From Branchiostoma floridae (lineage: Eukaryota > Chordata > Leptocardii > Amphioxiformes > Branchiostomatidae): a stretch of DNA of 64,000 nt. This document shows, piece by piece, positions 1 through 64,000 of this stretch. The notes beneath the pieces were generated by a model, which was given only the letters and a program-made list of their open reading frames with translations, made no database searches and was not told where the DNA came from. Positions within the stretch are counted from its first letter, which is position 1, and each line of letters opens with the position of its first letter. Where the stretch lies: positions 927,888 through 991,887 of the forward strand of contig NC_049984.1 in NCBI RefSeq assembly GCF_000003815.2, given 5' to 3'. Both the position numbers and the translations under genes were made by a program.

Positions 1-119
1 TGAATAGTACGTTACAGTGAATAGTATGAAGAACAATGTCAAATGTCAAATTATCATAATCACAACACGAGTATCATTGATAACTGTGACATTTTTAGAT
101 AGCTACCGCAGCTACTTAC

Positions 120-235
120 AGTAGACCTGCAGAGTAACAGTGCCTTGTCCTGCAGGTGGGACCCCATTGTCAGCCTCACAATGGTACAGTCCGCCGTCCT
201 CATGTGACACCGTTGGGAGATGCAGCACGTGATCT
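120..235 (-). CDS. Ig gene exon 6: second half of Ig domain 3
   Basis: The frame reads DHVLHLPTVSHEDGGLYHC and then EADNGVPPAGQGTVTLQV, the E to G strands with the diagnostic DGGLYHC. The acceptor is TTGTTACAG. The donor is GTAAGT in phase 1. Confidence 0.8.
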
Positions 236-3200
236 CTGTAACAACCAATAGAAATCAGATACGCCAAAAATCAGTTACTCAAGCAACTGGATACGTTTCT
301 GGAAAACGTCAGACGTTTCAGACAGCCATCCGGCGTCTTTCGTCATTGACACTGATCTGCAGCTGACGAAAGTGCCACTGACGACAGACGCTGAATCTGT
401 CTGAAATGTCTGTCCAAAATCATATCCACTTGTTTGAGTAACTGCTTTTCAGCGTATCGTATTGCCTAGTTATGTAACCTTCATTAACGCAAGAGAAATC
501 AGTTTTCAGATCTCTGTAGAAACCAATAGAAGTCAGCTTCCCATGCCCCAGTCCTGTATTCAGGCAGGACTTACCTCGGCACAGCTAGCTCAGGACTTAC
601 CCCGGCACAGCTAGCTCAGGACTTACCCCGGCACAGCTAGCTCAGGACTTACCCCGGCACAGCTAGCTCAGGACTTACCCCGGCACAGCTAACTCAGGAC
701 TTACCCCGGCATAGCTAGCTCAGGACTTACCCCGGCACAGCTAGCTCAGGACTTACCCCGGCACAGCTAGCTCATGACTTACCCCGGCACTGCTAGCTCA
801 GGACTTACCCCGGCACAGCTAGCTCAGGACTTACCCCGGCACAGCTAGCTCAGGACTTACCCCGGCACAGCTAGCTCATGACTTACCCCGGCACAGCTAG
901 CTCAGGACTTACCCCGGCACAGCTAGCTCAGGACTTACCCCGGCACAGCTAGCTCAGGACTTACCCCGGCACAGCTAGCTCAGGAAGGCTGCCCCTGCCT
1001 TTCCGCCATGTTATTGTAGCCTTGGGATTGCTGTCCACCATACAGCCGAGACTGGCAGGCTCACCCTCTCTCACGTGGACGGACGTCCTGGGAACCTGCA
1101 CCTGCGGGGGGTCTACAGGGCAGAGACAGCTCCGTCAGCAGAGTAAACACCTGCAGGGGCCTACAGGGCAGAGACAGCGCCTGCAGCAGAGTAAAAACCT
1201 GCAGGGGTCTACAGGGCAGAGACAGCGCCGTCAGCAGAATGAAGACCTGGGCGGGTCTACAGGGCAGAGACAGCGCCGTCAGCAGAGTAAACACCTGCGG
1301 GGGTCTACAGGGCAGAGACAGCTCAGTCAGCAGAGTAAACACTTGGGGGGAGGGGTTACAGGGCAGAGACAGCTCCGTCAGCAGAGTAAACACTTGGGGG
1401 GAGGGGTTACAGGGCAGAGACAGCTTAGTCAGCAGAGTAAACACTTGGGAGGGAGGGGTTACAGGGCAGAGACAGCTCAGTCAGCAGAGTAAACACTTGG
1501 GAGGGAGGGGTTACAGGGCAGAGACAGCTCAGTCAGCAGAGTAAACACCAGCAGAATCAAACATGATAAAGTTGGTGGTCGACGAGAGGTTTAGTCGTCA
1601 AGAAATACTTTCTTCAAAACATGCTCACATTTTACCCTCATGATCCTAGACGACGCTGCCGGCCCAGCGAGTTGTGGGAAGCCCTGGTCGGCCAGGCAGG
1701 TGAAGTTGGCGCCGTGGTCCCATTTCGTCAGGCGGGGGACGAACAGCTCCAGACTTCTGTCGTTACCCGCGGAATCGCTTCCGGACCTGCAGATGCAAGA
1801 GCCACAGTTCACATTGAGAACACGAGTTTTCTGTACACCAATGTGATGGTCATCATCTTACAAGTCTGCAAACAACTAGAAGGAAAGATAGGTGTGAAGT
1901 TTTGACCTGAAGGGACCTTTAAGGTAAAGTTTTGACTAAAAATCTACGTGTAAAGTAAGATCAAGTAACGTCGATGAAGGTTAGACATCCATGTAATAAG
2001 ATATGCCAAAAAGCAGTTACTCAAACAAATGGGAAACGGTCAGACGTTTCAAATGCTATCCAACAGTTTTCGTCAGTTTTCGAAAATTGTCTGACAATAC
2101 AACGTTTCCTGTTGGACATCTAAAATTGTCTTCATTCATAGTTAGTGCATAAAAGACCTGTTTCTTCCAGGTAACTTCGGTGTCACTGACGAAAACTGCT
2201 GGATAGCAGTTAAAGCGTCTGACCGTTTCCCCAAATCATATCCAGTTGTTTGAGTAACTGCTTTTTGGCATACGTGTAAAGTAACGTTGAAGAGGTTCAT
2301 CAGTCACGTATGCATACAGTTATCAACAGTTTTCTTCAAGCAATGACTGTTTTGTAAAGGTACAGTACATACCTCCCATAGTACAGTACAGTACATAGTC
2401 TCAGTTCTCGTTAGAGAACACGAGACTAGGTCAGGCTTGCGTGGATCATCTGCCCCCTCCTCTCGCGAGAACTGAGACTAGGCAGTTCCCCCGTAACGAA
2501 GATGTGCTGGTAGACGTCGAAAATTTGGGAGGTATGTACTCACTCACTGTACCTTTACAAAACAGTCATTGATTGAAGAAAATTGTTGTAAGTGTAAAGT
2601 AACGTTTTTGACCAGAGGGAACTTTTTTCACCTGAAGAGACGTGTTCCGTTTCTCCAGGTGAGTCGCGGGGGCGGATGTCCACCTGAGGCTCGGCAGGTG
2701 AGAGACAGCGGTTCTCCTGCCGTGGCCGGCAGCTCCCCACCCGTGATGGTCGGCGGTCCCGACAGCGGTACTGCAAAGGGAAGCTTTTGTTACACCTCAT
2801 CTCTCATTCTGATTGGACAAATGTTATCATTCACCACCTGAGATTATGATTCTTTTCTCCTGATTGGGTCGCGTCGTCTATTATAATAAATGACCGTTGG
2901 AGATTCATGATTCACCCCTTGTGAGGTTCTGGCGTCATAACCAATACAAAATGGGGACTTCTGATTAGTCGTCTAGCTAGTAGTATATGATGATGATAAC
3001 GGAGAGAAATATCTACCAATGACGGTAAGGGTGGCGTCGTCAGCAACTGTTGTTAGCTATGTAGCAGCTGTAACTACCTGCTGCCTGCCTGCCGGCCCGG
3101 TGGGTCTCCAGGTTTATAATTGCGTATGATTATGATGATTACGTATGATTATGATATTTACCAATGACGGTAAGGGTGGCGTCGTCAGCAGCTGTTGCGG

Positions 3201-6200
3201 GGTCCGTGTAGCAGCTGTAGCGCCCCCCGTCCCGGCTGTCGGCCCGGCGGATCTCCAGGTTGAACTGTCGCGCGGCGGGGTCCCCCGTGATGCGGTGCCG
3301 CGGGAAGGACCGCATCACCGTCCGGCCGTACGAGATGACCTTGTCTCCGGGCGGACCCTGCCAGATCACGATCTCCTCGCTCCCCAGCGCGCTGAAGGCG
3401 CACCCTAGCGTCACGCTGCGGCCCTGCAGCACCACAGACTCCCCGGGACGCACGCTGTAGGTCGAACCGTCTGGTAGAGACACGCAATAAGACTAGAAAT
3501 GTAACATTTGCCAGCAAATACATAATGGTCTGGCCTAGCAAACTACTGCTCTGTTTATTCTTACTCAAACACATTAATATATATGGTGACCAGCCCCTCT
3601 ACTTATGTCCTGCCACTTGCTACATTATGTAACCGAACACTACCACTACATTTTCCAGTAGCCATGCCAGCAGTAGTCATTGGGACAAAGTAACTGGGCA
3701 AAAAGTATGAAGGTTGACATGAAAAAACAATGTTTGATGCTATATATACATCATGACATATTCTCAAACACTTTGTCAGTTATGTAGTAGGTTGGCATAT
3801 ATAAGGTATAAGGCTAAAATAAATTATCCATAAAATGTAATACTATCAATTCTCAACACAAAAATCGGACTTATCCAAATCTTCGACTGATCGATTTCAG
3901 TCTTTGTGAAGGAATGAACAATCCACTGCTTCTGTGACGTCAGGTTATATGGATAGCACACGTGACTCCGTGAGCGGTTTGCTTGTTTGTTTGTTTGTTT
4001 GTTTGAACCTTTATTTATTCATGAAAGCTCATATCGGCCTGCAGGCCGCTTTTCACTGAGGTCATGAGGACAGAGGCAAGGGTCAGACAAAGTATATAAC
4101 AGAGATACAGTTACATCGATTAGAGTCCTTATAATCCTATAAGTCTATATACACAATTTTTACATACATACAAAGAAAGAAACTGCTATACATGATTCAA
4201 GTCCGTTCATTTGGCCGTTCCCATTACTTTAAGAGTCTCTTAAAGGAAGCCAGTAGATCATAAGTTGCGGGAAATTCTATGTCGCCCTCCGTCTCTGTTT
4301 ATAAAAGGTTATAAAGCTCTGATGTAGATGGCCTCTAGCAAAAACGTCTGGTTCTGTATCCATGATTCTCACTTGTCCAATGTGACCGAGTGTCCAGGTG
4401 ACTCTATATGTTGAGAAACGTCTGAAAATGTTGAACGCACCCATCCTTGACTGTAGTTGAGCAGTCGAACATCTGGGCACGTCCAGTTTTTGTGTTCGAA
4501 ATTATAGTTCATCTTTATCCAGAATGACTTCTACCAACACAGAGGAACTTTCAAGTTAAGAATAAGTCGGCAATATACTCATGTTCTTCTGATTAATAGA
4601 ATCCCAGCGATGCAACTTCCCATGTAAGGGAAATTATTCCAACTTTTCTGAAAAACTATTTAAAATAGACGTGATTGCCTTTTGGTATTAAAAAAATTAT
4701 TGCAATCAGCAAGTGATTTACAATTAGCCTTCTGGCAACTAACGAGGCACTTTTTTGATTACTACGTGTCACACATCAGAAGACTCCGTTTTCTGTCAGT
4801 CCAAGATCGTAATCATCATGATTTTTAGTCATTGTCAGATCTAAACATGGGTTTTACACATACATCAGATATCGATTTTATGTCTGTTATTTCCTTGTAA
4901 GGGTTTCTACATCATTTTTTGTGTATGTAATTCTGTACAAGACACGCCTGTACCCTGTATAAAGGAAACAGAATCTATCTATCTATATCTATATATATGT
5001 ATATAAACACTTGATTTTAACGAGCGGACACATGTCATGACAACTTATTAGTAGGCAACAGGCTCCAGTTGTCGTCAGTATTTTCCCGAAGATTTTTGCT
5101 CCAATATTCCTCCCACGTCCAGTGTGCTGACCGGAACAACATGCAGCAATTCACCAACCCGATTAATACACATGCAGGTCACTCCGTGTCACTGGAACAG
5201 TCAGAACGGGATTATGCGCTCGTGTTCAGTACCAGGCTCATGAGCATTCAACTGGATCTTAAGATATAATCTGGGCAACTCAGACGGGATTTTTCCACAT
5301 GACACAGAGGTTAGCTATGTATTGCAATGTCTGCAATTTCAAAATACCTGAATCTAAAGCATGTCAACACCAGGCTCGCCAAACTACATCAAACTACATC
5401 AAACTACGCATGTCAGCTTAGAGATACTGTCGCTTCACGGGGTTTGTGGCATTTCACAGAATATCAAAACGTCACATACAGCACGGATAATGGTATTGAA
5501 ATTGGTATGTGTTTGACGCGCTAAGCACTACTTATCTTTGTGCCGCATAGCTTTTGGCCGGCTGCACGTTCGGTGCGTGTGCGCCCAACAGCGCGGTGTT
5601 TGGTACCGCGGTGCGTGTGCGCCCAACAGCGCGATGTTTGGTACCGCGGTGCGTGTGCGCACAACAGCGCGATGTTTGGTACCGCGGTGCATGTGCGCTC
5701 AACAACGCGATGTTTGGTACCGCGGTGCGTGTGCGCCCAGCAGCGCGATGTTTGGTACCGCGGTGCTTGTGCTCAGACAAAGCAGCGCGATGTTTGGTAC
5801 CGCGGTGCGTGTGCACCCGCACCGCGATGTTTGGTACCGCGGTGCGTGTGCGCCCAGCAGTGCGATGTTTGGTACCGCGGTGCGTGTGCACCCGTACCCG
5901 CAGCGCGATGTTTGGTACCGCGGGGCGTGTGCACCCGTACCCGCAGCGCGATGTTTGGTACCGCGGTGCGTGTGCACCCGTACCCGCAGCGCGATGTTTG
6001 GTACCGCGGTGCGTGTGCTTAAAGCAGCGCGATGTTTGGTACCGCGGTGCGTGTGCTTAAAGCAGCGCGATGTTTGGTACCGCGGTGCGTGTGCGCCCAA
6101 CAGCGCGATGTTTGGTACCGCGGTGCGTGTGCGCCCAGCAGCGCGATGTTTGGTACCGCGGTGCTTGTGCTCAAAGCAGCGCGATGTTTGGTACCGCGGT

Positions 6201-8774
6201 GCGTGTGCACCCGCACCGCGATGTTTGGTACCGCGGTGCGTGTGCGCCCAGCAGTGCGATGTTTGGTACCGCGGTGCGTGTGCGCCCAACAGCGCGATGT
6301 TTGGTACCGCGGTGCGTGTGCACCCGTACCCGCAGCGCGATGTTTGGTACCGCGGTGCGTGTGCTTAAAGCAGCGCGATGTTTGGTACCGCGGTGCGTGT
6401 GCTTAAAGCAGCGCGATGTTTGGTACCGCGGTGCGTGTGCTTAAAGCAGCGCGATGTTTGGTACCGCGGTGCGTGTGCGCCCAACAGCGCGATGTTTGGT
6501 ACCGCGGTGCGTGTGCACCCACAGTGCGATGTTTGGTACCGCGGTGCGTGTGCGCCCAACAGCGCGATGTTTGGTACCGCGGTGCGTGTGCGCCCAACAG
6601 CGCGATGTTTGGTACCGCGGTGCGTGTGCGCACAACAGCGCGATGTTTGGTACCGCGGTGCATGTGCGCTCAACAACGCGATGTTTGGTACCGCGGTGCG
6701 TGTGCTTAAAGCAGCGCGATGTTTGGTACCGCGGTGCGTGTGCGCCCAACAGCGCGATGTTTGGTACCGCGGTGCGTGTGCGCCCAACAGCGCGATGTTT
6801 GGTACCGCGGTGCGTGTGCGCCCGGCAGCGCGATGTTTGGTACCGCGGTGCGTGTGCGCTCAACAACGCGATGTTTGGTACCGCGGTGCGTGTGCTTAAA
6901 GCAGCGCGATGTTTGGTACCGCGGTGCGTGTGCGCCCAACAGCTCGATGTTTGGTACCGCGGTGCGTGTGCGCCCAACAGCGCGATGTTTGGTACCGCGG
7001 TGCGTGTGCACCCACAGTGCGATGTTTGGTACCGCGGTGCGTGCGCGCTCAACAACGCGATGTTTGGTACCGCGGTGCGTGTGCTCAAAGCAGCGCGATG
7101 TTTGGTACCGCGGTGCGTGTGCGCCCGGCAGTGCGATGTTTGGTACCGCAGTGCGTGTGCGCCCAGCAGTGCGATGTTTGGTACCGCGGTGCGTGTGCAC
7201 CCGCCGTGTTTTGTAGTAGTCGATTCGACAATTCTGTAATTTGAAAAATCTATTTTTTGACAACTTTCCTTGTTTGAAATTTAACTACTGGCTATTTTAC
7301 AATTTAATCCTATATTAATAAATGTATTTAAAGGGAACCTTTCAAATGAGCCATTTGCCTTCGTTGATTTCATGGGATTGAAAATTGGGACACTCCATAG
7401 AGACCCTTTAAGAATCCTAAAGATAATGATATGCAGCGGGAAAGCATGGCACTGTTTCGGCGCGCACCACCGCAGCAATCCTAAAGATAATGATATGCAG
7501 CGGGAAAATATGGCAGACTGTTAGGGCACGCGCCACAGCAGCAACTCAGTCGAAGTGTCGCGATATTAGCTTACAGCCATCAGAAACAGTTACAGCAGGT
7601 CAATAAAAACATATGTTTGTGTCATTTTTTGGCTAGCAAAGCGTGTAAAAATGAACAAATCAGGGCCAGCGTCTGACCAGATCGTCACTCCTCGCCACAC
7701 GCTCAGCAATGGCAGAAGGGCGGTCGTTATATGAGGTATCAGTATCAATGTAAGAATAATTGACCTCAATTCCGAACAAGGTATTGCAAAGCTGAACGAA
7801 CTGGAAGATCACCTGCATAATGAATTATAATTGACGCCCCTGAACTATTCTATTACTCTTTTTCGAGTCACACAAAGCAATAAAAGAAGTTGATATTTTT
7901 TCTTGGTCCAGTGCGTGTGTGCGTTGTCAGAGGATTATTCTTGCAAGTGTCCTTCTTATATCATGTGCTGACCTGTCATATTCAAATGTAACTTTGTCGA
8001 AGAATCATTCTAACTGTTAGGTAGAGTTACAACAGTTAACGTTACTGAACTTTAGATCCTCTCCGTTACACATAAAACGGAAAAGAAAATAGAACACAAC
8101 ACACAATTGTAAGTAGCGCAGTATGTTGGCTCTGGGCTGGCAGCATGATCCAGGAGTGAGTGGGAGGAAACATGAGGCCGTTATCCGCACCCGCCAGACA
8201 GGCTTTGATGAAGAATTGAAGTTTGTCATTACCCAGCGGGGTCCGATTACTCCTGTAACTGCGCCCTCAGGAAGTGAATTCCTTAATCTCAGAATCATCA
8301 GGGCCGACAGGAGGCTTGTCTCAGATCAGGCACAGCCGAAAACTGCCAACATGTATACTAACGCCATAATATCTGGTGTATTTGCAGCCATTGATAGATG
8401 GTAATGACACCGGTGCACCCGAAACTATCAGTGGATCATGTTTATTATATTATATTACTACCATTGATATCAACGACTTTCATTTGCTTTTGCTATTACG
8501 TAAATGTAGAAACGCATCTAATGATGATTCATAATTGTTGATGACCAGGCTCTAAGTACAAAAATCTATCTTTGCCATCTCTGAAGAAATACCATAACCC
8601 AAGTCTTCAACCACTTTCAGTTTCATCTTTCCGTGTAATTTTACAATGTTTTCAGGCCGAATCTGTGCCGGCTTGCCGTTAGTAACACAGAAGCACCTTG
8701 CCACACTCACCTGTTGTAACCGCGAACACGAACAGAAGCAGGAAACAGCCCAGCGCCCTTGTCAGCATCACCAT
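120..8774 (-). CDS. Immunoglobulin-superfamily protein with signal peptide and at least three Ig domains (3' end beyond the window)
   Basis: I rebuilt six exons from acceptor and donor dinucleotides and reading phase: 8711-8774, 3162-3470, 2632-2770, 1636-1786, 965-1101 and 120-235 (minus strand). Every junction keeps frame, giving about 305 codons. The order is signal peptide, V-like Ig domain (SVTLGC, VIWQ, GGRYSC), a second Ig domain (LSLTC, RLTW, ANFTC) and a third (ASLGC, TITW, DGGLYHC). All three have the Cys-Trp-Cys pattern, and the last has the DxGxYxC signature. The start is the ATG ahead of the hydrophobic stretch. The last visible exon ends in phase 1 at a good donor, so more exons lie left of base 1; a membrane anchor cannot be seen. 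The protein is probably secreted or a cell-surface adhesion or recognition molecule. I cannot choose among nectin, CADM, kirre-like or lancelet-specific families. Introns are crowded with repeats, listed separately. Confidence 0.82.
258..459. mobile_element. Small inverted-repeat element (MITE family A, copy 1)
   Basis: The left end CGCCAAAAATCAGTTACTCA is mirrored at the right end by TGAGTAACTGCTTTTCAGCG. The inner part also folds back (CAGACGTTTCAGACAG against CTGTCTGAAATGTCTG). It is about 200 bp, non-coding, and lies in the intron between exons 5 and 6 of the Ig gene. Family membership is supported by copy 2 at 2000. Confidence 0.72.
566..990. repeat. 26-bp minisatellite repeating the splice donor of Ig exon 5
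   Basis: Sixteen units have a strict 26-bp period (donor positions from 573 to 963). On the minus strand each unit ends exon-like sequence GAGCTAGCTGTGCCGGG followed by GTAAGTCC. The unit nearest the exon spans its real 3' end. Sequence variation between units is low. Confidence 0.9.
965..1101 (-). CDS. Ig gene exon 5: first half of Ig domain 3, flanked by junction minisatellites
   Basis: The frame reads VPRTSVHVREGEPASLGC and then PKATITWRKG, the start of an Ig domain. The acceptor side is CCCCGCAG and the donor is GTAAGT, leaving phase 2, which matches exon 6. The donor is repeated 16 times downstream and the acceptor region about 9 times upstream. The exon could also begin six bases further in, after GTGCAG, without changing frame. 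Confidence 0.78.
1102..1549. repeat. 48-49-bp minisatellite repeating the acceptor region of Ig exon 5
   Basis: About nine units contain CTACAGGGCAGAGACAG and GTCAGCAGAGTAAACAC. On the minus strand each ends in a CTGTAG/CTGCAG acceptor-like run, and the last copy abuts exon 5. The open frames across it on both strands are by-products of the repeat. Confidence 0.85.
1636..1786 (-). CDS. Ig gene exon 4: second half of Ig domain 2
   Basis: The exon encodes SLELFVPRLTKWDHGANFTC and the following strand, completing the domain started in exon 3. The acceptor is CATCTGCAG. The donor is AGG followed by GTAAAA and ends in phase 0, matching exon 5. Confidence 0.78.
2000..2274. mobile_element. Small inverted-repeat element (MITE family A, copy 2)
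   Basis: The ends ATGCCAAAAAGCAGTTACTC and GAGTAACTGCTTTTTGGCAT are inverted copies of each other and match the copy at 258-459. Internal GTCAGACG and CGTCTGAC motifs are also mirrored. There is no coding capacity. It lies in the intron between exons 3 and 4 of the Ig gene. Confidence 0.75.
2325..2588. mobile_element. Nested inverted-repeat element (MITE-like)
   Basis: The outer arms of about 55 bp (CAATGACTGTTTTGTAAAGG against CCTTTACAAAACAGTCATTG) enclose TACATACCTCCCA and its inverse. Inside lies a second inverted pair, AGTCTCAGTTCTCG and CGAGAACTGAGACT. It is non-coding and in the same intron as family A copy 2. Confidence 0.72.
2632..2770 (-). CDS. Ig gene exon 3: first half of Ig domain 2
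   Basis: The frame reads PTITGGELPATAGEPLSLTC and then RLTWRNGTRLF, the A to C strands of an I/C2-type Ig domain. The acceptor is TTTGCAG. The donor GTGAAA leaves phase 2, which matches exon 4. This frame contains no ATG and is easy to miss in an ORF scan. Confidence 0.8.
3015..3112 (-). pseudogene. Decayed partial copy of Ig gene exon 2
   Basis: About 100 bp are clearly similar to the 3' half of exon 2 (3162 onward), including the donor and the CAATGACGGTAAGGGTGGCG segment. The copy carries substitutions and a TAG, and the conserved cysteine frame is lost. It sits in the intron just downstream of the real exon, so it is a local tandem duplication that died. Confidence 0.7.
3162..3470 (-). 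CDS. Ig gene exon 2: V-like Ig domain in one exon
   Basis: The exon is 309 bp in phase 1-1, the classical symmetric Ig-domain exon. It shows the B-strand Cys in SVTLGC, the C-strand Trp in VIWQGPPGD, FNLEIRRADSRDGGRYSC around the F-strand Cys, and a G strand ending LTVIG. The acceptor is CTACCAG and the donor GTAAAT. Confidence 0.85.
3471..5560. other. Intron 1 of Ig gene, left part, with LINE/SINE-like tails
   Basis: No exon was found. A (TTTG)n run followed by AACCTTTATTTATTCATGAA near 3985-4020 looks like the reversed 3' tail of a non-LTR element, and the sequence to about 4500 may be its decayed body. A second tail-like segment, ending in a (TATC)n run, lies at about 4940-5000. Both are assigned by tail appearance only. 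Confidence 0.4.
5570..7210. repeat. 38-bp CpG-rich minisatellite in intron 1 of the Ig gene
   Basis: There are about 42 copies of a unit with the core GATGTTTGGTACCGCGGTGC followed by a variable tail (GTGTGCGCCCAACAGC, GTGTGCTTAAAGCAGC or GTGTGCACCCGTACCCGCAGC). The core holds overlapping palindromes GGTACC and CCGCGG. Unit types recur in blocks; for example the GCACAACAG and GCTCAACAACG types follow one another near 5650-5710 and again near 6625-6680, indicating block duplication. All frames across it are artefacts of the repeat. Confidence 0.92.
7211..8700. other. Intron 1 of Ig gene, right part; nothing recognised
   Basis: I see no splice-compatible exon, RNA gene or clear repeat. Two short direct repeats (ATCCTAAAGATAATGATATGC near 7415 and 7477) are present. 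Open frames near 8017-8404 lie on both strands and match nothing I know. Confidence 0.4.
8711..8774 (-). CDS. Ig gene exon 1: start codon and signal peptide
   Basis: The exon encodes 21 residues beginning MVMLTRALG, followed by a hydrophobic core FLLLFVFAV and small residues, a typical secretory signal. It ends in phase 1 at donor GTGAGT. The split codon joins exon 2 as GAC, which matches the phase of the acceptor at 3470. It is the only upstream exon I found that fits. It lies 5.2 kb from exon 2, so the link is inferred from phase and logic. Confidence 0.7.
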
Positions 8775-8799
8775 GGTTCCAACCTTGACGATCCTAGTG

Positions 8800-8880
8800 G
8801 CGTCGATGTGGCCTAATGGTAAGGTATTTGGACCAGACCTTACAGGTCGAATCTCCTGACGTGCGCCTTTGGGGTTGTAT
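8800..8880 (+). other. tRNA-like segment, possibly a SINE head
   Basis: TGTGGCCTAATGGTAAGG resembles a pol III A box, and CAGGTCGAATCTCCTG about 30 bp further resembles a B box with one base missing. A full cloverleaf is not evident. A decayed tRNA gene or the head of a tRNA-derived SINE fits best. It lies just upstream of the Ig gene start. Confidence 0.35.
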
Positions 8881-9155
8881 TACCGCACAGGCTGTGTAAA
8901 CCCTCCCCCTCCGTGAATGACGCACAGCAGTCGGAACTTGACAGCAAGCAGCATAGACGAAGTAGTTAAAATGGCGGTCTTTTGTGAAGCCCGCCTCTCA
9001 CAACCGCGGGACCCAGGTGTCGGATTTACACGCGAACAAGTCGTAAGGAAGTTAGGATTAGGGCGTATCAAGTTAGTTACTGTCACAACGTTCAGAAGGA
9101 GTTTGGATTAGGCCTACCAAGTTAGAGACTGTCGCCAAGAAAAATGCATGTTTCA

Positions 9156-10094
9156 CTATTCAGACCGGGGGGGGGGGGGGCTTTTGAGGCCCGCGCTAAC
9201 TTCGATGTCCTATAACGCCAGAACGCCTTAGGCTAAAGCCACCAAATTTGGTGAGTTTTCCTAAAATATTGTTGGCAACAATTTTGCGAAGTTTGACGAA
9301 TTTTCCATTTTTTCGTGTTGCCATGGCAACCGTTTGCTGACAGGCAGTTTTGCCAAAAATCACTATTTTTGGTTCTACCAATGTATTTTTCACATTTATT
9401 TGCTATATTACTGCTATTTTGTTACATAAATAAAATCTTATATTATTTAGCATATCTTTCATAATTATATATGCATAAATTATGCTAATTTGATGACGTC
9501 ATCAGCCCAAAATCCAAGATGGCGGACCGTATGGACAGATCAAGAATAACAAGCTTATTTTCCCTTAAAATTTGGAACTACCTGGTATTTTTTTATCAAA
9601 AACCATCTAAATGAATGAATTTAGTTTATTTCCATTGCCCTTGGGGTTTATTTGTTGCAAAAAAAGAAGTTTTAAAAATTCAAGGTGGTGGATATAATAT
9701 GGCGGAGCCTTTTTTGTATTTTAGATGTGCAGGGCGTCATTTTATGAGGTCATTATGACGTCATCGAGGTTGCTATTGGCAATACAAGTGGTAATAAACA
9801 TTTTTATTCTGTTATCTGCACTTATTGTTACATTTTTGTAGTATAACTTGAAGTTTTTGGGGAATACCCTTTTTTCATGCGTCCGACCAATATAATCAAA
9901 TTGATGACGTCATAATTACGTCAGCTTACGTCAACGTAACGTCAAACGTCAAAGACTTGTTAGATATTATGTCGATATAATGTCCTGAAAATTTGGTGGC
10001 CTTACGGCACGTCGTTCGAGAGTTAGAGGAGGGCCTCAAAAGCCCCCCCCCCCCCCGGTCCAGGGATGACCAAAAAAGCCCGGTCTGAATAGGG
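9156..10094. mobile_element. Non-autonomous DNA transposon with poly-G terminal inverted repeats
   Basis: The left end reads CTATTCAGACC, a run of about 14 G, then CTTTTGAGGCCC. The right end is its inverse, with an extra 29-bp step between two CCGG-type segments. The interior is AT-rich and non-coding, with GATGACGTCATCAGCCCAAA and AAGATGGCGG motifs. A related half-end occurs at 28268-28345. Confidence 0.75.
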
Positions 10095-10960
10095 TTAACA
10101 GCGTAATTTGCGTTCATGGAGCTCCGAAGATAGACAAGAAATGGCGACTATGTATCAGCTGATGGACTATTTGTGGTAATATAATATAGATCAATTATTG
10201 GTGATGAAAGGTAGATATCTTCACAGCCATGTTGATTTGACCTTGACCAGTTCCGCCATGATGCGGACGGTGCACACATGTGTTTAGGTCAGTCATCCTC
10301 AGGTGAAATACACTAGCTATACTCCACTCCAGAACGTCCTCATACAGTAACACAACCATCTGTGGGGCTGATGGATGAATTAAACTCCACCACTTCAATC
10401 ACAGAATAAGCGCCTTCACCTCTCTGAATACGCATATGCATGTGAAGTGGCATAATGGGTTTTGTGCATGTTAGAAACTCCTGGGTTTCTGAGAACTGGA
10501 GCTGAGGACGATTTTCTGCTTTTCTCTGACGCACGGCGCTTCTTGGAAACCAGATAAGCTACAGATATGTGTGTGGGAGCCGCGATCTTTGTTCGGTAAT
10601 GTCAGCTGGGTGCGTGGGAGCCGTGACTTTTGTACAGGGATGGGTACCGACCGGGTACGAGTATTTTGTTTGTTTAAGGTATTTCACCTGGCTAAAGTGG
10701 CATTTTGACCTTCCATTGTTTTTTCAATTATTTATTAAGAAAGAATTAAGCTGTGACGAATATTAATAGATGGGCATGAAAGAATTCTAAATCTGATTTT
10801 TATGGCCATATGGATGACGTCATCGGGTTTTATTGCCCCTAATGTTATTTTTTCTATGAGAAAATTCAGCACTTCGGTACATACCACTGCAATAAAACTA
10901 TGTTTTTCATGTGCATAATGATGAAAGCTACAAACTCACGGTTGCGCAAATTGATATCTA

Positions 10961-11033
10961 CTAATGATCTGTAGTAATTAGAAAATATTTGTTTTTATCT
11001 AATTAAAAAATTTCTAATAACTACAGATCATTA
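10961..11033. repeat. Imperfect palindrome
   Basis: CTAATGATCTGTAGTAATTA and CTAATAACTACAGATCATTA are inverted copies with one mismatch around an AT-rich loop of about 32 bp. Confidence 0.7.
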
Positions 11034-11039
11034 AGAAGA

Positions 11040-11142
11040 GGATGGAGACGGCAGCAGTGGCCCAAGAAAAGAATGGAGACGGCAGCAGTGGCCCAAGAAA
11101 AGGATGGAGACGGCAGCAGTGGCCCAAGAAAAGGATGGAGAC
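11040..11142. repeat. 31-bp tandem repeat, about 3.3 copies
   Basis: The unit contains GATGGAGACGGCAGCAGTGG followed by CCCAAGAAAA. Copies start near 11040, 11071, 11102 and 11133. Confidence 0.85.
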
Positions 11143-12129
11143 CAGATAGAGCCACTTTGGATGCAGCTGAAGTATACGCAAGATATTCTCGTTTTTAAAA
11201 ATCTACTTGTGTAAGTCTGTGTCGCAACACGATATTTCAGTTCTATCCTGAAAAGTTGAGTCTCCATTTATTGATGTTTTCTATTTAGTATGTCGGCAAT
11301 ATCTGAACTAAAAGCCCACGTTTCATTCCAAGCCAACTACCAAGCGTCTTTTGTAACCTTTTGATATGTCTACCTACCTCCCAGCTTCCATTGATTTTTC
11401 TCTCACATAAAAATATGTTTACGTCGATCGTGAACATCAATTTTAATTTTGCAACACGTCATGCGACACTTTTCTTCTGATGTGCTCTCAGACTAATCAA
11501 CGCTATTTTCCTTACCATATTTGGGCATGTTCAGCTCCTAAATAAAGCTGTGCACATATTGCTTGCCGACAAATTCAGCGCAAGTAAATCCAGGAGCAGG
11601 CGAGACCTGCCCAAGTTCCATTCGGGGGCACGGCGACGGACAGACCGCCGGGCTTCCTACCCCAATACCCCAGCATTCGTGTTCAGCGTGCTTGCGATAC
11701 TTATAATGTGGCAAGGAGGGCGAAAAACGTCTTCAGACACGCGCGAAGACGCCGAGCCGGCAAATCTACCGAATCTCTCGCCGCCTTTACCGGGAAGTAA
11801 AATGGGTTAGGGTTAGGGTTATGGTTAGGTATACAGCAGATTCGACAAATTAAGGCTAGGCAAGACACTCAGAGTTACTCATGCAGAACGATTTCCGAGT
11901 CTACCCGAAGGGGTGGAGTAAGTCAATGCCCCCTGGGTGGAGATCTGATAAGCCATGGAGGTGGATAAGCTCTACATTAACCTGACCCCTCTCCTGGGAC
12001 AGGCCATGTTTGGGCCAAGGTTTGGACAGCACATTTGTAAGTCAAAACTGGTTAAATGACAGAATCAAAGTGACAGAAGAGTGTGCAAAGAAGTTCAGAT
12101 AAAGAAGTCGACCAGTTCTAACGACAATG

Positions 12130-12670
12130 CCCTCCAGTGATTTTTTGACGACGCCTCAGGGGAGTCGTCAAGTGATATATATTGCATTCAGTCTGCAAAA
12201 ATTCTAGGAATTGCACAGGCATTTCCACAGGAATGCAGTATGCTGGGCATGCAAGCCCTCCCCCCCAAATCTGTTCCAGATGTATCTCTGGTATGCAATG
12301 GTGGAATGTAGGTCACACTTGCTCCCTGGAGGAATTTGTCCTTTGAAACTAGACAGGGAACTCGGCACAATGGATCACGTTGTCTTGGTTGTTATGTTAT
12401 GTTATGAAGGATACATTTTCTTTTCTAGAGCTTGTTCAAGCCATACGCCACAGGCAGACAGGAATACTTCTGTAGTGCTCAGCTGTAGGTTTAGGTCACT
12501 GGCAGACCATTGTGCTGTACCAGTGATAGTACATTTCTGCTGGCTGTAGGTTTATGTTACAGGTGGGCTAGTATATTGTGCCAGGGATAGTGCGACAGGG
12601 AAGTTCCAGTCTATTTCTGATTTGAGCTGTATTGTTGTACCCTCAATCGTCGTCATGGCAATAATACATT
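12130..12670. repeat. Left arm of a large inverted duplication
   Basis: This segment matches the reverse complement of 14395-15520. Shared blocks include the GACGCCTCAGGGGAGTCGTC region, CAGGAATGCAG, TTGTTCAAGCCATACGCCAC and GGTTTATGTTACAGGTGGGC. The right arm is longer because it contains an insert. No coding content was recognised. Confidence 0.75.
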
Positions 12671-13250
12671 TTTATTGCCAGTCTTGTTTATATAGTATCT
12701 TGCCTTCCCGTTCCTACATCATTTCATATTTGACTCGGCCTTTCCTATTTTTTGAGGAAGGTGAATAGTTACAGTTGTTTTAAAAGTAGGAAATCCTTCG
12801 ATATATCTGTACTTTTTTACTTCAACTATGATAAGAAAATACAATGAAGAAACATAAATTGCTGCCAGCTATTGCCCTGATACGGTAACCGTAATATTTC
12901 CATACTTCCACAAAACATGATCCACCTTTCTACATAGCCAAAATGGATCTGTCCACTGTAGGGAGAATACATTGTTTAATCAGTAAACAGTCCTTTCTTA
13001 GGTCAAAAGTTTGTTAATTTGGCCCATATATGGAGCAAACTCATGTTCCAACAAATATTCAAGAATATTATTTTGTATTTATGTGAATAGCTATGACCAT
13101 TATAGTCTATTTACTGCATCTTTTCAAGCCAAAGCAAGACCACATGATATGTCATTAAAGACGCGCCATGTGTTTTCAATCGGCCAGGCTCCAGGCCGGC
13201 CCGGGAGCATGGGGACCTCCTGGAACAATGATTGATCAGGGATATGATGA

Positions 13251-13582
13251 NNNNNNNNNNNNNNNNNNNNNNNNNNNNNNNNNNNNNNNNNNNNNNNNNN
13301 NNNNNNNNNNNNNNNNNNNNNNNNNNNNNNNNNNNNNNNNNNNNNNNNNNNNNNNNNNNNNNNNNNNNNNNNNNNNNNNNNNNNNNNNNNNNNNNNNNNN
13401 NNNNNNNNNNNNNNNNNNNNNNNNNNNNNNNNNNNNNNNNNNNNNNNNNNNNNNNNNNNNNNNNNNNNNNNNNNNNNNNNNNNNNNNNNNNNNNNNNNNN
13501 NNNNNNNNNNNNNNNNNNNNNNNNNNNNNNNNNNNNNNNNNNNNNNNNNNNNNNNNNNNNNNNNNNNNNNNNNNNNNNNNNN
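13251..13582. other. Assembly gap
   Basis: A run of 332 N. Confidence 0.99.
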
Positions 13583-14031
13583 AGTCAAACCTAGAGGCCA
13601 CTTTTTGTCGGTCCCTTGGATTCGTAATGATTAAGAAATAGGCTTAGCGGCCACCTGTCCAACGCGGCCACGGCCACACAATTTCCGGTCCCGTTGATAC
13701 AGAAACACTGCCTATTGCGACCATACTGCAGCCTTATGTCACCCTGCACCGAGTTTGAAATTGTAGTTTGCGAGGATTTGGAGTTCCTGACAGGGTCATT
13801 TTGGCGGTAGCAGAAGATATGCATGCCTTAAGCATTAAAGTGCAAGTCTTTGTCGGTGAGACATCGATCGAGACAATGTTTCTTGGTGAGAAAGATTAGA
13901 TGGAACTGAAATCATGTGTAGCTTGATGATGGTCAATTGATCAACATTTTCTCTATAGTGGCCACCTGTCTATAGTGGCCATATTTCTCCAGTCCCTTGA
14001 GTGGTCGCTATAGACAGGTTTGACTGTACTA
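13583..14031. mobile_element. DNA transposon fragment with AGTCAAACCT ends
   Basis: It begins at the gap edge with AGTCAAACCTAGAGGCCAC and ends with GTGGTCGCTATAGACAGG followed by TTTGACTGTACT, an inverted match to the start. Repeated GGCCACCTGTC and TATAGTGGCCA motifs occur near the right end. It has no transposase frame. Its left side may be cut by the gap. Confidence 0.6.
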
Positions 14032-14271
14032 AATTACATGAATAAACATTAAATTGTACGGCTATCTGTAATGCATTAAAGTCAGTTTTTAATATAAATT
14101 TCGCCTCAAATGCTGATCTTCGCAATACTGAGGAGTAGCTGGATACACGTATTTTCTTAAGTGAAGAAATAAGATATTTTGCACTGAAGGCTGAGTCGAG
14201 ATTCCGGGTGTAATTAAGTTTTTTTACCCGGAAACTCGGCTTTTCATGCAGTGCTCGCACGGGCACGCGTC

Positions 14272-14288
14272 TGTGTGTGTGTGTTTGT

Positions 14289-14319
<31 letters not shown>

Positions 14320-14322
14320 CGT
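14272..14322. repeat. (GT)n microsatellite
   Basis: About 25 GT units, with two TTTGTG interruptions. Confidence 0.95.
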
Positions 14323-14394
14323 GCATTCCAATCTATCTCCGTAAAGTAATGTGTACACTAATTGAAGTCCAACAAGACTGGCAATAAAAATATT

Positions 14395-15520
14395 ATTGCC
14401 ATGACGACGATTGAGTTGAACAACAATACAGCTCAAATCAGAAATAGACTGGAACTTCTCTGTCGCACTATCCCTGGCACAATATACTAGCCCACATGTA
14501 ACATAAACCTACAGCCAGTGGAAATGTACTATACCTTGCACAGCACAATGGTCTACCAGTAACCTACACCTACAGCCAGCACTACAGTGTGTAGTGGATA
14601 ATAAAAATTATTTTCTGTATAAACTCTGCTCTGTTTAGCTCTGCGAAACCCTTGTTTGATGGTTTTGATTTATGTGATTATGATTTGATATCTGTTCTGT
14701 TATCCAATCTATATAATGGTTACCAATTATGTTCCTGTCTACTAATTTGTTTTCCTTATCTCCTGTATAAACTCAGCTCTGTCTAGATCTGTGAAACCTT
14801 TGTTTGATGGTTTTGATCTATGTGATTATGATTTGATATCTGGTCTTGTTATCCGATTTGTATATTAGTTACTGACTATGTTCCTGACGTTCTTCTATGT
14901 TACAATTCAACTATAATTTATACTGTGTGTGTCTTATAAGCCCACGTGGGCTGGGCGTTCTAACGCATGACACGTTAATGAAATTCATTCATTCATTCAA
15001 TAAGGAAGAACCAACTGTTTCCAGCACTTCGGTCTTTGAATGACTTTCTTGCACCTAACCCACATGGCTGTCCTATACTTCGTAATATTCCAGTCCTTGG
15101 ATAGTATAATAGGCCTTGAACAATTATATTTGGCTCTGAATATGATAATCATTTGGATGCCATCATTCAAGATCATGACCTCTATATGAAGTATTTCCTG
15201 TCTGCCTGTGGCGTATGGCTTGAACAAGCTCTAGAAAAGAAAATGTATACTTCATAACATAACAACCAAGACACTGTGCAGAGTTTCCCTAGGCCCTGTC
15301 TATGACTAGTTTCGAAGGACAAATTCCTCCAGGGAGCCAATGTGACCTACTTTGAACCATTGCATACCTGACTCATACATCTGATACATATTTGGGGGTG
15401 GGGGTGGGGGGACTTGCATACCCAGCATTCCTGTGGAAAAATGCCTGTGCAATTCGTAGAATATTTGCAGACTGAACACAATATACCATTTGACGACTCC
15501 CCTGAGGCGTCGTCAAAAAC
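14395..15520. repeat. Right arm of the large inverted duplication, with an internal insertion
   Basis: The outer parts (14395-14600 and about 15185-15520) are inverted matches to 12130-12670. The middle (about 14600-15180) is absent from the left arm. It holds a direct duplication (GCTCTGT..GTTTGATGGTTTTGAT at about 14625 and 14773) and a segment GTGTCTTATAAGCCCACGTG followed by GGC and an (ATTC)n tail. That last segment also occurs inverted at 18985-19070, so the insert is probably a non-LTR element. Confidence 0.68.
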
Positions 15521-15944
15521 AATGACATGAATCATGATGGACGTTGCTTGCTGCACACAATGAGACTTTTGTCCAATTTCTCCTGATACCTTCCCTACTT
15601 GAGATGTTTACTTATTAGATGCAGTTACAACATGGTGATCAACCATGCATAATGTTACACTTTAACGTGCCATTCATCTTATAGTCAGGGGGTCTACTAC
15701 ATTATTCATAAGCAAAGGATAACATAGAAAGACAATAGAAACTATCTGAGACAACGTTACTTTCACTTTCACTTTGTTTAACCGTAACATTACAGCTCAG
15801 GTCATTGACCTTTTTTAGGTAAGAATGGGAAAAAATTACCTGACATTTAACAATAACAAACACATCACAACATTAAAACAATATCATAACACATAACACA
15901 ATCACACTATAAATAAAAGCAAGGGGGTTATTACTGTGCTGTTA

Positions 15945-16480
15945 TTACCGTGCAAAATTAAATGACCTGAACTGTAGCGTGGTTCTTCGGCTTAGAGGTA
16001 GACTATTCCATAATGCTGAACCGTAACACTTTACGCTAGTACGGTCCTCTTTAAGTGGGGGTCGTAGTCCCTCAGTCTCCATACCTCTCTGCATATGTGC
16101 ATACTCTGAGTGTTGGCGGTGACTCCCAATTGAAAAGCGCAGACACATAGCCTGGAGTATCTCCTTTGTAACAAAGGCTCCGATGCGTTCCACGGCACCA
16201 AGACCATGATTAATATTTAGCAACGTGTGCTGCCCAATGGAGGAATGTCGGATCCAGATTGATGCCCATGTAAGTGAATGTACTGACTTGTTCGCAGACA
16301 TTGAATGACGCTCCACCTGTTGCGTTGACTGATCTCCCAGCATGCCTCAGTTTCTGAGGGAGCGGTCGAATAGCATTGGCTTGATCTTCTCCGGGTGGAT
16401 TAGTAGTTTGTCTTCATGTAAACAACCTACGACTCTTTTCATATCGTTAGAGACTGTCTCTTCATACTACCTCACGGACT
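15945..16480 (-). mobile_element. Decayed LINE reverse-transcriptase fragment
   Basis: The upstream part reads HEDKLLIHPEKIKPMLF, resembling the reverse-transcriptase block LxxNPxKTxxMxF. After a stop, the longer frame includes HTLLNINHGLGAVERIGAFV and ends with CYGSALWNSLPLSRRT, the usual C-terminal motif of such polyproteins. Stops and missing blocks show it is dead. No clan can be assigned. Confidence 0.65.
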
Positions 16481-16724
16481 CAACTGAGTGAGTGGTACTA
16501 GAGGACGGTATCGTTAGCCTGAGCTTTGTGGTCTCATACTGTGTAATATATACGGTAAAAAAAAATCCACAATTTACCCTAAGGATTAGAAAAGGAATTT
16601 CAAACGGTAAAATGGAGGCTGTGAATTTTCCGGTTTTTGCTAGCTGCATTTTGTTTGCCACGCTCATCATGCGTCTTTTATTCCAGATTCCAGAGTTGTT
16701 CAAACGAGAACCGGAGAAAATAAA

Positions 16725-17324
16725 ATGAGTAAGCCTGATTCCGTCGTGAGTTTAAACGTCGGGGGCCACATCTACACAACCGCTCGATCCACTCTGACCC
16801 AATACCGAGACTCCATGTTGGGCGCCATGTTTGGTGGCGACTTTGACGCCTTGCGAGACGACCAGGGGAGTTACTTCATAGATCGGAACGGCAGGCTGTT
16901 CGAACATGTGCTCAACTTCCTCCGTACAACCCAACTGGTCCTTCCTGAAGACTTCAAGGAACTCCCTCTTCTCGAGATTGAAGCTGACTTCTACCAGATC
17001 AAGCCGCTCTTAGAAGCTTTGAAAAACTACAAGGCTCGTTTAGAAAATAAGCGTTGCGAGGTTGTTGTTCTTTCTGCAAGTGGTACAGAGCTATCCATCG
17101 CCGCTAGTAGTTCGGACGTTAAGGATGTAGTGAACGGCTTGGAGACTTGCAATCCTTACCGTTATGATGATAATGAAATGGCAGGCCTGCTCGGAAGGCT
17201 CCAGGATAAAGGTTTTACTGTGCAGAGTCATTTCACTTTTAGAAAGGAAATCACCCACAATGCTCTGACAGAAAAATGGGTTTTAGTACGGAAAACGGCC
17301 AGGAAGTCTTTAGACAGCAAATAA
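16725..17324 (+). CDS. KCTD-type BTB domain protein, copy 1 (intronless)
   Basis: The frame encodes 199 aa. Residues 6-105 form a T1/BTB domain of the KCTD type: VVSLNVGGHIYTTARSTLT, SMLGAMFGGDF, YFIDRNGRLFEHVLNFLRT and EIEADFYQIKPLLEAL. The C-terminal half has no motif I recognise. Sequence and length fit the KCTD6/KCTD11/KCTD21 group, whose members are adaptors for cullin-3 ubiquitin ligases. The start is the ATG preceding SKPDSVVSLNVGG, as in the two related copies. Copies 2 and 3 have an intron after DDQ; here the frame runs straight through (DDQGSYFIDRN), so the intron is precisely absent. The frame is undamaged, so the gene could be active. A possible acceptor (TTTATTCCAG) lies just upstream, in the same place as in the other copies. 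Confidence 0.88.
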   Translation: MSKPDSVVSLNVGGHIYTTARSTLTQYRDSMLGAMFGGDFDALRDDQGSYFIDRNGRLFEHVLNFLRTTQLVLPEDFKELPLLEIEADFYQIKPLLEALKNYKARLENKRCEVVVLSASGTELSIAASSSDVKDVVNGLETCNPYRYDDNEMAGLLGRLQDKGFTVQSHFTFRKEITHNALTEKWVLVRKTARKSLDSK

Positions 17325-17713
17325 GGGTCCGTTGGTAGATCTTAAGATTCCTGTGTCTGTAAGACAATCATGTGATGTTGTATCTTAACATCCACTATAG
17401 CATATATGTGATAGTAGATGTTAAGATGCAACATCACATTATTGTTTTTTCGTACAAAATTACAAAACATAGATCTAGTATTGCTAGCATGTCTTTTCAT
17501 CATGTGCATTTACCGATATACAAAAAAGGAAAAAAAAAACTATTAAGCATTATCTTTCTGTTGTCTCAGTTAGTTTCTATTGCCTTTCTAGGTTAGTCTT
17601 TGCTTTATCAAATATGCAGTTGGCCCCATCATGACTAAAGATAAAAGACATGTCAAAGTGTATTATTATGCATGGTTTATCAGCATGTTGGCTTGTCGTA
17701 GCTGCAATTAATG

Positions 17714-17719
17714 AATAAA
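17714..17719 (+). promoter_or_regulatory. Candidate polyadenylation signal of KCTD copy 1
   Basis: AATAAA lies about 390 bp after the stop. The preceding 120 bp resemble the sequence just before a similar AATAAA downstream of copy 2. Confidence 0.45.
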
Positions 17720-17724
17720 CACAT

Positions 17725-19215
17725 CAAGTAGGAAAGGTGTCAGTAGACATAATGTCTAGAATAATGATCAATAATGTCTGGCAGCAAAGCAGACCGAAGA
17801 AGAAGTCAGAAGAAGAAGAAAAAGAAGAAGTCTGACAGCTCCCGACCTACAGCCAAGCTTGCTTGGCAAGTGGTTTGAAGCAATGTTCGGCCATGTGTGA
17901 CGAGGGCGTGACGGTAGGTTAGAACAAGAAACTTGAAACGTATACTACGTACAAAGCTTCCACTTTGACCCTTGACCTATCATCCCACCGTGTAGTATTC
18001 AGTGTGCGTCTACTGTATCCTGAGCCGTACGAGGCGAAACTACAAGGATTTCGACGTCAACCTGCTGCATACTTTTTTAGGCAAGATCTGTCAAGCGTAT
18101 TCAAGTTTCTGTTTCTCAAACAAAGGTATTTTTGATTGCTCATTTATGTAAATGCGTGGTAAATGTACTAGATGCACTTCTTCCGGGTAAACTAATAAGA
18201 ATTTAAGAAGTTAGGTTGTTGCTTGGGCCCGCAGACGTCAGAAACAAAATCTGTCATCAAGAGTAAAGTTCTACTAAACTCCTGTTCCGAAATTCAGGTG
18301 CTGTCTTCTTGCTCATGAACATGGAGCACTTTTAGCCTGAGTTTCATCCTACTGAGTTTACCGCGGCTACCCCCCCCCCCCCCCACACACACACACACTT
18401 AGTGGGTGGGGGTTGTGGTCGGTGGGTGGTTGTTTGTGTGTTACTGGTGTGTGTGTGTAAATAGCGCCTGTTACCAAAAGTCACGTCATTTTAAGCATGT
18501 GTGTTTCTCTACTTTATTTCCATTTCAAATGGGATTTCATTCATTTTCCATCTATTAGCTCGGCCGATGGTCGCTCATGCCATGCCGTCGCATATTTGGG
18601 TGGTCCTAAATAACAAATCACGAAGTCATTTGTCGAATTCATAAATATGTTTATCTCACAGTCATCTTCCCTGCTGCGTTGAAAGTTGAAAATTGACTAA
18701 CTGATTTTCATATCACCTCCAGATTCTAAAGTTGTCTACAAGGGATCACAAAGGAGTAGCCACGGTGGGCGGGTGCTAGGGGTAACTTTTCACAGAAAGG
18801 GAGGGTATCAGGTTAACGGAGCTCCCAGGTGGTCCCCGCGGTACCGTGGCCGTCACGTACAAAGTACAACACACCTATTCTAAAAGCTGCGCTGCACACC
18901 TATTTAGGCAGCGCCGAACACCTACTGAACACCCCAACTATACATAACTTTTTTTCGACATCGTGATAGTTAGTCTGACTGACTGAATGAATGCATGAAT
19001 GAAAGTTTATTTGCATGTCTTGTCTTTACACGCCCGGCCCACGTGGGCTTATAAGACACATTATTGATGTTACATGATGCACATGCTTCATAACTAAAAA
19101 GACAGTCGTGCAAATCAACAAAATCACATGTTTTAATTTCTGTCGCCGGGCATGCGTAGTCGGAAGTGTGAACAAGCTTATTGCAATGTTCAAAGTCCAT
19201 TACACTTATCAGGGA
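17725..19215. other. Intergenic stretch with simple repeats and a LINE-like tail
   Basis: It holds a GAA-rich run (17797-17830), a poly-C/(CA)n run with G-rich flank (18370-18460), and, inverted at 18985-19070, the GCCCACGTGGGC segment with an ATTC-type tail also seen at 14930-15000. No exon was found. Confidence 0.5.
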
Positions 19216-20370
19216 GGGTCAGTTAGCGAATGCCCACAAACGCCCACTCTAGATAAGTCCGCGCTGCTCGAATCTCATTTTTTTTTTGCTTGGAATATGT
19301 CCACGTTGTGCTCCCATGTATTAATCCTGAGTTTCAAGTCAATCCATCGACCCGAAGTGACATAAATCAAAGTTTTCGATTCTCGATGGTCTTTTTAGCG
19401 AACGCCCAGCAAAATGTCTTTTTAGCGAATGCCCACTATATCCACAAAAATATCAGCCGTCGCGCAACGACACCTAAACCTACCACCACAAACATGTTCA
19501 AGATGGTGTCCCATTGATGTGTACGGAGTTTCCGTGCCTTACAAGCATTTTAAGTCCCTGTTTTTGGTCAAAATGTACGCGCCGATACTGCCATACATTA
19601 ACAATGGCAATTCAAAATGGCGGGCACTAGTCATGTGACCTCCTTGCGGGACTGTTCTATAAGTATGGCGGGAGGGACTGTTGTAGCATAGCTTATCATA
19701 CAACCATTTTGAGTGAAGAGTGAATTCTGAACAAGATTTTTAATTCATAGTGCTATCATCTGACTGATATTTACATTGTGGTCATTTTTTCTGTGCTATA
19801 ATTACCCAGGTTTGAGGAACTTAGTGCAAATATGGATATTGATTCTCCTCAGTGCCCAATTAATGTACAAAAGGCTCAGACACATTAGTGTTATAAACCT
19901 GACTAGGGGCAGGTAACCAATACTAGAAAAACATAGCTATTCATTATTAACAATACTATTTACATTATAATAATAACTCTTCACCAAACTGGACTTTTCT
20001 TATCTTTATTTATCACAGAAACATTGTTACAATGAGGATTTGATTAGATGAGTATCTGTTACAGTGTGTACAAACTTATTTCAAATACAAAAATGTATTT
20101 CATTTCACTTCCTAAATATTTTTAAGTATTGGAAGGGGTTGACACATAAACAATATTAATTGCATTATTTGTGTGCAGAAAAATGTAACCACATGCTATT
20201 AATAGTCTAATAAAATGTTGGAACATGGCATGAGCGGGCTCTTCTTCTGAGTACAGAAAGGAAATGTTTTATAACATTTAGTTATGACGTAGAAAATTTC
20301 AATTGTAAAATGTATCTTTATTACCATTGACAAACAAATTGTTTTTCTCTTCTTAATAAATGACAACAAT

Positions 20371-22296
20371 ACAGGTAAGTAAGGTGTGTTTCTTTTATAA
20401 CAGGCCAGGTAAGACGCCGTACAGGTAAGTAAGGTGTGTTTCCTTTTATAGCGGACCAGGTAAGACACCGTACAGGTGAGTAAGGTGTGTTTCCTTGACT
20501 ACAGACCAGGTAAAACACCGTACAGGTAAGTAAGGTGTGTTTCCTTTTATAGCAGACCAGGTAAGACACCGTATAGGTGAGTAAGGTGTGTTTCCTTTTA
20601 TAGCAGACCAGGTAAGACACCGTACAGGTAAGTAAGGTGTGTTTCCTTTTATAGCAGACCAGGTAAGACACCTTACAGGTGAGTAAGGTGTGTTTCCTTT
20701 TATAGCAGACCAGGTAAGACACCGTACAGGTGAGTAAGGTGTGTTTCCTTTTATAGCAGACCAGGTAAGACACCGTACAGGTAAGTAAGGTGCGTTTCCT
20801 TTTATAGCAGACCAGGCAAGACACCGTACAGGTGAGTAAGGAAGGTGTGTTTCCTTTTATAGCAGACCAGGTAAGACACCGTACAGGTGAGTAAAGTGTA
20901 TTTCCTTTGATTACAGAGCAGGTTAGACACCATACAGGTAAGTAACGTGTATTTCCTTTTATAACAGGCCAGGTAAGACACCATACAGGTAAGTAAGGTG
21001 TGTTTCCTTTTATAGCAGACCAGGTAAGACACCGTACAGGTGAGTAACATGTATTTCCTTTGATTACAGACCAGGTAAGACACCATTCAGGTGAGTAAAG
21101 TGTATTTCCTTTGGTTACAGAGCAGGTTAGACACCATACAGGTGAGTAACGTGTATTTCCTTTTATAAAAGGCCAGGTAAGACACCATACAGGTAAGTAA
21201 GGTGTGTTTCCTTTTATAGCAGACCAGGTAAGACACCGTACAGGTGAGTAACATGTATTTCCTTTGATTACAGACCAGGTAAGACACCATTCAGGTGAGT
21301 AAAGTGTATTTCCTTTGGTTACAGAGCAGGTTAGACACCATACAGGTGAGTAACGTGTATTTCCTTTTATAACGGGCCAGGTAAGACACCATACAGGTAA
21401 GTAAGGTGTGTTTCCTTATAACAGACCAGGTAAGACACCGTACAGGTGAGTAACGTGTATTTCCTTTGATTACAGACCAGGTAAGACACCGCACAGGGGA
21501 GTAAGGTGTGTTTCCTTTGCCTATAGACCAGATAGTGTATTATACAGGTGAGTAAGGCGTCTTTCCTTTGCCTATATACCATATAGACCATTATACAGGC
21601 GAGTAAGGCGTCTTTCCTTTGCCTATAGACCAGATAGGGTATTATACAGGTGAGTAAAGCAATTTTCCTTTGCCTATATACCAGATAGGGCATTATACAG
21701 GTAAGTTAGGTGTCTTTCCTTCGCCTATATACAAGATAGGGCATTATACAGATAAGCAAGGTGTCTTTCCTTTGCCTATAGACCAGATAGGGCATTATAC
21801 AGGTGAGTAAGGCGTCTTTCCTTTGCATTTAGACCAGATAGGGTGAGTAAAGCAACTTTCCTTTGCCTATATACCAGATAGGCCATTATACAGGTGAGTA
21901 AGGTGTCTTTCCTTTGCCTATAGACCAGATATTGTATCATACAGGTGAGTAAAGCAACTTTCCTTTGCCTATATACCATATAGGCCATTCGTGTGGGTAC
22001 TTCTGCACTTTCCTTTGCCTATAGACCAGATAGGTATTATACAGGGTGGCTAAAGCACTTTTTCTTTCCCTTTTGACCGAAAGGGGCATAATAAAGGCTA
22101 ATAAAGGCGCTTTTCCTTTTNNNNNNNNNNNNNNNNNNNNNNNNNNNNNNNNNNNNNNNNNNNNNNNNNNNNNNNNNNNNNNNNNNNNNNNNNNNNNNNN
22201 NNNNNNNNNNNNNNNNNNNNGGCATTATACAGGGCAAGTAAGGTGTCTTTCCTTTGCATATAGACCGTGTAGGGTATTGTACAGGTAAGTTAAGTG
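20371..22296. repeat. 51-bp monomer array, left half
   Basis: Monomers of the type CAGGTAAGACACCGTACAGG, TGAGTAAGGTGTG, TTTCCTTTTATAGCAGACC change toward the centre to the type TTTCCTTTGCCTATAGACCA. Because 51 is 17 codons, one minus frame stays open as the repeated peptide VSYLVCYKRKHTLLTC. From about 20880 to 21490 four-monomer (204-bp) blocks repeat about three times. The array contains a gap. Confidence 0.9.
22121..22220. other. Assembly gap
   Basis: A run of 100 N, probably of arbitrary length, inside the 51-bp array. Confidence 0.99.
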
Positions 22297-22860
22297 TATA
22301 ATACCCTATCTGGTCTATGGGCAAAGGAAAGTTGCTTTACTCACCTGTATAATACCCTATCTGGTCTATAGGCAAAGGAAAGACACTTTACTTACCTGTA
22401 TAATGCCCTATCTGGTCTATAGGCAAAGGAAAGACACCTTACTCACCAGTATGATATCCTATCTGGTCTATAGGCAAAGGAAAGACACTTTACTCACCTG
22501 CATAATACCCTATCTGGTCTATAGGCAAAGGAAAGTTGCTTTACTCACCTGCATAATACCCTATCTTGTCTATAGGCAAAGGAAACACACCTTACTCACC
22601 TGTGCGGTGTCTTACCTGGTCTGTAATCAAAGGAAATACACGTTGCTCACCTGAACCCAGGTGTCTTACCTGGTCTGTAATCAAAGGAAACACACGTTAC
22701 TCACCTGTACGGTGTCTTACCTAGTCTGTAGTCAAGGAAACACACCTTACTCACCTGTACGGTGTCTTACCTGACCTGCTATAAAAGGAAACACACCTTA
22801 TTTACCTGTACGACGTCTTACCTGGCCTGTTATAAAAGGAAACACACCTTACTTACCTGT
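22297..22860. repeat. 51-bp monomer array, right half (inverted)
   Basis: About eleven monomers run in the opposite orientation to the left half. TTTGCC-type units lie nearest the centre and TTTTATAG-type units nearest the arm, mirroring the left side. Confidence 0.88.
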
Positions 22861-24067
22861 ATTGTCGTCATTTATTAAGAAGAGAAAACAATTTGTTTGT
22901 CAATGTTAATAAAGGTATGTTTAACAATTGAAATTTTCTACGTCATAACTAAATCTTATAAAACATTTCCTTTCTGTACTCAGAAGAGGAGCCCGCTCAT
23001 GCCATGTTCCAACATTTTATTACTATATTGAATAGGCTATTAATAGCATGTGGTAACACTTTTCTGCACACAAATAATGCAATTAATATTGTTTATGTGT
23101 CAACCCCTTCTAATACTTTAAAAATATTTAGGAAGTGAAATGAAATACATTTTTATATTTGAAATAAGTTTGTACACACTGTAACAGATACTCATCTAAT
23201 CAAATCCTCATCGTAACAATGTTTCTGTGATAAATAAAGATAAGAAAAGTCCAGTTTGGTGAAGAGTTATTATTATAATGTAAATAGTATTGCTAATAAT
23301 GAATAGCTATGTTTTTCTAGTATTGGTTACCTGTCCCTAGTCAGGTTTATAACACTAATGTGTCTGAACCTTTTGTACATTAATTGGGCACTGAGGAGAA
23401 TCAATATCCATATTTGCACTAAGTTCCTCAATCCTGGGTAATTATAGCACAGAAAAAAGGACCACAATGTAAATATCAGTCAGATGATAGCACTATGAAT
23501 TGAAAATCTTGTTCAGAATTCACTCTAAAATGGTTGTATGATAAGCTATGCTACAACAGTCCCTCCCGCCATACTTATAGAACAGTCCCGCAAGGAGGTC
23601 ACATGACTAGTGCCTGCCATTTTGAATTGCCATTGTTAATGTATGGCAGTATCGGCGCGTACATTTCGACCAAAAACAGGGACTTAAAATGCTTGTAAAG
23701 CACGGAAACTCCGTACACATCAATGGGACACCATCTTGAACATGTTTGTGGCGGTAGGTTTAGGTGTCGTTGCGCGACGGCTGATATTTTTGTGGATATA
23801 GTGGGCATTCGCTAAAAGACATTTTGTTGGGCGTTCGCTAAAAAGACCATCGAGAATCGAAAACTTTGATTTATGTCACTTCGGGTCGATGGATTGACTT
23901 GAAACTCAGGATTGATACATGGGAGCACAACGTGGACATATTCCAAGCAAAAAAAAGTGAGATTCGTGCAGCGCGGACTTCTCTAGAGTGGGCGTTTGTG
24001 GGCATTCGCTAAAAAGACCATGCGCACTTATCACGTGTCTTTGATTCCAGATTCAGGCGGTGAAAAA

Positions 24068-25554
24068 ATGAGTAAATTTGATTCCGTCGTGAGTCTAAAC
24101 GTCGGCGGCCACATCTACACAACCGCCCGATCCACCCTAACTCGGTTCCGGGACTCCATGTTGGGCGCCATGTTTGGTGGGGACTTTGACGCCTTGCGGG
24201 ACGACCAGGTACAGGAGCAAACATCACTAATTTAATGCTGACGCAGAAGGCCTATTGTATAGTCTACTCAGCTTGCCTTTTGAAACTCTCCTTTGGAAAT
24301 GCTGGCATTTTGGAGCTAGACGTTAAAGGAAAGGGTTGTTGGCTTTTTTGATCATACAGGAAAACGAGACTTTTAGGAATGTTTGAGGTGTCCGGAACCC
24401 AATGAGAAAAGGGCTGTTTGAATGTTGTCCTTTGTAGGCTGGGTCAGCAATATCTATTAGAAGATGTGTTTCGCATGGCCCTGTATTTCGCATATGAGGA
24501 TTTACATGGTTAAGGTGAGGAAGTTCGACGCCTCAAAATTTATAGCGGAGTGCACAGGCAATTAATAAAAATTCCATATGTTGAAATTCAGGTTACAACT
24601 TACAATATATCTGAAAATGAGGCCTTTTAAGGTTGACTGCTCGTTCTCTTTTAAAAGTCACTTTTATTTGACCCCCAGCGGAGGTCATGGAACTGCAGCT
24701 GACGCACAGGAAGTAACTGGCACGAGTATCAATGCGCAAATTCACGCCGACCAAACAAACGTCGTAACCCAAGTTACACGGTCTCAAACTGATGTGGTCC
24801 AATACCATTCATTACAGTTTCCACCTCGCTATTTCACACAGAAAAAAAAACCCTGAAAATAACCTTTTCAAGTACTGCAGCGCACTACTTTATACCCGAA
24901 CTACAAACCACCGGGGGTCGCCCATAAATACTGTGTTATGCGACCACGTTCCGCCGTATGGAATATCCTGGTATACTCAACATAGGCACTTTATAGAGGT
25001 CGTATTGCCCTGACAATATTGTTTTTTATGGATTAGACTTGACAGGTAGGTAAGTTTTGATATCTACTTTCTTATGAAGGACTTTCTGTTACTCACAAAC
25101 AGGGGAGGTACTTCATAGATCGGAACGGCAGGCTGTTCGAACATGTGCTCAACTTCCTCCGTACAACCCAGCTGGTCCTTCCTGAAGACTTCAAGGAACT
25201 CCCTCTTCTCGAGATTGAAGCTGACTTCTACCAGATCCAACCACTCATCGAAGCACTGAAAAACTACAAGGCTCGTTCAGAAACCAACAAGTGCGAAGTT
25301 GTTTGCCTTGAGATATCGTTTGGAAGTTAGGCGTTATCGCTAGTAGTACGGAAGTTGAGGAAGAGGTAAATAGCTTGACGACCGAGGGTGATTACGGCTG
25401 TGATTGTGATAACAACATACCAGCCCTGCTTGGAATACTCCAGGAAAACGGTTTTACTGTACTGAGTCATGTTGCTAAAGTCGACGAATATCGCAACGAT
25501 GAAAAATGGGTCTTAGTACGGAAAACGGCTAAGAAGTCTGCGGCTAGCAAATAA
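24068..25554 (+). pseudogene. KCTD-type BTB gene, copy 2, split by an intron and frameshifted
   Basis: Exon 1 (24068-24208) encodes 47 aa through DALRDDQ and ends at donor GTACAGG. Exon 2 starts at 25103 after CACAAACAG and continues GRYFIDRNGRLFEHVLNFLRT through the BTB domain. The frame meets a TAG at 25328-25330. The homologous downstream sequence continues in another frame (ASSTEVEEEVNSL to KWVLVRKTAKKSAASK, stop at 25552-25554). So one frameshift separates an intact BTB domain from the conserved C-terminus. Either it is a young pseudogene or it makes a BTB-only product of about 123 residues; a sequencing error is also possible. Confidence 0.78.
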
Positions 25555-25754
25555 GGTTCCATTTGGTAGAGCATATGATGTCTATCACTCGTTCTCATTG
25601 AAATGTCGAAAATGGCATTTTTTTGGTCGAAAAATAAATCGGCTTTATTTTCAGTGAAAACTACGTGGTTGTTTGGGAAAATTCCTCTTTTAACCATAGC
25701 CCAAAAATGGTAACTTATTATTTTCGGTCCCATTGGTAATGTATTACAGGGCAG

Positions 25755-25784
25755 GTAACAAACGTTACCGGTAACGTTTGTTAC
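25755..25784. repeat. Perfect 30-bp palindrome; its 15-bp half recurs twice more
   Basis: The palindrome consists of GTAACAAACGTTACC followed by GGTAACGTTTGTTAC. The second half occurs again at 25933-25947 and 26115-26129. All lie downstream of KCTD copy 2, possibly in its 3' untranslated region. Confidence 0.9.
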
Positions 25785-27133
25785 AACAGTAGTCTTTACC
25801 CTGTTTTCTTCGAAAGGACTCACCTTATTGACTACATCATTAAGGTATAAGTGGATGTCCCTAGGAACATTTCAAAAGTGGGCAGCTATTTTACACCAGG
25901 TCATATAAAAAGCTTAGACAGCATCGAACAATGGTAACGTTTGTTACAGTCATTTCTGTACAACATTTTGTTAAGCAAGGTGGGATACAAATATCAGTCA
26001 ACAACCCTTTCTTGTTTCTTTAGAAAGCCAGAAAAACTGTACAGCGTCACAAAAACCGTCATTTCTAGTCTTATACGTGGATAATATAACCGTGACAACC
26101 ATCGTACTCATGGTGGTAACGTTTGTTACCGAATCTGGCGACAGGCATAAACCACCTCACACAGCCTCCAAGATCATTGACAGTAGCGATCAGACGTGAT
26201 CGGTCAGATGGCCTGGTCAGCTGGTTTTACCTACCGAACAATCATTCTCGGAACTGAATTGTTACATTTTTGGCTACTATTTGAATTCTTCGTTTCTTCT
26301 CAGGCGACAGCCATTTTTTAGGGGGTGAAATCCCACCCGTGGCTATAATAATCTTCTAAGCCATCAACCGATACGAATGTTGTCGTGCATCTTTTGTAAA
26401 AGATTACAGGGGTTGTGGAAAAATGAAGGAACCAGTGAGGTTGTCTATAATTTGCTCAATATCAAGGCGCAAAGTCAGGCGACAGCATTTCGACATTTAA
26501 ATGAGAACGAGCCCTATGCGTTGTTAAACTTGATGTTTAGATCATATCGTTACCTTCGACTACCAAATAGACGCCACATTATTAGCCATATTTCTAGGCA
26601 CCTGAATATCAAATGTAGTTAAGCTATGGGTTAGACATTTTCAAGATGCAAACATACACTGTATGTACAATTAAACACTTTGATACAACGTTGACATGGT
26701 TGACTTAAAAACTGAAATTTGGGCAGAAGGTTCTTCCTAAAAACTGACAGTTACATCGCCTTGCTCATGTAACGTTGTTTCAACTATCTGTGGGTAAGCA
26801 TGCGTGGTTTAATAATTTTGCTTGAAGGTCACAATGGGGAGCACTTGCTTATTGCGTAACCTAGTGTACGCCCGATTGTAGTTTATAATATGGAATTACA
26901 AAACACATGATTGTGTTAAAAACATGTATGTGTGTATAATCATACTTGTCATTCTTTTGTCGGTTTATTTCTATGTCTTGTGAGGTACGTATTTGCTGTT
27001 CAAATATGTAGTGTCATGACTGAAAGAAAAAGGACATGTTTAAGTGTAACATTACGCGTGATTCGTCAGTATCCATGCTCAGAACTGCAACTAATATGTA
27101 AACATATTAAGTATCAGACTAAGTATACGTTGG

Positions 27134-27139
27134 AATAAA
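27134..27139 (+). promoter_or_regulatory. Candidate polyadenylation signal of KCTD copy 2
   Basis: AATAAA is preceded by about 120 bp that resemble the end of the copy 1 3' flank (shared CAAATATG and GTCATGACT-type blocks), suggesting a common 3' untranslated region lengthened here by insertions. Confidence 0.4.
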
Positions 27140-28267
27140 GCCTGGCTGCATGCTGCAAACGAGCTACTTTTGAATCAATAAAGTGGAATAATACGATTTA
27201 TATCATGTTTTTTTTCTCCTACATTTATTATTGCAAACTCTATAAATGGTGTTTGTGTAATAATGAAAACACCATACATGTATGTAAAGTGCATATGTAG
27301 AGCAAAGATATTGATATTCACCTCTCAGGTTGAGCCTACCCTTAATGTTCTATCCGAGGGACGACGTTCTATGCTTTGTGAATGAAAGGGAAAGTAAATC
27401 TGGACGAAGGTAATAAACAGGCAAGTTAGGAGTCTCATTGTAGTTGTGTGTGACCTTACGTGTGGCCTTCTACGTCATTCAGTGAACTTTCACGTCAGTG
27501 GTTGAACTTTGACATTTTGCCCCAAGTAAATTGAAGAGACGGTTGAACCGGTTAGATAGCATTTACAGGCAGAGTGTAACACGGAAAGATCAGCACTGCA
27601 AGCTTCAAAATCTCTAAAGTTGTCACCAACTTTGTCTCTGAGGTGAGAATATGTTCACAAACGTACTATATCGATTCCATGTGAAAGAATGTAGCAGTCG
27701 TCTGTAATTGTGAATATGGTTTGAAAAGCTACACAGATAAAAGGTTATGCGTAGTTATTATTTTAGTTAAAAATCATGTACTAATTTCTCCTAATTACAT
27801 GTAAACTGACCAAAATAGTGTTCTACGCTAAGTCTTATTGACAGAAGCTTGCGTGCCCTCATGATTATTGCATTCGTCTGGTTTTTAAAATGACGATACG
27901 CTCGAAAGTTACTTTCATCGTGTTCTCAAAGTAGTGTATTGAAGGATAAACATACATGTACGTGACTGTCTTGGTGAGGTATGAATTGGTGGGATCATAG
28001 ACACCGTTGTAGAGCTCTGTTGTCGTTTGGCTAACATACGTTAGCGAATAACAACGTAGTACAAGAGTCGTATTGGTGGTATTTAAGCCAGTTGGGTGAA
28101 CTACGTATACGTAAAAGTACATCGTAATTGAATTTTGATTAGAAAACTATATTGAGACACATAAACAAGCTGTATATGCATATTTCTCGCCACTCCCATA
28201 TCAAAAGTGAAAGTTTGACATACGATTGTGTGACTAACAATGGGATTAAATGAACAAACTGGTTTGG

Positions 28268-28345
28268 CCTCAGTTTATGAAGAAGTGGGGATGGGGGGCT
28301 TTTCTGCCCCAGGGATGCCAAAAAACGCCCAGTCTAGATGGGGTT
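28268..28345. mobile_element. Half-end related to the poly-G inverted-repeat element
   Basis: Reversed, it reads CCCATCTAGACTGGGCGTTT and TTTGGCATCCCTGGGGCAG, then CCCCCCATCCCC. This parallels the stepped right end of the element at 9156-10094. A matching second end was not found. Confidence 0.5.
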
Positions 28346-28462
28346 AAAAGCCTCACATTAACGATTTACCCAAATGAACTTGAATTGCAATATAATGTTA
28401 GTTGAAAATTCACGTATATATGATTCCAGATTCAAGAGTCGTTCAAACAAGAACCGTCTAAA

Positions 28463-29479
28463 ATGAGTAGATCTGATTCCGTGGTGAGTCTAAACGTCGG
28501 CGGCCACATCTACACAACAGCCCGATCCACCCTGACCCGTTTCCGAGACTCCATGTTGGGCGCCATGTTTGGTGGAGACTTTGACACCTTGCGGGACGAC
28601 CAGGTACTAAGGCAAAGGTCACTTATTAATTAACACAGAAGCCCCAGTTAGAGACTAGCATTTTAAGTAAGAAAAGAATATGACAAAACTTTTTCTTTGC
28701 AAATGTGTTCTAATTTGGAGCTGAAGGTATTATGTTGAGAAACCGGACTTAAGGTATGTATGGGGAACCCGGGACGCTGGTTTCGATTTGGTCACTTGTA
28801 AGCTATGAGGTTAAAGGTCAACAATATTTGTTTGGATGCTGTCTCTCCCAAGTCACACTGTATGGAATCTCCTGGTTATGCTCTATCTGGAAATATTACA
28901 GGTCGGGCTACCCTGTCAGTGCTGACTTTTCTTCTTTTCAAAGCTATCTCCTACTGTGATCCAAATTCTCATGTATAAAGATATAAAGAGACATTACTGT
29001 TCTGTGCCCACCAACAGGGGAGGTACTTCATAGATCGGAACGGCAGGCTGTTCGAATATGTGCTCAACTTCCTCCGTACAACCCAGCTGGTCCTTCCTGA
29101 GGACTTCAAGGAACTCCCTCAGCTCGAGATTGAGGCTGACTTCTACCAGATCCAACCGCTCATAGAAGCTCTGAAAAGTTACAAGCCTAGGCCTCGTTCA
29201 GAACCCCCCGTGCCGTGCGAAGTTGTTGTTCTTTCCATACGCCGATTTGGATTCAATTCTGGATTGCCACCAATTGTCGAAGTCAGCGCTAGTAGTAGGG
29301 AAGTTAAGGATATGGTGCGTTATTCTGGATCAGGCACCGGTCATGATGGCATGGCACGCATGCTCAGAACACTGCACAATGGTGGTTTTATAGTGGAGAG
29401 TCATGTTGCTTTCGGGTCCGACCAAGAAAAAATGGTCTTAGTACGAAAATTGGTCAGGAATTCTTCAGATAGCAAATAA
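28463..29479 (+). CDS. KCTD-type BTB domain protein, copy 3 (two coding exons)
   Basis: Exon 1 is 28463-28603 (47 aa, ends DDQ at donor GTACTAAGG). Exon 2 is 29018-29479 (153 aa plus stop, acceptor CCAACAG). The 200-aa product has the same BTB core as copy 1 (VSLNVGGHIYTTARSTLT, SMLGAMFGGDF, YFIDRNGRLFEYVLNFLRT, EIEADFYQIQPLIEAL). The C-terminal half is diverged, with an insertion around PRPRSEPPVPCEVVVLS. The expected role is a KCTD6/11/21-like adaptor that brings substrates to cullin-3, probably as an oligomer. The frame is intact and the splice sites are good. It has the same intron position as copy 2, with a shorter intron (414 against 894 bp). A GATTCCAG acceptor precedes the ATG, suggesting an upstream non-coding exon that I cannot locate. 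Confidence 0.85.
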
Positions 29480-29765
29480 GGTTCCGTTGATAGATCTTAA
29501 AATTCCTATGCCTATATACAATAGTGCTGGTAGATGTAAGGTACAATATCATATTACTATATTAATATACTATATTATACTATATTAAATGGATTGATAG
29601 CTAAAAAAATTATCCTTGCGTGTGTTTAAGTATGGTAGTGTTTTTCCGTTGAATTGGTTATTCTCTTGTAAGTAAGACAAGTAACTAAATAATCATATCA
29701 TTTTATTGTGAGACACGATATATACTACTTCGTAGGTCTTAGTAAGCTCATGTAGTAAGTCTTGA

Positions 29766-29771
29766 AATAAA
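29766..29771 (+). promoter_or_regulatory. Candidate polyadenylation signal of KCTD copy 3
   Basis: AATAAA lies about 290 bp after the stop codon, shortly before the satellite array begins. Confidence 0.45.
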
Positions 29772-32235
29772 GTTATAAACAGTACCTTTAAGTGCAACAT
29801 TCATTTTGCAACATTCATTCCCTTAGCTTGAAACTCAGTATAAAGGGATCGACTTACCCTACTTCTTGCCTACGGTTAAGGCTAGCGGTTAGGCTAATGG
29901 CGCAACGAACAGAAATATCTCGACAACAAAACATCCAATCAAAATGCGGTTTGCATCTTTCAATTCGGCACCAAAAGACCTTTCTAATGATATAAAGTTT
30001 GCCGGGCCGGAACTTGATCCCTTAGCTTGAATCTCAGAATAAAGGTGTTGACACATGCTACTTCTCGCCTACGGTTAAGGCTTGCGGTTAGGCTTAGGGC
30101 GCAAATGAACAGGAATATCTCGACAACAAAACATCCAATCAAAATGCGGTTTGCATCTTTCAATTCAGTACCAAGAGACCTTTCTAATGATATAAAGTTT
30201 GCCGGGCCGGAACTTGATCCCTTAGCTTGAATCTCAGAATAAAGGTGTCGATTCACCCTACTTCACGCTTACGGTTAAGGCTTGCGGTTAGGCTAAGGGC
30301 GCAAATGAACAGAAATATCTCGACAACAAAACATCCAATGAAATTGCGGTTTGCATCTTTCAATTTGGCACCAAAAGACCTTTCTAATGATGTAAAGTTT
30401 GCCCGGCCGGAACTTGATCCCTTAGCTTGAATCTCAGAATAAAGGTGTTGACACACCCTACTTCTCGCCTACGGTTAATGCTTGCGGTTAGGCTAAGGGC
30501 GCAAATGAACAGGAATATCTCGACAACAAAACATCCAATCAAATTGCAGTTTGCATCTTTCAATTCAGCACCAAGAGACCTTTCTAATGATATAAAGTTT
30601 GCCGGGCCGGAACTTGATCCCTTAGCTTGAATCTCAGAATAAAGGTGTTGACACATGCTACTTCTCGCCTGCGGTTAAGGTTTGCGGTTAGGCTAAGGGC
30701 GCAAATGAACAGGAATATCTCGACAACAAAACATCCAATCAAATTGCGGTTTGCATTTTTCAATTCAATTCCAACGGAACTGTCTAATGATATAAAGTTT
30801 GCCTGGCCGGAACTTGATCCCATAGCTTGAATCTCAGAATAAAGGTGTCGAAGCGACTCACCCTACTTCTCGCCTACGGTTAAGGCTTGCGGTTAGGCTA
30901 AGGGCCCAAATGAACAGGAATATCTCGACAACAAAACATCCAATCAAATTGCGGTTTGCATCTTTCAATTCGGCTCCAAGAGACCTTTCTAATGATATAA
31001 AGTATGCCGGGCCGGAACTTGATCCCTTAGCTTCAATCTCAGAATAAAGGTGTCGAAGCGACTCACCCTACTTCTCGCGTACGGTTAAGGCTTGCGGTTA
31101 GGCTAAGGGCCCAAATGAACAGGAATATCTCGACAACAAAACATCCAATCAAATTGCGGTTTGCATCTTTAAATTCAGTACCAAGAGACCCTTCTAATGA
31201 TATAAAGTTTGCCAGGCCGGAACTTAATCCCTTAGCTTGAATCTCAGAATAAAGGTGTCGAAGCGACTCACCCTACTTCTCGCCTACGGTTAAGGCTTGC
31301 GGTTAGGCTAAGGGCGCAAATGAAAAGGAATATCTCGACAACAAAAAATCCAATCAAATTGCGGTTTGCATCTTTCAATTCAGTACCAAGAGACCCTTCT
31401 AATGATATAAAGTTTGCCAGGCCGGAACTTGATCCCTTAGCTTGAATCTCAGAATAAAGGTGTCGAAGCGACTCACCCTACTTCTCGCCTACGGTTAAGG
31501 CTTGCGGTTAGGCTAAGGGCCCAAATGAACAGGAATATCTCGACAACAAAACATCCAATCAAATTGCGGTTTGCATCTTTCAATTTGGCATCAAAAGACC
31601 TTTCTAATGATATAAAGTTTGCCGGGCCGGAACTTGATCCCTTAGCTTGAATCTCAGAATAAAGGTGTTGATACATGCTACTTCTCGCCTACGGTTAAGG
31701 CTTGCGGTTAGGCTAAGGGCGCAAATGAACAGGAATATCTCGACAACAAAACATCCAATCAAAATGCGGTTTGCATCTTTCAATTCGGCATCAAAAGACC
31801 TTTCTAATGATTTAACGTTTGCCGGGCCGGAACTTGATCCCTTAGCCTGAATCTCAGAATAAAGGTGTCGAAGCGACTCACCCTACTTCTCGCGTACGGT
31901 TAAGGCTTGCGGTTAGGCTAAGGGCGCAAATGAACAGGAATATCTCGACAACAAAACATCCAATCAAATTGCATTTCGCATATTTCAATTCAATACCAAC
32001 GGAACTTTCTAATGATATAAAGTTTGCCGGGCCGGAACTTGATCCCTTAGCTTGAATCTCAGAATAAAGGTGTCGAAGCGACTCACCCTACTTCTCGCCT
32101 ACGGTCAAGGCTTGCGGTTAGGCTAAGGGCCCAAATGAACAGGAATATCTCGACAACATAACATCCAATCAAATTGCGGATAGCATCTTTTCAATTCAGG
32201 CACCAAGAGACCTTTCTAATGATATCAAGTATGCC

Positions 32236-33132
32236 NNNNNNNNNNNNNNNNNNNNNNNNNNNNNNNNNNNNNNNNNNNNNNNNNNNNNNNNNNNNNNNNN
32301 NNNNNNNNNNNNNNNNNNNNNNNNNNNNNNNNNNNNNNNNNNNNNNNNNNNNNNNNNNNNNNNNNNNNNNNNNNNNNNNNNNNNNNNNNNNNNNNNNNNN
32401 NNNNNNNNNNNNNNNNNNNNNNNNNNNNNNNNNNNNNNNNNNNNNNNNNNNNNNNNNNNNNNNNNNNNNNNNNNNNNNNNNNNNNNNNNNNNNNNNNNNN
32501 NNNNNNNNNNNNNNNNNNNNNNNNNNNNNNNNNNNNNNNNNNNNNNNNNNNNNNNNNNNNNNNNNNNNNNNNNNNNNNNNNNNNNNNNNNNNNNNNNNNN
32601 NNNNNNNNNNNNNNNNNNNNNNNNNNNNNNNNNNNNNNNNNNNNNNNNNNNNNNNNNNNNNNNNNNNNNNNNNNNNNNNNNNNNNNNNNNNNNNNNNNNN
32701 NNNNNNNNNNNNNNNNNNNNNNNNNNNNNNNNNNNNNNNNNNNNNNNNNNNNNNNNNNNNNNNNNNNNNNNNNNNNNNNNNNNNNNNNNNNNNNNNNNNN
32801 NNNNNNNNNNNNNNNNNNNNNNNNNNNNNNNNNNNNNNNNNNNNNNNNNNNNNNNNNNNNNNNNNNNNNNNNNNNNNNNNNNNNNNNNNNNNNNNNNNNN
32901 NNNNNNNNNNNNNNNNNNNNNNNNNNNNNNNNNNNNNNNNNNNNNNNNNNNNNNNNNNNNNNNNNNNNNNNNNNNNNNNNNNNNNNNNNNNNNNNNNNNN
33001 NNNNNNNNNNNNNNNNNNNNNNNNNNNNNNNNNNNNNNNNNNNNNNNNNNNNNNNNNNNNNNNNNNNNNNNNNNNNNNNNNNNNNNNNNNNNNNNNNNNN
33101 NNNNNNNNNNNNNNNNNNNNNNNNNNNNNNNN
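32236..33132. other. Assembly gap in satellite
   Basis: A run of 897 N. Confidence 0.99.
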
Positions 33133-33911
33133 TAAGGGCGCAAATGAAGAGGAATATCTCGACAACAAAACATCCAATCAAATTGCGAATTGCATCTTTC
33201 AATTCGGCATCAAAAGACCTTTCTAAAGATATAAAGTTTGCCGGGCCGGAACTTGATCCCTTAGCTTGAATCTCAGAATAAAGGTGTGGACACACCCTAC
33301 TTCTCGCCTACGGTTAAGGCTTGCGGTTAGGCTAAGGGCGCAAAGGAACAGGAATATCTCGACAACAAAACATCCAATCAAAATGCGGTTTGCATCTTTC
33401 AATTCAGTAGCAAGAGACCTTTCTAATGATGTAAAGTTTGCCGGGCCGGAACTTGATCCCTTAGCTTGAATCTCAGAATAAAGGTGTCGACACACCCTAA
33501 TTCTCGCTTACGGTTAAGGCTGGCGGTTAGGCTAAGGGCGCAAATGAACAGGAATATCTCGACAACAAAACATCCAATCAAATTGCGGTTTGCATCTTTC
33601 GATTCAGTACCAAGAGACCCTTCTAATGATATAAAGTTTGCCGGGCCGGAACTTGATCCCTTAGCTTGAATCTCAGAATAAAGGTGTCGACACACCCTAC
33701 TTCTCGCCTACGGTTAAGGCTTGCGGTTAGGCTTAGGGCGCAATTGAACAGGAATATCTCGACAACAAAACATCCAATCAAAATGCGGTTTGCATCTTTC
33801 AATTCAGTACCAAGAGAACTTTCTAATGATATAAAGTTTGCCGGGCCGAAACTTGATCCCTTAGCTTGAATCTCAGAATAAAGGGGTCGACACACCCTAC
33901 TTCTCGCCTAC

Positions 33912-34477
33912 NNNNNNNNNNNNNNNNNNNNNNNNNNNNNNNNNNNNNNNNNNNNNNNNNNNNNNNNNNNNNNNNNNNNNNNNNNNNNNNNNNNNNNNNN
34001 NNNNNNNNNNNNNNNNNNNNNNNNNNNNNNNNNNNNNNNNNNNNNNNNNNNNNNNNNNNNNNNNNNNNNNNNNNNNNNNNNNNNNNNNNNNNNNNNNNNN
34101 NNNNNNNNNNNNNNNNNNNNNNNNNNNNNNNNNNNNNNNNNNNNNNNNNNNNNNNNNNNNNNNNNNNNNNNNNNNNNNNNNNNNNNNNNNNNNNNNNNNN
34201 NNNNNNNNNNNNNNNNNNNNNNNNNNNNNNNNNNNNNNNNNNNNNNNNNNNNNNNNNNNNNNNNNNNNNNNNNNNNNNNNNNNNNNNNNNNNNNNNNNNN
34301 NNNNNNNNNNNNNNNNNNNNNNNNNNNNNNNNNNNNNNNNNNNNNNNNNNNNNNNNNNNNNNNNNNNNNNNNNNNNNNNNNNNNNNNNNNNNNNNNNNNN
34401 NNNNNNNNNNNNNNNNNNNNNNNNNNNNNNNNNNNNNNNNNNNNNNNNNNNNNNNNNNNNNNNNNNNNNNNNNNNNN
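33912..34477. other. Assembly gap in satellite
   Basis: A run of 566 N. Confidence 0.99.
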
Positions 34478-36680
34478 GAATAAAGGTGTCGAAGCGACTC
34501 ACCTTACTTCTCGCGTACGGTTTAGGCTTGCGGTTAGGCTAAGGGCCCAAATGAACTGGCTATGTCTCGACAACAAAACATCCAATCTCGGTGCGGTTTG
34601 TATCTTTCAGTTCGGCACCAAGTGTCCTTTCTAATAATATAAGGTGTGCCGGGCCGGAACTTGATCCCTTAGCTTGAATCTCAGAATAAGGGTGTCGACA
34701 CACTTTACTTCTCGCGTACGGTTAAGGCTTGCGGTTAGGCTAAGGGCGCAAATGAACAGGAATATCTCGACAACAAAACATCCAATCAAAGTGCGGTTTG
34801 CATCTTTCAATTCGGCATCAAGAGACCTTTCTAATGATATAACGTTTGCCGGGCCGGAACTTGATCCCTTAGCTTGAATCTCAGAATAAAGGTGTTGACA
34901 CACCCTGCTTCTCGCCTACGGTTAAGGCTTGCGGTTAGGCTAAGGGCGCAAATGAACAGGAATATCTCGACAACAAAACATCCAATCAAAATGCGGTTTG
35001 CATCTTTCAATTCAGTAGCAAGAGACCTTTCTAATGATGTAAAGTTTGCCGGGCCGGAACTTGATCCCTTAGCTTGAATCTCAGAATAAAGGTGTCGAAG
35101 CGACTCACCCTACTTCTCGCCTACGGTTAAGGCTTGCGGTTAGGCTAAGGGCCCAAATGAACAGGAATATCTCGACAACAAAACATCCAATCAAATTGCG
35201 GTTTGCATCTTTCAATTTGGCATCAAAAGACCTTTCTAATGATATAAAGTTTGCTGGGCCAGAACTTGATCCCTTAGCTTGAATCTCAGAATAAAGGGGT
35301 CGACACACCCTACTTCTCGCTTACGGTTAAGGCTTGCGGTTAGGCTAAGGGCGCAAATGAACAGGAATATCTCGACAACAAAACATCCAATCAAATTGCG
35401 GTTTGCATCTTTCAATTCAGTACCAAGAGACCCTTCTAATGATATAAAGTTTGCCGGGCCGGAACTTAATCCCTTAGCTTGAATCTCAGAATAAAGGTGT
35501 CGAAACGACTCACCCTAATTCTCGCTTACGGTTAAGGCTGGCGGTTAGGCTTAGGGCGCAAACGAACAGGAATATCTCGACAACAAAACATCCAATCAAA
35601 TTGCGATTTGCATCTTTCATTTCAGTACCAAGAGACCCTTCTAATGATATAAAGTTTGCCGGGCCGGAACTTGATCCCTTAGCTTGAATCTCAGAATAAA
35701 GGTGTCGAAGCGACTCACCCTACTTCTCGCGTACGGTTAAGGCTTGCGGTTAGGCTAAGGGCGCAAATGAACAGGAATATCTCGACAACAAAACATCCAA
35801 GCAAATTGCGGTTTGCATTTTTCAATTCAATACCAACGGACCTTTCTAATGATATAAAGTTTGCCGGGCCGGAACTTGATCCCTTAGCTTGAATCTCAGA
35901 ATAAAGGTGTCGAAGCGACTCACCCTACTTCTCGCCTACGGTTAAGGCTTGCGGTTAGGCTAAGGGCCCAAATGAACAGGAATGTCTCGGCAACAAAACA
36001 TCCAATCAAATTGCGGTTTGCATCTTTCAATTCAGTACCAAGGGACCCTTCTAATGATATAAAGTTGCCGGGGCCGGAACTTGATCCCTTAGCTTGAATC
36101 TCAGAATAAAGGTGTCGAAGCGACTCACCCTACTTCTCGCCTACGGTTAAGGCTTGCGGTTAGGCTAAGGGCCCAAATGAACAGGAATATCTCGACAACA
36201 AAACATCCAATCAAATTGCGGTTTGCATCTTTCAATTCGGCATCAAAAGACCTTTCTAATGATATAAAGTTTGCCGGGCCGGAACTTGATCCCTTAGCTT
36301 GAATCTCAGAATAAAGGTGTTGATACATGCTACTTCTCGCCTACGGTTAAGGCTTGCGGTTAGGCTAAGGGCGCAAATGAACAGGAATATCTCGACAACA
36401 AAACATCCAATCAAAATGCGGTTTGCATCTTTCAATTCGGCATCAAAAGACCTTTCTAATGATTTAACGTTTGCCGGGCCGGAACTTGATCCCTTAGCCT
36501 GAATCTCAGAATAAAGGTGTTGACACACCCTGCTTCTCGCCTACGGTTAAGGCTTGCGGTTAGGCTAAGGGCGCAAATGAACAGGAATATCTCGACAACA
36601 AAACATCCAATCAAAATGCGGTTTGCATCTTTCAATTCAGTAGCAAGAGACCTTTCTAATGATGTAAAGTTTGCCGGGCC

Positions 36681-37569
36681 NNNNNNNNNNNNNNNNNNNN
36701 NNNNNNNNNNNNNNNNNNNNNNNNNNNNNNNNNNNNNNNNNNNNNNNNNNNNNNNNNNNNNNNNNNNNNNNNNNNNNNNNNNNNNNNNNNNNNNNNNNNN
36801 NNNNNNNNNNNNNNNNNNNNNNNNNNNNNNNNNNNNNNNNNNNNNNNNNNNNNNNNNNNNNNNNNNNNNNNNNNNNNNNNNNNNNNNNNNNNNNNNNNNN
36901 NNNNNNNNNNNNNNNNNNNNNNNNNNNNNNNNNNNNNNNNNNNNNNNNNNNNNNNNNNNNNNNNNNNNNNNNNNNNNNNNNNNNNNNNNNNNNNNNNNNN
37001 NNNNNNNNNNNNNNNNNNNNNNNNNNNNNNNNNNNNNNNNNNNNNNNNNNNNNNNNNNNNNNNNNNNNNNNNNNNNNNNNNNNNNNNNNNNNNNNNNNNN
37101 NNNNNNNNNNNNNNNNNNNNNNNNNNNNNNNNNNNNNNNNNNNNNNNNNNNNNNNNNNNNNNNNNNNNNNNNNNNNNNNNNNNNNNNNNNNNNNNNNNNN
37201 NNNNNNNNNNNNNNNNNNNNNNNNNNNNNNNNNNNNNNNNNNNNNNNNNNNNNNNNNNNNNNNNNNNNNNNNNNNNNNNNNNNNNNNNNNNNNNNNNNNN
37301 NNNNNNNNNNNNNNNNNNNNNNNNNNNNNNNNNNNNNNNNNNNNNNNNNNNNNNNNNNNNNNNNNNNNNNNNNNNNNNNNNNNNNNNNNNNNNNNNNNNN
37401 NNNNNNNNNNNNNNNNNNNNNNNNNNNNNNNNNNNNNNNNNNNNNNNNNNNNNNNNNNNNNNNNNNNNNNNNNNNNNNNNNNNNNNNNNNNNNNNNNNNN
37501 NNNNNNNNNNNNNNNNNNNNNNNNNNNNNNNNNNNNNNNNNNNNNNNNNNNNNNNNNNNNNNNNNNNNN
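36681..37569. other. Assembly gap in satellite
   Basis: A run of 889 N. Confidence 0.99.
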
Positions 37570-40500
37570 GGCGGTTAGGCTAAGGGCGCGAATGAACAGG
37601 AATATCTCGACTACAACACATCCCATGAAATTGCGGTTTGCATCTTTCAATTCGGTACCAAGAGACCTTTCTAATGATATAAAGTATGCCGGGCCGGAAC
37701 TTGATCCCTTAGCTTGAATCTCAGAATAAAGGTGTCGAAGCGACTCACCCTACTTCTCGCGTACGGTTAAGGCTTGCGGTTAGGCTAAGGGCCCAAATGA
37801 ACAGGAATATCTCGACAACAAAACATCCAATCAAATTGCGGTTTGCATCTTTAAATTCAGTACCAAGAGACCCTTCTAATGATATAAAGTTTGCCAGGCC
37901 GGAACTTAATCCCTTAGCTTGAATCTCAGAATAAAGGTGTCGAAGCGACTCACCCTACTTCTCGCCTACGGTTAAGGCTTGCGGTTAGGCTAAGGGCGCA
38001 AATGAAAAGGAATATCTCGACAACAAAAAATCCAATCAAATTGCGGTTTGCATCTTTCAATTCAGTACCAAGAGACCCTTATAATGATATAAAGTTTGCC
38101 GGGCCGGAACTTGATCCCTTAGCTTGAATCTCAGAATAAAGGTGTCGAAGCGACTCACCCTACTTCTCGCCTACGGTTAAGGCTTGCGGTTAGGCTAAGG
38201 GCCCAAATGAACAGGAATATCTCGACAACAAAACATCCAATCAAATTGCGGTTTGCATCTTTCAATTTGGCATCAAAAGACCTTTCTAATGATATAAAGT
38301 TTGCCGGGCCGGAACTTGATCCCTTAGCTTGAATCTCAGAATAAAGGTGTTGATACATGCTACTTCTCGCCTACGGTTAAGGCTTGCGGTTAGGCTAAGG
38401 GCGCAAATGAACAGGAATATCTCGACAACAAAACATCCAATCAAAATGCGGTTTGCATCTTTCAATTCGGCATCAAAAGACCTTTCTAATGATTTAACGT
38501 TTGCCGGGCCGGAACTTGATCCCTTAGCCTGAATCTCAGAATAAAGGTGTCGACTCACCCTACTTCTCGCCTACGGTTAAGGCTTGCGGTTAGGCTAAGG
38601 GCGCAAATGAACAGGAATATCTCGACAACAAAACATCCAATCAAAATGCGGTTTGCATCTTTCAATTCAGTAGCAAGAGACCTTTCTAATGATGTAAAGT
38701 TTGCCGGGCCGGAACTTGATCCCTTAGCTTGAATCTCAGAATAAAGGTGTCGAAGCGACTCACCCTACTTCTCGCCTACGGTTAAGGCTTGCGGTTAGGC
38801 TAAGGGCCCAAATGAACAGGAATATCTCGACAACAAAACATCCAATCAAATTGCGGTTTGCATCTTTCAATTTGGCATCAAAAGACCTTTCTAATGATAT
38901 AAAGTTTGCTGGGCCAGAACTTGATCCCTTAGCTTGAATCTCAGAATAAAGGGGTCGACACACCCTACTTCTCGCTTACGGTTAAGGCTTGCGGTTAGGC
39001 TAAGGGCGCAAATGAACAGGAATATCTCGACAACAAAACATCCAATCAAATTGCGGTTTGCATCTTTCAATTCAGTACCAAGAGACCCTTCTAATGATAT
39101 AAAGTTTGCCGGGCCGGAACTTAATCCCTTAGCTTGAATCTCAGAATAAAGGTGTCGAAGCGACTCACCCTACTTCTCGCCTACGGTTAAGGCTTGCGGT
39201 TAGGCTAAGGGCGCAAATGAAAAGGAATATCTCGACAACAAAACATCCAATCAAATTGCGGTTTGCATCTTTCAATTCGGCATCAAAAGACCTTTCTAAT
39301 GATATAAAGTTTGCCGGGCCGGAACTTGATCCCTTAGCTTGAATCTCAGAATAAAGGTGTTGACACACCCTACTTCTCGCCTACGGTTAAGGCTTGCGGT
39401 TACGCTAAGGGCGCAAATGAACAGGAATATCTCGACAACAAAATATCCAATCAAATTGCGGTTTGCATCTTTCAATTCAGCACCAAGAGACCTTTCTAAT
39501 GATATAAAGTTTGCCGGGCCGGAACTTGATCCCTTAGCTTGAATCTCAGAATAATGGGCTCGACACACCCTACTTCTCGCCTACGGTTAAGGCTTGCGGT
39601 TAGGCTAAGGGCGCAAATGAAGAGAAATATCTCGACAATAAAACATCCAATCAAATTGCGGATTGCATCTTTCAATTCGGCAAAAAAAGATCTTTCTAAT
39701 GATATAAATATTACCGGGTCGGAACTTAATCCCTTAGCTTGAATCTCAGAATAAAGGTGTTGACATACCCTACTTCTCGCCTACGATTAAGGCTTGCGGT
39801 TAGGCTAAGGGCGCAAATGAAGAGGAATATCTCGACAACAAAACATCCAATGAAATTGCGGTTTGCATCTTTCAATTCGGCAATAAAAGACCTTTCTAAT
39901 GATATAAAGTTTGCCGGGCCAGAACTTGATCCCTTAGCTTGAATCTCAGAATAAAGGTGTCGACACACCCTAATTCTCGCTTACGTTTAAGGCTGGCGGT
40001 TACGCTAAGGGCGCAAACGAACAGGAATATCTCGACAACAAAAAATCCAATCAAATTGCGGTTTGCATCTTTCAATTCAGTACCAAGAGACCATTCTAAT
40101 GATATAAAGTTTGCCGGGCCGGAATTTAATCCCTTAGCTTGAATCTCAGAATAAAGGTGTCGAAGCGACTCACCCTACTTCTCGCCTACGGTAAAGGCTT
40201 GCGGTTAGGCTAAGGGCGCAAATGAACAGGAATATCTCGACAACAAAACATCCAATCAAATTGCGGTTTGCATCTTTCAATTCAGCACCAAAAGACCTTT
40301 CTAATGATATAAAGTTTGCCGGGCCGGAACTTGATCCCTTAGCTTGAATCTCAGAATAAAGGTGTTGACACATGCTACTTCTCGCCTACGGTTAAGGCTT
40401 GCGGTTAGGCTTAGGGCGCAAATGAACAGGAATATCTCGACAACAAAACATCCAATCAAATTGCGGTTTGCATCTTTCAATTCGGCACCAAAAGACCTTT

Positions 40501-43500
40501 CTAATGATATAAAGTTTACCGGGCCAGAACTTGATCCCTTAGCTTGAATCTCAAATAAAGGTGGTGAAACACCCTAATTCTCGCCTACGGGTAAAGCTTG
40601 CCGTTAAGCTAAGGGCGCAAATGAAAAGGAATATCTCGACCACCAAACATCCAATCAAATTGCGGATTGCATCTTTCAATTCCGCATCAAAAGACCTTTC
40701 TAATGATATAAAGTTTGCCGGGCTGAAACTTGATCCCTTAGCTTGAATCTCAGAATAAAGGTGTCGACACACCCTAATTCTCGCTTACGGTTAAGGCTGG
40801 CGGTTACGCTAAGGGCGCAAACGAACAGGGATATCTCGACAACAAAAAATCCAATCAAATTGCGGTTTGCATCTTTCAATTTAGTACCAAGAGACCCTTG
40901 TAATGATATAAAGTTTGCCGGGCCGGAATTTAATCCCTTAGCTTGAATCTCAGAATAAAGGTGTCGAAGCGACTCACCCTACTTCTCGCCTACGGTTAAG
41001 GCTTGCGGTTAGGCTAAGGGCCCAAATGAACAGGAATATCTCGACAACAAAACATCCAATCAAATTGCGGTTTGCATCTTTCAATTCAAAACCAAAAGAC
41101 CTTTCTTATGATATAAAGTTTGCCGGGCCGGAACTTGATCCCTTAGCTTGAATCTTAGAATAAAGGTGTTGATACACCCTACTTCTCGCCTACAGTTAAG
41201 GCTTGCGGTTAGGCTAAGGGCGCAATTGAACAGGAATATCTCGACAACAAAACATCCAATCAAAATGCGGTTTGCATCTTTCAATTCGGCATCAAAAGAC
41301 CTTTCTAATGATATAAAGTTTCCCGGGCCGGAACATGATCCCTTAGCTTGAATCTCAGAATAAAGGTGTTGACACACCCTACTTCTCGCCTACGGTTAAG
41401 GCTTGCGGTTAGGCTAAGGGCGCAAATGAACAGGAATATCTCGACAACAAAACATCCAATCAAATTGCGGATTGCATCTTTCAATTCGGCATCAAAAGAC
41501 CTTTCTAATGATATATAGTTTGCCGGGCCAGAACTTGATCCCTTAGCTTGAATCTCAGAATAAAGGTGTTGATACACCCTACTTCTCGCCTACGGTTAAG
41601 GCTTGCGGTTAGGCTATGGGCGCAAATGAAGAGGAATATCTCGACAACAAAACATCCAATCAAATTGCGGATTGCATCTTTCAATTCGGCATCAAAAGAC
41701 CTTTGTAATGATATATAGTTTGCTGGGCCAAAACTTGATCCCTTAGCTTGAATCTCAGAATAAAGGTGTTGATACACCCTACTTCTCGCCTACGGTTAAG
41801 GCTTGCGGTTAGGCTAAGGGCGCAAATGAAGAGGAATATCTCGACAACAAAACATCCAATCAAATTGCGGTTTGCATCTTTCAATTCGGCATCAAAAGAC
41901 CTTTCTAATGATATAAAGTTTGCCGGGCCGGAACATGATCCCTCAGCTTGAATCTCAGAATAAGGTGTTGACACACCCTACTTCTCGCCTACGGTTAAGG
42001 CTTGCGGTTAGGCTAAGGGCGCAAATGAACAGGAATATCTCGACAACAAAACATCCAATCTAAATGCGGTTTGCATCTTTCAATTCAGTACCAAGAGACC
42101 TTTCTAATGATGTAAAGTTTGCCGGGCCGGAACTTGATCCCTTAGCTTAAATCTCAGAATAAAGGTGTCGACACACCCTAATTCTCGCTTACGGTTAAGG
42201 CTGGCGGTTAGGCTAAGGGCGCAAAGGAACAGGAATATCTCGACAACAAAACATCCAATCAAATTGCGGTTTGCATCTTTCAATTCAGTACCAAGAGACC
42301 CTTCTAATGATATAAAGTTTGCCGGGCCGGAACTTGATCCCTTAGCTTGAATCTCAGAATAAAGGTGTCGACACACCCTAATTCTCGCTTACGGTTAAGG
42401 CTTGCGGTTAGGCTAAGGGCGCAAATAAAGAGGAATATCTCGACAACAAAACATCCAATGAAATTGCGGTTTGCATCTTTCAATTCGGCATCAAAAGACC
42501 TTTCTAATGATATAAAGTTTGCCGGGTCGGAACTTAATCCCTTAGCTTGAATCTCAGAATAAAGGTATTGACATACCCTACTTCTCGCCTACGGTTAAGG
42601 CTTGCGGTTAGGCTAAGGGCGCAATTGAACAGGAATATCTCGACAACAAAACATCCAATCAAAATGCGGTTTGCATCTTTCAATATACCAAGAGACCTTT
42701 CTAATGATATAAAGTTTGCCGGGCCGAAACTTGATCCCTTAGCTTGAATCTCAGAATAATGGGGTCGACACACCCTACTTCTCGCCTACGGTTAAGGCTT
42801 GCGGTTAGGCTTAGGGCGCAATTGAACAGGAATATCTCGACAACAAAACATCCAATCAAAATGCGGTTTGCATCTTTCAATTCAGTACCAAGAGACCTTT
42901 CTAATGATATAAAGTTTGCCGGGCCGAAACTTGATCCCTTAGCTTGAATCTCAGAATAATGGGGTCGACAAACCCTACTTCTCGCCTACGGTTAAGGCTT
43001 GCGGTTAGGCTTAGGGCGCAATTGAACAGGAATATCTCGACAACAAAACATCCAATCAAAATGCGGTTTGCATCTTTCAATTCAGTACCAAGAGACCTTT
43101 CTAATGATATAAAGTTTGCCGGGCCGAAACTTGATCCCTTAGCTTGAATCTCAGAATAATGGGGTCGACACACCCTACTTCTCGCCTACGGTTAAGGCTT
43201 GCGGTTAGGCTTAGGGCGCAATTGAACAGGAATATCTCGACAACAAAACATCCAATCAAAATGCGGTTTGCATCTTTCAATTTAGTACCAAGAGACCTTT
43301 CTAATGATATAAAGTTTGCCGGGCCGAAACTTGATCCCTTAGCTTGAATCTCAGAATAAAGGGGTCGACACACCCTACTTCTCGCCTACGGTTAAGGCTT
43401 GCGGTTAGGCTTAGGGCGCAATTGAACAGGAATATCTCGACAACAAAACATCCAATCAAAATGCGGTTTGCATCTTTCAATTCAGTACCAAGAGACCTTT

Positions 43501-43712
43501 CTAATGATATAAAGTTTGCCGGGCCGAAACTTGATCCCTTAGCTTGAATCTCAGAATAAAGGGGTCGACACACCCTACTTGATTTTTGATTTTAAGGCTT
43601 GCGGTGTAGGATTAGGGCGCAATTGAGACAGGGCTATCCCGACAACAAAACAGGCAATCAAAATGCGGTTTGCATCTTTCAATACATTACTAAGAGACCT
43701 TATCTAATGATA

Positions 43713-43812
43713 NNNNNNNNNNNNNNNNNNNNNNNNNNNNNNNNNNNNNNNNNNNNNNNNNNNNNNNNNNNNNNNNNNNNNNNNNNNNNNNNNNNNNNNN
43801 NNNNNNNNNNNN
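43713..43812. other. Assembly gap at the end of the plus-oriented array
   Basis: A run of 100 N; the round size suggests unknown length. Confidence 0.99.
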
Positions 43813-43964
43813 GACTTTATGCTTGCGTAGGTATCTGTCTGATGATGTCACACGTTACACCAGATTATAACGAAAGTTATTCGCAATTTCAACATGGCAC
43901 ATACAGAATACATATGTAACAGACATTAAAGTAAAGACTCTGGGTAAGGTAACAATTGTGACCA

Positions 43965-44321
43965 GTGGAAACAATTGACTATATAGAGCTACTATATAAG
44001 CATTGGGGCTTGACGTCTTATCCGGAAGCAGTGGAAGACGAAGTGCCTCTTTCTGTATATACAGAAGGGATACTCAATGGAAATCTAACGTTAGTAGATA
44101 AATTTGAGGTAAGATATCGGCAATGTGCAAACTTAGAATTAGCGCCCACCCCCTTGAAATTGAGAAAGGGTGGTACAAAAAGCTACCTGTGGGCGAAAGA
44201 ACCTGTAACTATTGTTATTATAGATTCCAAAATTCTTCCAATGGACTATAATTTTGACCATCCTCTCCCTAGAGCCAATATGGATGAAACTATACCGACA
44301 GCTTTAGGAAAAATACACTAG
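43965..44321 (+). CDS. Unrecognised open frame between the inverted satellite arrays, part 1
   Basis: The frame has 119 codons including the stop, entered at a GTG (no ATG is available, so it may be an internal piece). It reads ELLYKHWGLTSYPEAVEDEV, then KEPVTIVIIDSKILPMDYNF and MDETIPTALGKIH. I see no transmembrane segment or known motif. It is preceded by stops and a gap. It is followed, in another frame, by the second open piece at 44399. I do not recognise it. It could be a mobile-element gene broken by a frameshift, or a remnant of a host gene. Confidence 0.35.
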   Translation: METIDYIELLYKHWGLTSYPEAVEDEVPLSVYTEGILNGNLTLVDKFEVRYRQCANLELAPTPLKLRKGGTKSYLWAKEPVTIVIIDSKILPMDYNFDHPLPRANMDETIPTALGKIH

Positions 44322-44398
44322 TAGATCATTGTATAAATAGAAAAGTTAGAATACTTAACGGGAGAACTTCCTGAGGCCTGCTTGGTCAACCAACGTGA

Positions 44399-44692
44399 TA
44401 TCAACCAAAAGGATGTAGTGTAGTAGATGATGTATTAGCTAGCGAGGACGTAGTTCTCCGCAAAACAACATTCTTCCATAGTGAGGCAATATTACAATTC
44501 TTCGATGATTGCAAAGTTTCACTAATGTTAGAGGGTAACTCAGAACCTCTTCAATTTCAACAAAAAAGAAAAGAAACTGCCGACCAGGCCTTATACAGGT
44601 TAACTTGGAGCACAAATTCTAGTGAAAAGCTCTTCGGAATAAACAACTTGGCACAAGTTTTGATACATTATCTTGTTCTTGTCGAAATCTGA
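44399..44692 (+). CDS. Unrecognised open frame between the inverted satellite arrays, part 2
   Basis: The frame has 97 codons after an in-frame stop and no early ATG. It reads LASEDVVLRKTTFFHSEAIL, QFFDDCKVSLMLEGNSEPLQ, then ALYRLTWSTNSSEKLFGINN, and ends VLVEI. AATAAA overlaps the end (44692-44697), which suits the 3' end of a gene. The composition looks protein-like (many acidic and aromatic residues, few repeats), but I recognise no family. It may belong with the open frame at 43965. Confidence 0.35.
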   Translation, partial: YQPKGCSVVDDVLASEDVVLRKTTFFHSEAILQFFDDCKVSLMLEGNSEPLQFQQKRKETADQALYRLTWSTNSSEKLFGINNLAQVLIHYLVLVEI

Positions 44693-44697
44693 ATAAA
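44692..44697 (+). promoter_or_regulatory. Candidate polyadenylation signal
   Basis: AATAAA immediately overlaps the stop of the unrecognised open frame. Confidence 0.3.
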
Positions 44698-44759
44698 GTT
44701 AAAGTCAACACAAGTAAGCTAAGATTTTTGCGTTAACGCTTAGATTTATTTTAAAAACA

Positions 44760-45200
44760 TTCCTTTGGGGGTTTCACCCAAGTAGCATCCGATAATTATA
44801 AGTAAACCTTGCTTAGTACTTAGTAACCGTTTGTAGGAACCGACCATGAACTATATTTCATGTACACCCCAGGGTGGGGGCATTAAACCTTAATTATATC
44901 ATATCATATCATATCATATCATATCATATCATATCACATCATATCATATCATATCATACTATATCATACTATATCATATATCACGTCACATGACATCACA
45001 TTATATTACATTATACTATATCATATATATATATATAAACACGGATCACCTCTGTAGTCAAAGTTACATGTATCGTTAATACTGTTGTATACTGTATACT
45101 ATTGTATAACGTATATTGTAATGTTACCAGGGCTAGCCCTTGATAATAGCCTTAGGCTAGTTGGCTAGCCCTGGCTGTATTTCTCATGATTATACAGCCG
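44760..45200. other. LINE-like tails and (ATATC)n microsatellite
   Basis: A segment ending GGTGGGGGCATTAAACCTTA is followed by an (ATATC)n run at about 44895-44985, like a non-LTR element tail. A second block ends GGCTAGCCCTGGCTGTATTT and AATAAATCAAATC at 45130-45215. The subsegment ACACGGATCACCTCTGTAGT near 45041 recurs at 47681. Confidence 0.5.
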
Positions 45201-45218
45201 AATAAATCAAATCAAAAA

Positions 45219-47633
45219 TCAAGTAGGGTGTGTCGACCCCATTATTCTGAGATTCAAGCTAAGGGATCAAGTTTCGGCCCGGCAAACTTTATATCATTAG
45301 AAAGGTCTCTTGGTACTAAATTGAAAGATGCAAACCGCATTTTGATTGGATGTTTTGTTGTCGAGATATTCCTGTTCAATTGCGCCCTAAGCCTAACCGC
45401 AAGCCTTAACCGTAGGCGAGAAGTAGGGTGTGTCGACCCCATTAATCTGAGATTCAAGCTAAGGGATCAAGTTTCGGCCCGGCAAACTTTATATCATTAG
45501 AAAGGTCTCTTGGTACTAAATTGAAAGATGCAAACCGCATTTTGATTGGATGTTTTGTTGTCGAGATATTCCTGTTCAATTGCGCCCTAAGCCTAACCGC
45601 AAGCCTTAACCGTAGGCGAGAAGTAGGGTGTGTCGACCCCATTATTCTGAGATTCAAGCTAAGGGATCAAGTTTCGGCCCGGCAAACTTTATATCATTAG
45701 AAAGGTCTCTTGGTACTGAATTGAAAGATGCAAACCGCATTTTGATTGGATGTTTTGTTGTCGAGATATTCCTGTTCAATTGCGCCCTAAGCCTAACCGC
45801 AAGCCTTAACCGTAGGCGAGAAGTAGGGTGTGTCGACCCCATTATTCTGAGATTCAAGCTAAGGGATCAAGTTTCGGCCCGGCAAACTTTATATCATTAG
45901 AAAGGTCTCTTGGTACTGAATTGAAAGATGCAAACCGCATTTTGATTGGATGTTTTGTTGTCGAGATATTCCTGTTCAATTGCGCCCTTAGCCTAACCGC
46001 AAGCCTTAACCGTAGGCGAGAAGTAGGGTGTGTCGACCCCTTTATTCTGAGATTCAAGCTAAGGGATCAAGTTCCGGCCCGGCAAACTTTATATCATTAG
46101 AAAGGTCTCTTGGTACTGAATTGAAAGATGCAAACCGCATTTTGATTGGATGTTTTGTTGTCGAGATATTCCTGTTCAATTGCGCCCTTAGCCTAACCGC
46201 AAGCCTTAACCGTAGGCGAGAAGTAGGGTGTGTCGACCCCATTATTCTGAGATTCAAGCTAAGGGATCAAGTTTCGGCCCGGCAAACTTTATATCATTAG
46301 AAAGGTCTCTTGGTACTGAATTGAAATGATGCCANNNNNNNNNNNNNNNNNNNNNNNNNNNNNNNNNNNNNNNNNNNNNNNNNNNNNNNNNNNNNNNNNN
46401 NNNNNNNNNNNNNNNNNNNNNNNNNNNNNNNNNNNNNNNNNNNNNNNNNNNNNNNNNNNNNNNNNNNNNNNNNNNNNNNNNNNNNNNNNNNNNNNNNNNN
46501 NNNNNNNNNNNNNNNNNNNNNNNNNNNNNNNNNNNNNNNNNNNNNNNNNNNNNNNNNNNNNNNNNNNNNNNNNNNNNNNNNNNNNNNNNNNNNNNNNNNN
46601 NNNNNNNNNNNNNNNNNNNNNNNNNNNNNNNTAGGGTGTGTCGACCCCATTATTCTGAGATTCAAGCTAAGGGATCAAGTTTCGGCCCGGCAAACTTTAT
46701 ATCATTAGAAAGGTCTCTTGGTACTGAATTGAAAGATGCAAACCGCATTTTGATTGGATGTTTTGTTGTCGAGATATTCCTGTTCAATTGCGCCCTAAGC
46801 CTAACCGCAAGCCTTAACCGTAGGCGAGAAGTAGGGTGTGTCGACCCCATTATTCTGAGATTCAAGCTAAGGGATCAAGTTTCGGCCCGGCAAACTTTAT
46901 ATCATTAGAAAGGTCTCTTGGTACTGAATTGAAAGATGCAAACCGCATTTTGATTGGATGTTTTGTTGTCGAGATATTCCTGTTCAATTGCGCCCTAAGC
47001 CTAACCGCAAGCCTTAACCGTAGGCGAGAAGTAGGGTGTGTCGACCCCATTATTCTGAGATTCAAGCTAAGGGATCAAGTTTCGGCCCGGCAAACTTTAT
47101 ATCATTAGAAAGGTCTCTTGGTACTGAATTGAAAGATGCAAACCGCATTTTGATTGGATGTTTTGTTGTCGAGATATTCCTGTTCAATTGCGCCCTAAGC
47201 CTAACCGCAAGTCTTAACCGTAGGCGAGAAGTAGGGTGTGTCGACCCCATTTTTCTGAGATTCAAGCTAAGGGATCAAGTTTCGGCCCGGCAAACTTTAT
47301 ATCATTAGAAAGGTCTCTTCGTACTAAATTGAAAGATGCAAACCGCATCTTGATTGGATGTTTTGTTGTCGAGATATTCCTGTTCAATTGCGCCCTAAGC
47401 CTAACCGCAAGCCTTAACCGTAGGCGAGAAGTAGGGTGTGTCGACCCCATTATTCTGAGATTCATTCTAAGGGATCAAGTTTCGGCCCGGCAAACTTTAT
47501 ATCATTAGAAAGGTCTCTTGGTACTGAATTGAAAGATGCAAACCGCATTTTGATTGGATGTTTTGTTGTCGAGATATTCCTGTTCAATTGCGCCCTAAGC
47601 CTAACCGCAAGCCTTAACCGTAGGCGAGAAGTA
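45219..47633. repeat. 200-bp satellite array, inverted orientation, part 1
   Basis: About twelve monomers of the same satellite run on the minus strand. They are nearly uniform and belong to the subtype that forms the end of the plus-oriented array (GCCGAAACTTGATCC, GGGCGCAATTGAACAGG, GGGGTCGACACACC at about 42.75-43.57 kb). Confidence 0.95.
46335..46631. other. Assembly gap
   Basis: A run of 297 N. Confidence 0.99.
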
Positions 47634-47724
47634 ATCATAGACTGACATTCTAGATCGTACGACTGCTAGTCAAGCTGAAACACGGATCACCTCTGTAGTC
47701 AAAGTTACATGTATCGTTAATACT
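47634..47724. other. Short non-satellite segment within the inverted array
   Basis: It interrupts the array and contains ACACGGATCACCTCTGTAGT up to a gap. The same sequence lies in the spacer at about 45041, so part of the spacer is present twice. Confidence 0.6.
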
Positions 47725-47915
47725 NNNNNNNNNNNNNNNNNNNNNNNNNNNNNNNNNNNNNNNNNNNNNNNNNNNNNNNNNNNNNNNNNNNNNNNNNNNN
47801 NNNNNNNNNNNNNNNNNNNNNNNNNNNNNNNNNNNNNNNNNNNNNNNNNNNNNNNNNNNNNNNNNNNNNNNNNNNNNNNNNNNNNNNNNNNNNNNNNNNN
47901 NNNNNNNNNNNNNNN
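47725..47915. other. Assembly gap
   Basis: A run of 191 N. Confidence 0.99.
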
Positions 47916-48599
47916 CGGCCCGGCAAACTTTAGATCATTAGAAAGTTCTCTTGGTACTGAATTGAAAGATGCAATCCGCATTCTGATTGGATGTTTGCTT
48001 GTCGAGATACTCCTGTTCAAGTGCGCCCGAAGCCTTACCGCAAGCCTTCACCGTAGGCGAGAAGTAGGGTGTGTCGACCCCAGTATTCTGAGATTCAAGC
48101 TAAGGGATCAAGTTTCGGCCCGGCAAACTTTATATCATTAGAAAGGTCTCTTGGTACTGAATTGAAAGATGCAAACCGCATTTTGATTGGATGTTTTGTT
48201 GTCGAGATATTCCTGTTCAATTGCGCCCTAAGCCTAACCGCAAGCCTTAACCGTAGGCGAGAAGTAGGGTGTGTCGACCCCATTATTCTGAGATTCAAGC
48301 TAAGGGATCAAGTTTCGGCCCGGCAAACTTTATATCATTAGAAAGGTCTCTTGGTACTGAATTGAAAGATGCAAACCGCATTTTGATTGGATGTTTTGTT
48401 GTCGAGATATTCCTGTTCAATTGCGCCCTAAGCCTAACCGCAAGCCTTAACCGTAGGCGAGAAGTAGGGTGTGTCGACCCCATTATTCTGAGATTCAAGC
48501 TAAGGGATCAAGTTTCGGCCCGGCAAACTTTATATCATTAGAAAGGTCTCTTGGTACTGAATTGAAAGATGCAAACCGCATTTTGATTGGATTTGTTGT
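47916..48599. repeat. 200-bp satellite array, inverted orientation, part 2
   Basis: About 3.4 monomers in minus orientation. The first has several substitutions compared with the uniform later ones. Confidence 0.93.
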
Positions 48600-48699
48600 N
48601 NNNNNNNNNNNNNNNNNNNNNNNNNNNNNNNNNNNNNNNNNNNNNNNNNNNNNNNNNNNNNNNNNNNNNNNNNNNNNNNNNNNNNNNNNNNNNNNNNNN
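48600..48699. other. Assembly gap
   Basis: A run of 100 N. Confidence 0.99.
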
Positions 48700-49500
48700 G
48701 CAGACACAACGCTACTTTCCAAGCTATTTTCCTTTGTAGGTCTGATCACTGCCTAATATTTTGCTTCTTCCCCGTTATCTACACGAAAACTACTGTTTGT
48801 CGCACTGTGGACGACGCGACTGGCGGAACATGACGCCGTGCATGTGTTTGAAAACATGGAGCCAGAAATACCAAGCAAATATGNNNNNNNNNNNNNNNNN
48901 NNNNNNNNNNNNNNNNNNNNNNNNNNNNNNNNNNNNNNNNNNNNNNNNNNNNNNNNNNNNNNNNNNNNNNNNNNNNNNNNNNNCCGGACATGTTTGTCGT
49001 CCCCATGGTTGCTTAAGTACGTCAGGTAGTTTGGCGGCAATATCAACGCCCAGTCCGTCTGGCTCAAAGTAACAGAAGAGCAGGCAGTTGATTACTGAAA
49101 AAAAAATCAATACATTTCTGGCTCGTTCTGCAAAAGCCTAGCATTAGACATAACTCTACTTTCCAAGCTATTTCCCTTTGTATGTCTGATCATTGCTACG
49201 TATTTTACTACTTATCCGTCAGTAATAACATACTGATTCTTTACACCCCTTTCCTGCTATGAAAGCAGTAGTCCTTACGAGACTTAAACAATGCTGGCTA
49301 TCGGGCTAATAATTTGCCAGAGGAGTTTTGCCACCATTGGGTTTCATTTGTCGCTCAGTAACAGGAAGAAAATGTTACTCTTCCCGAAGACTGGCTTTAC
49401 TGGCCAACCATTCTACTTATTTTTGCCCAATCAAATGGTCCATAACCCCAGGCCTAGTCAAGGCGGTTCTTTTTTTAATCTCCTTTTCCTAGTGTAGGAC
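48700..49500. other. Spacer with a direct duplication and a second gap
   Basis: About 70 bp at 48703-48770 (CTACTTTCCAAGCTATTTTC context) recur at 49143-49210, flanking a gap at 48884-48983. Minus-strand frames beside the gap (YFEPDGLGVDIAAKLPDVLK and IFAWYFWLHVFKHMHGVMF) could be exon pieces, but I cannot place splice sites confidently. Confidence 0.4.
48884..48983. other. Assembly gap
   Basis: A run of 100 N. Confidence 0.99.
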
Positions 49501-49613
49501 AATTCACTAACACGTAATTCAATGTATTAAGCAATACATTTTGTAAGAGACTCCACAGGTGGCTGTACCAGGTGACTCGAGCTTACAAGGCTGGCATCCA
49601 GGATATGTCTGTA

Positions 49614-49773
49614 CAATAGGATATAGGAGAATTCTTTTTACACAACCAGGTACTTACATTGCTTATGTTTACAGAACTCCAGTTAGAAGCTCTGTCGAAG
49701 GTGTCTGAGAGACATCGAAACCTAAGCAATGTAACTGCTGGTTGCGTAAAAGAATTCTCCTATATCCTATATT
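49614..49773. repeat. Inverted repeat with about 50-bp arms
   Basis: GGATATAGGAGAATTC and TACATTGCTTA on the left are mirrored by TAAGCAATGTA and GAATTCTCCTATATCC on the right, around a loop of about 55 bp. It is probably a small inverted-repeat element. Confidence 0.7.
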
Positions 49774-49779
49774 CTACCC

Positions 49780-51080
49780 ACCTGATGAAACTATTTTCGG
49801 ATGTCTGTACAATATTCAGAAGAAAAAGGACTGGACTGTCAACTAGCACCTTCAGGTGATTCTGTATGTAGTATCTCATGATATCTAACAGCATGCAACA
49901 ATGAATACACAAAATACTCCAATGTAATAAAACAATAGCCTTTATTCAAGATGGTCCAGTGCAAAAGTGCACAGTGTCTCCTAATTCTATATTGTGCAAA
50001 AGAGCTGTGCAAAAATATATACATTCCTAGGTCCTCACACCATGATTTCATTGCAATGATTTACCTATTGCATGGATCCTTTATACAAATATTACTGTGT
50101 ACATTCTTAAAATTGCACCTCTCATTGCAAAATGCACATTGACCAAAATTTCAGTTGTAGAAAAATAGCTGGACCAATAATTTCCCTTAAAAGTACATAT
50201 TATATTGGGTGGTCCATTGAGTACAATGTTACACCCCTGTACTGCACATGGAACAGTCCGATGACGTAAGAAATGCATGCCCAGATTTCTACACCATCAA
50301 TGTCCCTTAATGTCACAATACCAACTATATAACAAATTTGTGCGGGGGATTCAAAAATTTCTTATAATTTCCATCTTTCAAATTATGTACACTCTTACCA
50401 AACCATACAGATTTCATATCTACAGCACTACCTACTACCTAAATATCTATTGTGGAATAAAAAGTTTATATCAGTACTAAAAGACAAAAACAGAACATTA
50501 AAATGAGTAAAAAAAACGGACACAAATCAAAATGTCACAAAGTCAAAGTAAAATTGATACAAAATCCTTTTCATACATGAATATATTTGTGTATGAAACA
50601 TACGTGGGAATGTTGCACTGCATAGTATCACATGTCTGGCTTCAACATTGCCACACAGCATTCTGGAACTGGCTTATACAAGTGTAAAATACTGTCAAAC
50701 TGAAACTGCATAGCTGATTGCTTAGAAAGTACATTACCCTTCAGTCTAGTTGTCTATTTGATGATGAATTTGTGCCTTGAAGCTCAAAGTTGCCAAACAA
50801 ATTTTTTTTGGAATGGGGTTGTTTAAAAAAATCAAACTGAAGCTAGATACCCGGGTCTCAAATCAAGCTGCCTGTTAGTGTTACAGAGAAAAGTTTGCTT
50901 GGCAGGATTTGGTGTTTATTACATATCCTGGAAGATACAAGTCCCAGGGAGTGTTGGGTCATTCCTTCTTCATCCCAACATCAGCATTTTGAGTTTTCAT
51001 ACAACAGACGAATCTTTCTACACAGCAGTTGCAATGGTTGAAAACTTCAAACTTGGCAGCTCTCTTGGTTAGGTGGCACA
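49780..51080. other. AT-rich intergenic stretch downstream of the coiled-coil gene
   Basis: I see no exon or repeat of note. Short open frames on both strands lack coding character. Confidence 0.4.
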
Positions 51081-51083
51081 TTT

Positions 51084-51089
51084 TTTATT
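51084..51089 (-). promoter_or_regulatory. Candidate polyadenylation signal of the coiled-coil gene
   Basis: AATAAA on the minus strand, about 115 bp after the stop codon at 51203-51205. Confidence 0.45.
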
Positions 51090-51202
51090 AATTTCCGTTG
51101 TCATATTCTAATTTAGCATTTGCCATGGTAACGTGTCCATGTTCCAGTTGGAACATGGACACATGGAAACATGTTTATTTGGCAGTTGCCATGGTGCCGT
51201 GT

Positions 51203-54200
51203 TTACTTGGCGAGCATGGCCTCCTGTTTCTTGGTGACCTCTGCCTCGAGGTGCGCGATGCGCTTGGTGATGTTCTCCCTGCGGAGCTGCAGGGTGGCCA
51301 GCTGCTGCTGGGACTGCTCCAGGTGGGAGGGGGGCGACGTGCCTGGGGAGAATATACAGCCTGGTCAGAACTGAATAGCATTTTTAACAATGAATAAAAA
51401 CTAATAACGACAGGACTTGGAGAGGAATTATAGTCAGCTGGTCAGAACTGAAGAGACTGGATGCATCAACAACAACAGAACCTGGGGAGAAAATACTGGT
51501 GGGTCAGGATGGAATACTCTGTTACAAGTTACAATTAATTGTGACACCAACTTGGATAAAATTCCATCATACCATCCCAGGACACAGTGATTACAAATCA
51601 AAGAAACGAAAATTTCCTGATATAAAAAAAAGTTTAGAAACTGTTTAATAACTTGTATATGTGAATTGAATGATTGTACAACAGGACTAGGCAAACAGAA
51701 GAGAGAGCATACCAGACATGGCCCTGTCGATGCCACTGCTAAGCTCCTGCTCAGACTTCACCACCTGGGTCAGCTCTGCTGTCAGGTGGTCCAGCTTGCC
51801 CTGCAGGTCGCTGACCTGTGACCTGAGGAGGTCCCTGTGGCTGCGGAGGGCTGCAGGGGCTGCGGGCGGCTTGGCGGGTCTGTGGGGGAGAATGATTGTC
51901 AAATAAACAAACAAACAAACAAACAAATAACGCGTACCACAAGCTGCAGCTGCTTCAAACATTATACCTTTTTGGCTAAAGTAATGATTTTATTTATTTC
52001 CATTTTTCTTCGCATGGGTCAGGCTCTCTGTGAGATTGTGCACTGCTTTACAAACTTACAAACTATACAACAATATATACAAGGCAAGAACAGATTTGTA
52101 CATCAAATACCAAGGTTGTAGTTGTTATACATGTCTGGTCGCAATTATGATAAGGTTTCCAGATAAAGTGCCTTAGACAAATTCCTGTTAAACTCTTGCA
52201 AGGCAAATCAGTACCTCACAATCTGAAGATGCTTTTTCAAAGTATAACCGTTACGTAAGTCTCAAGATCACTACAAGCACCCCTCACCTGTCCTGTGATC
52301 CTTGTGGCTCCTTCTTGCCCCGGAGTTGTCTCAGCTTGGCCGCGATGATGTCTGTAGCCGGTCCCGACCGGTTCTGACTGGTCAACGCGCCGCGTAGCTG
52401 GGAGTTCCCAGTGAAGTCCTGGTAGTTTGCCATCCGCTCCGACACATGCTGCAAGGATATAGGGAAACAGATGTAGATGGTTTGCAGATGTATTGAATGG
52501 TTGTAACACTGAGGAGAAGCTACATTCTGTAAATACAGGCTGGATGGAGATGTGTTAAGAGGTGGGTTCCTGCAAATGTCATGGAAATGAAAATAAGTCA
52601 TATCAGATTTCAGCTTACAGGAAGGTGCACTACCATTGCTTGTAGCAAAAAAGGCAAACGGATTTAAATGCAATGAATGAGTTATTATTCTGTCTTGCCA
52701 TCAATAAACAGGCTTATATGAGTATGTGTGCATATGTCGTCCATCAAAAGAAGACTAGTAGCACAGCTGGACAATTTTTAAATTTCTGGCAACCACAGTT
52801 TTAGGGAATAAACTATAGTAAGATAATAGTTTTCCTATGTTTCCCTCTTGACCTCTTGCTACATTGCTTCTTAAAGAGTCTAAGAAACTAGCTGTAGTAC
52901 ATGTAGTATGTAGTATCCACTCACTCACTCACTCACTCACTCACTCCGGCGAGCTCGAGTATCCAGTATTTGATTATACTGACACGGGTGGGCAGCAGTT
53001 GTCTAGTATTTACACCGCATTTCTAAGTAGCTCTGTCCCACGGGACACACTTTTTCCAACATTCCCTAGGCTACCACAGAACCACAGAAATAATTTGGTT
53101 CAGCCTCACCTGTGAGGAGAACTCAGCCTCGACCGGCGCCGTGACCTTCGTGTTGATGAGTTCGCTCACGACATGCCCACGCTTCTCCGACGTCGTGCTG
53201 TGCCGGAAGGCCGCCTCCAGCGCAGTCCTGCCATTGGCCGGCCGCCCACCAATCAGGGCTGAGCTCGTGTTGGTGGAGCGGGAACGGGCGAAGAACATGT
53301 CCTGGCAACACAGCTTGATGGCCTGGGGAGATACAGTTATTTCACATTTCCCTTTTGTAACACATTATAAACTTTAAGATTAAGATAATAACTTGCAAGT
53401 TTATCTGTTTTGATAAAAGTCATCATGAAGATGGTCTTGAACTGCAATTTGCATTTTTTGTACCACCAGCCATTAGATTACCTTAAGTTAAGCTACTCAG
53501 AATTCAAAGAAATCTTAGTGCAATTATTATTTTTTATTAAAACACCATCACAACAACAAATGACAGAACAAAGATGTAACAACATGGAAAAAATGCTGTT
53601 CATAAATTGCAAGCTGTAAAACTTTTTGCCAACTACCTTATCTGAAATATTTGACATAAATTACAGATGGTCAATGTGAACCCAGACTCGGTAACTACAG
53701 GAAGAGCTAACCTTGTAGAACTCCCGCAGGAAGTAGGGGTTGTTGTCATCCGCCAGGTCGTTGACCTTGATGTGTGCCAGGCAGTGGAGTAGAACCACCA
53801 CAAACTCTCCCACTGACTCCATACGCTCCTGAAAATCAAGAGTTTATGATAAAGACTCTTTCAGTTGTAGACACAGATGAAACATTAAAGGGGTTTACAG
53901 GCCTGTCTGTGTCAACAGCCTACAAGGTTACACCTTCACAATTTTCTGAAACCCAATACCTCACAACAGAAACAATCTCTTTGTGCTGAGATTTGTAACG
54001 TTTTATGGTGATATCAAATAGTATAGAGATTTGATCCTATAGCTATTGTCACACCTCTTCATTCCTTCAATCTTCAACCCTTCAATGGAGAACAAATTTT
54101 GTCAGAGGCAAATCATGTAGCAATGCTTTTTTAGGACAATACTGTCAATAGGAAGTTGGGCTACATCAGTAAACATACATCAATTATGAGTGAACATTAA

Positions 54201-57200
54201 GGACAGATTGGAGGGTGTGTCCAAATCAGTTGTAGCTGACTGTGCACATTTGTACACTAGATAATCATCGTCTCCCACCTTCCTGATGAAGAGGATCTTC
54301 TTGGCGCTCTGGTACAGGAACGAGTGGCGGAACGCGTTCCTCTCGTAGTCGTTGGGCGGCAGGTTGGACGCAAGCAGCAGGGTGACCTCAGGCGACCCAA
54401 GATGGCGGCTGAGCAGCTGCGTGATAAAGACGCCGAAGCGGTACACGACAAAGTGACTGGGTGTCAGGTCGTTGATGTCGACGGCCATCAGGTCACCGGA
54501 GCACAGCCACTGGGCGTCCTTAATGTCCAGGTACGGCCGGTCGGTCTTCGCACCTGGGGATGGGGGGTAGGGAGGGTAGGACATGAGAATCTTCTCTTAA
54601 GCAGTAACTCTGGTTTCTTAACAGGCTCTTTTATGGTATAAAATCGTATTTCTCTTACATTCAAGGCAGTACATGCAAAACCATATTCCATGTTGTTGTG
54701 TTGTGAAGAGACCTTCTCTCTATACACATTGTACACAATGTTAGCTTTTATCATAAGCCCTTTTCACAATGTGACCAGGTGTTTGCAAGGTGAGACTTAC
54801 CAATAATGTTGCAGCACCCTAATATGCAAATCAGCTTAACCAACACATGCTGACAATCCTTTCCTCAAGAGCCCTAGGTACTTTCTATGCTTCCTGCCAG
54901 ATATCTGCACCATGAGACTTACCAATGACATTGCCACCAGGCAGTGAGTTCTTCAGCATGTCCTCTATCTCAGTGATGTGTTGGAACAGCGGAGACTTCA
55001 CCAACAGGTCCATGAAGTCCTGCTCCTGGGGTGACCCGGCCGGGAACGGCAGCTTCAGGTCACCCGCGGGCACCAGGGGGCCTGATGGGATACCGGGGGC
55101 TGACCTCTGACCCTCCTCGTCAAGGGCGTTTGGTGTTGAAGGTCGCAGCATCTGGTTGTTTGTTCTCTCGAACTCCTTTGCACCTATGGGGGGTGGTAAT
55201 TGATGTTATTCACTCTGAATGACTGAAACTTCAATAGGAGCTGCTTCCAGAACATGAGACACACGTCAGGTTAAGGCTCGTGGGCCACAAGTCAAGTGAG
55301 AAGTAAGACTACCACACTGCTCCTGTCCATTGGTCATCCTCTCGTCTACTCCTCATAGTCTTCCGTTCTGTTCTCTGCATTGTTGTCTTTTGTCCCTCGT
55401 CTTCACCAACACCACCCTTCCTTCCTTTTAACTCCATTTCCCCTCCCATTCTTTTCACACTGATACTATCCAACAGTTGTTGGCTCTGCTCCCCACTTTA
55501 CCACACCCTTTGTTCCCCTCCATCCCTTTCTCCTTACTTCCCTTCCCTTCTCTCCCCAAGCCCCCCAGTTACAGCTTTGACACTGATCCTGTTCAGCAGT
55601 TCATTGGTTCCCCTCTCCTCTCGCTCCTCCCTATGCATCACCCTAACCCAGATCTCTGCTCGTATGGGCCTCCCCTCCCCACAGCTCCCATGGGCCTCCC
55701 CTCCCCACAGCTCCCATGGGCCTCCCCTCCCCACAGCTCCCATGGGCCTCCCCTCCCCACAGCTCCCATGGGCCTCCCCTCCCCACAGCTCCCATGGGCC
55801 TCCCCTCCCCACAGCACCCATGGGCCTCCCCTCCCCACAGCACCCATGGGCCTCCCCTCCCCACAGTTCCCATGGGCCTCCCGTCCCCTCCCCACAGCTC
55901 CCATGGGCCTCCCCTCCCTACAGCTCCCATGGGCCTCCCCTCCCCACAGCTCCCATGGGCCTCCCCTCCCCACAGCTCCCATGGGCCTCCCCTCCCTACA
56001 GCTCCCATGGGCCTCCATCCCCACAGCTCTCATGGGCCTCCCCTCCCCATAGCTCCCACGGGCCTCCCTCCCCACAGCTCCCATGGGCCTCCCCTCCCCA
56101 CAGCTCACAGCTCCACCCCTTTATTAGTACCTTCCATGCTGATCCTGTTCAGCTGCTCGTTGGCTCTCCTCTCCTCCTCGTACTCCTCCTTCTTCCCCTC
56201 CTCCTCGATCATGGCCAGCTGGGCCTTCCGCTTCTTCTCACGACGGGCCTCCAGCTTCGCCTGAGGTGGGAGAAATAAGACGTCTCAGAGCAGGCACAAG
56301 GAGTGATGTCATCTCACAGAATAAGACATACTGTAAATGTATTTAAGTTTGCGGGAATTTAATTTCGCAGTAGCGGGAAAAGGACTTTTCGCGGTGGTTT
56401 TAATTTCGCAGTAGCACCATGCACTGTAGTCTTTTACTGCTATGGAAAAATGTTCGTGGTGGTTTTAAGTTCGTGATGAAGTGGCCACCGCAAAAACTGC
56501 GAACATTAAACCACTCTGAAAGTTTCTGCATTTACAGTAATTGACAAGATGTTCTGACTAGGAATAAACTGAATGCTTTTCAGGTGCCTCATAGTAATGT
56601 CAGATGTTATAAGTACTGTTGTCTTGCATAAGGATAGGATATGAATGTTTACATGTTTGCTGAAAACAAGCATAATGTTGGTAGTATTTTCAGACCTTTG
56701 TTCCAAATTTCAACTGTTTTTTTTCAATTTCAAACTTTATGGGATCATGTTGGAAGCTCCAAACATCCTTTTCACAGACGATATTTATTTCAACATGCAT
56801 AAGAACAGATTTTGCCCAAAAGTTTCCCCTGGACCCGCCCCCTTGAGAGCGGCCTTCAGAATGCTCCTCATGCTCTCGCAGAAGTTTCTAGAACAAACAA
56901 ACAAACAAACAAACAAACAAACCTTGAGAGCGGCCTTGCTGCGCTCCTGGTCCTTTTGCATGGCCTCGTTGAGCTTCAGCATGTTCTCCTCATGTTCTCG
57001 CAGAAGTTTCTGTAACAAGCAACAATCAGTCAGTCAACAGCACTTATTACACACACAGTCACTCTGTACATTTTGTACCTTCTAGAGTATCTAACACCAA
57101 AAGTTTGGTATTATTGCTATTATTATTAGTCTTCTTTCTACGATGGTACGGTGTCGATGGTGCAAATCCTTCCGTCTAGAGTTGGTGATACTCTACAAAT

Positions 57201-60200
57201 CACCCGGACTCCAGGAAGAATACTAACATATCAGTCACTAATAAAGATCTGTATCAAACCAAACCAAACCTGCAAAGTATCACCAGCACCCTACTGTACA
57301 AACCAGTGCACTCAGTCTGACGAGTTAAACCTGCTCGACATAAAAGTTGTACATGTAAATACTGGCTAATGTCTGCTGCTTTGTTACACCTCGTTTAGTG
57401 TCCAACAGTCCTGGAAAGAAATGGTTTGTGGTTAAAATTATGCACTTCCTGCTTCTACAAGTGAACATAAAAGCTCTGATTAACACTACAGTAACTGCAG
57501 TATGAACACAACAGGTTTCCTAGAAATAAGGGTTATACTGTTGTTCTAACTACAATATAAACAGTGCTGTTGTTTATATGTTGTGACTCCTATACAACTG
57601 GGTAATGCCAGCTTATTATGCGAAAGTAGCCAAGCGACATACTCTTAGACTAGTCTTTGCACCTGTGGGAAAAAAACACCAGGCTGAAACCTTGTTATCA
57701 TAGTGAAGCAGCCCTATTATACTTTTCCCCTACATCTCTGTGAAAAAAATCATGTTTCTACCCTGATGCGGTCGAGTTACAAAATGCTCTAGTTGTTACA
57801 TCTCTGTGAAAAACACCAGGCTGAAACTGAGTTACTACCCTGATTCAGCCCTACTATACTTTATTTTCTCTACATCTCTGTGAAAAACACCAGGCTGAAA
57901 CCAACTTATTACGCTGAAGCAGCTGAGCTACAAAATGCTCTAGTTATTACATCTGTGTGAAAACATTTTTTCTACATTTCTGTGAAGAGACACCCAGCCA
58001 AAACCGAGTTATTACGCTGAAGCAGCCCAGGCTCATGAGAGCGTCCAGTCGTGCCCTCAGCATGGGTCTCGCCGGGCCCTGCGCCGTCCCCATGGCCTGG
58101 GTCAACGACCTGTACTCCGCTAGAATCCTCTGGAGCAGAAACAATCATTAAGTTTGCACAGAATTCTGTTATTAACCCCACCCTACACAGGATGACACAC
58201 TGCAGCATCTGAAACAGATGTGTATTTACTTGATATGCAACATGAAGGGCTCGAAATAATTTTTCTGCATACCTGCACTGGTGCAGGTAACATTGAAAAT
58301 TACCTGCACCAGACAAACTTTACCTGCAACACTCTTTTTAAGAAGTATGGATTATACTAAAATTGTTCAGGAACCATTGCTTTTTTTCTTTTATACTTAA
58401 TAGGTGGTACAATCCATATACACCTACACCATTGGACATTTATGTACATGGACCAGTGCAGGTTAGGTGCAGGTAGACACTAAAAATACCTGCACAGCTC
58501 CAATTTTACCTGCACTAACCTGCATATGCAGGTGGTATTTCCAGCCCTGAACATGTGTTTCAACAAACTCTAAATCAAGTTAGCCCTGCATTATGTTCCT
58601 GCGTGTCATGTAGTTTCTGTCCAGTTTTGTATGTTGCTACGGACCACAGCAGGAACAGTAGCTGAAATGTACATGTATATTGTTAACTAAAGGTAATTCT
58701 GAATAAACTCAAACTCATCAATTTTTTTTTATTCAGAAAAAGGAAAAAAAAATTCATTGTTACAGGAACTTGTACACTCTGGTTTGGAAGTGAGAAAAAC
58801 TATAAACTTGATAATAAAATCAATTATAGTAAGTGATTTTCTGATATCGTATAGAATACTGGATACTGAAAATGGCTGTCTTAATTTACTTGATTGTCAC
58901 TATTAGAATCTTATCAAACCATTTCTTAGTATCTTTCATGTCTTCAAGTGTCTGTCTCACCTCCTTCTCATCCTCGGTGACGTTCATCTGCTCGACCTCC
59001 TTCCTCTTCTGCTTCTCTCTCTCCTCCAGCTGAGCCTTCGCTCTCTTCTCCCGGTCCGCCAGCCTCTCCTGCTCTCTCTTCTCATCCCTCTTTCTCTCCT
59101 CCTCAATCTCCTGCTCAAGGGCACTGAAGGGGAGGATAGGTGTTTAATACACTCAGGTCTAACCCCAATGGCTAACCCTAACACTCATCCCTCTTTCTCT
59201 CCTCCTCTATCTCCTGTTCCAGAGCACTGAAGGGGAAAGGTCAAGATAGGTATTTAATACTCTTAGGTCTAACCCTAACCCTAGCCCTAACCCCAAGCCT
59301 AACCCTTAGATGTAACCCTTTCAACCCTAACTCCTAACCCTAACCTTTACCCTAACACTAACGATAACCCCCAACTCTCCTGCTCAAGGGCGCAGTAGGG
59401 AACAGGTGAAGCTACGTCTTAAAAAAGCAGGTCAAGTGTCTTGAAGAAATCTTCTAGTATCACTCTACCATAATGTGAAAACTTCAAATTGTGCTGAAAG
59501 AGCTCAAAATTTGTACTGTAGAGAATCAACACTATCCTAATGTTTGTACATGGGAACGAAGAAAAACTTTGTGAAACAAACTCTTGACATACAAAGAGAA
59601 ATTAGAAGCCGGATTTGAAGAACAGAGCCTCATCTTTCTCCCCCAGAGATGCACAGATACCACTCACCTCACTTGGTCCCTGAGTTTCTTCTTCCTCTCC
59701 TCCTCCTTCCTCCTCTTCTCCTCCTTGATCTTCTCCATCTGCTGGTTCAGTTCCTTCATCTTCGTCTCACGGAAGTCTCTCGCCGCTTCCGCCGCCTTCT
59801 CTGCGTCCTGGGCGTACTCCTCGATAAGGGCAGCCTGTGGGGGGGAGGGGGGTGGTCCAGTTTTACAGGGGGTATTTTTCTGTAGCACTGCTATAGCAAC
59901 TGGCACCTTTTACCAATTCTGAATCACCTTAGATACCTTACATCCAAAATGCAAGTATTCATCATCAGTATGGCAGCCAGTGTTACAGGTGGTCTTATAC
60001 TGATGCAGTTCTAGCAAATAACAACTTTTAGTAATTCTTATATCACAGAAGATACCTGACATCCAAAGTGCAAGCAAATGTAAGGTAGAAACATGTGACG
60101 TTGCAACTTCTTTTTAACAATGTTGTTGATAGTCTGGATAAGCCTAGGTTATGAGTGCTCTAGGTGTTATTGTAGTCCTAGGTATCAATGAATAGTGTGA

Positions 60201-63200
60201 ACGGGACAGTCTGCATGCAGAGATCAGCTCCCCATATAGACCCCACCCCTGCCTGCCCCCATACAGACCCCTGAAGTGCCTAGCCCCAACCATAACCCCC
60301 TACAGACCCCCAGGTTGCTGATCCCTGCCTGCAGACTGACCTGTTCAGGTGAGAGGTTCTTCATAGCGTCCGCCAGCTCCTTCAGCTGTTTCTCCCGCAG
60401 CTCAAGACGCGCGTGGGCGTGGTCGATCTGCAGAGATGGCAGCACGTCCTTCTCAGCCTCCGCGAGCAGCGCCGCCGTCCGCTTGTCAAAGTCTGCCATC
60501 TGTTTCTGTGTAAGACGAGAGAAAAGGAAGTTTAAGGTAAGAAGATGTAAAAATTCCCCAAAGGATTTCTTTGGTATGTGCTCAACATGATCACACAGTT
60601 CTACAGGGCAGTCGGCAGCTTGTCGTAGTCTGACAGCAGTTTCTGTGTACGACACGAGAAAAGGATTACTTTTGTGTGTGCTGAACATGATCGACATATA
60701 TAATGTCCATCAGGGAACAGTAGAAATTATTGAGGGTGGCTGACAGCTTGTGGAAGATTGCAAGCTGTTTCTGGGTGTGATATGAGACAAGAAGGATTGC
60801 ATGTACCAATAAATAACATCATATACAACAGTACTCCATGTACCTTGTGTGCCTGCTGCAGCTCTGCCTTCCTCTTGGCGAGTTCTGGAGCCGTCAGGGA
60901 GCCGGCGTTGGTCACCAACTCAAGCAGGTCCTGCGGACAACAACAGGACGATTAACGTTTATTTCATCTTGTTGAAATACATGTCTTGTTACACATTTCA
61001 GTATCATCCATCTGCACGCAAAACAACCCCGCACACTTACAGAGAAGAGTAGGGACGATCTGTTGTGGTGGGGTATAACAAGCTTGGGTAAAAATGGCTA
61101 AGATTCAATGTACTATCAGCTAACGAAAAAGCGTTTGTTTCATCTGAAGCATTACCCTTTAGTTTGACATCCATTGATTTGGCTCTAAAGTAATTGCGCT
61201 GATACTGCTCCTATGTACATGTACGTCATCAACTTAAGGCCAGCAGGATGCTTAACTCAGACACAACAGCTCCCCCTACCTGCTCCTGTTGGGACACCAG
61301 CCTGTCCCTCTCCTGTTGCCTCCTCTCTGCTGCCTGTGCTTGTGCCGCAGCCTTCGCTGTTTCTACATATATCATCAATTACACACCTAGCCTGACACAA
61401 CAGCTCCCCCTACCTGCTCCTGTTGGGACACCAGCCTGTCCCTCTCCTGTTGCCTCCTCTCTGCTGCCTGTGCTTGTGCCGCAGCCTTCGCTGTTTCTAC
61501 ATATATCATCAATTACACACCTAGCCTGACACAACAGCTCCCCCTACCTGCTCCTGTTGGGACACCAGCCTGTCCCTCTCCTGTTGCCTCCTCTCTGCTG
61601 CCTGTGCTCGCGCCGCGGCCTTTGCCGCCTCCGCTTCCCGGCGCTGCTGCTCGTCCAGCCGGACCGTCTCCTTCAGGTGGCGCTGCTTCATCACGCGGTA
61701 GATGATGTTCTCCGCCTTCTTACCATCCTGACCTTGGATGGAGTCCACCAAGGTCGACTTCTCGTGGTCCAGGAGCTGTGGGGAGTCAAGTAGGTCATCA
61801 TTATGCAGTTCTTTGACCTTCGTTCACTTTGAAAGTACATGAAAATTTAGATAGCAACATATCATGGAAACAGATCCCTGGGAGGAAATGTTGAATATCA
61901 AATCCCCTGAAACTTTGTGTACCAGGACCCCTCTGTAAGACCCATCTAAGACCCCCCTCCGTACCTGCTGAGTTGCCAGGTTCTCCGTCCTGTTGCTGTT
62001 GCATCAGCACCCGAGCCATCTCTGCCTTGTGCTTCAGTCCCTGTATAACCCCCCTGTATACCCCCTGTAAGACCCCCCTGTGAGACTCCCCTGTAAGACC
62101 CCCCTCCGTACCTGCTGAGTTGCCAGGTTCTCCCTGTCCTGTTGCTGCTGCATCAGCACCTGAGCCATCTCAGCCTCGTGCTTCTCGGCCCCATGTATAC
62201 CCCCTGTAAGACCCCCCTGTAAGACCCCCCTGTAAGAATCCCCCTCCGTACCTGCTGAGTAGCCAGGTTCTCCCTGTCCTGTTGTTGCTGCATCAGCACC
62301 TGAGCCATCTCTGCCTCGTGCTTCTCGGCCAGCTGAGCCGCCTTCTGACGCTTCCTTTCCTCCAGCTTCTTTGCCAGTGTGTTCTTCTGTCGCTCTTTCT
62401 CCTGAGGAGACATCATAGGAATCTTGAGACTTATACAATTGCATACTCTAAGTCTCCTATAGTTTCCATCTAACTTTTCAGTCTTCATACATTTTGTTAG
62501 ACTGGTATCCAATATTCCTAAACTAGCTTTCTGCAGAATAAAGTCACTGGAACAAGTCTTCATTTAAATGTTTGGTCTTTAATTCATTGACAATTTGAAT
62601 ATGTCTTACTAATTAGTCTATGAAGATGTGCAAGTCAACTTTGTTTTCCTGCACAAATTAATGGTTATAAAGCCATTTAAGTCACCTGGACTATACGCGT
62701 CACCAGATTAACTGTACAAGCGCTTGGTCATCTCAGCTGGCACACCAAGGAGACAAACTGTAAACGTGGTTACAATATACCAACTGGAAGCTGGAGATTT
62801 ACAACCCAGATAACATCACCTGAGAACCTGAGCTCATTTTAAATTGGAGAGCCAGTATGCATGGGCAGAAAGCTTGCAGACTTCAGAAACACACACACAC
62901 ACAAAAAAATGGAAATTTCTGCTTCACCACAAAGTAAGGCTGTTCTGGACTGAAAAGCAAACACCTCATTTAAGCCAGGCAGGTAATTTCATGACTACAG
63001 GAGCTTGTTGTAGCGAAGCCACCCTGCCTACAGCACCATGTCTACTGTCCAACCTGCCACATGTCTGCTAACAGTCCGAGCAGACCAGACGCCTCTCCGT
63101 GGGGCGGCTTGTACAGGGAGGGGGTTAGTGTTCATTTCAAACAACATCAGGCAAGAAAACTCAATCGTAATGAATGCAACGCACAGACACGCTCTGATTT

Positions 63201-63647
63201 GATCCGTGGCACAAACTTCATGGTGGAATAAATGAAGGTGTTATCCGCTAATTCCATCATTTGCTTTCTATCAGCACTTTGGCAATTCTCAAGTGGAAAT
63301 GACCCAAGAAGGAGAGGACTGACCAAAACATTCTTTGTAAAAAAATAACTTTGTGTATGGAAGTAGCTAATAAATCTATATAGTGTCAACCTCTATTTGA
63401 GCATTGATTTGGCAAAAGATTGAAAATTTCCTCCTTGTCTTTGTACATCACTGTAATAATCTACTATCATCTTGTTCATTGTTGGTCACAAGAAGAAAGT
63501 ACTGACCTTGTCCATGTTCTCTGTGACCTTCTCCATCTCCTGTTGGTGAGCAGCCAGCATCTTTTTCACCTGGTCCTCTGTTAGGTTCTGTTCTTTCCTC
63601 TTCAGGACCAGGTCTCGCTCAAACTGGGCCTTCTGCTGGTCCAGCAG
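51203..63647 (-). CDS. Large coiled-coil protein with C-terminal conserved region (5' end beyond the window)
   Basis: Seventeen exons join with consistent phase, 2766 nt in all (921 aa plus stop), on the minus strand: 63507-63647, 62252-62401, 61548-61775, 60844-60930, 60341-60505, 59668-59834, 58961-59123, 58016-58129, 56923-57009, 56131-56260, 54923-55183, 54279-54553, 53712-53828, 53110-53322, 52288-52448, 51713-51879 and 51203-51342. Acceptors are AG and donors GT throughout; the weakest donor is GTAATA at exon 8. Residues 1 to about 550 are highly charged heptad-like coiled coil, for example KEERKRQ-type runs and EKHEAEMAQVLMQQQQDREN. A compact region follows (see separate entry). The last 100 residues return to coiled coil (LEQSQQQLATLQLRRENITK). 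No membrane segment was seen in the visible part. A structural or ciliary/cytoskeletal role is a guess from the architecture; I do not recognise the family. Many introns hold partial copies of the neighbouring exon. Confidence 0.82.
51897..51928. repeat. (CAAA)n microsatellite beside exon 16
   Basis: AAATAAACAAACAAACAAAC-type run in the intron just upstream of the exon ending at 51879. Similar runs sit next to exons 9 and 1 of this gene. Confidence 0.9.
52919..52946. repeat. (CACT)n microsatellite
   Basis: Seven CACT units in an intron of the coiled-coil gene. Confidence 0.95.
53110..55183 (-). CDS. Compact region of the coiled-coil protein (four exons)
   Basis: Exons 54923-55183, 54279-54553, 53712-53828 and 53110-53322 encode about 270 residues with little coiled-coil character. 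They include DFMDLLVKSPLFQHITEIED, DAQWLCSGDLMAVDINDLTP, FVVYRFGVFITQLLSRHLG, LASNLPPNDYERNAFRHSFL, VGEFVVVLLHCLAHIKVNDL and NPYFLREFYKAIKLCCQDMF. The alternation of hydrophobic helices and the well-behaved exon phases suggest a folded helical domain. This is the best part for homology searching. I cannot name it. Confidence 0.75.
55660..56110. repeat. 27-bp intronic minisatellite, G-rich on the transcript strand
   Basis: About 16 units of CACAGCTCCCATGGGCCTCC plus CCTCCCC lie in the intron between exons 10 and 11 of the coiled-coil gene, ending about 20 bp from exon 10. As 27 is a multiple of three, frames stay open on both strands; these are not proteins. The transcribed strand carries GGGGAGGGGAGG in each unit, so the intron RNA could form G-quadruplexes. 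Confidence 0.92.
56329..56539. mobile_element. MITE with TACTGTAAATG ends
   Basis: It starts TACTGTAAATG and ends CATTTACAGTA. The interior has AATTTCGCAGTAGC and GCGGTGGTTTTAA blocks and a mirrored CCGCAAAAACTGCGAACATT. It is about 210 bp, non-coding, and lies in an intron of the coiled-coil gene. Confidence 0.8.
56838..56922 (-). pseudogene. Truncated copy of exon 9 of the coiled-coil gene plus (CAAA)n
   Basis: The minus strand carries both exon ends, AAACTTCTGCGAGAGCATGAGG and GGCCGCTCTCAAG, but with the middle third deleted and the frame shifted. It lies immediately downstream of the real exon at 56923-57009, separated by a (CAAA)n run. Confidence 0.8.
57660..58015. repeat. Imperfect tandem repeat including copies of the exon 8 donor region
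   Basis: Four or five copies carry ACATCTCTGTGAAAAACACC, AGGCTGAAACC and then GTTATTACGCTGAAGCAGC. The last copy runs into exon 8 (58016-58129), so its GTAATAA donor and last exon bases are the source or member of the repeat. Confidence 0.75.
59188..59230 (-). pseudogene. Partial copy of the 5' end of exon 7 of the coiled-coil gene
   Basis: CCCTTCAGTGCTCTGGAACA followed by GGAGATAGAGGAGGAGAGAA (minus strand) repeats the acceptor and first codons of exon 58961-59123. The copy sits just upstream of the real exon and has no matching donor. A TAACCC-rich stretch follows at 59270-59370. Confidence 0.7.
60506..60790. repeat. Degenerate copies of the exon 5 acceptor region
   Basis: Segments like GTCTGACAGCAGTTTCTGTG followed by TACGACACGAGAAAAGGA occur at about 60628 and again, more diverged, at about 60738. 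They echo the true exon 5 start and upstream intron (GTCTGCCATCTGTTTCTGTG at about 60491). Confidence 0.6.
61261..61547. repeat. 134-bp tandem duplication of the 3' end of exon 3 and its donor
   Basis: ACACAACAGCTCCCCCTACC starts at 61261, 61395 and 61529. The third copy contains the donor and last codons of the real exon 61548-61775. The two extra copies keep an open frame (QERDRLVSQQEQ) and a GTAGGG donor, but the only upstream AG would shift frame, so they are probably not spliced in. Confidence 0.85.
61965..62251. repeat. 140-147-bp duplication of the 3' end of exon 2 and its donor
   Basis: Copies starting at 61965 and 62112 repeat the start of the real exon (62252), including its donor GTACGG, the EMAQVLMQQQQDREN-coding part and the TGTAAGACCCCCCTG intron sequence. 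They lack the exon's upstream part and acceptor. Confidence 0.85.
62402..63506. other. Intron of the coiled-coil gene; nothing recognised
   Basis: A 1.1-kb intron between the first two visible exons. A short (CA)n run lies near 62890. No other exon or element was seen. Confidence 0.5.
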
Positions 63648-63964
63648 CTGTAAACATAAACAAACAAACAAACAAACAAACAGGTAAACAAACAGCACCA
63701 GCACCAGGTCCCGCTCAAACTGGGCCTTCTGTTGGTCCAGCAGCTGTAAATATAAACAAACAAACAGGTAAACAAATGGCACCAGCATCTGTTTCACCTG
63801 GTCCTCCGTCAGGTTCTGTTCCTTCCTCTTCAGCACCAGGTCCCGCTCAAACTGGGCCTTCTGCTGGTCCAGCAGCTGTAAATATAAACAAACAAACAAA
63901 CAGGTAAACAAACAGCACCAGCACCAGGTCCCGCTCAAACTGGGCCTTCTGCTGGTCCAGCAGC
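63648..63964 (-). repeat. Three further copies of the first visible exon of the coiled-coil gene
   Basis: After the full exon 63507-63647 (LLDQQKAQFERDLVLKRKEQ onward), copies of its 5' end with acceptor lie at about 63698-63743, 63798-63875 and 63918-63963, separated by CAAACAAA runs. The 63798-63875 copy is 78 bp, phase 0-0, with acceptor TTTACAG and possible donor CAG followed by GTGAAAC, so it could be a cassette exon. The others end quickly. Confidence 0.8.
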
Positions 63965-64000
63965 TGTAAATATAAACAAACAAACAAACAGGTAAACAAA

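Follow-up and report, generated by a model that had tools for sequence, protein, structure and literature searches.

Several exons of a coiled-coil gene in the amphioxus Branchiostoma floridae are followed or preceded, in the adjacent intron, by partial copies of their own ends, and the question that this locus raises is whether such copies come from a process that favours exon–intron junctions or are merely tolerated there. The original prediction, made for a window of 64,000 nucleotides (the whole stretch of DNA analysed here), argued for the former. Repeats of this kind have been named ‘mirages’ in amphioxus and, in the available excerpts of the two papers concerned, are described from Adh3, globin, troponin C and PGBD5 genes (PMC3087553, PMC3902484).

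We modelled the coiled-coil gene as 17 exons on the minus strand (E1–E17, 63647-51204), with its 5′ end outside the window. Each internal splice site has GT and AG, and the phases are compatible across all 16 introns without the use of any copy. The number of exons agrees with that predicted from the sequence earlier, whose coordinates correspond to the left ends of the exons; this agreement is not blind, as the boundaries were hand-picked among listed candidates with the earlier coordinates in view. One of the 18 candidates (61281-61775) was dropped because it contains stops in all frames. By eye, E1–E10 encode a charged, coiled-coil-like chain and E11–E17 a different C-terminal part. Two pieces of the protein gave nothing above the curated cut-off in Pfam, and the C-terminal piece, which alone was searched against the PDB, gave no match.

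Self-comparison of positions 51001-64000 (same strand, distance below 2000, score of at least 36) yielded 24 rows, the lowest scoring 42. As a null we used 40 sequences from a first-order Markov model of this region; their top score was 36, reached in one of the 40, and none scored 38 or more. The seven exons for which partial copies had been claimed all have a significant nearby direct copy that reaches the splice site, and even the lowest best-alignment scores among them (59 for E5 and 60 for E9) exceed the Markov maximum. Both sides are affected, as proposed, with acceptor-side copies at E1, E5, E7 and E9 and donor-side copies at E2, E3 and E8 (Table 1). There are three extra copies at E1, two each at E2, E3 and E5, and one plus one degraded copy at E7, along with (partly by eye) about three at E8 and one, carrying an internal deletion, at E9. 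An eighth exon, E10, had been overlooked; it has an older copy of its 3′ end, 84% identical over 51 aligned columns and situated beyond a 26-bp minisatellite, with the splice site of E10 outside the alignment. Copies thus occur at 8/10 of exons 1–10 and at 0/7 of exons 11–17, and in none of the 24 rows from the coiled-coil region do both copies lie inside an exon.

Table 1 Copy families and counter-examples in the coiled-coil and Ig-like genes
Feature	Position	Strand	Evidence
F1: acceptor-side copies of E1 (exon 63507-63647)	63554..64000	-	self-blast score 356, alignment
F2: donor-side copies of E2 (exon 62252-62401), spacing 140 and 147	61926..62330	-	score 370, alignment
F3: donor-side copies of E3 (exon 61548-61775), period 134, three donors	61260..61625	-	TRF, score 444
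F4: two old acceptor-side copies of E5 (exon 60341-60505)	60467..60844	-	score 59, alignment
F5: acceptor-side copy of E7 (exon 58961-59123)	59081..59291	-	score 116, alignment
F6: old donor-side copies of E8 (exon 58016-58129)	57650..58026	-	scores 115 and 76
F7: E9 (56923-57009) and shortened copy at about 56843-56892	56840..57022	-	score 60
F8: E10 (56131-56260), 3′-end copy 55583-55630, 26-bp minisatellite 55658-56109 between	55583..56189	-	score 55, TRF
G1: intron-only duplication, spacing 120 (counter-example)	59857..60074	-	score 73
G2: intron-only repeat pair, spacing 186 (counter-example)	58280..58514	-	score 42
Ig gene, 26-bp array, 16 copies, donor of exon 965-1112	565..985	-	TRF; 16 GGTAAGT motifs
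Ig gene, ~48-bp array, about nine copies, acceptor of exon 965-1112	1100..1552	-	TRF; 5 GCCCTGTAG and 4 GCCCTGTAA motifs
Ig gene, donor-side copy of exon 3162-3470, 141 bp away, GT retained	2983..3261	-	score 112

Splice signals persist in many of these copies. Counting the originals, the alignments show the splice dinucleotide kept in 4/4 at E1, 3/3 each at E2, E3 and E5, and 2/3 at E7. The acceptors of E1 lie at about 63647, 63743, 63875 and 63963 (spacings 96, 132 and 88), in an array that reaches the window end, and donor-like GTAATAA motifs occur at 58015, 57950 and 57912 in the E8 family. Some old copies have lost their splice sites or contain indels. By eye, the E9 copy retains its AG acceptor and has lost the GT donor together with 30-odd internal bases, and it was accordingly rejected as a whole working extra exon.

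The kept splice sites, together with a synonymous bias in four copies (see below), might be taken to mean that the copies have a use, either as alternative splice sites or in the regulation of splicing. At E1 the two nearest upstream acceptor copies (63647-63875) are open, adding 96 or 228 nt in frame and free of stops, and from the reading frame their translation may be possible; such read-through would, however, insert hydrophobic intron-derived residues into the coiled coil. At E2, E3 and E7 the next copy of the site, at 140, 134 and 103 bp respectively, shifts the frame, so these copies are no coding reserve and were rejected as functional alternative exons. Stops are also met on read-through of the E2 and E3 copies. 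Translation is a poor alternative because the spacings of F2, F3 and F5 are not multiples of three, and published mirages seem not to disturb splicing (PMC3087553). We regard a role in splicing as extremely improbable, and the copies are most likely without function.

A second gene in the window is also affected. This Ig-like gene (its Ig identity assigned by eye) has six exons at 120-8776 and copy families at 3 of its 11 splice sites, with arrays flanking exon 965-1112 on both sides. A marginal 28-base pair (231-258/509-536, score 41) touches a fourth splice site. Two further families are intron-only, at 5571-7202 and 7413-7544; the former, within the first intron of the gene that is visible here, is a GC-rich 38-bp minisatellite of 42 copies. 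Three related plus-strand genes, recognised by eye at about 16725-17324, 24068-25554 and 28463-29479, are presumably KCTD/BTB-like; one is apparently intronless and two have a single intron at the same position. No copies were found at the splice sites of the genes at 24068-25554 and 28463-29479 (introns by eye), the sole self-comparison row for 22871-29800 lying elsewhere.

The window holds other repeats as well. A long inverted repeat at 19420-23817 has outer arms of 409 bp (98% complementary) and 291 bp (99%), and inner arms (array 20369-22861) in which 51-bp minisatellites face each other. Many of the 51-bp units contain strings that resemble donors (CAGGTGAGTAAG or CAGGTAAGTAAG) and acceptors (TTATAACAG or TTATAGCAG), with no exon evident. 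From its structure, this looks like a foldback-type element. A satellite of about 200-205 bp, present in both orientations and broken by assembly gaps, occupies 29819-48599, and a 157-bp inverted repeat (12482-12638/14420-14576), 93% complementary, has an assembly gap between its arms.

The preference for junctions was assessed by a placement test, in which ten hand-grouped families of the coiled-coil gene (F1–F7 and the intronic G1–G3) were compared with uniform placement of blocks whose lengths equal the periods. Junctions are spanned by seven of the ten, against 2.7 expected (p = 0.005), by three of five families in the Ig gene, against 0.33 (p = 0.002), and by 10/15 in both genes pooled, against 3.1 (p = 4e-5); these and the following p values ignore the choice of the window by the pattern seen in it, and the limits of families and periods were in part set by hand. 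A version with stricter margins gave 7/10 against 2.6 for the coiled-coil gene (p = 0.003). For this test, HSPs 57650/57789 and 57672/57883 (E8) were merged into F6, and 60560/60660 (E5) into F4. E10 was excluded because its splice site is uncovered, and short microsatellite rows from TRF were left out, as were the Ig pairs 231/509 (score 41, junction-touching), 253/1995 and 414/2230 (the last two more than 1700 bp apart).

Most corrections reduce this excess. Removing exon-only placements had little effect (p = 0.008 for the coiled-coil gene, 0.002 for the Ig gene and 7e-5 pooled). Exon-bearing copies should be recognisable for longer because the parent exon is constrained, and doubling their weight, where twofold is a guessed upper bound and not a measurement, gave 0.088, 0.013 and 0.005. 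Blocks matched for GC gave 0.026, 0.009 and 0.0007, and GC matching together with the doubled weight gave 0.17, 0.04 and 0.02. A duplication process that itself prefers exon–intron junctions, perhaps through R-loops or transcription-time breaks at GC-rich, purine-skewed exon ends, would draw on the uncorrected and the GC-matched results, and also on the richer purine content of the coding strand in exons with copies (one-sided Mann-Whitney p = 0.005, 8 versus 9 exons, rounded values, post hoc). This purine bias, however, follows coiled-coil coding and was sought after the data had been seen, the window was selected for the pattern, and both corrections combined bring the p value to 0.17 in the one gene and 0.02 pooled. 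Such a preference is, in our judgement, unlikely, though worth weighing. Of the junction-favouring mechanism originally proposed, what stands is that clustering exceeds uniform placement; much of the excess is lost after correction, specific targeting of junctions is only partly supported and no junction-seeking mechanism is demonstrated. Ordinary tandem duplication with selection against exon-only events explains most of the clustering.

The manner in which copies differ from their exons bears on their turnover. For one well-preserved copy each of F1, F2, F3 and F5, we counted 18 synonymous and 6 nonsynonymous changes against the copy's own exon (12 to 1 without F3), whereas a neutral copy beside a fully constrained exon would give 33-43% synonymous changes (P from 3e-5 to 0.0015, depending on transition bias); the sites are few, the copies were chosen after alignment, copies of one family are not independent, and the innermost two codons of E3 may fall outside the homologous stretch. 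Three old copies show 8 synonymous to 18 nonsynonymous changes, a neutral-like ratio in which the E8 alignment is only 64% identical. The remaining copies sum to 17 synonymous and 18 nonsynonymous (F1 1:0 over two copies, F2 3:1, F3 6:5, F4 5:8 and F7 2:4), where the 6:5 of F3 represents the same changes as in its sister copy. The bias is restricted to the better-preserved families, and the old families look neutral.

The 18:6 ratio suggests that, until lately, the recent copies served other alleles as coding exon ends. They would then differ from the present neighbouring exon as alleles differ, having been moved by unequal exchange. In the E3 family the outer parts scarcely differ (exon part 96% of 70 bases, intron part 100% of 48), and it is at the inner exon edge that divergence is seen; unequal crossing-over between alleles that differ in copy number fits both this arrangement and the bias. 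Amphioxus is described as highly polymorphic (PMC8994340). Allele-like differences in four copies are also what a faulty assembly might produce if pieces of both haplotypes from a highly heterozygous diploid had been joined in tandem, and the window contains 10 gap runs, while one published globin mirage was apparently misassembled in the draft genome (PMC3087553). Against such an artefact, arrays of three to sixteen copies with short regular periods cannot be two haplotypes, old copies have indels or lost splice sites, and the PGBD5 repeats were supported by re-sequencing (PMC3902484). We hold it to be very improbable.

Taken together, the features are probably amphioxus-type mirages, generated by random short duplication, with boundary-crossing copies tolerated and turned over by unequal allelic exchange. 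Slippage or end-joining repair would yield short tandem duplications, roughly 25-150 bp here. Those internal to exons would be eliminated because they damage the protein, and those crossing a boundary would be tolerated, since a single intact site is enough for splicing and the other copies can be removed with the intron. The repeats would then expand and turn over via unequal exchange between diverged alleles, by which coding exon ends would repeatedly be handed to the intron as silent copies. The demonstrated part of this scheme consists of the copies, their splice sites and positions, and the synonymous bias in four of them, whereas the initial duplication, its tolerance by splicing and the exchange between alleles are inferred. 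Against purely random duplication stand the modest junction excess left in some corrected tests (pooled p = 0.02) and the contrast between exons 1–10 and exons 11–17, which simple random duplication does not predict. A stronger version, in which tandem duplication in this lineage is truly concentrated at splice junctions and unequal allelic exchange acts as a conveyor that continually carries coding exon ends, functional splice sites included, into introns, seems to us quite unlikely; if true, the conveyor would keep up a constant stock of material from which new introns and exon boundaries could form.

In several of the properties that characterise mirages, the locus agrees with the published descriptions. 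The mirages themselves, along with a repeat near 56330-56540, may be read as pointing to a cephalochordate genome. The repeat unit spans an exon–intron boundary in seven coiled-coil and three Ig-gene families, donor and acceptor boundaries are affected alike in both genes, and AG/GT signals are present in many copies. Spacings of 26-147 bp fall within the published unit range of about 10-160 bp; a 228-bp compound unit at E1 and the E10 copy, 556 bp distant, lie outside it. In the excerpts of the report on Adh3 and globin genes, Adh3 mirages have many repeats with splice signals, as here, in units of 10-72 bp, and somatic instability is reported (PMC3087553). The globin mirages of BflGb6 and BflGb9 have units of 150-160 bp on the donor or acceptor side, with 81-100% identity between units, and likewise combine homogenised inner copies with distinct edge copies; they number six versus three copies on two haplotypes, and splicing is apparently regular (PMC3087553). 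Here, by comparison, 8/17 in-window exons of one gene and a second gene are affected. In lancelet PGBD5, imperfect tandem repeats of 60 and 108 bp overlap the 5′ and 3′ splice sites, as the repeats do here, though in one gene with two repeats; their copy number differs between two genome versions, and the available text cites the Adh and troponin C mirages (PMC3902484). In a potato case, too, the duplicated block crosses an intron–exon boundary; there the copy gave rise to a new intron, whereas none is evident here. Mirages have indeed been proposed as a source of new introns in an intron-gain model, their mechanism being called unclear (PMC3087553).

Among the matches listed for amphioxus, lancelet or Branchiostoma, no genome-wide mirage survey was found, and a search for minisatellites at splice junctions with no organism named gave nothing relevant. 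The earlier mirage reports among these partly available sources concern single genes or small families. Judged by sequence, the present locus is a rich further case of already described mirages; new here are the number of affected exons, the test of placement (within the limits given above) and the synonymous bias, which provides a testable idea of how mirages turn over. With about half of the in-window exons affected and a second affected gene nearby, the comparison suggests that mirages are common enough for a genome-wide test.
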